Source: Streptococcus chenjunshii
GTDB taxonomy: Bacteria > Bacillota > Bacilli > Lactobacillales > Streptococcaceae
Reading direction: 5' to 3'
DNA: 64,000 nucleotides
Assembly (NCBI RefSeq): GCF_003086355.1
Contig: NZ_CP031733.1
Span: 1,984,001 to 2,048,000, forward strand
This document shows, in pieces, positions 1 through 64,000 of this stretch; positions within the stretch are counted from its first letter, which is position 1, and each line of letters opens with the position of its first letter. Under the pieces are notes generated by a model. That model did not search any database. It had not been told where the DNA came from and worked only from the letters and a program-made list of their open reading frames with translations. A program made the translations under genes and the position numbers.

Positions 1-405
1 AGCTTCTTCGGATAGTTTTGACAGCTCCCGATACATCCAAACATTGCTTCCTGTAACGGCCAAAATAATCATACCGTAAAAGACCTGAGCGACTGAATTG
101 TTAAAATCACTGGCAACAAGATTCGTAGCATAAGGAAAAAAGGAAGAGAAAAAGAGCAAAATCAAGGAATTCCACACCAGATTGTTATTGATTTTCTCAA
201 CACTGTCCCAAGATCGGTGGAGATTGACCCACATGGTCCCCAGCCAGAAAAAAGAAATAGTATAGGCAAAAAAATTCATGCGTAAATCCCATAAACCTTG
301 CCAAGTCAACTCTTCTGGACGCTCCAGTTCTAAAACCAGAATAGTCATGATGATAGCTAAAACAGCATCTGTAAAAGCCACTAAACGCTCTTTTGATAAA
401 GTCAC
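1..405 (-). CDS. TMEM175-family ion channel protein, C-terminus cut by window edge
   Basis: The frame reading down from a GTG at 405 is open to the window edge (135 codons). Its N-terminus carries RLVAFTDAVLAI, matching the conserved FSDxVxAI signature of the TMEM175/DUF1211 family of small potassium-selective membrane channels. Several hydrophobic membrane segments follow, with WLGTMWVNLHRS between two of them. The GTG start is chosen because AAAGGAG lies eight bases upstream and because the family motif follows directly; the alternative frame from 412 is a shadow. The 3' end is missing only because the window ends. The family assignment rests on the motif and hydrophobicity; ion selectivity is inferred from the family. 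Confidence 0.75.
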   Translation of the reverse strand, partial: MTLSKERLVAFTDAVLAIIMTILVLELERPEELTWQGLWDLRMNFFAYTISFFWLGTMWVNLHRSWDSVEKINNNLVWNSLILLFFSSFFPYATNLVASDFNNSVAQVFYGMIILAVTGSNVWMYRELSKLSEEA

Positions 406-514
406 AATGCACACTCCTTTGATTTTCTTTCTATTTTAACCAGATCTAAACAGTTAGTCAAACAGCAAAGGAATGCTTTATTTCCATAACCACATACTAT
501 ATTTACTGTTCTTT

Positions 515-658
515 TTAAATATTTTTGGCAAAAAATGGAAGAATGACCGCCACAGCCTCGTCTACAAATGGGTAAAGGTCATAGAGATCATAGTGGCCAG
601 CTTCCGGAATAACCGCCCATTCTTTAACTTCGCTTTGGGCCGCATCAAAAAGTTCATA
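515..658 (-). pseudogene. Alpha/beta hydrolase C-terminal relic
   Basis: An open stretch of about 47 codons with no start codon reads YELFDAAQSEV, then PEAGHYDLYD, then VDEAVAVILPFFAKN before a stop. This is the typical end of an alpha/beta-fold hydrolase, with the catalytic His in the GHYDLYD segment. It begins directly after an in-frame stop, and no nucleophile elbow is visible upstream. I read it as the 3' remnant of a deleted hydrolase gene. The family is fairly clear; the original substrate cannot be told. Confidence 0.6.
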
Positions 659-1052
659 CTAAAAGCACCTAAGAACTATCTTAGATGCTTTTTACAGAAC
701 AGCTTTTCAAGCTGTTCTTCCTCCCTTGCTTGTAGCAATATCCAGTTCTCGAGTTTTTCAGCCAGCAGGAAAAAGAAAGAAAATAGCTGTTCTTAAGAAA
801 GGGTATCGGAAATAGGAAAAAAATAGAAAAACGTAAAATTGAATTGCTGGCTGTTGCTTCTCCTTTTAAGCTATAAGAGACTTCATCTATTGAAAAATAT
901 TGGAGAGAATCATGGCTATTCAAGCTGCAGTCTGTCCGAATCTATTATCTGACAAAAACAGACTGTTTTGCTTGGAATGGTGGTCCTTACTGTTGCAAAA
1001 GCAATTTTAAGAAGAACTGGATATTGCAGCAAAGGAAGAAGGCTTGAAAAAT
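659..1052. other. Gene-poor decayed stretch with one perfect hairpin
   Basis: No intact gene is visible. The only clear structure is a perfect 9-bp inverted repeat, GAACAGCTT and AAGCTGTTC around a 3-base loop, at 697-717. Short plus-strand ORFs near 912-1010 have no recognisable family and look like debris. Confidence 0.5.
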
Positions 1053-1247
1053 TTATTTTTTCCGTCTTTTTACCGCCAGCTCGAAGGCTGTAAGTAAAGA
1101 AACTTCTCCTAAAAGAATTGATCCTACTGTTGATATGTCTCCCGTTTGAGGCAACTGTCTGGCAGCATAGCTTACCGACGGAAAACCTTCGGCTTGTTTA
1201 ATACTATGTGGCTCGTTCACCACCAGAACAGTCCTAGGTTCAGGCAA
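1053..1247 (-). pseudogene. LPxTG sorting-signal relic of a surface protein
   Basis: The last 33 residues form a textbook cell-wall sorting signal: LPQTGD, a hydrophobic stretch (STVGSILLGEVSLL) and the positively charged tail KRRKK before the stop. Sortase A would cut between T and G of LPQTG. The upstream 30 residues look unlike a surface-protein repeat or domain, and the frame has no secretion signal, so only the 3' end of a larger surface-protein gene seems to remain. A functional 64-residue product is unlikely. Confidence 0.6.
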
Positions 1248-1501
1248 TCGGTCAACTGTTTGTTGAAGAGGAACTAGTTGATTTTCCTATAATTACTGTC
1301 TATTCAATGAACAGCTAATTACCGTATTTAACCCGGCTGATAACCAACAACAAGGATAGCAAGATAGTTTTATTGACCTTAAAAAAGCTATCTTACGGAG
1401 TCTTAGTCTGGTTTTTATAGTGTAGCTGATTTTGAGAGTGTTTTCATAAATTACTAATTTATTAGCTGCTCTTTAAAAACAATTATAAGCACAATCGGAA
1501 T
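1248..1501. other. Non-coding spacer after lacG
   Basis: No gene, lacX homologue or strong terminator is visible downstream of lacG. Short open frames here are interrupted and unrecognised. Confidence 0.4.
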
Positions 1502-4632
<3,131 letters not shown>

Positions 4633-4634
4633 GA

Positions 4635-4949
4635 TTAGCTCCCTCTTTTATATAATTCAATTAAATGTTTCATTAAATCTTTAAGCAGGACAGTTGTCAT
4701 CAAATGATCCTGACCATGCATTAACGTTACACTGAGTTCGATGTCATCCCCTTGTGCTTCCTTAGTCAGAAGCTCCGTCTGCGCTTTATGAGCATCCACA
4801 ATACATTGATTTGCCTCATCAATCAAAGCTTCTGCTGCTGCAAACTCCTTGTTTTCGGCTTTTGCCAGTGCTTCCAGAAGTTTGGAACGGGCATCGCCTG
4901 CATAAGCTACAATTTCAAATCCTAATAGGGTTGTTTCTTCTCTGTTCAT
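4635..4949 (-). CDS. lacF: PTS lactose EIIA component
   Basis: A 104-residue soluble phosphocarrier that passes phosphate from HPr to the EIIB domain of LacE. The active-site His78 lies in LMHGQDHLM, with the conserved Asp81 and His82 just after it. The helical, Ala/Glu-rich sequence fits the trimeric helical-bundle fold of the lactose/cellobiose EIIA family. It sits between lacD and lacE. Confidence 0.96.
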
Positions 4950-4967
4950 TGTCTTTCCTCCTCAGCT

Positions 4968-5945
4968 TTAACGTTTGTCTGTCCAAGGTGTCGCCGTTTG
5001 AGCAAGAACTTCATTGAGTGCATCAATATGTTTAAAGCCTTCTGTGCGCAGCCATTCCCGTGCTGCCGCTGCTCCTTTTTCAATATAGACCGGAACAGAC
5101 CCAGCCCAAGTTGCCCGGCCGCAAAGAACACCGCTGAATCGAGAACCGGCTTGATGAGCAAAAATCAGCGTCTCTTGGAAAAGTTTGCTGCTGACACCAG
5201 CACTGAGATAAATATAAGGCAGATGAGTGGCTGCATCCTGTTCTCTGAAGAAAGCCGCTGCCTGTTCTTGACTGTAAACGGCCTCTCCATCTGCAAAGCC
5301 CTCAACATAAGCCATATTGACAGGCACCTCAACCTTAAGAACATCAACATTGAATCGGTCTTCGGAAAAAACTTTCATCGCCTCAATCACTTTTTTCGGT
5401 TTAAGCTTAGCAAACTCTGCACTGCTGCTGTCAGCTACCTTTTCGTCATAGGTCAGAATTTCAAGGAAAAAGGGAATGTCCTCTGCTATACATTCTGAAC
5501 CGATTCGCTCAATATAAGCTTGCTTTTGCAGGTTAACATCCCTGTCACCGTCAGCATCATAATAAAGCAGAAATTTCACAGCATCTGCACCAGCCTCTTT
5601 TAGCCGCTTGGCCGACCATTCACTGAGGCAGTCCGGCAGACGGCTGGTTGTCGTTGCATCATAACCGGTTTTCTCATAAGCAAGCAGGAGACCCGACTGT
5701 TTATCGCGGAGCTGACTGGCTGGAAGACCGTACTCTGGATCCAAAAGGATAGAAGAAGCATAAGGCGTCAGCTCTGCCGAAACCAAAGATTTTAATTCTT
5801 CCATTTGCTCTCTCTGCGGCGTTCCCTCCTGGTACTGCGCCATCATCTTACGCAAAGCGCCGCGCTGATCAAAGGCCAAGGCGGAAATAATACCCTTGCG
5901 GCTGAGTTTGTCCAAAAAACGTCTTTTTTCTTCTGTTAATCCCAT
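4968..5945 (-). CDS. lacD: Tagatose-1,6-bisphosphate aldolase
   Basis: A class I aldolase that splits tagatose-1,6-bisphosphate into dihydroxyacetone phosphate and glyceraldehyde-3-phosphate, the last step of the tagatose-6-phosphate pathway. The 325-residue length is normal. The likely Schiff-base lysine is K204 in [10 protein letters not shown], with K124 in VKFLLYYD; the early [12 protein letters not shown] segment is typical. It begins two bases after lacC. Streptococcal LacD paralogues can have regulatory roles, but complete operon context makes the metabolic role the simplest reading. Confidence 0.96.
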
Positions 5946-5947
5946 TT

Positions 5948-6880
5948 TTACACCTCTTCTACATGAACTTGTTTAAATAATTTATCATAATCAGCCAGAT
6001 TAACATGGCCTGTCACTTTTTCCTGCGCATTCAGCATCCCTAAAACATTAGCTCTTTTTAACAACTCGGCATCAGAAAGTCCATGCAGTAAAGCAGAGGC
6101 AATTCCCGCCACCGTTGCATCACCTGAGCCTACCGGATTAACAGCTTCAATTTTAGGAATTTTAACACGGTAAAAGGTGTGACCATGCTTGGCAAAAGCA
6201 CCGGAAGAACCTAAAGAAACAATTACCCAACTAATCCCTTCAAAAATAGGATGGCACAGCAGTTTTTTTAAAACCTGACTGTCAGCCGTAACAGGTTGGC
6301 TGACAAGCTGACTTAATTCTTCAAGATTGGGTTTGATGACATAAGGTTTGTCTGCACTTTTTAAAACTTCTGTCAGAGCGGCTCCTGAGCAGTCTAAGAC
6401 AGCTTTCTTTTGATAGCCATTAACCAAGCGCACCAGTTTCACATAATAGTCCGAATCGATTCCTTCAGGCAGACTCCCTGAAATTGTGATCACATCAAAG
6501 GGCCGACACAGACGGTTAAAGTGCTGGAGAAAACTTTCTGCTTCACCGGATTTGATGACTGGACCGCTTTCTAAAATTTCTGTTTGCAGACCTTCATGCA
6601 AAATAGCAATACAGTTTCTGGTTTCTCCTTGAATAGGGAAAAAATGGTGATGGATGTCTGCCTGAGTCAGTTTTTCTTGTAAAAATAATCCGGGCTTCCC
6701 GCCGATTAAACCGGTCGCCATAACATCTTCACCGAGCTCCGACAATATCCGGGTAACATTCAGTCCCTTACCTCCCGGTGTTTTAGTAACATCATCCGCT
6801 CGATTAACTGTATCAAGGACAAATTCTGTCAATGAATAAGAAATATCAACAGCAGGATTCATTGTTACTGTGAGAACCAT
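5948..6880 (-). CDS. lacC: Tagatose-6-phosphate kinase
   Basis: A PfkB/ribokinase-family kinase of 310 residues that phosphorylates tagatose-6-phosphate with ATP. It has the N-terminal [12 protein letters not shown], the [10 protein letters not shown] substrate motif and the C-terminal [12 protein letters not shown] motif with the catalytic Asp. I chose the ATG at 6880 rather than 6916: it matches the family N-terminus, has AAAGGAG just upstream, and gives a 16-base gap to lacB instead of an overlap. Confidence 0.96.
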
Positions 6881-6896
6881 TTCTCTCCTTTCTTTT

Positions 6897-7412
6897 TCAG
6901 TCATGATAATCACCACGATTCCATTTTTCTAAAAATTCATCAAAAAAGTGAGGATTTTGCTGCTCTACATTGAGACTTTCTACCTGAGTAATTTTTTCAA
7001 TCAGTTTTTTATTTTCCGGACTTTCTCTATATTCTGCTTCAATAAAAGCACTGATAATATCACACATTAAAAGCTCTCCAGTAATTTTCCCGCCAAAACC
7101 AATAACATTGGCATTTAGCTCCTCTTTAGCATAGAGGGCTGTTGTCATATCGCGAACTAAGGCAGCCCGAACACCGGGAACCTTATTAACGGCATTAGTG
7201 ATACCGACACCGGTTCCGCAGATACAAATACCTAAATCCGCTTCTCCGTTCACCACTGCCTCCCCCACTTTTTTACCGAAAATCGGATAGTGAGTGCGTG
7301 TGTGGTCATAAGTTCCGCAGTCAAGTACTTCGTAACCTTTCGATTTCAAAAAATCTGAGACTGCTATCTTTTCATCCGTTACAATATGGTCACATCCAAG
7401 GGCAATTTTCAT
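6897..7412 (-). CDS. lacB: Galactose-6-phosphate isomerase subunit LacB
   Basis: The 171-residue larger subunit of the heteromeric isomerase that converts galactose-6-phosphate to tagatose-6-phosphate. It belongs to the RpiB/LacAB fold family, with [12 protein letters not shown] at the N-terminus, [10 protein letters not shown] and the [21 protein letters not shown] segment in the middle. It follows lacA in the same operon, as the partner subunit should. Confidence 0.96.
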
Positions 7413-7433
7413 TTCTTTTTCCTCTTTCTAGCA

Positions 7434-7859
7434 CTAACACATTTTATTCAGCATATCTACACGGATTTGGTGGCGGCCGCCATCATAGCTGCCTCCTGCA
7501 AAAGATGAAGCAATATTTTTAGCCAGCTGATCTCCAACAATCTCTGCACCTATTGTAATCATCCGAGCATTATTATGACCGCGTGTCATATAGGCCGAAC
7601 GCTCATCAGAAACTTCAGCGGCAATCATGCCTTTCAGTTTTGTAGCTACCATAAAACTGCCGGCACCATAAGCATCTACCATGATTCCAAGATTGTCTGA
7701 ATCTTTGTTCAGCTGAGCTGCTACAGCCAGCGTATTATCAATAAAATCCTTTTTCTCATCGCTGACATCAGTCACTTCATAGCCTTCTGCCAAAAGATGC
7801 GTTCTCAGCACATCCTTAAGTCTCTTTCCCTGCGCATCTGCTCCAATAATAATTGTCAT
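7434..7859 (-). CDS. lacA: Galactose-6-phosphate isomerase subunit LacA
   Basis: The 141-residue smaller isomerase subunit, first gene of the lac operon. [16 protein letters not shown] begins the RpiB-like fold; [16 protein letters not shown] is the conserved later segment. An open frame continues 42 codons upstream, but it runs through the promoter and operator, so the ATG at 7859 with AAAAGGAGG just upstream is the start. Confidence 0.96.
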
Positions 7860-7904
7860 ACTAAGCCTCCTTTTACCGTTGTAAGTATCCAAAGAGATAG
7901 AAAA

Positions 7905-7921
7905 TGTTCGATTTTGTTTAT
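7905..7921 (+). promoter_or_regulatory. Candidate LacR operator at lacA
   Basis: The 17-mer TGTTCGATTTTGTTTAT lies just downstream of the predicted lac transcription start. A near copy (15 of 17 identical, same orientation) lies beside the lacR promoter. Position and duplication suggest a LacR site; binding is inferred. Confidence 0.6.
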
Positions 7922-7932
7922 TTTCCTTTTTA

Positions 7933-7961
7933 ATAATAACACAAAAAGAAACATATGTCAA
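7933..7961 (-). promoter_or_regulatory. lac operon promoter
   Basis: On the minus strand TTGACA (7961-7956) and TATTAT (7938-7933) are separated by 17 bases, a strong sigma-A promoter. The predicted transcript starts near 7926, about 65 bases before lacA. Confidence 0.85.
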
Positions 7962-8063
7962 CACTTTTTGTTTATTAAAAAACATAAGCTCATTTTATTT
8001 TAATTCAATCTCGAAAATGTTCTTCTGCTATTCAATGTTTTAGCGAATCCTCTCATTTTACAT

Positions 8064-8080
8064 TGTTTGATTTTGTTTGT
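8064..8080 (+). promoter_or_regulatory. Candidate LacR operator at lacR
   Basis: TGTTTGATTTTGTTTGT, the partner of the 7905-7921 copy, 159 bases away. It ends seven bases before the lacR -35 element, so LacR may control its own gene or loop between the two sites. Confidence 0.6.
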
Positions 8081-8086
8081 CTTTTC

Positions 8087-8115
8087 TTGAAAAAAATATT
8101 GTTTTATGATATATT
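8087..8115 (+). promoter_or_regulatory. lacR promoter
   Basis: TTGAAA (8087-8092), a 17-base spacer and TATATT (8110-8115). The predicted start near 8122 would leave only about 10 bases before the ATG at 8132, which favours the second ATG at 8150. Confidence 0.7.
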
Positions 8116-8149
8116 AAGGTGATAATCAGAAATGAAATCAGGTAAAAAT

Positions 8150-8917
8150 ATGTTAAAGAATGAGAGACTGCAGCGCATTGTTGATAAAGTCAACCAAGAA
8201 GGGGTTGTCACTGTCAATGATATTATCCAAGAACTTGAAGTTTCTGATATGACTGTCAGGCGAGATCTGGATAAGCTGGAAAAAGAGGGACTCCTCAGTA
8301 GGATACACGGTGGTGCCCAAAGTATAACCCTTCTGCAAAAACAAGAAAAATCCAACAGTGAAAAACAAGCTGTTCAAATTAAAGAAAAGCAGGAAATTGC
8401 CAAATTAGCAGCAGACCTTATTAATGACGGAGAAACAATTTTTATCGGTCCGGGAACAACATTGGAGTTTCTTGCTCAAGAGTTAATCAACAAAAAAATT
8501 CGTATTGTCACCAACAGTCTGCCCGTTTTTTCCGCCTTATCCCGTAGCACAACTGTCGATCTGCTCTTGATAGGCGGTGAATATCGATCCATCACAGGCG
8601 CTTTTACAGGTTCACTGACCCAAAGTAATATCGGGTCACTGAAATTTGCCAAAGCTTTTATCAGCTGCAACGGCATTTATAATAACGATATTGCAACCTA
8701 CAGCGAAACTGAAGGAAATATTCAGAAGCTGGCCTTTGAAAACTCTATCGAAAAGTTTCTTTTGGCTGACAGCCAAAAGTTCAACGTTTATGATTTTTGT
8801 GTTTTCTACCATCTGTCAGATCTTACCGCACTGATTACTGATTCAGGGATTAGTAAGGGGAATTTGAAAAAATACGGAAAACTGACACGTATCTTCACAG
8901 CAAAATCAAAATCGTAA
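8150..8917 (+). CDS. lacR: Lactose phosphotransferase system repressor, DeoR family
   Basis: A 255-residue DeoR-family repressor, divergent from the lac operon. The N-terminal winged helix-turn-helix contains VTVNDIIQELEVSDMTVRRD and ends in RIHGGA, the standard DeoR arrangement. The C-terminal sensor domain has IFIGPGTTLEF, resembling a sugar-phosphate binding fold. In lactococci and streptococci LacR is relieved by tagatose-6-phosphate. I chose the ATG at 8150 (MLKNERLQ) because DeoR proteins usually start so and because the promoter predicts a start near 8122; an ATG at 8132 would add six residues. Confidence 0.93.
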   Translation: MLKNERLQRIVDKVNQEGVVTVNDIIQELEVSDMTVRRDLDKLEKEGLLSRIHGGAQSITLLQKQEKSNSEKQAVQIKEKQEIAKLAADLINDGETIFIGPGTTLEFLAQELINKKIRIVTNSLPVFSALSRSTTVDLLLIGGEYRSITGAFTGSLTQSNIGSLKFAKAFISCNGIYNNDIATYSETEGNIQKLAFENSIEKFLLADSQKFNVYDFCVFYHLSDLTALITDSGISKGNLKKYGKLTRIFTAKSKS

Positions 8918-9130
8918 GACTGGAACTTTCTACAGCAATAACACTTAAGAGTGGAGCAAACGAATATAATTGCTGGGCAATCATCTGCTGAATCACTCCG
9001 GACAGTTGGATCCGGATAGGCGCTATTATTATTTTAGCTCTTAAACAGTCCAGTGAACGATTTAGGCGGGGGTCTGAAGATTAAACCGCGTTCAGATAAG
9101 GACTTCCAAGCACAGAAAAACTGCAATAAC

Positions 9131-9164
9131 AAAGAAGCTGAGACTCTTTAGTCTCAGCTTCTTT
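9131..9164. terminator. Terminator between lacR and gadB
   Basis: A perfect 15-bp stem (AAAGAAGCTGAGACT and its complement) with a four-base loop. It follows lacR after about 210 bases in which I see no gene, and it could act in both directions. Confidence 0.7.
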
Positions 9165-9222
9165 ATTATGTAAACATTAAAATGTTATAAGCAAACCATA
9201 AGTTATCTCTCGTTTTTTGTAG

Positions 9223-9247
9223 TATAATTAAAGTGTAAACCCTTTCA
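9223..9247 (+). promoter_or_regulatory. gadB promoter -10 with cre-like site
   Basis: TATAAT lies at 9223-9228; no good -35 is visible 17 bases upstream. TGTAAACCCTTTCA at 9234-9247 matches the CcpA cre consensus (TGWAARCGYTWNCW) at 13 of 14 positions and covers the predicted transcription start, where CcpA would repress. Confidence 0.55.
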
Positions 9248-9264
9248 TGTTTCGTTCATGAACT

Positions 9265-9373
9265 GAACACGGCCTAAACGCTGTGAGAAAAAGACAGTCC
9301 TCCCTTGAGTCTTTAGTGACTCGGCGGTCAGACTCCTATTTTCTCTTTGCGTTCTTCACGGCCTTGGTATCTT
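9265..9373 (+). repeat. Modular leader repeat in gadB 5' UTR
   Basis: Begins GAACACGGCCTAAA and ends ACGGCC then GTATCTT, directly before the gadB Shine-Dalgarno. The two ends can pair: GGCC..AACGC..GAGAAAA with TTTTCTC..GCGTT..GGCC. Inside is a smaller GAGTC-GACTC hairpin. The inverted copy at 15294-15457 shares both ends. It may be a small mobile element that now forms a structured leader. Confidence 0.6.
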
Positions 9374-9390
9374 AATAAGGAGGTAATATA

Positions 9391-10794
9391 ATGGCACTTT
9401 ATGGTAAGCATAATCAAGAAAAACATGATGTCCTCAATCCTATTTTTGGATCTGTCAGTGAGGATCAGGATTTGCCAAAATATAGGTTAAATCAAACTCC
9501 TGTTGAACCGAGAATTGCTTATCAGGTTATTAAGGATCAGCTGCTTGATGAAGGCAATGCCCGTCTGAATTTGGCAACATTCTGCCAAACCTACATGGAA
9601 CCGGAAGCAACCCAGCTGATGAGTGAAACATTGGAAAAAAATGCTATTGATAAATCAGAATATCCGAGAACAGCAGAAATTGAAAACCGCTGTGTTAACA
9701 TGATTGCTGATTTATGGCAGGCTCAGCCCGACGAAGCTTTTCTGGGAACATCAACAGTCGGCTCCTCCGAGGCCTGTATGCTGGGCGGATTGGCTATGAA
9801 ATTTGCTTGGCGCAAACGGGCGGAAAAACTGGGGCTGGATACTAAGGCGCAAAAACCTAATTTGGTCATTTCAACAGGCTATCAGGTATGCTGGGAAAAA
9901 TTCTGTACTTATTGGGATATCGAACTGCGGACAGTTCCTATGGACGAGAAACATCAGTCACTAAATCTGGAAACTGTCATGGACTATGTCGACCGCTATA
10001 CAATCGGTATTGTCGGTATCATGGGAATTACCTACACCGGTCGCTATGATGATATCAAACGGCTGAATGATCTTGTAGAGGACTACAACAGCCAAACTGA
10101 TTTCAAGGTCTATATTCATGTTGATGCAGCTTCCGGCGGACTGTACGTTCCCTTTATGGAACCGGAAATCGCTTGGGATTTTCGGCTGAAGAATGTTGTC
10201 TCCATCAACACTTCCGGCCATAAATACGGTCTTGTCTATCCGGGAATAGGATGGATTTTATGGCGTGATAAGGCTTTTCTGCCGGAAGAATTGATTTTTA
10301 GGGTGAGCTACCTGGGCGGAGAAATTCCAACTATGGCCATCAATTTTTCCCGCAGTGCCGCTCAAATCATTGGACAATACTACAATTTTATCCGCTACGG
10401 CTATGAAGGCTATCGCGCAATCCACCAGCGGACTCATGACGTTGCCCTCTATCTAGCAAAAGAAATTAGGGCTCTGAACCGTTTTGATATTGTTAATGAC
10501 GGCTCACACCTGCCTATTATCTGCTATAAGCAAAAAGAATCCGGGGATCAGGAATGGACCCTTTACGACTTAGCAGACCGCCTGGCAATGAAGGGCTGGC
10601 AAGTCCCTGCCTACCCTCTGCCTGCTGATTTGGATAACATAGAAGTCCAGAGGCTGGTTGTCCGTGCCGATTTTGGTATGGGTATGGCGCATGACTATAT
10701 AGAAGATATGAAGGCAGCCATTGCTGAACTTGATCAGGCTCATATCCTCTTTCATGAGAAAAAAGAAATCAAAAATTACGGCTTCACGCACTGA
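9391..10794 (+). CDS. gadB: Glutamate decarboxylase
   Basis: A PLP-dependent enzyme of 467 residues that converts glutamate to GABA and CO2, using up a proton; in bacteria it serves acid resistance. The PLP lysine is K278 in NTSGHKYG, with the upstream HVDAASGG and SSEACM cofactor motifs. Length and N- and C-termini match bacterial GAD; the C-terminal tail, which closes the active site at neutral pH in E. coli GadB, ends in GFTH. AAGGAGG precedes the ATG. No GadC glutamate/GABA antiporter gene is adjacent, which is unusual; the product may need a distant transporter. The cre-like site suggests catabolite control. Confidence 0.95.
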   Translation: MALYGKHNQEKHDVLNPIFGSVSEDQDLPKYRLNQTPVEPRIAYQVIKDQLLDEGNARLNLATFCQTYMEPEATQLMSETLEKNAIDKSEYPRTAEIENRCVNMIADLWQAQPDEAFLGTSTVGSSEACMLGGLAMKFAWRKRAEKLGLDTKAQKPNLVISTGYQVCWEKFCTYWDIELRTVPMDEKHQSLNLETVMDYVDRYTIGIVGIMGITYTGRYDDIKRLNDLVEDYNSQTDFKVYIHVDAASGGLYVPFMEPEIAWDFRLKNVVSINTSGHKYGLVYPGIGWILWRDKAFLPEELIFRVSYLGGEIPTMAINFSRSAAQIIGQYYNFIRYGYEGYRAIHQRTHDVALYLAKEIRALNRFDIVNDGSHLPIICYKQKESGDQEWTLYDLADRLAMKGWQVPAYPLPADLDNIEVQRLVVRADFGMGMAHDYIEDMKAAIAELDQAHILFHEKKEIKNYGFTH

Positions 10795-10835
10795 CCAGCA
10801 CGACCGCAGGATGTGTTCAATTCATTAAAATAACA

Positions 10836-10924
10836 AAAAAGAGTCAGGCCAATGTACTGTTCCCAAAAAGTTAGATATAAAATCTAGCGATTGGGGTGCA
10901 GTTCACCTAAGCCTGACTCTTTTT
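10836..10924 (+). terminator. gadB terminator with long loop
   Basis: A perfect 14-bp stem, AAAAAGAGTCAGGC (10836-10849) and GCCTGACTCTTTTT (10911-10924), ends in a T-run, but its loop is 61 bases rather than the usual few. It could serve gadB and, read the other way, the end of copZ. Confidence 0.75.
10853..10905. repeat. 53-bp IS-end-like palindrome in terminator loop
   Basis: TGTACTGTTCCCAA at the left and TTGGGGTGCAGTTCA at the right form an imperfect inverted repeat, and the centre also folds (AGTTAGAT against ATCTAGCG). The arms resemble terminal repeats of streptococcal IS3-family elements. With it removed, the terminator has a normal short loop. I read it as a minimal element inserted in the loop; the IS similarity is from memory. 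Confidence 0.5.
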
Positions 10925-10952
10925 GCTGCTCAAAGGCTAGTCATTAGATATC

Positions 10953-11156
10953 TTAGAGCTCTTTGCCTAAGGCAAAATGACTGCCTTTAAGAGCCTGTTT
11001 CAAAGCAAATTTAAACGGACGGCCTGTGATGGTGGCCTGTTTTTTCTCTAAGTCAACATGAACATCGGTAACTCCGCGGACTGCACTTAATTTTTCTGTC
11101 ACAGTCTGAGCACAGCCTTGACATTTCATCCCTTTTATTTCATATCTTTTTTCCAT
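10953..11156 (-). CDS. copZ: Copper chaperone CopZ
   Basis: A 67-residue heavy-metal-associated domain with the Cu(I) site C12-x-x-C15 in GMKCQGC. It carries copper to the CopA ATPase or to the CopY repressor. It is the last gene of the copYAZ operon, 41 bases after copA. Length and motif are normal for CopZ. Confidence 0.94.
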   Translation of the reverse strand: MEKRYEIKGMKCQGCAQTVTEKLSAVRGVTDVHVDLEKKQATITGRPFKFALKQALKGSHFALGKEL

Positions 11157-11197
11157 AAGTATCCTCTTTTCTGTAAGGTAAACTGTTAAACTTTCTT

Positions 11198-13426
11198 TTA
11201 GTCTATTCTTTTTAGGCGCAGGGCGTTTAAAACAACCGAGACTGAACTGAAGCCCATAGCTAGGCCGGCAATCATTGGATTGAGCAGGGGGCCGCCAAAC
11301 AGATAGAGCACCCCCATAGCAACTGGAATAGCAAGGATATTGTAAATAAAAGCCCAGAATAGATTTTCCTTAATAATTTTAAGGGTCAGACGGCTGATTG
11401 TCAGACTTTTAAAAACATCAGTCAGTTCAGGATGCATCAGGATAATGTCAGCTGATTCAATGGCAATATCCGTTCCCGAACCCATAGCGAGCCCGACATC
11501 AGCCTTAGCAAGGGCAGGTGCGTCATTAATACCGTCACCGACCATAGCCACCAGCCGTTTTTGGTCTTGCAGTTTTCCAATTTCCAGTGCTTTTTGATCA
11601 GGCAGAACCTCGCTGACCACCTCCTCTATACCAACCTGTTTAGCGATGGCTTGTGCTGTTCTGTGATTATCGCCAGTCAGCATTACAACAGAAATGCCAG
11701 CCCGCCGTAAATCGGCAACAGTCTGCCGGCTGTCTGCCTTAACCGGATCGGCAATGGTAATTAGACCTGTAAGCTGCTTATTTTGGGCTACATAAACAGG
11801 TGTCTGCCCTTTTTCAGTTGCTTTGGCTACTGTTTCTGCTGCTGCAGCTAAATCGATTCCTTCTTGCTGCATCAATTTATGATTGCCGATATAGACGGTT
11901 TCCCCTTTGATATCAGCTTGCAGCCCCAGCCCTGTTAAAGCCGTAAAGTTGGTTACAGAGAGTAAGTCGATTTCTTCCGCTTCAGCTTTGGCGACAATCG
12001 CCTGACTTAAAGGGTGTTCAGATAAGCTTTCAATCGAAGCTGCCTGTCTCAGCAAATCTTTTTCATCTGTTTGATAGGTAACAATCTCAGCAACTTTCGG
12101 TTTTCCTTCGGTAATGGTCCCGGTTTTGTCAAAAACAATAGTATCAACTTGGTGAAATTTCTCAAGAATATCTCCCCGTTTATAGAGAATACCGTTTTCA
12201 GCCGCCCGGCCTGTACCGACCATAATAGCCGTCGGCGTCGCAAGACCAAGTGCACAAGGACAGGCAATAACAAGAACTGCAACAGAAGTCTGCAAAGCAA
12301 AGACAAAACTTTCACCCATGATAAAATACCAGAAAAAACCGGTTAATAAAGCCAGACCCATGACAATCGGTACAAAAAATCCAGATACCCGATCGGCAGT
12401 CTTCGCGATAGGAGCCTTTGTTTGCTGGGCCTCTTCAACTAAATTGATAATCTGTGCTAACAGTGTATCATCGCCAACCTTCTCTGCTTGTATCGTCAAG
12501 GCCCCCTGTCCGTTAATCGTTGCACCATAAACTGGATCATTTACTTGTTTTTCTGCAGGGATGCTTTCACCTGTCAGCATGGATTCATCAACAGATGAAT
12601 GACCGGCAATAACAAGACCGTCAACAGGAATTTTCTCCCCAGGTTTGACCAGCAACGTATCGGAAAGGCTAACTTCTTCAACCGGCAACATCATTTCCTG
12701 CCCATCACGAATAACTCTGGCTTCTTTAGCTGATAGCGTCAGCAAACGTTCAATCGCTTCTGACGTGCGCCCTTTTGAGCGTGTTTCAAAATATTTACCC
12801 AATGTAATCAAGGTTAAAATAACAGCTACAGACTCAAAGTAAAGTTCATGAACATGGTGCGCATGTCCTAGAGCAAGGTGATAAAGGCTATACAGACTGT
12901 ATATAAAAGCTGCAGCTGTCGCTAAGGCTACCAATGAATCCATATTAGGATGCCTTTGCCAGAGGGCACGAAAACCATTACGGTAAAAGCGGCGGCCAAA
13001 ATACATGACCGGCAACGTCAGTAAAAGCTGCAGCACTGCAAAAACCAAGGGATGGCCATCAGGTCTGATAATACCCGGTAGCCACAGCCCCATCATGCTG
13101 CCCATTGAAATATAGAGAAGAGGTAAGCTAAAGACAGCTGATAGTGAAAACTGCTTACGCATTTTTTGGCTACTTTCATCCTGACGCTCCGCTTGGCTTT
13201 TAGCCTGCGACGGATCATACAGACTGGCACTGTAACCGCTGGCCGCTACTGTTTTTGCAATATCGGCAGCAGAGAGTTTCTGCGAATCATAGGTAACTTT
13301 CATTTTTTCAGTCGCCAGATTCACAACTGCTGTTTCAACATCAGCCATTTTTTGAACCGCCGTCTCGACGGTCAAGGCACAATTTGCACAAGTCATGCCA
13401 TCAATAAGAAAAGTATCTTCCTGCAT
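11198..13426 (-). CDS. copA: Copper-exporting P1B-type ATPase
   Basis: A 742-residue membrane ATPase that pumps Cu(I) out of the cell. It has one N-terminal metal-binding domain (C13-x-x-C16 in GMTCANC), the TGES actuator loop, the transmembrane CPC at 389-391 in ACPCALG, the phosphorylated Asp433 in DKTGT, the SEHPL motif and [10 protein letters not shown]. The start codon overlaps the copY stop by one base (TAATG), which suggests translational coupling. The CPC motif and copYAZ context support copper rather than zinc or cadmium. Confidence 0.96.
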
Positions 13427-13860
13427 TAGAAAACCTCCGTATTTTCTTTACAGCGGCATTGACCTTGTATACAATGACAAGGAATCTCAGCAACTGCTTC
13501 AGCTCTTTTTCGAGCCAGTAATGCCTGCAAACGCTCAATGTCATCCAAAGTCATCGGACTGGCATCTAAAAGATGCTCAATTAGGGCAGGGTAACGGCGC
13601 TGACAGAATTTGTCCAAAAGTATGGCAGCCTGTTCACTCATGCTGGATTCTTCACTGATTAAAGCAGAATAAATAAATTGTTTTCCCTGCTTTTCAGCCT
13701 GCAGGCAGCCTTTACCCACTAGACGTTTGAGCAAGGTTTTGACGGTAGAAGAACTCCACTGCGTTTTTTGCCTCAAAGTTTCTAAAATTTCACCGCTTGT
13801 GGTCTGCCCTTTTGTCCAGACCACGCGCATAACTTCCCATTCTGCATTGGCAATTATCAT
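13426..13860 (-). CDS. copY: Copper-responsive repressor CopY
   Basis: A 144-residue BlaI/MecI-type winged-helix repressor. The N-terminal DNA-binding part spans about the first 75 residues ([16 protein letters not shown]). The C-terminus has the CxCx4CxC motif in [10 protein letters not shown], where zinc supports DNA binding and copper replaces it to release the operator. It is the first gene of copYAZ and has two candidate cop boxes at its promoter. Confidence 0.95.
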
Positions 13861-13878
13861 AGAAAACCACCTTTATTC

Positions 13879-13925
13879 GTCTACGTTTGTCAACAATTAT
13901 AAAAGATTCGTTGACATTTGTCAAC
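13879..13925 (-). promoter_or_regulatory. cop promoter with two cop-box-like sites
   Basis: TTGACA (13924-13919), 17 bases, TATAAT (13901-13896) on the minus strand. GTTGACATTTGTCAAC at 13910-13925 covers the -35 and fits a GACAnnTGTC variant of the cop box; a weaker half-matching site at 13879-13893 lies just past the -10. Two sites around the promoter fit CopY repression. Confidence 0.75.
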
Positions 13926-14254
13926 CAAAACGCTCAGCATAAGGCAGTACGGACCAAACATGTCTCAGCCCCCTTTATGAGATACTTCCCTATGGTGGAT
14001 AGTAACAAGAATTCACTAGAAATTGATAAAGGGCTTTCCCTATACCAAAAAACGTCCAAAAACAGGATATTTCAGATTCTGATGTTCTCAGATTTTGGAT
14101 AAAACGATAGGGGAACCGCTCATTTACTCTATAGATAATTTTTTGCGGCTAGCGCTTTATTTTACATCAACTCAAGCAATATGTGCAGAGACCAACAAAT
14201 TGAAGAATGAGGGGAGGCTTATGATCCGCTCCACTCTTATAAAATGTTTAAAAC
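13926..14254. other. Intergenic stretch without a supported gene
   Basis: Short plus-strand frames (up to 71 codons) have no recognisable motif or good Shine-Dalgarno. I see no clear repeat or RNA here. Confidence 0.4.
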
Positions 14255-14812
14255 TCATTCCCATTCTATTTCTAACTGAGGCCATTTGTTTTGCCAGTCT
14301 TTTTTTAACAAACGCTCCTTATACAGACGAAGACGGTCAGCATTCTGAGCAAAATGCGGGGTGGGTCTAATCTTAAAAGTCAGGAGATCTTCTTCGCCAT
14401 AGGGTAAAAAAAGACACAGTTGCTTATCCCTGTCCAGCCTAGCGCCGATTGCTGTGCATCTCTCTGGAAATTTTGCAATAGCATCAGTCGCACTTGTATA
14501 AGCTCCTGTATGGGGACTGTGGTAATGCATATAAACTTGGTTTTTCAGCTCCCAGTTATAAGCGGGGTAGAGTTCCTGCAAATGACGCTCCTTCTCTATT
14601 GTTTCTTCATAAGACATTTTTTCATCATAAAAAACCACATCAACATCTGTTTGCCCCAGTGAAAAAGCATCGTCCGACAGAGACTGCCAAATATAATTCC
14701 GCAGAGTTCCGGCACACAGCCAGGCATCCTGCAAATCCAAATCAGCTATTATTTCTAAAATCGTCATAATTCTGCTGTCCTTTTCAAGCAATTCTTTAAC
14801 TGTCATATTCAT
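14255..14812 (-). CDS. Nucleotidyltransferase-like protein (DUF925 type)
   Basis: About 185 residues. CAGTLRNYIW and the acidic TDVDVVFYD match the glycine-serine-like and metal-binding motifs of the nucleotidyltransferase fold, as in the COG3575 family whose substrate is not known to me. GGAGGGAGA precedes two close ATGs at 14812 and 14806; the longer open frame to 14854 lacks a site. It stands alone between the cop operon and rbfA. Fold assignment is moderately sure, function unknown. Confidence 0.75.
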   Translation of the reverse strand: MNMTVKELLEKDSRIMTILEIIADLDLQDAWLCAGTLRNYIWQSLSDDAFSLGQTDVDVVFYDEKMSYEETIEKERHLQELYPAYNWELKNQVYMHYHSPHTGAYTSATDAIAKFPERCTAIGARLDRDKQLCLFLPYGEEDLLTFKIRPTPHFAQNADRLRLYKERLLKKDWQNKWPQLEIEWE

Positions 14813-14888
14813 TCTCCCTCCAAAAATCCTGGACATGACTTTTATATACACCATGCAGAACCAGAGCCACTGCCACTGAAAATTAAAT

Positions 14889-14922
14889 ACGGCCTAAGCT
14901 CTTTTCAGAGAGTTTAGGCCGT
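14889..14922 (-). terminator. rbfA terminator
   Basis: ACGGCCTAA and TTAGGCCGT pair perfectly, with a further CTCT/AGAG match inside. On the minus strand it sits just after the rbfA stop and is followed by an A/T-rich tract. Confidence 0.7.
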
Positions 14923-14926
14923 TGTA

Positions 14927-15280
14927 TTATTTTTTATTTTCTAAATCGCGCAGCATCTGATCAATTTTATTTCCATAAGCAATCGACTCATCTTTAATAA
15001 AACGTAAATCAGGAATTTTATACATGGTCAGATTATGACCAAGCTCGCGCTTAATCGTTCCAGTTGCTTTTTCCAATCCCTTCTGAGCCTTTTGCTGATC
15101 AGAAGCTAAATCGCTCATAACAGTATAGTAAACCTTGGCCAGAGACAAATCTCCAAGCATCTGAACATCCGTTATTGTCACTGCTTTTACACGCGGATCA
15201 CGAACTTTTTTCTGTAAAATGTCGTTGACCTCACGCTTAATCTCCATTCCTACACGATCAACACGGAATGAATTCGCCAT
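14927..15280 (-). CDS. rbfA: Ribosome-binding factor A
   Basis: A 117-residue KH-like protein that helps mature 16S rRNA in the 30S subunit, notably after cold shock. [18 protein letters not shown] and [12 protein letters not shown] are family segments. GGAGGAG precedes the ATG. It usually follows infB directly; here about 500 bases of repeats separate them, and the repeat end abuts its Shine-Dalgarno. Confidence 0.95.
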
Positions 15281-15293
15281 ACACTACTCCTCC

Positions 15294-15457
15294 AACAAGA
15301 TACAAAGGCCGTTAAGAAATCCGTATGAAAATAGGGACTGACAAGTGATGCTTGGCATCACGCTGGCAGGCATACTCACAGAGCAGCCACACTCGTATGT
15401 CAGCCTGTGGCTTCCTACGATTGCGTCTCTTTTTCACTAGGATTTTAGACCGTGTTC
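15294..15457 (-). repeat. Modular leader repeat upstream of rbfA
   Basis: Read on the minus strand it begins GAACACGGTCTAAAATCC and ends ACGGCCTTTGTATCTTGTT, right at the rbfA Shine-Dalgarno; both ends match the gadB leader element. The middle differs and carries a perfect GTGATGC-GCATCAC hairpin at 15345-15361. About 164 bp. Confidence 0.7.
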
Positions 15458-15463
15458 AATTCC

Positions 15464-15665
15464 AACAAGATACAAAGCCCGTCAAAAGAGCAAAGCAAAA
15501 ATGACGGTAAGTCCGAAATCTTCGATTTCGTAGACGCACCCCTGTCAAGATGACTAGAAGGGTGCGGCCGGCTGTTCAGACGACAAAGCCTTCAGCCAGC
15601 TACGGCGGGCGGTAAGCCAGAAATCTTCGATTTTACAGACGCACCCATGCTAGAACAACTAGGGA
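15464..15665 (-). repeat. Second repeat module between infB and rbfA
   Basis: Starts AACAAGATACAAAGCCCGTC (same end as the neighbouring copy) but continues with a different body: ATGACGGTAAGTCCGAAATC, then GACGCACC and GGTGCGG segments, shared with 23699-23841 and inverted at 30196-30333. A partial second body copy lies at about 15608-15665. From 15662 a GGGAGCGGGACAGAACT fragment and unremarkable sequence lead to infB. Confidence 0.7.
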
Positions 15666-15796
15666 GCGGGACAGAACTTAGACTGTAAAGTTCCCTCCCT
15701 CTTCCCAATTTTCAAGTTCGGGCTAACATCATCCAACGGATGATGTCACTGCGCAGCTCTTCGCCATTTCCCTATTTATTGCAGCTTATCAGCTGA

Positions 15797-18616
15797 TTAA
15801 CGGGTGATTTCTTCCATAATGTAAGCTTCAATATTGTCATCGATTTTCAAATCATTGTAATTTTCGATCATTAAGCCACCTTCCTGCGCATTACCAACTT
15901 CTTTTACATCGTCTTTATAATGCTTCAGACTGGCTAATTGGCCATCAAAAACAACAACGCCATCGCGGATAACCCGGACACTTGAATCACGGGTAACCTT
16001 ACCGCTGAGAACCATGAAACCGCCGATTGTTCCCACTTTGGATACTTTAAAGGTCTCACGAATAACGGCCTCTCCGATAACTTTTTCTTCATATTCCGGA
16101 TCAAGCATCCCTTTCATGGCATCTTCAACTTCTTCTATAACTTTATAGATAATAGAATGCAGACGGATTTCTACTTCATCTGCTTCAGCCTGCTGACGGG
16201 CCTGCGGTGTCGGACGGACATTAAAGCCAATGATAACGGCATTGCTGGCTTCAGCCAACGTAACATCTGATTCGTTGATTGCTCCTACTGCTGAATGCAC
16301 GACATTGACTTTAACACCTTCAACATCTATCTTGAGCAAAGAAGCTGCCAGAGCTTCTACAGATCCCTGAACATCTGCCTTAATGATGACATTAACCGAT
16401 TTCACTTCGCCGGCTTTAAGGGTGTCAAAAAGATTTTCAAGGCTGACACGGTGTGTTGTTTGGCGCTGTTTAAGCAGAGCGCGTTTTGCCCGTTCTTCCC
16501 CAGCAGCCCGAGCCGCTTTCTCATCTTCATAGACGGCGAAATGGTCACCTGCCATAGGCGCTTCGTTCAAACCTGTAATAGATACCGGAGTTGAAGGCGG
16601 AGCTGCCTTCACACGGCGGCCTAAATCATTAGTCATAGCCCGAACACGGCCAAAGGTATTGCCGACAACAATCGGATCCTGCACATTGAGAGTTCCCTGC
16701 TGAACTAAAAGGGTAGCTACCGCACCTTTTCCTTTATCCAGACGGGCTTCGATAACCGTTCCTATAGCCCGTACAGTTGGATCAGCTTTAAGCTCTTGGA
16801 TTTCAGCAACCAATAGAACCGTTTCCAGCAATTCATCAATATTTTTGCCAAATTTAGCCGAGATTTCCACAAATTCTGAATCTCCGCCCCATGCTGTTGA
16901 TACAACACCATGTTCAGCCAATTCGCCGATAACACGTTCAGGGTTAGCATCTGGTTTGTCAATCTTATTGATGGCAACGATAATCGGAACATCTGCTGCT
17001 TTTGAATGGTTAATAGCTTCAATGGTCTGCGGCATGACACCGTCATCAGCTGCTACAATCAAAATCGTAATGTCAGTCACAGAGGCTCCGCGGGCACGCA
17101 TACTAGTAAAAGCAGCGTGTCCTGGAGTATCAAGAAAAGTGATTTTCTTGCCTTCGGTCTCAATCTGATAAGCACCGATATGCTGCGTAATGCCCCCAGC
17201 TTCCCCTGTCACAACACGTGAATTGCGCAAAGTATCTAAGAGAGTTGTTTTCCCGTGGTCAACATGTCCCATAATTGTCACAACCGGAGCACGCTCAACC
17301 ATCTCATCAGGATTGAGGTAATCCTCATCAACAAAGAAGCGGTCAATATCGGCTGTATCTACTTCGACTTTAGCTTTGGCTTCAATACCGTAATCAACCA
17401 TCAGCAGTTCAATAGTATCACCATCCAGCGATTGATTTTGTGTGGCCATAACCCCCATCATAAAGAGTTTTTTGACAATTTCAGCAGGTTCACGCTTTAT
17501 GCGCTTAGCAATTTCTGCAACGGTCATCCCTGCAGTATACTCAAATTCTTTCGGCAGTTCATGGAACTTACGTTCAGTAACAGGTTTTGGTGCCTGATTG
17601 CTGCGATTATTCCTGCCTTTTTTGTTTTTCTTATTGTTGTTCCAGTTGCTATTTCTTTGATTTCTCACGCGGTTTTGATTATTCCAGTTTTTCTTATTTT
17701 TCGTTTGTTTAGGTCCGTCTTCATTTTCATAAGCAAAATCACGGGATTTTTCCGGACGTGCCTGTTTTTTCCGACGGGTATCTGCAGCTTTAGGGGCAGC
17801 CGTAGCCAGAGGGGCAGTTTCCTGAAATCCCGGAACTGCGGGAATATCTGCAGGCTGTTGCGGCTGGGCTTCCTGAGCTTTTATTTTCGCTTGTTTGGCA
17901 GCCTCACGTTCACGTGCAGCTTTTGCCTTAGCTTCCTGTTCTTCACGGAAACGTGTCTCACTTTGACGGGAATATTCAGCATTTTGTTCTGCTTTTAAGG
18001 CTGCAGCACGGGCTTTAAAATCGATCCGCCCTTTATTTGATTGCGGCTGCTGATTTGGCTGGGAATTCCGGTCATTATTGCGGCGGTTATTCGAACGATG
18101 GCGGTTATCGCGGTTCCTGTTCTGCCAGTCACTGTTTTGCCGGCCTTCTTCAGATCTACGGCCGTCTTTTTGCTGATAAGCTTTGCGGTTCTTTTTTTGC
18201 TGCCGCTCCGCCTGACGGCGCTCAGCCTCAGCCTTGGCCCTAGCCTCACGTTCTGCTTTAAAATTACGGCTTTTCGGACGAATAACGGCTGGTTTTGCCA
18301 CTGAACTTTCCGCCGCACCCGCAGGCTCCGAAGAAGGCTTAGAAGCTGCCGGTTTTGCTGCGGACTCTTCCTGCTTGGGAGCAGACGGAGCCGCTGTTTC
18401 AGTTTTAGAAACAGGCTGCTTTTCTTTCTCCGGTTTAGAAGCTTCTGTTTCTTTTGTTTTCGCAGCAAAACTCGCTATAATGCGGCCGGCATCCGCTTCT
18501 TCAACGGTAGAAGCATGGCTTTTCACGGCGTAACCGAGCGACTGCGCACGTTCAACAACCTCTTTGCTGCTTTTTCCAATTTCTTTTGCAATTTCGTGCA
18601 ATCTTTTCTTTGACAA
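15797..18616 (-). CDS. infB: Translation initiation factor IF-2
   Basis: A 939-residue GTPase that places initiator tRNA on the 30S subunit. It has an IF2-N domain at the start, a long charged Lys/Arg/Gln/Asn-rich linker to about residue 350, and then the G domain with [20 protein letters not shown] and NKIDKP, followed by the C-terminal domains. The start codon is TTG at 18616 with AGGAGG seven bases upstream. It ends the nusA operon, after ylxQ. Confidence 0.97.
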
Positions 18617-18635
18617 TTGGTGTCCTCCTATTCAT

Positions 18636-18938
18636 CTATTCCATAAGAGTCCTCATTTTCTTTGAAAATCCAGTATCTGCAATGGCAATCACTTTACGCG
18701 GCTTGCCTAAGGCAGCACTTAATTCCAGTGCGGAAAACACTGTGGAGACTTCTACATTGTAATAGTTGCTTTTATCTCTTATCTTTTTGCTCAAATTTGG
18801 GCCGGCATCATTGGCGAGAAAAATGAGTTTGGCTTGTCTGTTCTGTATCGCTTTAACAGCCAGTTCTTCACCCGCTATCACACATCCGGCGCGGTGAGCA
18901 AGACCGATAATCTGTGAGAGTTTTTTTAAATTATTCAA
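18636..18938 (-). CDS. ylxQ: L7Ae-family RNA-binding protein YlxQ
   Basis: A 100-residue protein of the L7Ae/L30e/S12e/Gadd45 fold, which binds kink-turn RNA. The AHRAGCVIAGEELAVKAI segment and KLIFLANDAGPN are typical. It overlaps rnpM by eight bases and lies 19 bases before infB, the usual Gram-positive order. Its exact ribosomal role is not settled. Confidence 0.9.
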   Translation of the reverse strand: MNNLKKLSQIIGLAHRAGCVIAGEELAVKAIQNRQAKLIFLANDAGPNLSKKIRDKSNYYNVEVSTVFSALELSAALGKPRKVIAIADTGFSKKMRTLME

Positions 18939-19227
18939 GGCCTAGCTCTTTTCTTTTCACTTTATGGTCAACATAAGCAATCAAATCATCATAAAAGTTT
19001 TCCGGAACCGCCATAGCAAAAGTCCGGTCAAAAATCCGCTTTTTCTTAGCAGCCAGAGCTTCATCATTATCCAGTTTAATGTAAGCTCCGCGGCCGTTCT
19101 TTTTGCCGGTCGGATCGATAAAAATCTCACCTTCCTTAGTTTTGACGATTCTCAGAAGATCACGTTTATCAATGATCTCACCAGAGACAACTGATTTTCT
19201 CAAGGGAATTTTTCTAGTTTTAGGCAT
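18931..19227 (-). CDS. rnpM: RNase P modulator RnpM (YlxR)
   Basis: A 98-residue YlxR/DUF448 protein. The core DPTGKKNGRGAYIKLD is the family RNA-binding signature. Many family members have a cysteine in the early segment where this one reads KSVVSGEII. In Bacillus the homologue was reported to bind RNase P RNA. It lies between nusA and ylxQ in the standard operon. Confidence 0.9.
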   Translation of the reverse strand: MPKTRKIPLRKSVVSGEIIDKRDLLRIVKTKEGEIFIDPTGKKNGRGAYIKLDNDEALAAKKKRIFDRTFAMAVPENFYDDLIAYVDHKVKRKELGLE

Positions 19228-19250
19228 TTAAAAACTCTTTTTCTATTTGT

Positions 19251-20420
19251 TTATTCTGTTCCATCAAGAACAGGTTCTGACGGCTCACTCTCGGAGCCCT
19301 CTGCTTCCGCAGTTAACAGCTCTTCTCTTTGAGCTTCCAATTCATCGTATTCACTTGCCGATTTAATATCGATACGGTAACCTGTCAGATGGGCGGCCAG
19401 ACGAACGTTCTGCCCGCGGCGGCCGATAGCAAGAGATAATTTACTGTCCGGCACAACAACTGTTGCCCGCTTAGGATCCTCATCGTCAAAGAGCACCATG
19501 TCCACTTCTGCGGGAGCAATTGCATTGTAAATGAATTCAGCAGGATCCTCAACCCATTGAATGACATCAATATTTTCCTCCATCGGCAGAGCAACACCTG
19601 TTTTAGGATCCACGCGCTTAGGATGAAATTTGCTGGTCACTTTTTTGATATTGCTGCCGCCGCGTCCAACAATAGTACCGATAGCATCGACATTGGGATT
19701 GTGGCTGCGCACCGCAATTTTTGTCCGATCTCCGGCTTCGCGTGAGACACCCATAATCTCAACAGTGCCGTCAAATACTTCAGGAATCTCCTGTTCCATA
19801 ATCCGTTTAATAAACTGAGGATGGCTGCGGCTGACGAAAACGTTGACCCCCTTAGGGTTGTTTTCAACTTTATAAACATAAACTTCAATACGGTCATGCG
19901 ACTTAAAGGTTTCTCCCGGAATTTGATCCTGATGAGAAAGCTGCGCTTCCAAAGACCCCAGATTCACATAAATGAAACGCTGGTCAAAACGCTCAACAGT
20001 ACCCGTCATGATTTCACCTTCATGCTCTTTATATTCATTAAAGGTGACTTCCCGCATCTGACGCCGCATTTTTTCCATAATAGTTTGCTTGGCTGACTGT
20101 GCCGCAACACGCCCAAACTCCGCAACTGACTCGGCAAAACGGATTTTATCACCGAGTTCATAGGCAGAACTGATGGCCAAAGCATCCGAAAGGCTGATCT
20201 CAAGCCGGCTGTCAAAAACTTCTTCAACCACTTCACGGACCGTATAAACCTGAAAATCACCTGTTTTTTCATCAAATTCAACTACACAGGACTCTGCCTG
20301 TCCATATCGGCGCTTATAGGCAGATTTTAAAGATTCCTCAACCGCTTCGATAATATCTTTTTTGTCAATATGTTTTTCTTCTTCCAAAATGCGGAAGGCT
20401 TCTAACATTTCTTTGCTCAT
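19251..20420 (-). CDS. nusA: Transcription elongation/termination factor NusA
   Basis: 389 residues: an N-terminal RNA-polymerase-binding domain, an S1 domain (GEIMTGTVERFDQRFIYVNLG) at about 130-200, and two KH domains with VGRGGSNIKKV and AIGRRGQNVRLAA. The extra C-terminal acidic repeats of proteobacterial NusA are missing, as usual in Firmicutes. It acts in pausing, termination and antitermination on rRNA operons. It follows rimP. Confidence 0.96.
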   Translation of the reverse strand: MSKEMLEAFRILEEEKHIDKKDIIEAVEESLKSAYKRRYGQAESCVVEFDEKTGDFQVYTVREVVEEVFDSRLEISLSDALAISSAYELGDKIRFAESVAEFGRVAAQSAKQTIMEKMRRQMREVTFNEYKEHEGEIMTGTVERFDQRFIYVNLGSLEAQLSHQDQIPGETFKSHDRIEVYVYKVENNPKGVNVFVSRSHPQFIKRIMEQEIPEVFDGTVEIMGVSREAGDRTKIAVRSHNPNVDAIGTIVGRGGSNIKKVTSKFHPKRVDPKTGVALPMEENIDVIQWVEDPAEFIYNAIAPAEVDMVLFDDEDPKRATVVVPDSKLSLAIGRRGQNVRLAAHLTGYRIDIKSASEYDELEAQREELLTAEAEGSESEPSEPVLDGTE

Positions 20421-20485
20421 AGTTCTATCACTCTTTTTTTCTGTTCTTTAATAACTGGCGCAACAGGAAAAAGCAAAATCCTTTC

Positions 20486-20962
20486 TTAAAATTTAACTGC
20501 TAGACGGGCTTTAGCAACCGTCTGATAGGGAATAACAACCGTTTTTTTACGCCCTTTATCCATAAATTCGAGCGTCAGTTCCTGACCGTCAAAAGCCAGC
20601 AGATCGCCTTCAAAATGCTTCATCTTATCGATAGGCTTATACAGGCTGACACTGATATAACTTCCCACAGCTTCGGTCAGACTGGCTGCGGTTTTTAAGG
20701 GACGCTCCAGCCCCGGACTGGATACTTCCAAAAGGTACTGATCAGGAAAAGGATCGGGCTTGATTGTATCCAGCAAAGGACTGATAATGTCGGTCAGCTC
20801 TGCTGTATCTTCCACAGTAATCCCTCCGGGCTTGTCCACCAGAATGCTCAAAATATAATCTCCGCCCTTTTTTTCATATTCAACATCAACTAGTACAAAC
20901 GGGGCTTCAATTACAGGGGCAATCTGTTCGGTAACACGTTCGACAATATGATTTGCGATAAT
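20486..20962 (-). CDS. rimP: Ribosome maturation factor RimP, non-canonical start
   Basis: RimP assists 30S assembly. The frame gives [45 protein letters not shown] and [10 protein letters not shown], full-length at about 158 residues. The first in-frame ATG is only at 20851 and would remove the conserved N-terminal ~37 residues. The frame opens after a stop at 20980-20978 and has no ATG, GTG or TTG before the conserved region. AGGAGG sits four bases before an ATT (20962) and seven before an ATC (20959); the ATG at 20966 is out of frame. I infer an ATT or ATC start, or a one-base error here. Confidence 0.9.
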
Positions 20963-21140
20963 GCATCCTCCTTTATATTAACTGCTCTTCTTCTAACACA
21001 GATAAGAGGCGAAGTCCTTACTTCGCCCCCTTTCTTTTTTATTGTTAAAGATAGTATAGCACAGAGCCACTGACAATGCAAGGGAATAGGAGAATTTTTA
21101 TGTCTGCATTTTTCAACACGGCAAAAAACACAATTCAAAT

Positions 21141-22926
<1,786 letters not shown>

Positions 22927-23089
22927 ACCAAACTTAAAAGATATAAGAAAGGGAAAAACAAACATATTGAGTAACAGGCAGAAGTCAGTTGACAGCGTTT
23001 CTTGAGTCTCCATGTCTAGGAACAGACTGAAATCGTCCGTAAGCCTGGGTAGCGCTTCAGCTTCTCCCAGATTTCAAACTGCAATGGTC

Positions 23090-23683
23090 TTAATTAATCT
23101 CAGTTTCTTCCTGCTCAAAGTCTTCATCTTCTTCCTCATCATCCTCTTCGTTCAGTTCAACATCCTCATCTAAATCCTCATCAGGGATAATTTCATTGAT
23201 TTCTGAATCATAGGAATCGACTTCGTCTTTTTCATCATCCGGATTTTCTTCTTCATATTCTACTTCCTGATCTGCCGGTGTATAATCTTCATCTTCCGGA
23301 TCATCGTCCCGGTAATCAATGGCATCCTCATCACCGTCCATGAAAGCATTGACCCGTTTTTTCTTACGTTTCGGCGCGCCTTCTTCATGATCTTCAAGCG
23401 TAATAATCTCTTCATCAATCTCGTCAACAGCGTACCATGAACGCAGTCCCCACTTATTTTCCCCAAGCGGAATAAAACTGCCGTCAGTATTTAAATCAGC
23501 ATAAAAGAAAGGGAGCGATTCACGAATTTCCTGATCGGTTTTCTCCAAATAGTTTTGAATATCATTGACAAGGTCACTGAAATGCATCTCTTTATCACGG
23601 CCGCGCTCCTCTAAAATAGCACGCGCCACCTCAATCATTGACAGCTCACTCTTTTCCTGTCCGGCAAATACTTCTAATTCCAA
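23090..23683 (-). CDS. rpoE: RNA polymerase delta subunit
   Basis: A 197-residue Gram-positive RNA polymerase subunit. The N-terminal ~90 residues form the HARE-HTH domain ([23 protein letters not shown]), followed by a short basic KRKKKR segment and a disordered, extremely acidic Asp/Glu tail of about 90 residues. It speeds RNA polymerase recycling. I chose a TTG start at 23683 (LELEVFAGQ) with AAGGAGAAGG upstream; the frame continues 50 codons further, but that part is translated repeat DNA. It lies upstream of pyrG, as in other Firmicutes. Confidence 0.94.
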
Positions 23684-23698
23684 AATCCTTCTCCTTTT

Positions 23699-23841
23699 AA
23701 CAAGATACAAAGGCCGTTCAAGCTTACAGCAAAAATGACGGTAAGTCCGAAATCTATGATTTCGCAGACGCACCTCTGCCAGGACGGCTAGAAAGATGCG
23801 GTCGGCCGCTAGGACGACAAAACTTTCAGGCATCTACGGCT
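23699..23841 (-). repeat. Repeat module upstream of rpoE
   Basis: AACAAGATACAAAGGCCGTT at 23699-23718 adjoins the rpoE Shine-Dalgarno; the body (ATGACGGTAAGTCCGAAATC, GACGCACC, GACGACAAAACTTTCAGG) matches the copy at 15464 and the inverted one at 30196. About 143 bp. The spacer from 23842 to 23949 shows nothing further. Confidence 0.7.
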
Positions 23842-23949
23842 AGTTAACTTGAAATCAATTCTAAACTTAGTTATATCTTTTTGCACAGCTCTTAGGCCGA
23901 ATAACTTATCACTTTACAAATACCTTTATTCTGCAGTCTCTATTTTACG

Positions 23950-24639
23950 CTAAAAATCATTTTTCGTCAAAGTCTGAAGATGTCTCTTTCGGACATGTGA
24001 CAAGACTTCTTTCATATCTTTGGCTAGAATATCAGCCTGGGACTGATCCACGGCCATCCTTTCCTCCAAATAAGCAATCGTATAAATCCCAGCTCCTTTA
24101 GCTGCTTCTATTCCGGACGGCGAATCTTCAACAGCTACCGCTTTTGAAGCCGGCACCCCCAGCTTTTGCAAAACAGACTGATAAATAGCCGGATTAGGTT
24201 TGCTCTCAGGAAAATCCTGCCCGCTGACAACCAAATCAAAATATTCCTCAATCTCACAGTTCTTTAAGATGTCTAAGAGATAAGGCTTCTGGGTTGATGA
24301 AGCAACGGCCAGCAGAATGCCCTGTCCTCTGGCATACTGCAGAATTGCTGTAATATCTGACCGGAATAGCGGTAAATAATTTTCAGCCTGATATTTTTCT
24401 TTTTCAATATCAGCCAGCCCCTGCTCAATTTCGTCAAACGATAGTTCCGTTTGGCTCAGTTCCTTAATCTGCATCAGCAGATCTGTCCCCGAACGGCCGA
24501 CTAAATTTGAAAAATCATCATGAGTTAATTGTTCCGGATTGGCAGAAAGTGATTTAATATAGGCACTCTGAAGCTGAAAATCCAAATATTCTGTATCAAC
24601 AATGACCCCATCCATATCAAAAACAATTAGTTGTAACAT
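23950..24639 (-). CDS. HAD-superfamily phosphatase or phosphoglucomutase-like protein
   Basis: About 229 residues with HAD class IA motifs: nucleophile Asp in VFDMDGVIVDT, motif II Ser/Thr in AVASSTQK, motif III Lys in ESKPNP and motif IV acids in VEDSPSGIEAAKGAG. The cap lies between residues 15 and 90. Members include phosphoglycolate phosphatases and beta-phosphoglucomutases; the sequence alone does not decide the substrate. The ATG at 24639 (MLQLIVF) with GGGAG upstream is preferred over the GTG at 24645. Confidence 0.85.
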   Translation of the reverse strand: MLQLIVFDMDGVIVDTEYLDFQLQSAYIKSLSANPEQLTHDDFSNLVGRSGTDLLMQIKELSQTELSFDEIEQGLADIEKEKYQAENYLPLFRSDITAILQYARGQGILLAVASSTQKPYLLDILKNCEIEEYFDLVVSGQDFPESKPNPAIYQSVLQKLGVPASKAVAVEDSPSGIEAAKGAGIYTIAYLEERMAVDQSQADILAKDMKEVLSHVRKRHLQTLTKNDF

Positions 24640-24783
24640 AGCCACTCCCTGTTCTACTGATTAACAGCCAAATACCGCTTGCCGGCTGAGTATTTAACAC
24701 TAGGCAATCGATTTCAAACGGAATAAACAAATCAGCTAGAAATCCATCTCTCTAATACAGTTTCAGCAAAAGCTGTCACTGAA

Positions 24784-24807
24784 AAACCAGATACAATGAT
24801 CTGGTTT
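24784..24807 (-). terminator. tig terminator
   Basis: AAACCAGAT and ATCTGGTTT form a perfect 9-bp stem with a six-base loop just after the tig stop codon. Confidence 0.75.
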
Positions 24808-24816
24808 GCAGGCTTA

Positions 24817-26100
24817 TTATTTCACTTTGGCTGTGCTTGTTACAATATCAACAGCCTTTTTCATAGCAATATCATGCTTGAGCATGTCAGCTGACAGAAG
24901 GCTGCGAACCTGCTCGTTAGGCATATTATATTCAGCAGCAAGGTCCGTAACTTCTTTCTCAATCTCTTCATCTGTTGCTTCAAAATTCTCAGCTTCAGCA
25001 ATAGCCTCAATCACAAGATTGGTTTTTGTCCGTTTTTCCGCATCAACCTCATACTGTTTATGCAAATCTTCCTCAGTCGTTCCGGTCAGCTGATAATACA
25101 TTTCCGGTGAAATACCTTGGCGCTGCATATTGTTCATAAATTCATTCATCGCCCGGTGAACTTCCGCATCAACCATCTCTTCCGGCAGTTCGACAATTTC
25201 AGCATTTTCGACTGCCAATTCGAGAGCCGCCCCTTCAACAGCATCATCATAGGCTTTTTTCTTATCTGCAGCTAATTCTTCACGGTATTTAGCTTTCAGC
25301 TCGTCAAGCGTTTCAACTTCTTCATCAATATCTTTTGCCAGCTCATCATCAAGATCTGGTACTTCTTTTGCTTTGACTTCATGAACAGTTGTTACGAACT
25401 TAGCATCTTTGCCCGCTAAATCTTCGGATTGATAGTCTTGCGGGAAAGTCACGTTGACATCCAGCGTATCTCCGGCCTTGCTGCCAACAAGCTGATCTTC
25501 AAATCCTGGTATGAATTGCCCTGAACCAAGTTCAAGTGAGAAATTATCGCCTTTTCCGCCATCAAATTCAACACCGTCAACCGAACCGACAAAATCGATA
25601 ACAACTGTATCGCCTTCTGCAGCAGCATCATCTTTGAGAACCAGTTCTGCTAAATTCTTACGTTCTCTTTCAACTTTTTCGTCCACTTCAGCCTCAGTCA
25701 CTTCTTGGTCAGCATCAACAGACACCTCAAGATTCTTATATTCTCCGAGCTTCACTTCTGGTTTTGTGACAACTTCAGCCGTCAGTGTCCACTCCGCACC
25801 TTTTTCCATTGACTTAACATCAATTTTTGGCTGCGCGACAACATCAAGTCCTAATTCAGCAACAGCTGCTTCATAAGCTGTAGGCAAAATCGCATTGAGT
25901 GTCTCTTCATAAAGTGCTTCTTCACCGAATTTTTGGTTAAAAATAGCACGCGGTATACGTCCCTTCCGGAAGCCAGGCACATTCAAATCTTTTTTAACTT
26001 TATTGAAGGTTTGATCAAGTGCTGGCTGAATTTTATCCTGACCGATTGTAAATGTAATAAGACCACGGTTTGTAGCTGTGTTTTCAAATGATGTTGACAT
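24817..26100 (-). CDS. tig: Trigger factor
   Basis: A 427-residue ribosome-bound chaperone and prolyl isomerase. The N-terminal ribosome-binding domain has the signature GFRKGRIPR; the FKBP-type domain follows at about 150-240 ([14 protein letters not shown]), and the long C-terminal domain is helical and acidic. The ATG at 26100 ([13 protein letters not shown]) fits the family; one at 26109 would sit too close to the Shine-Dalgarno. It is monocistronic and divergent from mscS. Confidence 0.96.
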
Positions 26101-26304
26101 TGCAGTCATTTCTCCTTCAAATTATTTAGATACAGTTTAGTTTATCATATTTCATGAGCTTTTAAAAGTTTTTTTATGTAATTTTATTCTGGTTGATAAT
26201 TTTTTTAAACCAAATCAGTTAAAACGGCAGAGTCCTGTTACTTTTTATCTTGCTTCAGCCTTTATTTTCTTTCTCTTTCTTATTTTTTTTGATAGACTGA
26301 GATT

Positions 26305-27153
26305 ATGACTATTATAACAAGATATATTGAACAGCTTCATTTAGATGATATTGCCGTTGATATGCTTTCCAAAGCAGTCTCATTGCTACTTTTGCTTTTA
26401 GTCTTTTTTATCGGTAAAAAAGTACTCAGCCATATTCTGAATCAAACGATTGCCAAATCGCTTTCCTTTATACGCCAAAATAAGGCTCGGCAGGAAACCA
26501 TTGTCAAGCTGGCTAATAACATCATGAATTACGGACTTTATTTCCTTTTGCTTTACTGGGTATTGACCATTTTAGGAATTCCAATTTCAAGCCTTTTAGC
26601 TGGTGCTGGACTAGCCGGTTTGGCAATTGGGCTTGGTGCTCAGGGCTTCCTCTCAGATGTCGTCAATGGTTTTTTTATCCTTTTAGAAAACCAATATGAT
26701 GTCGGAGACTCTGTTGAAATCGGTTCGGTAGCCGGTAACGTGACCAGCCTTGGTATTCGAACAACTCAGGTACGCGGATTTGACGGTACTCTCTACTTTA
26801 TTCCCAATCGGGAAATTTTAGTAGTCAGCAATAAATCCCGGGGGAATATGCGGGCACAGATTGATATCCCGATTTATGCCCAGACCCCTTTGGAAAAGGT
26901 CGCTGATATTATAGAGTCTGTCAATAAAGAACAGCTGCAGAATTACCCTGAAATCACTGACAATCCACTAATCTTAGGACTACAGACTAACCAAGCAGGG
27001 CAACTAGTCTACCGCATCAACATTTTCGTCCAAAACGGGGAGCAAAACCGCATCTATTCAGTTTTCTACAGTTTATACCAGGAAGCATTAATCGCTAACG
27101 GCATTCAGCTGCCGACGCTTAATACGTTTAAAGCGCCCTCTCTTTCCCGATAA
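26305..27153 (+). CDS. MscS-family mechanosensitive channel
   Basis: 282 residues. Three membrane segments lie in the first ~130 residues, with a Gly/Ala-rich pore helix (LLAGAGLAGLAIGLGAQG), then the cytoplasmic beta domain starting FFILLENQYDVGD and containing FIPNREI. It opens under membrane tension during osmotic downshock. The length is close to E. coli MscS. The Shine-Dalgarno before the ATG is weak. Confidence 0.9.
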   Translation: MTIITRYIEQLHLDDIAVDMLSKAVSLLLLLLVFFIGKKVLSHILNQTIAKSLSFIRQNKARQETIVKLANNIMNYGLYFLLLYWVLTILGIPISSLLAGAGLAGLAIGLGAQGFLSDVVNGFFILLENQYDVGDSVEIGSVAGNVTSLGIRTTQVRGFDGTLYFIPNREILVVSNKSRGNMRAQIDIPIYAQTPLEKVADIIESVNKEQLQNYPEITDNPLILGLQTNQAGQLVYRINIFVQNGEQNRIYSVFYSLYQEALIANGIQLPTLNTFKAPSLSR

Positions 27154-27308
27154 TAGATTTCTATCATGCCGAACACGGACAGATTAGATCATTTTAGCGA
27201 TAAAATATTCCGATGATCGCCTCAGAACTGCAGATAGCAAAAAGGAAAAGCATCTCACCAGGCCTTTTCTCCCAGATACTGAGACGAAGCAGCACTTACA
27301 GCTGATAA

Positions 27309-27437
27309 TGGGACAAAAATCGGTAAATTGTCATAACATGACGCTTTCGATTTTGCCGCCCCGCCTCCGCTCAGCCACTCCGACAAACTCATCTGTTAAA
27401 AATTAAATCGAGGCAGGACTTTTGTCCGCCTCGTTTT
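27309..27437. repeat. GGGACAAAAATCGG repeat with bidirectional terminator
   Basis: GGGACAAAAATCGGTAAAT at the left, TTTCGATTTTGCCGCCCCGC in the middle, and a hairpin CGAGGC-GGAC / GTCCGCCTCG flanked by A- and T-runs at 27405-27437. A longer copy lies at 40735. It separates convergent mscS and the DUF436 gene; 27154-27308 shows no gene. Confidence 0.7.
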
Positions 27438-27440
27438 AAT

Positions 27441-28004
27441 TTAAAATTTTCGAATAGGGTCTTGCACGTATTTGGCACGCGCTCCGCCTATTAGTTTAGG
27501 GCGACTGGCGAGTGCTGTCACATGGGCTCCCCCCAGCTCACGCTGCAAAGGAACCAGCGGTACCTGAACACGCTTGACATGCATTCCAATAAAGGTATCA
27601 CCAATATCAATCCCTGCATGGGCAACAACTTCCTCCACTTCGACAGGATCATCCATAAATTTAAAAGCCGCCAACTGTCCGCTGCCGCCTGCATGAAGAG
27701 TCGGCAAAACATTCACAATTTCCAAATTTTTGCGCTCTGCTGCCTCTCTTTCAATAACTAAAGCGCGGTTAAGGTGCTCACATCCCTGTACTGCTAAATA
27801 AACGCCGGTGGCTGCAAGCTCCTCCATAATCGTTTTGACAATCACCTCACCAACCTCAAGATTGGAATTTTTTCCGATTAAACCGCCGGCAACCTCACTG
27901 GACGATAAGCCTAAAACAAAAATCTGTCCCTTCTTGACAGCGCTGCGCTCAATAATATCGGCAGTTATCTTTCTGCTTTCCCTCTCCAGTTTTTCTAAAT
28001 CCAT
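27441..28004 (-). CDS. DUF436 (YwlG-type, TIGR01440) protein
   Basis: 187 residues. [38 protein letters not shown] and [12 protein letters not shown] are hallmarks of the conserved DUF436 family, whose function is unknown to me. The ATG at 28004 with GAGG eight bases upstream replaces a longer frame to 28034. It follows the ECF S-component gene, a neighbourhood I recall in streptococci, but a functional link is not proven. Confidence 0.85.
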
Positions 28005-28049
28005 GATTAATACCTCTTTCGTATGTATGTGCATACAGTCAGCAGATGG

Positions 28050-28514
28050 TCATTTTTCCAAGCGGATATAAGCCAAAAAAAGAAAACCACCGACTGACAG
28101 CCCAAAAATATTTTGAAGAATATTGCCCCAAATACCAGCCAAAGCCGCTCCCCAGCCATAGCCCAAGAGCAGCGCCGAAAGAAAATAGCTCCCAACCATA
28201 GCCAGAACAGCAAGCAGCAGGCCTGGCAGCCGCTTCCTTCCCGCCCAGCCGGCAAAGAAGCCCTGCAAACCGTGAGCGATTAAGCTATAGAACATATAAT
28301 GGGGATAGCCCAGCAAAAGATCAATCAAAAAAGCTGACAGACCGCCAACAATAGCTCCCGGCTTAGCTCCTAAATAAAAGGCTGTAAAATAAATCCCTGC
28401 ATCTAACAGAGTCAGATAGCCTGTCGGTGTTGGCAGATGAATAAAGGCCAAGACCACACTTAGGGCTGTCAGAACAGCTAAAACAGCTAATTCCCTCGTT
28501 TTACTCTTTCCCAT
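28050..28514 (-). CDS. ECF transporter substrate-binding (S) component
   Basis: 154 residues with about five to six hydrophobic segments, starting [20 protein letters not shown] and containing LGAKPGAIVGGLSAFLIDLL, typical of vitamin-binding S subunits that share an energising module encoded elsewhere. The ATG at 28514 lies inside the end of the kinase gene (14-base overlap) with GGGGTGG upstream. Coupling to a ThiD/PdxK-type kinase suggests a hydroxymethylpyrimidine or pyridoxine-type vitamer as substrate; this is inference. Confidence 0.85.
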   Translation of the reverse strand: MGKSKTRELAVLAVLTALSVVLAFIHLPTPTGYLTLLDAGIYFTAFYLGAKPGAIVGGLSAFLIDLLLGYPHYMFYSLIAHGLQGFFAGWAGRKRLPGLLLAVLAMVGSYFLSALLLGYGWGAALAGIWGNILQNIFGLSVGGFLFLAYIRLEK

Positions 28515-29268
28515 AATATTGTACCACCCCGTATTCATTTGAGTGCGCAATAGCCTGATAAACAAAAGCTTTAGCGTGTTCTGCTGCTTCTGCAGGCGTT
28601 CTGCCGAGTGCCAACTGAGCGGCAATGCTGGCAGCAAAAGTGCAGCCGGCCCCATTATTGTTGCGGTCAAGCAAAGGGCTGGTAAATTCCAGCATCGTTT
28701 CACCATCATAGAAAACATCAACGGCCGCAGACGGATCCAGCCTTGCTCCGCCCTTAATCACAACCCTTTTAGCACCTTTTTCATGTAAAGTTCGGGCAGC
28801 AGCCTGCATATCAGCCAGACTGTTAATAGATAAGCCGGATAAGATTTCCGCTTCATGAAGATTGGGCGTAATCACAGCAGTATAAGGAAAGAATTCAAGC
28901 AGTTTATCCCGCATATCTGCTATTTCTCTGTCCCCATTCTCTTTAAAAACCAAGACAGGATCCAGCACTACCTTAACATCAGTTTGGGTCTTGATAAAAT
29001 CCAGAACTCCATTCGCTGTATCTAAAGCCGGAAGCAGACCAATTTTAATGGCTGTAAAGGAAATATCAGCAAGACTTTCCAGCTGTTTGTTAAAAACCGT
29101 TAAATCAGTCGGTATAACAGCTAAATGTCCTTGTTCCAAACTGGTCATACAGGTTTGGGCAAGAAAAGCAAAGAGCCGGTACTGCGAAAAAACAGCCAAA
29201 TCTGCCTGAAATCCGCCGCCGCTGAGAATGTCGCTGCCTGCTATCGTTAAGATATAATTATTCTTCAT
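28501..29268 (-). CDS. ThiD/PdxK-family kinase
   Basis: 255 residues of the ribokinase fold. [22 protein letters not shown] opens the substrate site and [13 protein letters not shown] near the C-terminus holds the anion hole and catalytic region, with Cys in place of the usual Asp, as in pyridoxal-kinase-like ThiD proteins. It phosphorylates hydroxymethylpyrimidine, pyridoxal or both. It overlaps truA by 11 bases and the ECF gene by 14, so the three are one operon. Confidence 0.88.
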
Positions 29269-30007
29269 AGATAATCTCCTTCAGATAAAGACCATTCCCT
29301 GCTGCTGTCGGCCCGGCCAGAGTTCGGTCTTTAGTTGTTAAAACAGTTCTAATCTGACCAACCGGAAGCTTACCATTCCCGATTTTAAGCAAAGTTCCCA
29401 CCATGTTGCGCACCTGCTTATAAAGAAAACCAGTCCCAGAAAAGGTAAAAACCAGAAGCTGTTTCTCTTTTTCAAAACGAACATCTGCCATTTTAATCGT
29501 TCGAACTTTGTTGACAACACTGCTTCCGGACGCTGTAAATCCTGTAAAATCATGGGTCCCCAACAAATCCTTAATAGCCTCCTCTATCAGCGAAAAGGTC
29601 AGAGGATAGGGATAGTGCGTTGCATAATGGCGCAGCAATGGATTTTTAGGCCGGCCGATATCCACAAGAAACTCATAGGTCTTATAGTGTTTATTATAAC
29701 GAGCGTGAAAGTTTTCCGAAACTTCCTGAACACTTATCACATCAATATCATCAGGCGTCTGTGTATCAAGCCCAAATCGCAGTTTCTCAAGCTCTCTCGC
29801 CTGAGGCAGATCAAAATGAATAACCTGACCATAAGCATGAACACCGGCATCAGTACGGCCGGCACCATGTACAGTTACTGATTGTCCGCTGTTTAACCGC
29901 AGCAGTGTTTTCTCAATTTCTTCCTGCACTGTCCTCTGTCGCGGCTGCCTCTGAAAACCGGAAAAATCTGTCCCATCATAAGAAATAATAGCTTTATATC
30001 GTACCAT
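29258..30007 (-). CDS. truA: tRNA pseudouridine synthase A
   Basis: 249 residues. TruA modifies uridines 38-40 in the tRNA anticodon arm. The catalytic Asp lies in the GRTDAGVHA motif at about residue 52, and the N-terminal [15 protein letters not shown] is characteristic. It heads the truA-kinase-ECF-DUF436 gene string. Confidence 0.95.
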
Positions 30008-30105
30008 GCCACTATTTTATCATTTCTCTATCAGAGACTCTAGTCTGGATTAAGCCATCTGTCCCCATACAAACCGCCCCGCTGCTCACCAGACAGAGAC
30101 GTCTG

Positions 30106-30333
30106 GGAGCGGGGCAGAACTCCAAACGACAAAGTTTCCCTCACTTTCTTGTCTCAAGAGAATAGAAGAGTGAGATAAAAATCGGTAAATTGTCGCAAGC
30201 TGACGGAAGACTTTGTCGTCTTGGTAGCCGACCGCACCCTTCTAGCCATCTTGACAGAGGTGCGCCAACGAAATCAAAGATTTCTGGCTTACCGTCTTTT
30301 CATACGGATTTTTAGTCGGTCTTTCTATCTTAA
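30106..30333 (+). repeat. Compound repeat downstream of dnaJ
   Basis: 30106-30195 holds GGGAGCGGGGCAGAACT and AAAAATCGGTAAATTGTC fragments of the GGGACA family. They run directly into an inverted copy (30196-30333) of the module seen upstream of rpoE: GACCGCACC, GGTGCGCC, CTTACCGTC and CTATCTTAAC. The module's GTATCTT end is degraded here. Confidence 0.65.
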
Positions 30334-30334
30334 C

Positions 30335-30385
30335 AAAAAAGAGAGGGCTGTCTCAACCAAAGACTGGGCTCCTCCTCTTTTTGAT
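30335..30385 (-). terminator. Probable dnaJ terminator
   Basis: AAAAAAGAGAGG and CCTCCTCTTTTT can pair across a long loop just after the dnaJ stop; on the minus strand it ends in T-residues. Confidence 0.55.
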
Positions 30386-30399
30386 TTCTGTAATGTAGT

Positions 30400-31533
30400 C
30401 TAAATTTCTTCAAAGGCATCCTTCATTTTATCAAAGAAACCTTTTTTCTTTGGATGGACTTTATCCCCTCCTGCTGCAGCAAAAGCTCTGAGAGCTTCTT
30501 TCTGGGCATCATTCAGCTTGCTTGGCGTTACAATATTAACCGTCACATGCTGATCCCCCTGACCGTTTCCTCTCAGTTTAGGTGCTCCTTTGCCTTTCAA
30601 ACGGAAGGTTTTCCCTGTTTGTGTCCCTGCCGGAATAGACATTTCAACATCTCCATGAACAGTTGGAACTTCTACCGTATCACCGAGAGCCGCCTGGACG
30701 AAACTGATATCCATTTGATAATAAATTGTCGAGCCATTACGTTCAAACTGGCTGCTTGGCAGGACATTGATAATCACGAAAAGATCTCCGTAAGGTCCGC
30801 CGTTAAAGCCAGCTTCACCTTGCCCCTGCAAGCGAATTTGCTGCCCAGTTTCAACCCCTGCCGGAATTTTCACAGATACTTTATGGGTCTGTGTCTGATG
30901 TCCTGTACCATGGCAGGTTGCACAAGGTTCTTTAATTTCTTTGCCTGTACCATGGCAGACATCACAAGTCACTTGACGGCGCATCATACCAAGAGGGGTT
31001 TGGGTATCAACATTAATCACACCAGAACCATGGCACTTAGTACAAGTAACCGGACTTGTCCCCGGCTTAGCACCGGTTCCCGAACAGGTCGCACACGAAG
31101 ACTCCCTGTTGTAGCTGACTTCCTTCTCCACTCCAAAGACAGCCTCTTCAAACTGAAGATTCAGCCGATATTGCAGATCATCACCCTGACGGGGAGCAGA
31201 AGGGTTGCGGCTGGTACCGCCACCAAAAAAGCTTGAAAAAATATCTTCAAAACCGCCAAAACCGCTGCTGTCAAAGCCGCCAAAGCCGCCAGCATCACCG
31301 CCGAAACCGCCTTGAGCGCCTGCTGCACCATATTGATCATAATTGGCACGCTTTTGCGGATCACCCAGAGTCTCATAAGCTTCCTGGATATCTTTATATT
31401 TCTGCTCAGCACCTGCTTCTTTATTGATATCTGGATGGTACTTCTTAGACATTTTACGATAGGCTTTTTTTATTTCATCTTGTGAAGCATCCTTTGATAT
31501 GCCTAGACGTTCATAAAATTCAGTATTGTTCAT
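30400..31533 (-). CDS. dnaJ: Chaperone protein DnaJ
   Basis: 377 residues: the J domain with HPDIN in its HPD loop, a Gly/Phe-rich linker (residues ~70-115), four CxxCxGxG zinc repeats ([32 protein letters not shown]) and the C-terminal substrate-binding domains. It stimulates DnaK ATPase and hands over unfolded clients. It is last in hrcA-grpE-dnaK-dnaJ, 250 bases after dnaK. Confidence 0.97.
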
Positions 31534-31553
31534 ATTTTTGTCCTTTATTCAAA

Positions 31554-31760
31554 AACAGAGGTTGTTATTTTTGTCAACCTCTGATTCAGTATGATTGATT
31601 TCATGCATATATTAAAGCCGTCTTGAGTCAGCAAGAGACTGCATCAATCATCTTTAGCAGCAAAATAAATGCTGCGGAATTAAAACTGCAGACTGTTCCT
31701 GACGGGCGAGTGAGCCTTTCAGATTGCAGACTGCCAGTCAGGAAAAGTTGCGGAATTAAA
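31554..31760 (-). other. dnaK-dnaJ spacer with hairpins
   Basis: CAGAGGTTG and CAACCTCTG form a stem at about 31556-31583 just before dnaJ. Further upstream TTCCTGAC and GTCAGGAA form a second stem and TGCGGAATTAAAA occurs twice (about 31674 and 31749). These may partly terminate or process the transcript so dnaJ is made at lower levels; inferred. Confidence 0.45.
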
Positions 31761-31783
31761 ATTCAAAACAAAGTTAGATGAAT

Positions 31784-33640
<1,857 letters not shown>

Positions 33641-33651
33641 TTAATTTTTCT

Positions 33652-33768
33652 TTATTTTAGATAAATGTAGATAGCAAAACCGAGTACGGATTCAGAAATC
33701 TGTTTTTTCTGGTCTGCTTCAGACTCTGTCATCTGCAGCACAGTTTGTTCAGCCCTTTGATTTGCCAT
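33652..33768 (-). CDS. Possible 38-residue ORF before dnaK
   Basis: An ATG at 33768 opens a 38-codon frame (MANQRAEQTVLQ...) ending 29 bases before dnaK. A promoter-like pair, TTGACC (33804-33799) and TATAAA (33783-33778) with 15 bases between, lies just upstream. There is no convincing Shine-Dalgarno and I recognise no family. It may be only a dnaK leader with a chance frame. Confidence 0.25.
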   Translation of the reverse strand: MANQRAEQTVLQMTESEADQKKQISESVLGFAIYIYLK

Positions 33769-33865
33769 TCTATTTCATTTATAGTTTACCGACATTTCGG
33801 TCAAGTTTACAACCACAGAAGCAGGAAAAACCATAGCCTCTGTTTCTGCAGACACTGCCGCCTGC

Positions 33866-34393
33866 CTAATTATATACAATTACCATAGCAGGCCGAAGCA
33901 GACGTTCGTGCAGCCTGTAGCCTTTTTGCAGGACCTCAGCAAGAGTATCCGCGGGATGGTCATCATCTGCCGGCAAAGTCTGAACAGCCATATGAAAATT
34001 GTGGTCAAAACGGTCAGTCTCAACTTCCTCAATACCTTCTTCTTTTAAGGCCTGAAGCAAACTTTCCTGAACCATTTCAAGACCCTTTTTAACATCATCT
34101 GTTAAGCCTTCTACAGCCAGAGCGCGTTCAAGGTTATCCAAGCTCGGTAAAATAGCCTTGGCAAGGTCCTGAGAACGGTAACGCTGCAGACTTTGCCGCT
34201 CTTCATTAGCTCGGCGCTGAATGTTCTGCATCTCGGCATGGGCGCGTAAATATTTGTTTTCAAAATCATCTGCCCGCTCATTTGCCAGCTCTAACTCTGA
34301 TTTTTCAGGACTGGCTTCTTCTGCTTCCTGTATAGGCTCTTCTGCTGTTACAGGCTCCTGTTCCATTTCTTCATTTTTGATATCTTCTGCCAA
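33866..34393 (-). CDS. grpE: Nucleotide exchange factor GrpE
   Basis: 175 residues: an acidic N-terminal region (many Glu to residue ~40), a long coiled-coil helix ([20 protein letters not shown]) and a C-terminal beta domain with [16 protein letters not shown]. It releases ADP from DnaK. The start is TTG at 34393, with GAGG eight bases upstream. Confidence 0.96.
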
Positions 34394-34415
34394 GATTTCA
34401 ACCTCTTTCTATTTA

Positions 34416-35450
34416 TTAATTCACTTCGTAATGATTGCTGTTCAGATAGCGGTAATAATCCCCCAGTTTCATAACCAAGACACGGCCAATCACATTAACC
34501 AGACTGACACTCCTGCGATAGTCCATATCAATCGGGCCGATTAAAGCCAATAGACCAAATCCTCGGTAAGGAATCAGATATTTATGAGTTAAGAGCGTGA
34601 CATCGGCCAGAGCAGATTCTTTGCTGTCAGCAACTTGGACACTGGCCATCTCATCTTCCTGTATGCTGCTGCGCAGCGCAAGAGCAACACGCTGAGAATC
34701 ATCTAAAAACTGATAGGTCTTTAAATCAGCATATTCTAAAGAGTTGACTTTACCTGTCACAAACACCGATTCCTTGAATAATTCCGCAAAAATATAATCG
34801 AACAGATCCAAAACATTATCGGTCACTGCAAAGTATTTTTGCACAATCTGCGGAATTTCCGTCCTCAGTTTGTAATGAATATCCATTACAGAGCGGTTAA
34901 GCAAACGCTCATCAACAATTTCCTTCAAGATCAGCAAATCCCGTGTCAGAAAATTTTTCGGAATAGCGAACTGCACAGTCGTTGGTTTTGACTCATCAAG
35001 TGTTAAGATAGCAAGAGCATCATGATTGCTCAACTGAACAATCTCAAAAGTTGTCAGCTTCTGCTGAGCAGGTTCAACATCAAGGACAACAGCTGTATAG
35101 CCTGTCATCTCTGATAAAACCTGACTGGCCCGCTGCAAAAGATCATCAAGCCTAAATGCTTCAAAATCAAAAGCTTTAATAACTTGATAGACATCCTGCT
35201 CGTCAACACTGTCAAAACTGAGTGAATGCTCAACAAAATATTTGAAGCCGGCAGGGCTTGGCATGCGGCCGCTTGATGTATGAGCTTTTTCAAGCAAACC
35301 TAATTTTTCAAGCTTAGCCATATCATTCCTGATTGTAGCACTGCTCGAATCAATAACGGCCTGCAGTTTTTTGGAGCCAATAGGTTCGTGCGTCTGAGTA
35401 AACATTTCAATAATGAGGTTTAAAATATCATTTTGACGCGGAGTAATCAC
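34416..35450 (-). CDS. hrcA: Heat-inducible transcription repressor HrcA
   Basis: 344 residues with an N-terminal winged helix ([15 protein letters not shown] and [16 protein letters not shown]) and the IDYRRSVS-type C-terminal segment. It binds CIRCE operators and represses its own operon, needing GroEL for activity. The start is GTG at 35450 with GGAGGG upstream. First gene of the heat-shock operon. Confidence 0.96.
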
Positions 35451-35482
35451 AAACCAATCCCTCCTTTCAAATCATTTCAGAG

Positions 35483-35509
35483 TTAGCACTCTTCACCTTA
35501 GACTGCTAA
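35483..35509 (-). promoter_or_regulatory. CIRCE element downstream of hrcA promoter
   Basis: TTAGCACTC, nine bases, GACTGCTAA: a CIRCE with one mismatch from the perfect inverted repeat. It lies between the -10 and hrcA. Confidence 0.9.
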
Positions 35510-35520
35510 CTTATGTTTTT

Positions 35521-35548
35521 ATTATACTCTTTTTAGGAAGACTGTCAA
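35521..35548 (-). promoter_or_regulatory. hrcA operon promoter
   Basis: TTGACA (35548-35543), 16 bases, TATAAT (35526-35521), set between two CIRCE elements. Confidence 0.85.
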
Positions 35549-35565
35549 GAGAAAAACACAAAATT

Positions 35566-35592
35566 TTAGCACTCTTTTTAGAAGAGTGCTAA
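35566..35592. promoter_or_regulatory. Perfect CIRCE element upstream of hrcA promoter
   Basis: TTAGCACTC, nine bases, GAGTGCTAA: perfect CIRCE. The stem extends through AAAATTTTAG/CTAAAATTT, so it may also end transcription of the upstream glucosaminidase gene, whose stop is eight bases away. Confidence 0.9.
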
Positions 35593-35600
35593 AATTTCTG

Positions 35601-36185
35601 CTAATCATATTGTGTTAAATCATTTTCTTCAATAAGCTGAGTCAATTTCAAGGCATAATCAGGATCTGTACTAAAACCCGCTCCCTGCAAAGACTGTGCT
35701 GGGCCTTTATAGCCTTTTAGTGTTGCCATCTGCACATAGACTCGTTCGCCCCATAGATCACCCGATTTCAGTAAATCAAGATAATCATAAATAGCTTCAT
35801 CCCAAGAACGGTAAATTTTAAAACGCTTACTGCGTGTCTGCCAGACATTATCTTCATAAAGCTCAGTCTTCAAGTCAATAAAATCATCACCGGGCTGGGC
35901 TGCGATGCCAAATAAATTATGGTACTTGACCGCCAGCAGATTTCTCCCATAATCTGAAGCTAAGACGGCTTGTCCGAGAATCACAGAAGGCCTCAGCCCG
36001 TAAGAGGCCGCCGCTTTCTGGACAGTGGGGGCTATTTCTCTAATAAACTCTTCTTTTGTATAGGCAACAGACTGTTTTTCCGTACTGCTGGGGATCCCTG
36101 TCCGGGAAGACAAAGGCAGCCAAAAAACCAAAACAAAAATGAAAACAAAAGCCAGAAAATATGCAAAAGAAAGCCGTCTTCTCAA
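35601..36185 (-). CDS. GH73 glucosaminidase-type autolysin, membrane-anchored
   Basis: 194 residues: an N-terminal membrane segment (FAYFLAFVFIFVLVFWLPL), then a mannosyl-glycoprotein endo-beta-N-acetylglucosaminidase domain with SVILGQAVLASDYGRN, NLFGI and YRSWDEAIYDYLDLL. The usual catalytic Glu context (QAxLESGWG) here reads QAVLASDYG, so the Glu is replaced by Ala/Ser, which could lower or change activity. The start is TTG with AAAGGAG upstream, directly abutting the ldcB-like gene. Confidence 0.8.
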   Translation of the reverse strand: MRRRLSFAYFLAFVFIFVLVFWLPLSSRTGIPSSTEKQSVAYTKEEFIREIAPTVQKAAASYGLRPSVILGQAVLASDYGRNLLAVKYHNLFGIAAQPGDDFIDLKTELYEDNVWQTRSKRFKIYRSWDEAIYDYLDLLKSGDLWGERVYVQMATLKGYKGPAQSLQGAGFSTDPDYALKLTQLIEENDLTQYD

Positions 36186-36929
36186 TTAATCACGCTCCTT
36201 TAACAAGGCAATGTATTCTTCTAAGGTCAGATTATTTTGGGTCATATACTGAGCTGATTCAGTCCCTACATAGCGAAAATGCCAGTCCTCATAATCAACC
36301 CCTGTAAAGCGGGATTTCCCCTCAGGAAAACGCAACACAAAGCCGTAATCAGGTGCAAGAACAGCTACCTGGGCTGCCACATCTGGGTCACTGGCATTCA
36401 GATAGTCCACTGTACTCATATCAATTGCCAAACCCGTTTGATGTTCACTGGCTCCGGCCGGCTGAGAATAAGTTTTAACAAGCTCTTCTGCCTCTTTCTG
36501 AGTCAAACTGGGATCGCTAGAAAGCTCTTGACTGACATATGTATTAAACAATTCTTCTTGATAAGCTACACTGCGATAGCCTGATATCAAATGCTCCCTG
36601 CTGTTAATCGTCTGAGCTGCAGCTAAAAATGCACGGACATTATCTGCAATCCGCGAATCAACAGATACACCATCAACGTCTGTCAAAACAGGATTCATTT
36701 CATCAGTTATATTATTCCGATTAACAAGAACCAACTCCCAGTCATCTGCCGACACATCAGGCAAAGCAGAATCCGTTTGTTCCTCTTCCACAGCACTTGA
36801 CGAAACAGTACTTGAAGCCGAACCACCTGGGTTCTCTCCGCCTTGATAATTAAAGAGATAAACAGCTAAAGCTGCCACGGATAACATGACAAGGAACAAT
36901 ACAGAGGTCAGTAAATTTCGTTTTTTCAT
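36186..36929 (-). CDS. VanY/LdcB-type D,D/L,D-carboxypeptidase
   Basis: 247 residues with an N-terminal membrane anchor, a Ser/Glu-rich linker, and a peptidase M15B domain. Zinc-binding motifs SEHQTGLAIDM and YEDWHFRYVG are present, as is SGYRSVAYQEELF. It trims peptidoglycan stem peptides outside the membrane. It overlaps the phosphatase-like gene by four bases (ATGA), forming a three-gene cell-wall string. Confidence 0.88.
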   Translation of the reverse strand: MKKRNLLTSVLFLVMLSVAALAVYLFNYQGGENPGGSASSTVSSSAVEEEQTDSALPDVSADDWELVLVNRNNITDEMNPVLTDVDGVSVDSRIADNVRAFLAAAQTINSREHLISGYRSVAYQEELFNTYVSQELSSDPSLTQKEAEELVKTYSQPAGASEHQTGLAIDMSTVDYLNASDPDVAAQVAVLAPDYGFVLRFPEGKSRFTGVDYEDWHFRYVGTESAQYMTQNNLTLEEYIALLKERD

Positions 36930-37621
36930 TCGTTTTCTAAAATCTTTCTTCCTGCTTGCCGATAAGACATATCACCGACTGTTTCAAGTGTAAAGCGACC
37001 GTTTTCATAGCTGGCAACTGTTACACAGCCATTATCCAGAGAACGCCGCGGCTGCTTAGCATCTACCAGCCATACAAACGTATTAATGGTCATTCCGTGG
37101 CTCACCACAATGGCATTGCCGCCGCCCTGACCCTCGATTGTCTTGGCAATCGCTTCAAATCCATCGTAAATCCGCTTGCGTAAAACAGGCCAAGGTTCTG
37201 CCCAATTAGCTGTATCAACCTCAACAAGACTTTCTGCCAGCTCCGGATAAGGAACATCCTTCATATCACGGCCATTCTCAAAAGCCTTCGTTCTTGGCAG
37301 CACACCGTAAAAAAGCTCTCCGTCGTAACCGCCGTCCAAACTGCCAAAGCACCACTCCCGTATCCGTTTATCACGGCTGTATGGGATTCCTTCCTGCCGG
37401 CATTCTTTTAGTATAATTTCCATCGTCTGCATGGTTCGTCCGGAATCGCTTGAGAAGGCAGCGTCAAATACAAGTCCGGCTTCTTTCAGACCTAAGCCAA
37501 GTTCACGAATTCCCTGCTCTCCCTGTGCAGTCAGGGGTGTATCGCTCCAGCCCTGAGCCCGCCCGATTGTATTAAACATTGTTTTCCCATGGCGTGCAAT
37601 ATAGAGTGTCACTTTCTTCAT
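36926..37621 (-). CDS. Histidine phosphatase family protein
   Basis: 231 residues. IARHGKTMFNTIGRAQGWSD holds the catalytic RHG at the N-terminus; SSDSGRTMQTMEII and VVSHGMTINTFVW supply the remaining Arg and His. This is the phosphoglycerate-mutase-like branch; substrates are hard to predict. The ATG at 37621 has GGAGGG upstream and replaces a 19-codon extension. Confidence 0.88.
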   Translation of the reverse strand: MKKVTLYIARHGKTMFNTIGRAQGWSDTPLTAQGEQGIRELGLGLKEAGLVFDAAFSSDSGRTMQTMEIILKECRQEGIPYSRDKRIREWCFGSLDGGYDGELFYGVLPRTKAFENGRDMKDVPYPELAESLVEVDTANWAEPWPVLRKRIYDGFEAIAKTIEGQGGGNAIVVSHGMTINTFVWLVDAKQPRRSLDNGCVTVASYENGRFTLETVGDMSYRQAGRKILENE

Positions 37622-37699
37622 ACTTTTCCCTCCGCTAACTCTGTTTTTCATTATAACATGAAATGAAAACACTTGCAAAAATCAGCAAGTGCATATCTT

Positions 37700-39037
37700 T
37701 TAATTTTTAAAGCTATGAATAGGGGCTGGGATTTGGCCGCCGCGCCCAATAAAATCGGCAGCAGAAGACTGATTTACTCCCATAACCGGGGCTGATCCTA
37801 AAAGACCGCCAAATTCTAACAAATCCCCTTCTTTTCCTTTAGGAATGATACGTACAGCTGTCGTTTTTTGATTGATTACCCCGATGGCAGCTTCATCTGC
37901 TATCATAGCAGCAATGGTCTCATGCGGAGTATCTCCCGGAATAGCAATCATATCTAAGCCAACAGAGCAAATAGCTGTCATAGCCTCTAATTTCTCTAAA
38001 TTCAGAGAACCGTTTTTTACCGCTGCAATCATGCCTTCATCTTCGGAAACCGGGATAAAAGCTCCTGACAGACCGCCAACCTGATTGCAGGCCATAACAC
38101 CGCCTTTTTTCACCTGATCATTCAGCAGAGCCAGCGCCGCTGTTGTCCCATGAGTTCCGACCGCTTCCAGCCCCATTTCTTCTAAAACACGCGCAACCGA
38201 ATCCCCAACGGCAGGAGTCGGTGCCAGTGATAAGTCAACAATACCGAATTTCACCCCAAGGCGTTCTGAAGCCATTTGACCGACAAGCTGACCGATACGC
38301 GTAATTTTAAATGCTGTTTTTTTCACCGTTTCAGCTAAGACATCAAAACTCTCCCCCCGTACTTTTTCTAAGGCACGTTTAACCACTCCGGGGCCCGAGA
38401 CTCCGACATTGATAACAACATCTGCTTCGCCTACACCGTGAAAAGCACCCGCCATGAAAGGGTTATCCTCAACTGCATTAGCAAAAACAACCAGTCTGGC
38501 TGCTCCTAAATCCGATAAATGGGCGGTCTCTTTAATCACACGGCCCATATCAGCTGCAGCGGTCATATTGATGCCTGATTTGGTTGAAGCTATATTGACG
38601 GAAGCACATACTTTACTGGTTTCTGCAAGAGCAGGGGCAATCGAACGAATTAAAATCTCATCGCCTTTTTGGTAGCCCTTTTGTACCAAAGCGGAGAAAC
38701 CGCCGATAAAATCTACCCCAATCTCATGTGCTGCTTTATCAAGAGCTTTAGCCAGCGGGACATAATCTGTCGCAGAAGTTGCTGCACCGATTAAAGCGAT
38801 GGGAGTTACAGATACCCGTTTATTTACAATAGGAATACCTAATTCAGCAGCAATTTCGTCGCCGACGGCCACGAGATCCGCAGCTTTTGTAACAATTTTT
38901 TCATAAATTTTATCGGCCGCACATTCTATATCCGGATCAATACAGTCCAGCAAGGAAATTCCCATTGTAATTGTCCGAATATCAAAATTCTGCTCTTCAA
39001 TCATCTCAATGGTTTCAGTAACCTGCTTAATATTCAT
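37700..39037 (-). CDS. PFL-family (DUF711/UPF0210) protein
   Basis: 445 residues. [40 protein letters not shown] and [19 protein letters not shown] fit the conserved UPF0210 family, whose biochemical role I do not know. It lies 15 bases after an ACT-domain gene, a pairing conserved in Firmicutes that suggests amino-acid-linked regulation of an enzyme-like protein. Confidence 0.9.
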
Positions 39038-39052
39038 TCTTCTACTCCTAGC

Positions 39053-39319
39053 TTATAAATTATGCATTGCATCAAAGATAGCAGAACTTTGGATATTGAT
39101 TTTCACGTTCAAATCATGTCCGAGTGCTTCCAATTCAGAGCGCAGCCAAGTAAAATCTTTTTTCTCCGATGCTGAAACGAGCATCATCATTGTAAAATAG
39201 TCATCCAGAACCGTTTGCGTAATATCGTCAATATTTAGACCCAGTTCTGCAATTTTTGCTGATACTCCTGCTACAATGCCTGTTTTATCTTTTCCGATCA
39301 CTGTAATAATCGCCTTCAT
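39053..39319 (-). CDS. ACT domain protein (UPF0237)
   Basis: 88 residues, a single ACT domain beginning KAIITVIGKDKTGIVAGVSA, a fold that binds amino acids or similar small ligands; relatives include GcvR-like regulators. First gene of a two-gene operon with the UPF0210 gene. Confidence 0.9.
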   Translation of the reverse strand: MKAIITVIGKDKTGIVAGVSAKIAELGLNIDDITQTVLDDYFTMMMLVSASEKKDFTWLRSELEALGHDLNVKINIQSSAIFDAMHNL

Positions 39320-39464
39320 AGGTAAACCTCCGCTTATATTGTTCTCATTTTACCATATTTTCATAGCCAGTTCTATTTTCTCAATAATCCCTGACAAGCT
39401 CTCTGTTTGATTTTAGAATGGCAGCAGCTTCATCACATAACGAGGATAAGGCTGCTAAACCTGC

Positions 39465-39701
39465 CTATCTCTCACCAGTAAAGAAAGAAGCAACCGCAAT
39501 AACAATAACAGCCCCTAAAATCGAAGGTACGAGATACATACCGGCTAAAGACGGCCCCCAAGCGCCGAACAAACTCTGCCCGACAAAAGAACCCAACAAA
39601 CCAGCAGCAATACTAGCCAAACAGCCCATAGAACTGCCTTTATTAGTGATAGCTCCTGCAAGCATTCCGATAAACGCACCGATAAGTAAAGACCAAATCA
39701 T
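39465..39701 (-). CDS. GlsB/YeaQ/YmgE-family membrane protein
   Basis: 78 residues with three hydrophobic, Gly-rich segments; GAFIGMLAGAITNKGSSMG and AAGLLGSFVGQSLFG match the transglycosylase-associated family. Members are often stress-induced; no enzymatic activity can be inferred. AAGGAGGG lies upstream of the ATG. Confidence 0.85.
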   Translation of the reverse strand: MIWSLLIGAFIGMLAGAITNKGSSMGCLASIAAGLLGSFVGQSLFGAWGPSLAGMYLVPSILGAVIVIAVASFFTGER

Positions 39702-39797
39702 ACTTTCCCTCCTTGTCCTTTATTATAGCATAAAGCCAAATCTCTATAAAAACTTTATGAGACATCTTGAATTTCTGTCAAAAAATGGTAAACTATA

Positions 39798-39815
39798 GTT
39801 AGCTTATAAACTAAC
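39798..39815 (+). promoter_or_regulatory. Candidate autoregulatory operator of the S24 repressor
   Basis: GTTAG-CTTATAAA-CTAAC, an inverted repeat ending 14 bases before the start codon and next to the Shine-Dalgarno, where a repressor would block its own expression. Confidence 0.5.
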
Positions 39816-39829
39816 AAAGGAGGTGCTTT

Positions 39830-40519
39830 ATGTTTTCAGCCAAAAAATTAAAAGAAAGACGGCAGCAGTTAAAGCTGACACAGGCCTTCTTAGCAAGAGA
39901 GCTAAATATTTCCAGACCGTCCTACTGCAATTGGGAAAACGGCAAAACCAAACCTAATCAAAAAAATCTAAAAAAATTAGCAGAATTGCTGCAAGTCACA
40001 CCAAATTATTTTTTATCTGAACATGACATTGTAACAGTTTATACACAATTAAACCAAAATAACAAGGACAAGGTAATGGACTTTTCACAGGATTTACTCA
40101 CAAGACAAGGCAAAATAGCCGAACCCGAGTTTGGCCCTAAACGCTATCCCTACAAAGTATTTGAGAAATTATCAGCCGGAACGGGGTTTGCGTATTTCGG
40201 GGACGGTAATTTTGATACCGTTTTTTACGATGAAGAGATTGATCACGATTTTGCTTCATGGGTTTTCGGTGATTCTATGGAACCAACCTTTTTAAATGGT
40301 GAGGTTGCTCTTATAAAGCAAACCGGCTTTGATTATGACGGTGCGATTTATGCGGTCGAATGGGATGGACAGACTTACATCAAAAAAGTGTACCGCGAAG
40401 AAGACGGGCTGCGTTTGGTCTCTATTAATAAACGCTATGCAGACAAATTCGCCCCTTACGATGAAAATCCGCGAATTATCGGCTTAATCGTAGGTAATTT
40501 TATGCCGCTTGAAAGTTAG
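39830..40519 (+). CDS. HdiR-like XRE/S24 self-cleaving repressor
   Basis: 229 residues: an N-terminal XRE helix-turn-helix (LKLTQAFLARELNISRPSYCNWENG) and a C-terminal LexA/CI-type S24 domain. The likely cleavage site is A116-G117 in KLSAGTG, the nucleophile S149 in FGDSMEPT and the general base K185 or K186 in YIKKVYRE. Such proteins (HdiR of Lactococcus) respond to DNA damage and are processed by RecA-stimulated self-cleavage and Clp. No prophage genes or error-prone polymerase are adjacent, so it looks like a chromosomal stress regulator. Confidence 0.88.
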   Translation: MFSAKKLKERRQQLKLTQAFLARELNISRPSYCNWENGKTKPNQKNLKKLAELLQVTPNYFLSEHDIVTVYTQLNQNNKDKVMDFSQDLLTRQGKIAEPEFGPKRYPYKVFEKLSAGTGFAYFGDGNFDTVFYDEEIDHDFASWVFGDSMEPTFLNGEVALIKQTGFDYDGAIYAVEWDGQTYIKKVYREEDGLRLVSINKRYADKFAPYDENPRIIGLIVGNFMPLES

Positions 40520-40734
40520 AAGAATGGTTTCTACACCGTGTTGCTATATGGACAGCCGCAGCATTTCGCCGTTTTAATTATTAAAAGGCCGTTCAGCCCT
40601 CACTTAGTTTTGATTTTTAACAGCTTTCTTTTCCCTGCTGCTAAGCGTCCGGAAATGTTCTTTGGTCAATGCACTACTGTCTATGATAAGCACATCTGGT
40701 GTCGAAAGCAAGATCATTGAGCTCAGTCAGGAAG

Positions 40735-40916
40735 GGAGTGGGACAAAAATCGGTAAATCGTCATTTTATGATAATTTCGATTTTGCCGCCCCGCCTCTGC
40801 ACAGTTGATTAGAGAGATCGCTATCCCTTGAGCGACAAGGGATAAGAACTTCCCATCAATCACCGCGCCAAACTCATCTCTTTAAAAAAATGAGGCAGAT
40901 TATCCCTGCCTCGTTT
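40735..40916 (+). repeat. GGGACAAAAATCGG repeat with terminator
   Basis: GGGACAAAAATCGGTAAAT at the left and TTTCGATTTTGCCGCCCCGC match 27309-27437; the middle carries about 55 extra bases with a TATCCCTTG/CAAGGGATA hairpin. It ends in GAGGCAG/CTGCCTC (40892-40912) plus a T-tract, a terminator for the repressor gene. The stretches 40520-40734 and 40917-41098 show no gene. Confidence 0.7.
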
Positions 40917-41098
40917 TCTTTACTTTATTACGATTAATAGGCAGATGGCGGCACGCTGAATGACTCTTAAGCTGCCTGCAGGCGGCATGAAGCCTTTAGT
41001 CTGCACTGCTTCCAATGCAGATATCTCTGCTGGAGGTTCTCAATGTCTGCGCGACAGCTGCATTTCACCGCAGCTTTTATCCGTTTAGAATGTCAATT

Positions 41099-41581
41099 TT
41101 ATTTAAAATCTTTGAATAAGGGACGGAGTTTTTTTATCATTTTTTGCCTCCCGGCAAAACGTTCTCCGCGTAAGAGTTTTTGAAACATTTCACGCTCTTC
41201 TTTCCCATCTAAGTTATTCTCCGCTTCCTGAATGACTTCTTTATAAGCAACGTAATCATCTAATGCTAAACTTTTATCGCTCACACAATGCCCTATTTCG
41301 CTAATCTCCTCATAAGCCATTTTATTAAATTTCCGTTTATAACTTTCCTGCTGGCGAATAACATCTTTTAAATAGTTAGAAAATTTGGTTTTAAAATAGA
41401 CATACAATTTCAGTTCATCATAGTATAGGTCCGGGTGTTCATACAAAAGACTGAACAGGACGATATCTCCTTCCTGCAGCCAGTCATTATAATCCCACAA
41501 ATGGATGTGATAACTGCGTTTTAACTTTAAAATAATCGGCCTAACTTTTTTACATAAACTGTCAAATTCATCTTCCCGCAT
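41099..41581 (-). CDS. comX: Competence sigma factor ComX/SigX
   Basis: 160 residues, matching streptococcal SigX. YFKTKFSNYLKDVIRQQESYKRKFNKM covers the conserved region 2-like segment; EISEIGHCVS follows and GRQKMIKKLRPLF lies at the C-terminus. It directs RNA polymerase to late competence genes (CIN-box promoters). A near-consensus ComR box sits at its promoter, so control by the ComRS peptide system is expected; comR and comS themselves are not in the window. Confidence 0.93.
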   Translation of the reverse strand: MREDEFDSLCKKVRPIILKLKRSYHIHLWDYNDWLQEGDIVLFSLLYEHPDLYYDELKLYVYFKTKFSNYLKDVIRQQESYKRKFNKMAYEEISEIGHCVSDKSLALDDYVAYKEVIQEAENNLDGKEEREMFQKLLRGERFAGRQKMIKKLRPLFKDFK

Positions 41582-41612
41582 ACAGAATCACTCCTTTAAC
41601 TAAGATAAGCAT

Positions 41613-41659
41613 AGTATAAATAATTGCAAACAAAAAGAACATGACATTTTTGTCATATT
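41613..41659 (-). promoter_or_regulatory. comX promoter with ComR box
   Basis: On the plus strand at 41638-41659: AACA-T-GACA, four bases, TGTC-A-TATT, matching the ECom/ComR box AACAnGACA-N4-TGTCnTGTT except at one position of the outer arm. The -10 TATACT (41618-41613) follows after 19 T-rich bases with no -35, as expected for an activator-dependent promoter. No gene is seen from 41660 to 41945. Confidence 0.85.
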
Positions 41660-41945
41660 CTCAGAATATAGCCGAAGCAGCAGTAAAGTATATTTTTGAT
41701 ACAGCAGTATTCCTGCCAGTTCTTACTTGTTCCTTAGTAAAAACTGGTTAAGAGGAATAAACATCCAGACTTTCTTGGCTCACTAAAAAACAGAGAGACA
41801 AAACCAGTAACTCTCATAGGTTTTTAATAATCTGGTCAGCTGTAATGATTTCAGTTCAGACTTGAAAAGCAGAGAGTGGAGAGAAAGCAATTTTTCGGAA
41901 AATCGCAATCTTTGTCCTGTTATCTCTTTTTATTATTTCCATAAA

Positions 41946-42989
41946 TCAACCTATTAGAAATTTTTGTTCGGGCGTTTTTGAAAGGTATTCTCTTTTTTGT
42001 GGTGCTGACCATATTGCATCGAAATCAATGTCATCAGCAAATCGTGAGTTGAAATCAACAAATAATTTTTCTTTTTTTGTATCCCAACCACGCGCAATAT
42101 CGTGAAAATAAGTATTGTGTTTAAAAGCTGGAATTTCATACAGGTCACGAGCATAGCCCCAAATATTGGTGTATTCGGAAATTCGCTTCTTAATTGGACC
42201 TAAATTTCGATAGTAATGTGTATCAAAACGTGCTAAAGTGACAAAAAAGCGCACATCGCTGTCTGTAACATAATCACCAAACAAAAATCTATTATTCTCC
42301 AATCGTTTTTCAAGCACATCTAAAGTTGTGAAGAAATCATCGAATGCCTCTTCATAAGCAACCAAAGACTGGGCAAACATCATTCGATAAACGCCATTGT
42401 TAACAAATGGAAAAAGGATATTATCGTTCAAATTATCAATATCATTACGCAGCTCTTCTGGGTAAAGATCAGGTGCATTATCCTTTTGGAACGGTTTAAA
42501 ATTAACTTCCAGATAATTGGTCAATCGGTGATAGTCATTATTGGCAACTGTATAAGTTTCTAAATCTACAAGGGCTGGTACGGTTGTCCGACCAGTATAG
42601 TCTGGATCGGCACGATAATAAAATTCAGACAAGAATTCGGCCCCTGTTGTTGGATCAACTTGGTTTTCATAAGCAGCAAAATCCCATCCATATCGGCGTT
42701 TTTCCGGGTCTTTGTAATCGTGTCCGACAATTGTAACAGAAATGGCATCTTCTAAACCTAATAATTCTCGAACAATAGAAGCACGATTCGACCAGTGGCA
42801 TCCTTTTGCCCAATATAAATGATAGCGTCCTTTTTCTGCCTTCAATTCGCCCTTACCGTCTCCAAATGGTCTTGTAAAATGGTTTGGTTGACGTTGAAAA
42901 GCACCGCGTTCATCAATTTCCGTTTTCGTTTCAACAGGGCGGGGTTTTATTTCTACTGGTTTGATATTAGGATTTGTATAGTTTGGCAT
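41946..42989 (-). CDS. GST-Xi-like protein with CHWS site (paralogue 1)
   Basis: 347 residues resembling Xi-class glutathione transferases (glutathionyl-hydroquinone reductases, Ecm4/YqjG). The thioredoxin-fold site reads C64-H-W-S instead of CPWA. VPALVDLETYTVANND and ADPDY lead to the helical domain with NDNILFPFVNNGVYRMMFAQS and ARFDTHYYRN. The enzyme class splits glutathionyl-quinones through a cysteine mixed disulfide. GAGGAG lies upstream. An IS110 remnant separates it from the rest of the island. Activity is inferred. Confidence 0.8.
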   Translation of the reverse strand: MPNYTNPNIKPVEIKPRPVETKTEIDERGAFQRQPNHFTRPFGDGKGELKAEKGRYHLYWAKGCHWSNRASIVRELLGLEDAISVTIVGHDYKDPEKRRYGWDFAAYENQVDPTTGAEFLSEFYYRADPDYTGRTTVPALVDLETYTVANNDYHRLTNYLEVNFKPFQKDNAPDLYPEELRNDIDNLNDNILFPFVNNGVYRMMFAQSLVAYEEAFDDFFTTLDVLEKRLENNRFLFGDYVTDSDVRFFVTLARFDTHYYRNLGPIKKRISEYTNIWGYARDLYEIPAFKHNTYFHDIARGWDTKKEKLFVDFNSRFADDIDFDAIWSAPQKREYLSKTPEQKFLIG

Positions 42990-43039
42990 AATATTTCTCC
43001 TCGTAAAATAAGTTTATGGGGATGTTTCAATCCCAAGTG

Positions 43040-44715
43040 TTGACAATTTTTATAACTTGACTATTGCAAGGTTTTCCAGAACAATAGAGTCATGGAATGG
43101 ACTCATGGTTGTTTCTTTTTCTCCTTGTTGCTTAGACTTCAATGGAAAGTCTGTTACCCAAGCCTTGTCCCTACTTCCAACACACTAGCTGTTTCCACTA
43201 GGCTCACTTCTGTATCTAGTAGGCTACAGGCGGCAGGTGAGCCAGTGCTCAGAATTCTCTTAGGCGAGGCTGTTGGGTCAAGGTGTTTCTGGGGAACCTT
43301 ACAGTCGTCAAGAAAACGTCCAAATCCAATTGAAAGGAGACCTTCCACACGAAATGTTTTGTCGGTTTAGACGTTAGCTCTACAAAACGTGATACCTGTA
43401 TCATGCTCAGTGATACCTCAACGCCATTTACTGCTTCTCTGACTAACGACCTAGTTGGTGCTTCTGAAATCAAGAAACAGGTTCTTGAGCTCAATGAAAC
43501 CCATGCCTTTGAACGCATCGTCATTGCATGGAAGCTACTAGTCTCTACAGTTTTCATCCTGCCATGTTCTTCCACGAAGATAGCGACTTAAATGCTTTAA
43601 ACGTTGAAGTCATGGTGGAACAACCCAATAAGATGAAGAAATATCGGGAAGCCTTTGAAGAAAGTAAAAATGATACCATTGATGCCTTCTACATTGCCGA
43701 TTATTTCCGAGCTGAGCGCTTCTCACCAGCTTTTCTCAAAGAGGAGAAATATGTGGCGCTCCAACATCTAACCAGAACGAGGCTCCAACTTATTGAACAG
43801 CTAACAAGAACCAAACAGCACTTTATTGAAAACATTTATTATAAGTGCAATACCTTGTCTACTGAAATCAAGAATGAGAACCTGACAACCAATCTCTGGT
43901 CTAGCACTATCATCTCCCTGATGACCGAAGATTACACCCTAGACAATTAGCCACTGTTCCTCTCAAAGACCTAGCGGACTTTATCCAGAAGCTAGGGAGA
44001 AGTCGCTTCAAGGCGCCTGAAAAGTTAGCTAAAGCTATTCAAGCAGCTATCAATTTCTTATCGTCTCTCTAAAATCCAACAAGATTCTGTCAATGTCGTT
44101 CTTGGTTTACTCGCTCGAGAAATCAGAAATCTTGAACAAATGATCAAGGAGATGGATAAAGCTATTGAAGAGATGGTCGAAGTCATTCCTGAATATCAGT
44201 GTTTAACGTCAGTACCTGGTCTTGGTAAGGTGTACGCTGCTGGCATTATCGCTGAAATTGGACAGATTGAGCGCTTTAAAGACCACCCTCAAGTCGCTAA
44301 ATATGCGGGATTGAATTGGAAACAGAATCAATCTGGAAACGCTAACTCTCAACATACGGACCTTGTTAAAAGAGGCAATCGTTATCTCCGTTATGACTTA
44401 GTTGAAGCCGCCAACTCGGTGAGACGACAGGATAGCGAATATCAAGCCTTTTACAAGAAGAAGTATCAAGAAGTACCTAAACATCAACACAAAAGAGCCA
44501 TCGTCTTAACCGCTAGAAAATTTGTGCGTCTGGTGGATGTGCTACTACGCAACCACCAACTCTATACGCCACCAAGGAGGCCTATGGAAGATCAGTGATT
44601 ATCGGCACAAGTCCTTGGTTAAGCTAGTGAAAAAAGCGATTTTCACTAGGTGTTTTTTGTGCATCCTGTTTTCTAGAAAATCAACTAAACCTTATTCAAC
44701 TTTAGCTTGACTTTT
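43040..44715 (+). mobile_element. IS110-family insertion sequence remnant
   Basis: Approximate limits only; I could not define the ends or a target duplication. It lies between two paralogous GST genes and holds a broken transposase at 43355-44598. The first ~300 bases are non-coding and GC-richer than the flanks. Confidence 0.65.
43355..44598 (+). pseudogene. IS110-family transposase, frameshifted
   Basis: FVGLDVSSTKRDTCIMLSD is the N-terminal DEDD-type start of IS110 transposases but no ATG precedes it. The frame shifts near 43530, giving MEATSLYSFHPAMFFHEDS and DTIDAFYIADYFRAERF, and breaks again near 43930; the C-terminal part (44140-44598) has SVPGLGKVYAAGIIAEIGQ and KYAGLNWKQNQSG, the serine-containing IS110 domain. 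At least two frameshifts and one stop make it inactive. Confidence 0.85.
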
Positions 44716-44731
44716 TACCACTAGACTTTAA

Positions 44732-45688
44732 TTAAATATAGTGACGACTAGCACGGTCATGCGGCAAATCCCAAATGCTTAAATCGGGACCTTTGGGTAA
44801 AATTTGATGGGGATTATCGATAGCACTTAAGTGATAGTGTTTTTTGATATGGTCAAAATTGGTTGTCTCTTTAAAAGCTTCTTGCTGATAAAGGTCACGC
44901 GCATAGCCCCAAAGATTCGAAAAATCAATTAAACGATTGCGATTACAGCGAAAACCATTATAGTAGGCAATATCAAAACGTACCAGAGACACGTAAAGCC
45001 GAATATCAGAATCCGTTACCTGCTCACCGAGCAGATATCGACTGTGTGCTAATCTTTCTTCTAATTCATCCAACCGTTGAAATAAGTTATCATAGGCTTC
45101 TTCATAAGCTTTTTGACTCGTAGCAAAGCCTGCTTTGTAAACACCATTGTTAATATCATGAAAAATAATGTCATTCAAAATATCAATATCATCACGTAAT
45201 TCCTCTGGATAAAGGTCAGGAGCATTATCGCTATGAAATGGTGCCCAATCCGTTTCCCAAATTTTCAACAGATGATAAAAGTCGTTATTAACGACTTTTT
45301 CTGTCTGTAAATCTACCACGGCTGGAACAGTAAAGCGCCCTTGATAAGAAGAATCAGTTTTTAAATACAATTCGCTTAAATAATGGACACCCAGAACAGG
45401 GTCTGTTTTATTTTCGCCCAAACTGAACTCCCAATCTGTTCGATTAACACCTACAGGGCGAATAGGATTAACGACACCTACGCTAATAACATTTTCCAGC
45501 CCTAATAGTTTTAAAGCAATTAACTGTCTATGTGCCCAAGGACAAGCATACGAAACGATTAACCTATAACGGTTCTTCTCAACAGGTAACTGCCCCTCTT
45601 CTTTTCCAAAAGGAGTTGTAAATCTTGTTTTTTGGCGTTTAAAATGTCCTGAATTATCTACTTCTTTGCTAACAAACTCTGTCGTCAT
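44732..45688 (-). CDS. GST-Xi-like protein with CPWA site (paralogue 2)
   Basis: 318 residues. The canonical Xi-class site is C49-P-W-A in SYACPWAHR. VPAVVDLQTEKVVNNDFYHLL, DNAPDLYPEELRDDIDILN and WGYARDLYQQ match paralogue 1. Xi-class enzymes reduce glutathionyl-hydroquinones. The start overlaps the upstream 48-residue ORF by four bases (ATGA), so it is coupled to the binding-protein/GNAT operon. The best candidate for a fully active glutathione-dependent reductase here. Confidence 0.88.
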   Translation of the reverse strand: MTTEFVSKEVDNSGHFKRQKTRFTTPFGKEEGQLPVEKNRYRLIVSYACPWAHRQLIALKLLGLENVISVGVVNPIRPVGVNRTDWEFSLGENKTDPVLGVHYLSELYLKTDSSYQGRFTVPAVVDLQTEKVVNNDFYHLLKIWETDWAPFHSDNAPDLYPEELRDDIDILNDIIFHDINNGVYKAGFATSQKAYEEAYDNLFQRLDELEERLAHSRYLLGEQVTDSDIRLYVSLVRFDIAYYNGFRCNRNRLIDFSNLWGYARDLYQQEAFKETTNFDHIKKHYHLSAIDNPHQILPKGPDLSIWDLPHDRASRHYI

Positions 45689-45831
45689 AGCCCTTCCCTG
45701 CTTTCTGTTTCTTCTAAAAATAGAAATGAAATATCTTCTAAATATCCATTTGCCTGCAGGCTTGTTAAGCGATATATCATTGAACGCGCATCATCTTCGT
45801 AGATCAAAAGGGATTTTAAAAATTTTTTCAT
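45685..45831 (-). CDS. 48-residue ORF coupled between GNAT and GST
   Basis: ATG at 45831, one base after the GNAT stop codon, with AAGG about 11 bases upstream; its stop overlaps the GST start (ATGA). The product begins MKKFLKSLLIYEDDARSM and ends FLFLEETESREGL; no membrane segment or known family is apparent. Tight overlaps on both sides suggest a translated gene rather than chance, but I do not recognise it. Confidence 0.6.
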   Translation of the reverse strand: MKKFLKSLLIYEDDARSMIYRLTSLQANGYLEDISFLFLEETESREGL

Positions 45832-45832
45832 G

Positions 45833-46318
45833 CTAATACCGTCCTTTCTCACTATCAAAACGATATTTTTCCGGTAAAAAGAACCCTTCATCTTCCATCC
45901 ATTGCAAACTTTCAGGTGTTCCATGTCCAAAATAAGCAAAAGCTGTTTTGCTCCGCCTGAAGCCGTATTTCTCATATAAAGTCAGTGTTTGCGGATGTGT
46001 ATAGAGGATAATATTAATTCCTTTCATTTTTTCCAACAGAGTTGTTATAATTGTATGCCCAATATGCTGACCTTGGTAGTCCGCATTAACAGCGACATTA
46101 TAAATTGCTCCTTGTGAAACAAAATCGGTCAAAGCACGTCCAACCCCAATCACTTTATTTCTATCCTTAATATAAACAGTGATATCGCTGTTACGGAAAG
46201 ACTTTTCAGTTTGCTTCACATCTGTATTGCTAGCAAGCCCTGCTGAATGCAAAACATCAGCAACCTGTTGAAAATCCACCTTATCCGAATCTGTTTCAAT
46301 TGTATATTTAAAAGTCAT
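45833..46318 (-). CDS. GNAT-family N-acetyltransferase
   Basis: 161 residues with a GNAT core: VIGVGRALTDFVSQGAIYNVAVNADYQGQHIGH includes the acetyl-CoA loop, followed by LYEKYGFRRSKTAF. In Bacillus, related GNATs (SnaA, SnaB) acetylate S-modified cysteines in operons with cystine-type transporters and M20D deacetylases. Gene context here is similar, so a substituted amino acid is a reasonable substrate guess. It follows the binding-protein gene by nine bases. Confidence 0.88.
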   Translation of the reverse strand: MTFKYTIETDSDKVDFQQVADVLHSAGLASNTDVKQTEKSFRNSDITVYIKDRNKVIGVGRALTDFVSQGAIYNVAVNADYQGQHIGHTIITTLLEKMKGINIILYTHPQTLTLYEKYGFRRSKTAFAYFGHGTPESLQWMEDEGFFLPEKYRFDSEKGRY

Positions 46319-46327
46319 AACAATCTC

Positions 46328-47182
46328 CTAGTTATCATAAGTTGGTGAATAATCTTCATCAAAATACTTTTCGTTAATCTGTTTAGAAGTTCCGTCTTCA
46401 ACGATTTCTTTAAGCGCAGTATTAATATCCTCTGCTAGTTGCGTTTCTTCTTTTCCGACCACAAAATAACTGTATGGTTCAGACATTAAGGCTGTTGACA
46501 AATCTCCGCTAATCGTTTTACCCGTTAAATCCAAATTATATTCTTTTTGATAGTATTCGAACATCGGTTTATCCATAACGAGAAAATCATATTTACCACT
46601 TTCAACTCCCTCAAGCTGTGATTTTAAATCCTCAGAAGAATAATTGAGTTCAATCGTACTATCTGGGTTCGCTTTATTATATTCTTCAATTGCTGTCGTT
46701 GAATTTACACCTGATGACCCAACTGTCGATAAACCAGCTAAATCCGACCATTCATCAGCCGCTTTAGTTTTATCACTACCGTTTTTAAAAATAACGACGT
46801 AAGCATTTTTAAAAATTGGATCTGTAAAAAGATAATTCTTTTCACGTTCTTCATTTTTAGCTAAATTATTCACTGCAATGTGATAGCGCCCAGAGGTTAG
46901 ACCCGAAAATATAGATGAGAATTCAACTTTGACGATTTTTAGTTTGTACTGAGGTAGCTTTTCAAAAACAGCTTTGATTAATTCAATATTTTGTCCAGTT
47001 AGTTCACCATCTTCCTCGTAAGTAAATGGTTTGGGTGACCCACTTGTTGCCGCAACAACTATATTTTTTTCACTAGAGTCGGACTTGGTTTCACCAGTCT
47101 TTTTAGTCAGTTTATTAAAAATCAATACCCCCACTAATACCACTGCGATAATAGAAACAACCCATTTTACTTTTTTCTTCAT
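46328..47182 (-). CDS. Family-3 amino-acid ABC solute-binding protein
   Basis: 284 residues. An N-terminal membrane segment (VSIIAVVLVGVLIF) lacks a lipobox Cys, so the protein is probably anchored by an uncleaved signal. The binding domain has PFTYEEDGELTGQNIELIKAVF, NNLAKNEEREKNYLFTDPIF and an AEDINTALKEIVEDGT C-terminal segment, as in polar amino acid or cystine binders. No matching permease or ATPase gene is next to it. It may feed a distant transporter. ATGs at 47188 and 47182 are both possible. Confidence 0.88.
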   Translation of the reverse strand: MKKKVKWVVSIIAVVLVGVLIFNKLTKKTGETKSDSSEKNIVVAATSGSPKPFTYEEDGELTGQNIELIKAVFEKLPQYKLKIVKVEFSSIFSGLTSGRYHIAVNNLAKNEEREKNYLFTDPIFKNAYVVIFKNGSDKTKAADEWSDLAGLSTVGSSGVNSTTAIEEYNKANPDSTIELNYSSEDLKSQLEGVESGKYDFLVMDKPMFEYYQKEYNLDLTGKTISGDLSTALMSEPYSYFVVGKEETQLAEDINTALKEIVEDGTSKQINEKYFDEDYSPTYDN

Positions 47183-47214
47183 TGTCATTCCCCCTAAAAG
47201 TTTTATTAAGTACA

Positions 47215-47273
47215 ACTATCTTACCACCACCTCATAAGTCTGCATAATCTATCTTTTTTATAGCTATTCATAA
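47215..47273 (-). promoter_or_regulatory. Island promoter A (binding protein operon)
   Basis: Minus strand: TTATG-N6-TATAA dyad (47273-47258), 11 bases, TATGCAG (47246-47240), 13 bases, TGGTAAGATAGT (47226-47215; TAAGAT as -10). The same three blocks at the same spacing lie before the amidohydrolase gene. No good -35 is present, which fits an activator. The region also lies upstream of divergent pepV. Confidence 0.7.
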
Positions 47274-47354
47274 TTTTTTTTAATAGCTCAAAGACTGGTC
47301 TTCTTCTTATTTTTAAGGTAATATGATAAAAAATTATTAGGAGGTCAATCGCTT

Positions 47355-48755
47355 ATGATAAATTGGGCAAAAGTTATCAAACCCTATAAAGAAGAACTGC
47401 TAACAGATTTAGATGGTCTGCTCCGCATTCCTTCCGTCAAAAATTTAAAAACGGCTTCGGCTGATGCTCCCTTTGGAACTTCTATTCAAGAGGCTTTAGA
47501 CTATATTCTAGAGCTGGGCAAGCGTGACGGCTTTACAGCCAAAGATGTTGATCACTATGCAGGTCATTTAGAGATTGGACAGGGAGATAAATTACTGGGG
47601 ATTCTCAGTCATCTGGATGTTGTTCCCGCCGACCCTAGTCAGTGGGAGACCAATCCTTTTATTCCTACTGTTAAGAATGATCGGCTATATGCCCGGGGAG
47701 CTTTAGATGATAAAGGTCCCGCACTGTTGGCTTACTATGCCGTAAAAATACTTAAAGATCTAGGAGTGACATGGAATCAACGCATTCGACTCATCTATGG
47801 TACTGACGAAGAAAATGATTGGAAAGGTGTTCACTATTATTTTACTAAAGAAGAAATGCCTAACTATGGAATTGTTCCTGACGGCATCTTCCCTCTGATT
47901 TATGCAGAAAAAGGTGTTATTTCTATTGATTTAACTAAGGACCTTCATTCCGAAAACTTAGTAGAGTTCAAAAGCGGCTCCGCCTACAATGTGGTTCCTG
48001 ATTTTGCCAGTGCCAAATTAGTTTATCACGCAGACTTAGAAAATGATTTCTCTGCCTTCCTGGAACAATACGGACTCAAAGGACATTTTGCAAAAACTGA
48101 GGACTATCAACATCTGAAGATATTTGGTTATTCTGCACATGCCGCTAGTCCCTCTGGCGGAACCAATGCGGTGCTTCATCTCACCCATTTCTTGACAAAC
48201 TTAACTTGGGACGAGTCCGCAAACAATTTTTTAAAATTTATCAATCACTATCTCTTTGATGACTTTACAGGTCAGTCTTTTGGTATAGATTTTAACGATA
48301 ACGAGTTGGGTAATGTGACTATTAACACAGCTTTTGTGACCATTGAGAAAGGCAAGGCTAAAATCGGGCTCAATCTGCGTTATCCAGCTAGTTATGATTT
48401 TGAGATACATTATCAAAAATTAAGTCAAGTAGCTAAACAGCACAATATAGCTACTACTGTCATCTCACATAAGTTACCTAGTTACTCTAATATTGACGAT
48501 CCTGAAACAAAGATCCTCCTAGAAACCTATCGTAAACACACAAGTGACCAAACACCACCACTAGCGATTGGTGGTATTACATACGGTCGTATTTTTGAAC
48601 GGGGTATTACCTTTGGGCCAGTTTTTCTGGGTAAACCAGCAACGCTGCACCAACCTAACGAGTATATCGAACTTGACGACCTCTTTAAAGGGCTAGAAAT
48701 TTATTTAGATGCCCTTTATCAAATTGCTACTGCTGAAGGTCAGACAGCCGATTAA
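47355..48755 (+). CDS. pepV: PepV-type (M20) dipeptidase
   Basis: 466 residues. M20 metallopeptidase motifs: LSHLDVVPADPSQW and ARGALDDKGPALL hold metal ligands, YGTDEENDWKG the catalytic Glu, and PDGIFPLIYAEKG follows. PepV splits a wide range of dipeptides, including those with D- or beta-amino acids in some species; here it could take Cys-Gly from glutathione. AGGAGG precedes the ATG. It is divergent from the binding-protein operon. Confidence 0.9.
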   Translation: MINWAKVIKPYKEELLTDLDGLLRIPSVKNLKTASADAPFGTSIQEALDYILELGKRDGFTAKDVDHYAGHLEIGQGDKLLGILSHLDVVPADPSQWETNPFIPTVKNDRLYARGALDDKGPALLAYYAVKILKDLGVTWNQRIRLIYGTDEENDWKGVHYYFTKEEMPNYGIVPDGIFPLIYAEKGVISIDLTKDLHSENLVEFKSGSAYNVVPDFASAKLVYHADLENDFSAFLEQYGLKGHFAKTEDYQHLKIFGYSAHAASPSGGTNAVLHLTHFLTNLTWDESANNFLKFINHYLFDDFTGQSFGIDFNDNELGNVTINTAFVTIEKGKAKIGLNLRYPASYDFEIHYQKLSQVAKQHNIATTVISHKLPSYSNIDDPETKILLETYRKHTSDQTPPLAIGGITYGRIFERGITFGPVFLGKPATLHQPNEYIELDDLFKGLEIYLDALYQIATAEGQTAD

Positions 48756-48915
48756 AACCTAAAAGAAGCTTATATTGGGCTTCTTTCGTCTATTATGAGA
48801 AAACCTTCGCTACCTTTTGGGACCATGAAAAATAAGGTGATAGGGGTTACGATCCTCTAACAAAGATAGAAAAGCGGTTTCTTTTCCGTCACAATATCAA
48901 TGCTATCGGCAATCT

Positions 48916-49738
48916 CTAGCAACTGAAAAGTTTGGTTACATAAGTTTTGAGGTGTTCGTAATCAAAACTTTTAGCAAAGTTGATCTTGCTTAAATAGTAA
49001 TCAATGTGAGCAAAGCGCAACAAAGTCTGATAGAGCAATTTATCATCTTTTGATACCTAATCGCCAAGTAAGGACTCCCCCAAACGTTGATCGATGAGCT
49101 CAAAAGCATCTGAAATCTGATGAAATCAGCGGTCTAAGTCTGTTTGAAAAATTGCTTGACCTGCTAGTTTAATGGGAATGATGAGGTAATCCTGCAAAAA
49201 CTGAATTTCGACTTGAACATTGCGATGCGCATAAATCAGGCGTTGCTCGTCTTGTGTCAAAAAAATAAATGTCGGATTATTGGACAAATGCTCTCAACCA
49301 GCAGGTTTCAAAAAATCACGATTATCCGGTCCTGTTCCAAGCAGACCATAGACATTTCCTTGTCTAGCTCGCATGTGTGGTGACAGTTGACCGTCCAACA
49401 AAATCAGAATCACCCTTTAGGTAAGCATCGTCAAGATAATGAATTTTCAGAACAGAATCCAGCTTACTGACATCTTCACTAAAAAACCAGCCACGCGGAT
49501 CACGCAATACACCACACTCTCCAATACTAATAACACGATCAAGATCCAATAATTTCAAGATAACCACAGCTTTGTTAGAATGTGGGCAACCAGGCATCCA
49601 AATTAGATGGTAACAATTGGCTTCCACTGGCAATTGACCCACACCGTCACCAAATTTTTTATCGAAGACAAATCTGCTGTTCAACTTTGCCTGGTTCTTT
49701 ATTAATTTGATGCTTAAAAATTTGTTCGAAAAGCGCAA
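48916..49738 (-). pseudogene. Broken GST-Xi-like gene (paralogue 3)
   Basis: The intact first 124 codons carry the thioredoxin-fold part with C-P-H-S in MPGCPHSNKA and VGQLPVEANCYHLIWMPG. After SDFVGRST the frame ends; downstream minus-strand frames still show GTGPDNRDFLKP, IPIKLAGQAIFQTDLDR, ALIDQRLGESLLGD-like and RFAHIDYYLSK pieces of the helical domain with frameshifts and stops. A degraded third copy, at the end of the C26 operon. Confidence 0.75.
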
Positions 49739-49820
49739 TAAATTGAAATGGTTTGATGTAACTCATAAAGTAGATTCCTTTTCTAAAATTCTCAAAGCAA
49801 GAACTTTTGAAACAGTAATA

Positions 49821-50525
49821 CTAAACTTGTTTAGCGGCTTTAGCTTTTTCAACCAAATCATCAAACAGCGATTGGTCACTTACCGATTGGTCAATAAGAA
49901 ATTCTGGATGCCATTGGACAGCTAATAAAGGATAATTAGGAAGTTCAACTGCTTCAATCGTCCCATCTCGTGGATCACGCGCTGTAACAACTAAATTTTG
50001 TCCCAGTTTGTCTAAGGATTGATGATGTACTGAATTGACAGATGCGCCAGAGGTAAATAGGCGCGATAGGTCACTGCCTTCTACCGCTTCTATCTGGTGG
50101 GCAAGCTGCAATGGTGAACCTAGTGCATGGCTGGAAATTTCTTGGTTAAGTGTTCCTCCTAAAGCAACATTTAGGAGCTGCATCCCACGACAAACTGCCA
50201 GAATAGGCTTCCGTTGTGCCAAAGCTTCTTTTATCAAGGCCAATTCAAAACGATCACGGTTAATGTCATAATCATTTTTTTCCGTCTGACGTTCTTGACC
50301 ATAAAAACTTGGATGAACATCCTGCCCACCCGTCAGCAGCAAAGCATCAATAGCAGTCATGTAATCTTTAGCTTCGTCTTCCGTACTGACTGGCAAATAA
50401 ACGGGTAAACCGTCTGCTTTTTTTACACCGTCAGCAAAATTACGAGATGACGAAAGATGTATGATTGGTAAATCAGGTACCACTGGTTTTTCATTTGCTG
50501 AAATGCCAATAAGAACTTTAGGCAT
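49821..50525 (-). CDS. Gamma-glutamyl hydrolase-type (C26) protein
   Basis: 234 residues of the class-I glutamine-amidotransferase fold. The nucleophile is C112 in LAVCRGMQLLN; H206 and E208 lie in VQWHPEF, completing the triad. LLLTGGQDVHPSFYG is typical of PuuD-like gamma-glutamyl hydrolases, which act on gamma-Glu-GABA or other gamma-glutamyl compounds. It overlaps the ABC ATPase gene by eight bases, tying gamma-glutamyl hydrolysis to peptide uptake. Confidence 0.88.
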   Translation of the reverse strand: MPKVLIGISANEKPVVPDLPIIHLSSSRNFADGVKKADGLPVYLPVSTEDEAKDYMTAIDALLLTGGQDVHPSFYGQERQTEKNDYDINRDRFELALIKEALAQRKPILAVCRGMQLLNVALGGTLNQEISSHALGSPLQLAHQIEAVEGSDLSRLFTSGASVNSVHHQSLDKLGQNLVVTARDPRDGTIEAVELPNYPLLAVQWHPEFLIDQSVSDQSLFDDLVEKAKAAKQV

Positions 50526-51426
50526 GACTGGCCTCCTTATCTACACGAACAAAGTGGTCCTCACCAAACTGCTGCCATTCATAATCATCAGACAAATCAA
50601 ATTTCTGGATAGAATCGTCTATTTGTAATAGCTTTTCTTTAGCTAATCTAGGATCTAGTTCGGGTTTTGCTGCTAATAAGTATTTGGTGTAGGGATGTTG
50701 AGGATGATTAAAGAGATGTTCAGCAGGCGCAATTTCCACCAGTTTTCCACGATAGAGTACTGCAATACGGTCTGAAATATGACGAACAACAGACAAATCG
50801 TGTGAAATGAACAAGTAAGATAAATTTAATTCTGCTTGTAAATCTTTGAGCAAATTTAAAATTTGTGACTGAATAGACACGTCAAGAGCTGAGGTTGGCT
50901 CATCACAGACGATAAAGTCAGGATGATTAACCACTGCTCGTGCAATACCAATTCTCTGACGCTGACCACCTGAAAATTCACGTGGTAATTTTTGCACAGT
51001 CTCCCCCTCAATACCAACTAACCTTAGAATAGCAACTGCTTTTTCTCTTGCTTCTTCTTTGCGCAGTCCCAGTAATGGTTCTTGAACCAGCTCCAGCGCA
51101 GTCATTCGCGGATTGAGAGCAGAGTATGGATCTTGAAAAATAATTTGCAGCTGGCTGGCTATCTGACGTTTTTCTTTGGCTGACAAATCATGAATACTCT
51201 TCCTTTCAAAAAAAACTTGACCATTATCAATGCTTTCTAACCCTAAAATAATGCGCCCCAAAGTGGTCTTCCCAGAGCCTGATTCTCCAACCAAACCTAG
51301 GGTCTCACCTTTGCGAATAGAAAGACTGAGATTGTCGACAGCAGTCACCGAAATCTTATCTCGCTGTCGTTTTCCACTTTTAAAAACCTTGCTAACTCCT
51401 TGCAACTCAATAATATTTTCAACCAT
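50518..51426 (-). CDS. Peptide ABC transporter ATP-binding protein (OppF-like)
   Basis: 302 residues. Walker A is GLVGESGSGKTTLG, the signature EFSGGQRQRIGIARA, and Walker B VCDEPTSALD; the C-terminal ~50 residues form the oligopeptide/dipeptide-family extension (YTKYLLAAKPELDP). It powers import with the OppD-like partner. It starts one base after that gene's stop. Confidence 0.92.
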   Translation of the reverse strand: MVENIIELQGVSKVFKSGKRQRDKISVTAVDNLSLSIRKGETLGLVGESGSGKTTLGRIILGLESIDNGQVFFERKSIHDLSAKEKRQIASQLQIIFQDPYSALNPRMTALELVQEPLLGLRKEEAREKAVAILRLVGIEGETVQKLPREFSGGQRQRIGIARAVVNHPDFIVCDEPTSALDVSIQSQILNLLKDLQAELNLSYLFISHDLSVVRHISDRIAVLYRGKLVEIAPAEHLFNHPQHPYTKYLLAAKPELDPRLAKEKLLQIDDSIQKFDLSDDYEWQQFGEDHFVRVDKEASHA

Positions 51427-51427
51427 A

Positions 51428-52291
51428 TCATTCCTCTTCTAAGTAGCGATGTGTCTCATTGACCTCTATAAAGGACCAAGTTTTGTTGTCTTGTTCATCA
51501 TTATAGACCACTTGATCGTCACTATCTAGGTCTGCTGCTTTCAACAATTTTTTCGTATAAGTATGCTGCGGCGAATAGAAAATATCTTCCACAGTTCCTT
51601 CTTCCACCACACGCCCTTGGTACATCACCTTGACATAATCGCACATACCAGCAATAACACCAAAATCATGGCTAACTAAAATAATAGATAAATTAGTATC
51701 CGACGGTAGTTTTTTGAGTAAACTAAGAATTTGAGCTTGGATGGTTACGTCCAGCGCTGTTGTGGGTTCATCTGCAATCAATAATTCTGGTTTCGCCATT
51801 AAAGCCATAGCGATCATAATCCGTTGACGCATCCCTCCAGATAATTCAAATGGATACTGATTCAAACGTTTTTTAGGTTCCGTGATCCCGACTTTAGTCA
51901 AAATAGTTACTGCTAATTTTTCAGCATCTTCATCGCTGATCTCGTCGTCGTTTCTAAAAATAATCTCTGCTAGATGGTAAGAAATCTTGCGCAGGGGATT
52001 AAGCGAAGTCATCGGATCCTGAAAAATCATGGCAATAGGAAGTTGGGTAGCATCTGTACCTGTCTCACCTTGGAAAGTAAAAGTTTCAAACTGTGAGTCG
52101 ATTTTTTCTGGCAAGATACCCATGATTGATTTCATAGAAATACTTTTACCTGAACCTGATTCGCCAATAATACCGACAATAGAACCTTTAGGAACTTGAA
52201 AATCAATGCCCTTAACTAGCTGAAGATTCTCATGCCCTCTCTGATGGTACGTTACCGTCAGACCTTTTACATCTACAATGGCCTCTGTCAT
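51428..52291 (-). CDS. Peptide ABC transporter ATP-binding protein (OppD-like)
   Basis: 287 residues. Walker A GIIGESGSGKSISMKS, signature ELSGGMRQRIMIAMALM and Walker B IADEPTTALD are present, with the C-terminal SPQHTYTKKLLKAADLDS region. The ATG at 52291 (MTEAIVDVKGLTV) is preferred to a frame opening in oppC. Second ATPase of the heterodimer. Confidence 0.92.
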   Translation of the reverse strand: MTEAIVDVKGLTVTYHQRGHENLQLVKGIDFQVPKGSIVGIIGESGSGKSISMKSIMGILPEKIDSQFETFTFQGETGTDATQLPIAMIFQDPMTSLNPLRKISYHLAEIIFRNDDEISDEDAEKLAVTILTKVGITEPKKRLNQYPFELSGGMRQRIMIAMALMAKPELLIADEPTTALDVTIQAQILSLLKKLPSDTNLSIILVSHDFGVIAGMCDYVKVMYQGRVVEEGTVEDIFYSPQHTYTKKLLKAADLDSDDQVVYNDEQDNKTWSFIEVNETHRYLEEE

Positions 52292-52292
52292 C

Positions 52293-53126
52293 TTATACCT
52301 CCCTTTGAATATATGATTTGAAAACTTCACTTAAATTGTTAATGGAATAAATGGTCAATAATACAAATAACCCTGGTAAAATCGCCATATATGGTGCACG
52401 CTGTAAGCTACTTTGTGCATTTTGGAGCAAACTCCCCCAAGATGACATAGGGTGCTGAATTCCCATTCCCAAGAAAGATAAAGCCGATTCCGTCATAATG
52501 GCGCTCGATATACTGTTAGTCGCTGCTACAATCAATGTTGGTAAGATATTTGGAATAATATGACGTAAAATAATCTTTGTTCTACTCTCGCCGATAAATT
52601 CACTATAAACCACATATTCTCGATTTTTAACCGAAAGTATTTCAGCACGGATAAGACGAGAAATCCCCATCCATGAAAAGCCACCAATAACAATAATAAT
52701 CGTGGTTAAACTAGGTCGTAAAAAGACACTCAAAACAATGACCAGAACCAACCAAGGAATTGATGAGAGAATTTCAACTAGACGCATGAGAATATTGTCC
52801 ACCCAACCGCCAAAATAGCCAGACAGCACACCAACTAAGGTTCCAATAAAAGTTGATGCCAGCATAGCTGATATGGCAACAATGAGTGAAACGCGTCCTC
52901 CGTAGATAACGCGAATAAAGTAATCACGTCCCAAATCATCCGTCCCAAACCAATGTGATAAACTAGGACCTTGCCAAACATTTGTCACATCTGTTGCCGT
53001 CGGGCTGAATGGAAATAGCGGTGCAGCAACAGACAGAATAATCAAAAACAAAAGAAAAAAGAAAGAGAAAGCATTAAGACGCGAAGAGAGAATCGCTCGC
53101 CAAATTTTAGCAAGTTGTATTTTCAT
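52293..53126 (-). CDS. Peptide ABC transporter permease (OppC-like)
   Basis: 277 residues with about six membrane segments. The N-terminal FSFFFLLFLIILSVAAPLF and HWFGTDDLGRDYFIRVIYG are typical of OppC/DppC; the EAA-like cytoplasmic loop includes FIGESRTKIILRHIIPNILPT. It overlaps the OppB-like gene by four bases. Confidence 0.92.
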   Translation of the reverse strand: MKIQLAKIWRAILSSRLNAFSFFFLLFLIILSVAAPLFPFSPTATDVTNVWQGPSLSHWFGTDDLGRDYFIRVIYGGRVSLIVAISAMLASTFIGTLVGVLSGYFGGWVDNILMRLVEILSSIPWLVLVIVLSVFLRPSLTTIIIVIGGFSWMGISRLIRAEILSVKNREYVVYSEFIGESRTKIILRHIIPNILPTLIVAATNSISSAIMTESALSFLGMGIQHPMSSWGSLLQNAQSSLQRAPYMAILPGLFVLLTIYSINNLSEVFKSYIQREV

Positions 53127-54082
53127 TTGGCACCAGCCTTTCTAATACGAGGATCGACGACAAAATAAAGAATATCAGATAAAAGATTACCTGAAATAAC
53201 CAAGTTTGATGAAATCAGCAAAACGGCCATGATGATAGGGTAATCAAGATTGCTAGTGGCGCTAGTCAAATAAGTTCCAATACCAGGCCATCCATAAATA
53301 TTTTCTGTAATAATGGCACCAGTTACAAACATCGGTAAAGCCTGTCCAATGCGTGTCACAATGGGAATCCAAATATTCCGCAAAACATGATGACTAAAAA
53401 TCTCTGACTGATTAGCATGAAAAGCTCGCTGAACTGTCACATAATCTTCTCCAACCTGTTCAATTGCTGACGAGCGAATATAACGCAGTAATTCTGGAAA
53501 ATAGGCAATAATCAAAGTTAGATAAGGTAAAATAAGATGCTTGAGTAAATCTAACATATTCCCTTCTTGTCCACTTGAATGCATGCCAGTAATAGGTAAC
53601 CAATTGAGCTTATAGCCAAATAGATATATCAAAAGCATCCCAAACCAGAAAGTAGGCGTTCCCATACCGATTGAAGCAAACGCATTGACAAATTTATCCC
53701 AGAAATGTCCTTTATTAGCAGCCGCAACCAATCCTAAGATACTAGCTAAAACGAGAGAAGTCACATAGGCTGGTACGACAATCATCAACGTATTTGGAAT
53801 TTTAACTGCCAATTCTGACGAAATATTTGACTGTGTAATCAAAGAATTTCCAAAGTCTCCTCGCAATACGTTGAGTAGCCAATGCACATATTGAACCAAG
53901 AAAGGATCATTGAGACCATTTTTCTCACGTAATAAATCAATTTGCTCTTGTGTCATGTTAGGTGTTGTTAGTGTATCCACGACATCAAAGGGAGCAATCT
54001 GAATTAAGGCAAAGACAATAAAGGAAATAATAAGCAACAGGGGAATTGCCTGTAACAGTCGTTTACCAATGTATTTCCACAT
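53123..54082 (-). CDS. Peptide ABC transporter permease (OppB-like)
   Basis: 319 residues. The start MWKYIGKRLLQAIPLLLIIS and the segment NPFLVQY-like NDPFLVQYVHWLLNVLRGDFG fit OppB/DppB; the cytoplasmic loop has RAFHANQSEIFSHHVLRN. I chose the ATG at 54082; the 28 codons upstream run through the oppA tail spacer. Confidence 0.92.
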   Translation of the reverse strand: MWKYIGKRLLQAIPLLLIISFIVFALIQIAPFDVVDTLTTPNMTQEQIDLLREKNGLNDPFLVQYVHWLLNVLRGDFGNSLITQSNISSELAVKIPNTLMIVVPAYVTSLVLASILGLVAAANKGHFWDKFVNAFASIGMGTPTFWFGMLLIYLFGYKLNWLPITGMHSSGQEGNMLDLLKHLILPYLTLIIAYFPELLRYIRSSAIEQVGEDYVTVQRAFHANQSEIFSHHVLRNIWIPIVTRIGQALPMFVTGAIITENIYGWPGIGTYLTSATSNLDYPIIMAVLLISSNLVISGNLLSDILYFVVDPRIRKAGAK

Positions 54083-54141
54083 AGTTTTTCTCCTATTATC
54101 CAAAAGGCTGAGAACAGCTCTATTCCCAGCCCAACTATCAA

Positions 54142-55731
54142 TCATTTTACGTCCAATGCAGCCCAATCACCAAAGGTATAAATTGGGTATAGATTTTTCG
54201 TTTCAACGCCAGTCACGCGGTTATTAGCTGTAATAACCCCCTTATCAGAAGAAATCGGGTAGATAACCGCTTGGTCAGCCAATTCTGTTTGTAACGCATT
54301 ATAAACTTCTTTACGGTCGTTTTCGTCAAGTGTTGATGCACCTTCTGCAAAGAAGTCATCAATATCGCTGTTTGCTAACTTGAAGTAGTTTGAAGCACCG
54401 CCAGTTTGGAAAAGACGTTTGTAAGTGTCAGGATCGTTACCCATACTATATGAACGAAGGAAGAGCGGATATTTGGTAGTACCATCAGCCTTCAATTCAG
54501 CCAAAATAGTATCACCATCACCACCTTCAAGGTTAACAGTCACACCAATCTCTGACAGTTCTTCTTGAATAATAGCTGCTTCTTTAACAAAAATATCATT
54601 TGAAGAATCGTAAGCCAATGTAAAGGTCAAGTCAGAAGCGCCTGCTTCCTCCAAGAGTTCTTTAGCTTTTTCAATATTTTGTGCGTAGCTTGGTGTTTTC
54701 TTATAGTAGAAAGCATTGTCGCTTGGTAAGAATGATTTAGCTTCAAGATAGTAATCCTTAGAGTCGAAGACACCTGTATTGATTTCATCACGATCCAAAG
54801 CATAAAAAACCGCTTGGCGGATACGGCTATCAGTGATAATTTCAGAGTTAATGCCAAGGTAGTTAATACCACCCGCTGAATACGTATATGATGTCACATC
54901 ACTATTTCCCAAGTCAGCAATATCCGTTGATGAGATAGAGGCAATATCAACTTCACCATTTTGAAGAGCTACTTTGAGTGTATCTGAGTTAGAAATAATC
55001 TTAACGTCAATAGTATCAACATTGACATCACCACCATAGTAGTACTTATTGGCTGTCAATTTAAGACCACTGCCTGATGTGTAGCTTCCCAAAACATAAG
55101 GACCGGTCCCGACCGTTGGATAAACACCCAAATCATTAACAGAGAAATCAGAAATATCATTATAAACATGCTCTGGAATGATGATATAAGTTTCATTGGT
55201 AATATTATTCACCGCAGCAGCGCTAGCACTTGGAAGGTTGAACTGGACAGTGTAATCATCCAGTTTTTCAACGGATAATGGTTCATCACTAATCCAGAGG
55301 CTTTCATATTTTCCGTTTTCTTTCTTAGCTTTTTCAGTGTAAGTGAAGACAACATCATCAGCAGAAAATCCTTCCCCATCTGACCATTTAACATCATCAC
55401 GCAATTTAACTATAATGGATTCCCCATCTTCCGATTGTTCAATATCGATTGCCAATTCATAAGTGACCGTTCCATCGTTATTGGTTCTAGCCAGCGGAGA
55501 ATATATCATGTTAATAGTTTTCAACCCCCAAAGATCATTTGAATTGATTGGGTTAAGCGATACAGGATCGCCACCAATTCCATACGTCAAATTCTTGTTT
55601 TTGGACGATGAAGCTGTTGTTGACTGACTCGTGTTGCTTTGAGCAGCAAACCAAGCTACTGCTGCTATAATAACCACAATAATTGTTGCGATAATGATAT
55701 AAAGTCTTTTTTGATTCATCCGTCTTTTCAT
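54142..55731 (-). CDS. Peptide ABC solute-binding protein (family 5)
   Basis: 529 residues. An N-terminal membrane segment (LYIIIATIIVVIIAAVAWF) lacks a lipobox Cys, so anchoring is by an uncleaved signal, unlike typical OppA lipoproteins. The binding domain has YGIGGDPVSLNPINSND, KLRDDVKWSDGEGFSADDV and VGTGPYVL. Family 5 binds oligopeptides, dipeptides or nickel complexes; a peptide or conjugate ligand is likely here. It follows the amidohydrolase gene by 23 bases. Confidence 0.9.
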   Translation of the reverse strand: MKRRMNQKRLYIIIATIIVVIIAAVAWFAAQSNTSQSTTASSSKNKNLTYGIGGDPVSLNPINSNDLWGLKTINMIYSPLARTNNDGTVTYELAIDIEQSEDGESIIVKLRDDVKWSDGEGFSADDVVFTYTEKAKKENGKYESLWISDEPLSVEKLDDYTVQFNLPSASAAAVNNITNETYIIIPEHVYNDISDFSVNDLGVYPTVGTGPYVLGSYTSGSGLKLTANKYYYGGDVNVDTIDVKIISNSDTLKVALQNGEVDIASISSTDIADLGNSDVTSYTYSAGGINYLGINSEIITDSRIRQAVFYALDRDEINTGVFDSKDYYLEAKSFLPSDNAFYYKKTPSYAQNIEKAKELLEEAGASDLTFTLAYDSSNDIFVKEAAIIQEELSEIGVTVNLEGGDGDTILAELKADGTTKYPLFLRSYSMGNDPDTYKRLFQTGGASNYFKLANSDIDDFFAEGASTLDENDRKEVYNALQTELADQAVIYPISSDKGVITANNRVTGVETKNLYPIYTFGDWAALDVK

Positions 55732-55754
55732 ATATTCCTACTTTCTAAAAACGA

Positions 55755-56888
55755 TTAACCATAATACTCTAATAAATAAAGAGCACTTTCAACAAAATAA
55801 TGAACAGCAACTGGCAAAGCTTCATCACGCACGATAAAATCATCATGATGCCAGTCTGGTGCACCGTCCTCCCCGTTTGAACCTACAAAAGCAAACACCC
55901 CAGGAATTTTTTCCTGATAAGCCGCGAAATCTTCTCCTCCTGTTGATGGCAATGTTTCGATAACCTCAGCAAACTTCTTAGAATTTTCAAAGATTAAGGG
56001 TGTAATTGTTGTGTCATTAAAGGTCACTCTAGGAGAATTTCCCCAAACAATCTCAACGTCTGCTCCAAATTGCTCTGCTGTAGTCTGAACCATTTTGGTA
56101 AACTTATCGACAACTGACAAGCGGATATCAGGGTCAAATGTCCTGATTGTTCCTTCAAAGAAACCTTTAGCAGGCAGAACATTCCATGTGTTGCCAACAT
56201 CGATGTGTGTCACTGACAACACTGCTGACTGGAACGGAGACACTGTCCTTGATACAATGCTTTGTAAATTATTGACAATTGTCGTAATAACTAAAACAGT
56301 ATCGATACCCAAATCAGGCCTTGCTGCATGTGCACTAACACCTTTGACAGTAACTTTAAACTGTTCAACACCGGCCATAATAGCACCTGATCGTAAAGCA
56401 AGCTGACCTGGTTTCAAATGAGGATTATTATGATAACCAACAATAGCCGATACACCCTCAATACCTCCAGCAGCAATCACCTGATGCCCACCTTGAAAAT
56501 TTTCTTCTGCTGGTTGAAAGATGAGACGTACAGTCCCCTTTAACTCTGCCTCCTTCTGTTTCAAAACTTCTGCTGCTCCCAGTAGACTTGTTTGATGAAA
56601 ATCGTGTCCGCATGCGTGCATCGCTCCGTTATGACTAGCGTAATCAAGATTTGTCTTCTCTTGAATGGGCAAGGCGTCAATATCAGCCCTCAAAGCAATA
56701 ACAGGTTCCCCATGGCCAATCTCAGCGATTACTCCTGTTGGAAGCGGATAATCTAAAGGCTTAATACCAAGATTTCTAAGATGCTCCTTGATATAAGCAG
56801 TTGTTTCATATTCATTTTCAGAAACTTCCGGATGTTGATGAATATAATGACGAACAGCCGTTAATTTTTGATAAAAAGTATCTGACAA
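55755..56888 (-). CDS. M20D amidohydrolase (N-acyl amino acid type)
   Basis: 377 residues. Metal ligands lie in MHACGHDFHQ, with the catalytic Glu in QPAEENFQGGHQVIAAG; ALRADIDALPIQEK, VKGVSAHAARPDLGIDT and STGGEDFAAYQEKIPG are M20D hallmarks. Relatives include HipO, aminoacylases and the Bacillus SndA/SndB (YxeP) deacetylases of N-acetyl S-modified cysteines. The start is TTG at 56888 with GGGAGG upstream. It heads the peptide-transporter operon under a promoter matched to that of the GNAT operon. Confidence 0.9.
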   Translation of the reverse strand: MSDTFYQKLTAVRHYIHQHPEVSENEYETTAYIKEHLRNLGIKPLDYPLPTGVIAEIGHGEPVIALRADIDALPIQEKTNLDYASHNGAMHACGHDFHQTSLLGAAEVLKQKEAELKGTVRLIFQPAEENFQGGHQVIAAGGIEGVSAIVGYHNNPHLKPGQLALRSGAIMAGVEQFKVTVKGVSAHAARPDLGIDTVLVITTIVNNLQSIVSRTVSPFQSAVLSVTHIDVGNTWNVLPAKGFFEGTIRTFDPDIRLSVVDKFTKMVQTTAEQFGADVEIVWGNSPRVTFNDTTITPLIFENSKKFAEVIETLPSTGGEDFAAYQEKIPGVFAFVGSNGEDGAPDWHHDDFIVRDEALPVAVHYFVESALYLLEYYG

Positions 56889-56919
56889 TCCTCTGTCCTC
56901 CCATATCTTTTAGGTTGCT

Positions 56920-56978
56920 ACTATCTTACCATCTTGTTGCGAACCTGCATACTTTATTTTAGTTATGGCATAGCATAA
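56920..56978 (-). promoter_or_regulatory. Island promoter B (amidohydrolase-opp operon)
   Basis: Minus strand: TTATG-N6-CATAA dyad (56978-56963), 11 bases, TATGCAG (56951-56945), 13 bases, TGGTAAGATAGT (56931-56920). Spacing is identical to promoter A. The dyad extends to a perfect 11-bp repeat, TTTTAGTTATG-N6-CATAACTAAAA (56957-56984). Confidence 0.7.
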
Positions 56979-57012
56979 CTAAAATTTATAGATATCAGTG
57001 AGAAATAGAAAC

Positions 57013-57047
57013 AGGAGGAACATCATCTACTGGATGATGCTCCTCCT
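57013..57047. terminator. Hairpin between the island and the rRNA operon
   Basis: AGGAGGAACATCAT and ATGATGCTCCTCCT pair with one mismatch around a seven-base loop; no strong T-run. It may insulate the operons. Confidence 0.5.
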
Positions 57048-57111
57048 ATCTCTGTGCAACTGGCTAGAAGGCTCTTGCTTGCAGAAAAGAAATCAGCTGG
57101 GATTTACATAT

Positions 57112-57143
57112 CAAAAAAAGCTGAGACACTCTTGTCCCAGCTT
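57112..57143 (-). terminator. rRNA operon terminator
   Basis: Minus strand: AAGCTGGGACA and TGTCTCAGCTT with a four-base loop, then seven T-residues, after tRNA-Asn. Confidence 0.85.
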
Positions 57144-57162
57144 CTTTTCAATTCTATATCTA

Positions 57163-57236
57163 CTCCGCCAGTAGGACTCGAACCTACGACATCATGATTA
57201 ACAGTCATGCGCTACTACCAACTGAGCTATGGCGGA
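57163..57236 (-). tRNA. tRNA-Asn (GUU)
   Basis: 74 bases. Acceptor TCCGCCA pairs with TGGCGGA; the D-loop AGCTCAGTTGGTAG, an anticodon loop with GTT, and GGTTCGAGTCC T-arm are clear. Last gene of the rRNA operon. Confidence 0.95.
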
Positions 57237-57241
57237 ATTTT

Positions 57242-57357
57242 GTTAAGCGACTTCCTTATCTCGCAGGGGCATCCCCCAACTACTTCCGGCGTTCTAGGGC
57301 TTAACTGCTGTGGTCGGCATGGGTACAGGTGTATCCCCTAGGCTAGCGTCACTTAAC
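57242..57357 (-). rRNA. rrf: 5S ribosomal RNA
   Basis: 116 bases between 23S and tRNA-Asn. Ends GTTAAGTGACG and GTCGCTTAAC pair, and CCCATGCCGACC and GAAGTAGTTGGGGGATGCCC segments are typical of Firmicute 5S. Confidence 0.93.
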
Positions 57358-57415
57358 TCGATGAATAAACCTCTAGTCTACTCAAAATTGAATACCTCTC
57401 CCTCTCCTTACGCCT

Positions 57416-60314
<2,899 letters not shown>

Positions 60315-60518
60315 TTATTTTCTCTCTTCGGTCTTCTTTCAGCGTTTCGGTTTCTTTTTATGTTCTATCATGGCAGGCACAGACCTCTCTCTGACCTGCC
60401 ATCATAAATGTGGTTGAGGTATTCAATTTTCAATGGACTAAAGCATAGAACCATCCCCCTGCGACTTGCGCATGAGGCGGCATACGTCCTATCTCTTTAT
60501 CTAGGTTCCCCTAGATAA

Positions 60519-60591
60519 TGGAGCCTAGCGGGATCGAACCGCTGACCTCCTGCGTGCAAAGCAGGCGCTCTCCCAGCTGAGCTAAGGCCCC
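60519..60591 (-). tRNA. tRNA-Ala (UGC)
   Basis: 73 bases in the 16S-23S spacer. GGGGCCTTAGCTCAGC start, anticodon TGC within CTGCTTTGCACGCAG, and TTCGATCCCGCTAGGCTCC at the 3' side. The remaining spacer (60315-60518, 60592-60661) carries processing sequence only. Confidence 0.96.
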
Positions 60592-60657
60592 ACATGACCT
60601 CTCAAAACTGAATAAAAACCTCTGACGTATCCGTTCTAAAGTCTTGCGACTTCTTTT

Positions 60658-62216
<1,559 letters not shown>

Positions 62217-62356
62217 CACTAATATGAGCTTGTTCTTGCTCGTCTTTTCTGTCCGCTGACAGATTCTTTTTTTTGACAGGTTAATTCCTTAACCCGCACG
62301 TCTTGGTTTTTATTCAGTTTTCAAAGGCCATGTCCTCCTGCGAGACCAACTCCTTT

Positions 62357-62385
62357 ATTCTAGCAAATCCCGACTCGGCTGTCAA
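62357..62385 (-). promoter_or_regulatory. rRNA promoter P2
   Basis: TTGACA (62385-62380), 17 bases, TAGAAT (62362-62357), about 140 bases before 16S. Confidence 0.7.
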
Positions 62386-62482
62386 GAACCTTTTGGACTT
62401 TTTTTCACGCTCATCACATATCAAAAGCCTCTTAAAGAAAGATTGGGCCTACAGAAACCCTTCCCCCTCTGACAGCTTCATT

Positions 62483-62512
62483 AGTATAGCATCTCTCCTT
62501 CTTTCTTGTCAA
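62483..62512 (-). promoter_or_regulatory. rRNA promoter P1
   Basis: TTGACA (62512-62507), 18 bases, TATACT (62488-62483) with an upstream TG. Together with P2 it forms a tandem rRNA promoter. Nothing else is seen from 62217 to 62619. Confidence 0.75.
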
Positions 62513-62619
62513 GAGGTTTTTTGCTTTTTGACAGCTACAGGCAAAAAATCTTCTGACTCACTACAAGAGACAGAGGACAGACCTTTTATTAGCAGTAAGA
62601 ACTGAAAGCTGGTACTTGA

Positions 62620-63483
62620 TCAATTGCTGTTAAACATAGCTATTTTTTGATCACAGTAATCGATCAGCTGTTTAGCTTTCTCAAACGAAAACCCTTTTTC
62701 AGAAACAGGCGCCAGTTTCATGTCATCGAAGTAGGCTCCGCTTAGGTCAGATACTTCAGGAGAAAGCGCCAGAAAATAACCTGTCTTAATTCCTTCATCC
62801 AATCCTTTGGCCTTAGACAAAAGTTTGCTTGTTTCGGAGTCCTTTGTCTTTTTATCACCTTTTGAACCTTTAACTAAATTCGTGGCGATTAAACCTGGAT
62901 GGTAGGCGTTAATAGTAGTTTTTGAACCTTGTAAATGAAACTGACGTGCCTGATACCGTGTCAGCCAAATTGTATACAGCTTAGAGGTATCGTAGGCCAG
63001 TTTAGGACTGTATTTCTTTTCAAATCCAAAATCAAGTCCTTGGGGCTCCGCAAAATGATGCATGTAAGAGGAAGTATTGATAATGCGGCCTCCGTTCGAA
63101 TGTTCAAGAAGCAGCTGGAGTTCTTTTGTCAAGATGTAAGGCACCATGACAGATAGCATAAAAGTGATTTCAATGTTTTCTGCTGTAGCCAAACGCTCTG
63201 CTCCTGAATGCAGCCCTGCATTGTTAATCAAGATATCAATTTGTGTAAAATGATTTTTAATCTCTCTGACAAAGCGATAAACATCCGTCATGCTGGAAAA
63301 GTCAGCCAAGTAAGCCGAAACACGGCTGTTTGGAGAGGACGATTTGACGTCTCGGAGTGCGGTGGCCAGCTTTTCACTATTTCGCCCATGGAGGATGATC
63401 TCATGACCTTCACTGGCTAATTTTAAAGCCAAATGTTTACCGATACCGTCTGTAGAGCCTGTAATTAAAATTGTTTTTGCCAT
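62620..63483 (-). CDS. Short-chain dehydrogenase/reductase
   Basis: 287 residues. ITGSTDGIGKHLAL is the cofactor motif, INNAG the NNAG motif, and Y..SK lies in YDTSKLYTIW. The substrate cannot be told. The ATG at 63483 has GGAGGAG upstream and follows the alpha/beta hydrolase stop by one base, so the two genes form an operon. Confidence 0.88.
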   Translation of the reverse strand: MAKTILITGSTDGIGKHLALKLASEGHEIILHGRNSEKLATALRDVKSSSPNSRVSAYLADFSSMTDVYRFVREIKNHFTQIDILINNAGLHSGAERLATAENIEITFMLSVMVPYILTKELQLLLEHSNGGRIINTSSYMHHFAEPQGLDFGFEKKYSPKLAYDTSKLYTIWLTRYQARQFHLQGSKTTINAYHPGLIATNLVKGSKGDKKTKDSETSKLLSKAKGLDEGIKTGYFLALSPEVSDLSGAYFDDMKLAPVSEKGFSFEKAKQLIDYCDQKIAMFNSN

Positions 63484-63484
63484 G

Positions 63485-64000
63485 CTACTCCTCCAAAAAG
63501 ACTGACAATGCCTTTGAAAACTCGTCTGCATATTGAAAAATAGAACCGTGCCCTGCCTTAGGATAAATAATCAATTGGCTATTTGCAATCTTTTGGTGCA
63601 TATCATAAGAATTTTCTGTCGGCACCTGCATATCCTTATCGCCATTAACAATCAGAGTTGGCTGGCCGATGTAGTTCAGATCATCTTGTGCTGCTTTCCC
63701 CCAGCGTTTAATAGCCCTCAACTGTGTCAGAAAGCCTGTAACGGTCATTTTTTCATCTTCAGCCTCTGTTTTTCTTGTAGCCATACGGCTTAAAACTCGC
63801 TCTGCTTCGAGTCCGCCTTCTTTATCATGATTATAGAAAATATAGCGCTTGGGATCGACACCTTGCAGACCTGCTTTTAGCATATAGCGAAAAGTCTTTC
63901 CTGTCACCTTATCTATTTCCTTCCCCCCACGAGGTCCTGTCCCTGCTAATATCAGACGGTTAACCAAACTGTTATTAGTACGGACTATTTCCTGAGCAAT
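63485..64000 (-). CDS. Alpha/beta hydrolase, N-terminus cut by window edge
   Basis: 172 codons of open frame to the window edge. The C-terminal part shows LNYIGQPTLIVNGDKDMQVP with the catalytic acid and IYPKAGHGSIFQ with the catalytic His. Upstream RLILAGTGPRGG follows where the nucleophile strand ends. The nucleophile elbow lies outside the window. Substrate unknown; it is probably co-transcribed with the SDR gene. Confidence 0.85.
   Translation of the reverse strand: MAQEIVRTNNSLVNRLILAGTGPRGGKEIDKVTGKTFRYMLKAGLQGVDPKRYIFYNHDKEGGLEAERVLSRMATRKTEAEDEKMTVTGFLTQLRAIKRWGKAAQDDLNYIGQPTLIVNGDKDMQVPTENSYDMHQKIANSQLIIYPKAGHGSIFQYADEFSKALSVFLEE

Follow-up and report, generated by a model that had tools for sequence, protein, structure and literature searches.

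Paired Xi-like GST genes in Streptococcus chenjunshii: a candidate unit for salvage of S-substituted cysteine

In the genome of Streptococcus chenjunshii, the genes for a family-3 solute-binding protein, a GNAT acetyltransferase, and two Xi-like glutathione transferases (GST2 and GST1) form, in that order, a core unit. On balance, we consider it somewhat probable that this unit salvages S-substituted cysteine by acetylation, cleavage, and deacetylation, and that the Xi-like GSTs would release the sulfur without oxygen. Gene content, gene order, co-occurrence, homologies, the catalytic Cys, and a changed thiol-site motif are the observations from which we infer the substrate and every reaction. 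No description of this gene set was found among openly licensed PMC papers, judged by title and the start of the abstract.

Gene content of the island

The genes listed in an earlier sequence-only reading of the window (the whole stretch of 64,000 nucleotides that was analyzed) were recovered as ORFs with Pfam and NCBIfam matches, among them the family-3 binding protein, GNAT, PepV, C26, the complete Opp importer, and M20D (Table 1). The exception is GST3 as a working gene: where that reading counted three Xi-class GST-like genes, GST1 and GST2 show Xi kinship, but GST3 is a dead remnant with a broken frame, and the thiol-site motif is unlike that of the canonical Xi class.

Table 1. Features of the island, with positions in the window
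Feature	Position	Strand	Basis
GST1, Xi-like GST	41946..42989	-	Pfam GST_C_2 and GST_N_2; 4pts 3.8e-57; CHWS, NNDY
Decayed IS110-family transposase	43528..44598	+	ORFs 43528-43950 and 44140-44598; Transposase_20 2.9e-23 on the second
GST2, Xi-like GST	44732..45688	-	4pts 6.9e-89, 3m1g 7.9e-84; CPWA, NNDF
GNAT acetyltransferase	45833..46318	-	Acetyltransf_7 1.6e-10
Solitary family-3 solute-binding protein	46328..47215	-	SBP_bac_3 3.8e-30
PepV dipeptidase, divergent	47355..48755	+	NCBIfam PRK07318 523.9 bits (cut-off 435)
GST3 remnant, third Xi-like paralog, CPHS motif	48928..49766	-	Frame broken; tblastn with L072 paralog
C26 gamma-glutamyl hydrolase-type enzyme (accessory)	49821..50525	-	Peptidase_C26 217.5 bits, 2.5e-64
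OppF, OppD, OppC, OppB importer subunits (accessory)	50518..54166	-	ORFs 50518-51426, 51428-52330, 52293-53126, 53123-54166; OppF via NCBIfam
OppA-type binding protein (accessory)	54142..55731	-	SBP_bac_5 2e-71
M20D amidohydrolase	55755..56888	-	TIGR01891 (amidohydrolases) 351.8 bits (cut-off 153.75)

GST1 and GST2 match only general GST domains in Pfam and no family in NCBIfam, and their relationship to the Xi class rests on solved structures. The predicted structure of GST2 (pLDDT 86.9) has Xi-class chains as all of its top 32 Foldseek matches. A tblastn search with the paralog from locus L072 placed the N-terminal match in GST3 (1.95e-46) and the C-terminal one (4.9e-50) in different frames; the former alone is open (ORF 49364-49738, with no Pfam or NCBIfam match at 1e-3), and the latter (48928-49389) contains three stops. 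The transposase remnant, which is likewise spread over several frames with stops, lies within the 1742 bases between GST2 and GST1. In seven relatives this gap, measured from one longest ORF to the next, ranges from -122 to +42 bases, the negative values being an effect of choosing the longest ORF.

The acetyltransferase is assigned at the level of the GNAT family, the best NCBIfam model falling below its cut-off, and is a proposed S-substituted-cysteine N-acetyltransferase. The binding protein matches 4c0r (7.3e-41) and 4eq9 (1.8e-40), both of which we take to be GshT, and Bacillus subtilis YtmK (2o1m, 2.1e-24); there is no permease or ATPase gene among the window ORFs beside it. Among solved structures, M20D is closest to B. 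subtilis YxeP (1ysj, 1.7e-99; the next reaches 3.8e-62), a proven N-acetylcysteine deacetylase (PMC12757645), and the same activity is proposed for M20D. The likeness to the S-modified-cysteine operons yxe and ytm of B. subtilis that had been pointed out from the sequence is thus borne out by M20D, closest to YxeP, and by the binding protein, homologous to YtmK.

The same reading had placed the GST-like proteins in the position of a monooxygenase, and there is indeed no monooxygenase among the island ORFs, neither a YxeK-type enzyme nor the flavin monooxygenases CmoO and CmoJ; 2SL is absent from them as well. Across 21 carrier genomes, an NtaA/DmoA-family monooxygenase (TIGR03860) above the cut-off occurs in the window genome, where this single gene lies far from the island and not beside such genes, and in none of the other 20. 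No riboswitch or T-box was detected at the Rfam gathering score in the window or in 14 relative loci.

Conservation of the core unit in Streptococcus

The gene set had been expected to recur together in other genomes; this holds for the core four genes, to which tight linkage is confined, and not in general for the island as a whole. The order binding protein, GNAT, GST2, GST1 is identical in 7/7 congeners found with a close GST2 (GST1 orthologs are 70-83% identical in them), and the four genes are syntenic though their chromosomal sites differ. Of 197 Streptococcus genomes, eight carry GNAT, and they are exactly the ones with a close GST2; the chance of such an overlap is 1/C(197,8) = 2e-14, a figure that ignores shared ancestry and uses a GNAT model built from the same eight genomes. 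The binding protein is present in nine, the eight carriers plus a remnant in G161. Fuller islands are found at L057 with L109, and at L059/L107, where M20D is on another contig.

The flanking genes are less constant. PepV, for which other models stay below their cut-offs (3M3SH_dipept 389 bits vs 1025; TIGR01886 411.7 vs 632), adjoins the unit in five of the eight congener loci examined (L054, L055, L057/L109, L059, and L062) but not in L053, L056, and L058; in L055 and L109 it is divided between two frames. M20D is near the unit in just 5/8 carriers, is found in 56 of the 189 Streptococcus genomes without GNAT, and has homologs (89% and 81%) adjoining yxe/scm-like genes in two other streptococci.

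All four of OppF, OppD, OppC, and OppB have orthologs in L059 and L109, and a close OppA (71% or more) occurs in 3/197 genomes including its own, all carrying the core unit. A distant OppA is found in 13 genomes; none has GNAT, and C26 lies within 5 kb of OppA in at least 11 of them (in G187, the C26 among the matches listed is far from OppA). The Opp–C26 pairing is therefore independent of the core unit. C26 itself (PuuD 6vtv, 2e-23) has homologs in at least 151/197 streptococcal genomes. The suggested entry route through Opp and C26 is consequently weakened, even though the genes are present.

Some relatives have a neighboring importer operon that encodes a UroD-like protein with no PDB sequence match at 1e-3, presumably the tcyDEFGH operon of S. 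mutans. The latter name and its control by HomR are taken from PMC5131005.

Related operons outside Streptococcus

Lachnospiraceae, a Treponema MAG, and others have related operons. These usually also encode a cystine-type importer, an M20 hydrolase, and sulfur-PLP enzymes, and many of those in anaerobes hold three to five GST paralogs. Among 18 loci found with GST1 outside Streptococcus, which include near-duplicates and two on short contigs cutting the operon (L073 and L085), genes were labeled by blastp against reference proteins (1e-8), which identified a GNAT homolog in 15, a full binding protein–permease–ATPase importer in 15, an M20-family hydrolase in 14, and a PLP sulfur enzyme in 13. 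In a draw of 200 Lachnospiraceae genomes, GST and GNAT were both present in five, at most 4 kb apart in each; GNAT was missing from 8/13 genomes with GST, and GST from 3/8 with GNAT.

Active sites of the GSTs

The catalytic Cys is kept in all 97 GSTs surveyed, that is, 75 of island type and 22 streptococcal singletons (loci L031-L052, a subset of the singletons found). The thiol site separates the two sets: it reads Asn-Asp-Tyr/Phe/His (N-D-Y/F/H) in 74/75 island-type sequences vs Asn-Glu-Ser (N-E-S) in 22/22 singletons and also in NmGHR. We relied on these motif counts and not on the GST tree, as the support for its island branch was low (0.43). The N-E-S residues hold glutathione in Xi GSTs, and their replacement speaks against the island GSTs holding glutathione itself; this candidate thiol is further weakened by the absence of the glutamate-cysteine ligase family PF04262 from 12/12 anaerobe carrier genomes searched for it. 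Both closest solved relatives of GST2, 4pts and 3m1g, have N-D-F/Y, and from its species and CPWA motif we take 3m1g to be Corynebacterium glutamicum MstX.

GST2 retains the full Tyr triad (Tyr189, 247, and 290 of NmGHR). GST1 has two of the three, with Trp as the third, and carries CHWS instead of CPWA, a motif called strictly conserved in the Xi class (PMC6345682). Four sequences 97-98% alike, from one Lacrimispora-like lineage, fuse GST2 to GST1 and, being so similar, count as one event; the predicted structure of the fusion is poor (pLDDT 37.5, pTM 0.25). A 651-aa ORF at L068 with a single catalytic motif and a broken frame at L084 were excluded as fusions.

Proposed pathway and alternatives

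In the proposed salvage, a cystine-type ABC importer would receive a conjugate of cysteine or of a cysteinyl peptide from the binding protein; in species where they are present, Opp, C26, and PepV may supply gamma-glutamyl or dipeptide forms. GNAT would N-acetylate Cys-S-R, R most likely being a quinol or aryl group. Through its catalytic Cys, the GST pair would then attack the sulfur of N-acetyl-Cys-S-R, yielding R-H and a mixed disulfide of enzyme and N-acetylcysteine, which a cellular thiol would resolve; M20D (in anaerobes, another M20-family hydrolase) would finally deacetylate N-acetylcysteine to cysteine. Several observations count against this reading: M20D is not near the unit in every carrier (5/8) and also occurs in 56 genomes that lack GNAT, GST1 is split from GST2 by the IS remnant in the window, GNAT falls below the NCBIfam cut-off, GST and GNAT are often separate in Lachnospiraceae, and the window genome has its one monooxygenase.

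A bolder version, to which we give rather less than an even chance, is that the paired Xi-like GSTs (CPWA plus CHWS, N-D-Y/F) represent a new kind of enzyme, "mercapturate reductases," that would cleave N-acetyl-S-substituted cysteine in a thiol-dependent, oxygen-free reaction, perhaps as heterodimers, and would let anaerobes salvage cysteine from plant-phenol conjugates or host mercapturates.

The GSTs could instead act like glutaredoxins, as thiol transferases for the reduction of imported cystine, N-acetylcystine, or cysteine mixed disulfides, with no C–S cleavage. The importer belongs to the cystine type, many anaerobe loci hold PLP enzymes that could cut C-S bonds, and MstX, taken as 3m1g, has strong mycoredoxin-type activity and is a very weak hydroquinone reductase (about 2.7 per M per s; PMC6815410). 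We nevertheless find this unlikely, as it leaves unexplained both the dedicated GNAT in eight Streptococcus carriers and the multiplied GST paralogs of many anaerobe operons.

Protection against quinones or other electrophiles, with the neighboring genes recycling the cysteine part of intracellular conjugates, would suit the reduction of glutathionyl-hydroquinones by canonical Xi enzymes (PMC6345682) and the finding that mutation of mstX renders C. glutamicum sensitive to oxidants and electrophiles (PMC6815410). The constant pairing with a binding protein and the full importer in 15/18 non-Streptococcus loci point to uptake, which makes a detoxifying role decidedly unlikely.

Still less probable is that the genes break down S-(2-succino)cysteine (2SC) by a third route, with GSTs in place of YxeK and 2SL, since Xi substrates are quinone-type and we know of no precedent for thiol-dependent reductive release of succinate. 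In its favor, genes for a 2SL-like lyase and MmgE/PrpD are found close to M20D homologs in G078 and G165, and YxeK and 2SL are both missing from 11/102 yxe loci (PMC9706529).

A chance neighborhood of unrelated amino-acid and peptide genes may account for the Opp/C26/PepV part, given the Opp–C26 pairs without GNAT in at least 11/13 other OppA genomes and M20D in 56 GNAT-less genomes, but it is very improbable for the whole, as the core four remain syntenic at differing chromosomal sites and the GNAT–GST combination turns up again in distant anaerobes.

Significance

In the accessible literature, salvage of S-modified cysteine is described as either O2-dependent (YxeK, CmoO/CmoJ) or succinyl-removing (2SL). 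If the salvage reading is true, a GST-based, oxygen-free route becomes a candidate for the kind of gap seen in yxe loci for which no cleaving enzyme is known (11/102 in a 2022 survey, PMC9706529). It would also give a function to a branch of Xi-like GSTs in organisms without PF04262 (0/12 anaerobe genomes), and would bear on microbial handling of mercapturates and polyphenol–cysteine adducts.

Comparison with known systems

The yxe (scm) cluster for 2SC, of YxeK or 2SL type (PMC9706529, PMC12757645), brings together GNAT, a family-3 importer component, and M20D, as does the island. A yxe/scm locus is recognized by at least three of five components clustered (PMC9706529); the island offers a YxeP-like M20D, an acetyltransferase matching the GNAT family, and, for the transporter, the binding protein alone. 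In place of YxeK or 2SL, it has Xi-like GSTs.

The ytm/ytn operon for S-alkylcysteine includes YtmK, the homolog of the island binding protein. It shares the logic of acetylation, sulfur release, and deacetylation, whereas its CmoO and CmoJ are O2-dependent (PMC10863075) and the island has no such gene.

The closest solved binding proteins, 4c0r and 4eq9, which we take to be GshT, have moderate overall similarity only. GshT works with TcyBC (PMC4360819), and the island protein likewise has no adjoining permease or ATPase gene.

With the Xi glutathionyl-hydroquinone reductases (YqjG, PcpF, and NmGHR), the island GSTs have the fold and catalytic Cys in common, and GST2 shares CPWA and the Tyr triad; the reductases have the N-E-S thiol site, in contrast to N-D-F/Y in the island, and in GST1 the motif is CHWS and the third Tyr is missing. 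The mycothiol S-transferase Xi, MstX, if it is 3m1g, is among the closest solved relatives and shares N-D-Y. MstX is a single stress-response gene that uses mycothiol (PMC6815410), whereas the island GSTs come in pairs or more within a sulfur operon.

Gene layout of the island

ORF, Pfam and NCBIfam searches of the window found every gene that the sequence-only reading had named there, although only two of its three Xi-class GST genes, GST1 and GST2, hold up, GST3 being a decayed copy. From the upstream end, the minus-strand order is M20D (amidohydrolase), OppABCDF, C26 (gamma-glutamyl hydrolase-type), GST3 remnant, SBP3 (family-3 solute-binding protein), GNAT (acetyltransferase), GST2 and GST1, with a tRNA-Asn and rRNA operon immediately upstream of M20D and with PepV lying divergently on the plus strand between the GST3 remnant and SBP3. 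A decayed IS110-family element splits GST2 from GST1 in the window, the spacing in seven relatives being -122 to +42 bases; the reading frame of GST1 is intact, and the IS110 remnant may cut it off from the shared transcript in this strain.

A 160-aa ORF separates the GST unit from the genes upstream of it; this ORF has no Pfam match at 1e-3, and we take it to resemble a ComX-type competence sigma factor. The pyrG (CTP synthase) frame is interrupted as sequenced: its ORF departs after ...LEG, and the remaining protein lies in another frame.

Coordinates of features in the window and in loci (L numbers) fetched for comparison
Feature	Sequence	Position	Remark
160-aa ORF	window	41099-41581 (-)	
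pyrG, interrupted	window	20900-22810 (-)	ORF 21446-22810
Truncated SBP3 and GST1 part	L060 (genome G161)	9636-10939	
Haem-uptake-type genes	L059	7953-13802	
yxe/scm-like locus (class-I lyase, M20D homolog)	L108	825-6351	
yxe/scm-like locus (class-I lyase, M20D homolog)	L110	1-5375	
UroD-family protein	L053	3494-4501	
UroD-family protein	L056	15860-16882	
UroD-family protein	L058	15905-16921	
UroD-family protein	L108	12410-13411	
NtaA/DmoA-family monooxygenase	L104 (window genome)	9019-10347	409 bits (cut-off 279.7)

Distribution in Streptococcus

A search for GST2 at E<=1e-10 is positive in 50 of 197 Streptococcus genomes; in eight, the window genome among them, the match is close (65% or more). 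All seven other carriers of a close GST2 retain the order SBP3-GNAT-GST2-GST1, and a GNAT model at 1e-15, constructed from the same eight carrier genomes, finds exactly these 8/197. SBP3 at 1e-70 recovers the carriers and G161, a genome in which a truncated SBP3 directly precedes the C-terminal part of GST1 and in which neither GNAT (model at 1e-15) nor a full GST2 (search at E<=1e-10; locus L060) was found. Judged by its sequence, this locus is a deletion remnant of the core unit. Pieces of G161 are 86-92% identical to the window.

The location of the unit varies among carriers (L053-L059): it follows a divergent LysR gene and a UroD-like-SBP-permease-permease-ATPase operon and precedes mevalonate genes in L053, L056 and L058, and it is preceded by C26 and/or PepV in L054, L055 and L059. 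Streptococcus sp. HF-1907 (L057 plus L109) retains the window island almost entirely (LysR, M20D, OppABCDF, C26, PepV, SBP3, GNAT, GST2 and GST1), with C26 shortened and PepV in two frames.

The UroD-family protein (Pfam URO-D 9.9e-18), which opens a cystine-type importer operon adjoining the unit in several streptococci, bears a weak likeness to MtaA/CmuA methyltransferases, and a thiol or methyl-transfer role is possible. In S. loxodontisalivarius (L059), NEAT-domain proteins and a periplasmic-binding protein, all of haem-uptake type, lie between the island's C26 and PepV.

At E<=1e-60, M20D homologs occur in 64/197 genomes, including all eight carriers, and C26 in 151/197. OppA at E<=1e-150 occurs in 16/197. 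The three genomes whose OppA reaches 71% are carriers of the unit; of the remaining 13, 11 have, among the matches listed, a C26 gene within 5 kb of OppA and no GNAT. Because the C26 and OppA distribution departs from that of the GNAT carriers, these sequences indicate that the four-gene core is tight and the Opp-C26 portion an add-on. The expectation that the gene set is kept together elsewhere was borne out for the core (7/7 other carriers) but not for the Opp-C26 pairing, which also occurs without GNAT; similarly, of the proposed GST-Xi, M20D and GNAT neighbourhood, GNAT and GST are linked in carriers, whereas M20D lies nearby (within 11 kb of GST2) in only 5/8.

Related loci outside Streptococcus

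A scan of named genomes gave 26 loci, 18 of them from outside Streptococcus: Lacrimispora, Kineothrix, Hungatella, Konateibacter, Galacturonibacter, Clostridium-named genomes, a Treponema MAG, an Oscillospiraceae MAG and others, presumably strict anaerobes for the most part. A GNAT homolog is present at 15/18 (a different acetyltransferase at two more, L068 and L078), a complete cystine-type SBP-permease-ATPase set at 15/18, an M20-family hydrolase at 14/18 and at least one PLP sulfur enzyme at 13/18. The maximum of five Xi-like paralogs was seen in L072, and one lineage (L071, L074, L076, L085; 97-98% identical) carries a GST2-GST1 fusion in a 658-aa frame.

We drew 200 genomes from the Lachnospiraceae, the family of the Lacrimispora genome that holds L074. 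GST (E<=1e-60) was found in 13, GNAT (1e-15) in eight and both in five, leaving eight GST genomes without GNAT and three GNAT genomes without GST; the hypergeometric value for co-occurrence is 2.6e-5, with kinship ignored. In all five genomes having both, GNAT lies within 4 kb of GST.

Proposed pathway and thiol site

From the observed homologies and linkage we infer each reaction of a five-step scheme. A cysteine or cysteinyl-peptide conjugate would be taken up, trimmed of its peptide part where C26 and PepV exist, and N-acetylated; the GST pair would then free N-acetylcysteine in a thiol-dependent step, and deacetylation would yield cysteine. Because of Xi enzyme activities elsewhere, the blocking group would by analogy be a quinol or aryl.

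GST1 and GST2 group with the Xi enzymes by sequence, GST2 also by a structure model. The catalytic Cys is retained in 97/97 aligned GSTs; GST2 retains CPWA and the Tyr triad, and the window GST1 has CHWS and a Trp in place of the third Tyr. The thiol site is N-E-S in all 22 streptococcal singleton GSTs fetched and N-D-Y/F/H in 74/75 island-type GSTs, the exception (L072_3225) aligning as QNEA. The nearest relatives of solved structure are one protein from Gordonia and one from C. glutamicum, and both also have N-D-F/Y; we take the C. glutamicum protein to be MstX. C. glutamicum MstX is described as working with mycothiol, its mycoredoxin-type activity being strong and its activity as a mycothiolyl-hydroquinone reductase low (excerpt of PMC6815410); N-acetylcysteine is described as the thiol part of mycothiol (excerpt of PMC10950700). 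The main rival, that the GSTs carry out plain disulfide reduction, strikes us as unlikely. On our reading, the N-D-Y/F site would recognise N-acetylcysteine, which fits a neighbouring GNAT that would N-acetylate cysteine, and the N-E-S site would recognise gamma-glutamylcysteine. A PF04262 glutamate-cysteine ligase was found in 9/9 Streptococcus carriers and in 0/12 carriers outside the genus.

Comparison with known systems

The nearest solved proteins to SBP3 are 4c0r and 4eq9, both presumably GshT, followed by Lmo2349 and YtmK. Among proteins of solved structure, M20D matches YxeP of B. subtilis best (1.7e-99); YxeP is a proven N-acetylcysteine deacetylase (excerpt of PMC12757645).

Two streptococci without the unit, G078 and G165, have M20D homologs (89% and 81%) near a class-I-lyase gene (L108 and L110), the lyases scoring 414 and 418 bits against NCBIfam XcbD, under its cut-off of 600; Pfam-confirmed MmgE/PrpD and 205-aa acetyltransferase genes also lie near the homolog in L108. 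In gene make-up these loci look like a yxe/scm (S-(2-succino)cysteine) locus of the 2SL (lyase) kind. The window genome has, at about 169 kb, one NtaA/DmoA-family FMN monooxygenase near nitronate-monooxygenase-like and sugar-uptake-type genes, with neither a GNAT nor an M20D gene beside it at that locus.

Among yxe loci, variants with the monooxygenase YxeK and with 2SL are reported, 11/102 having neither; the main text of that paper (PMC9706529) does not mention 'GST' or 'Streptococc'. No description of a GST variant of this salvage was found in the openly licensed PMC literature.
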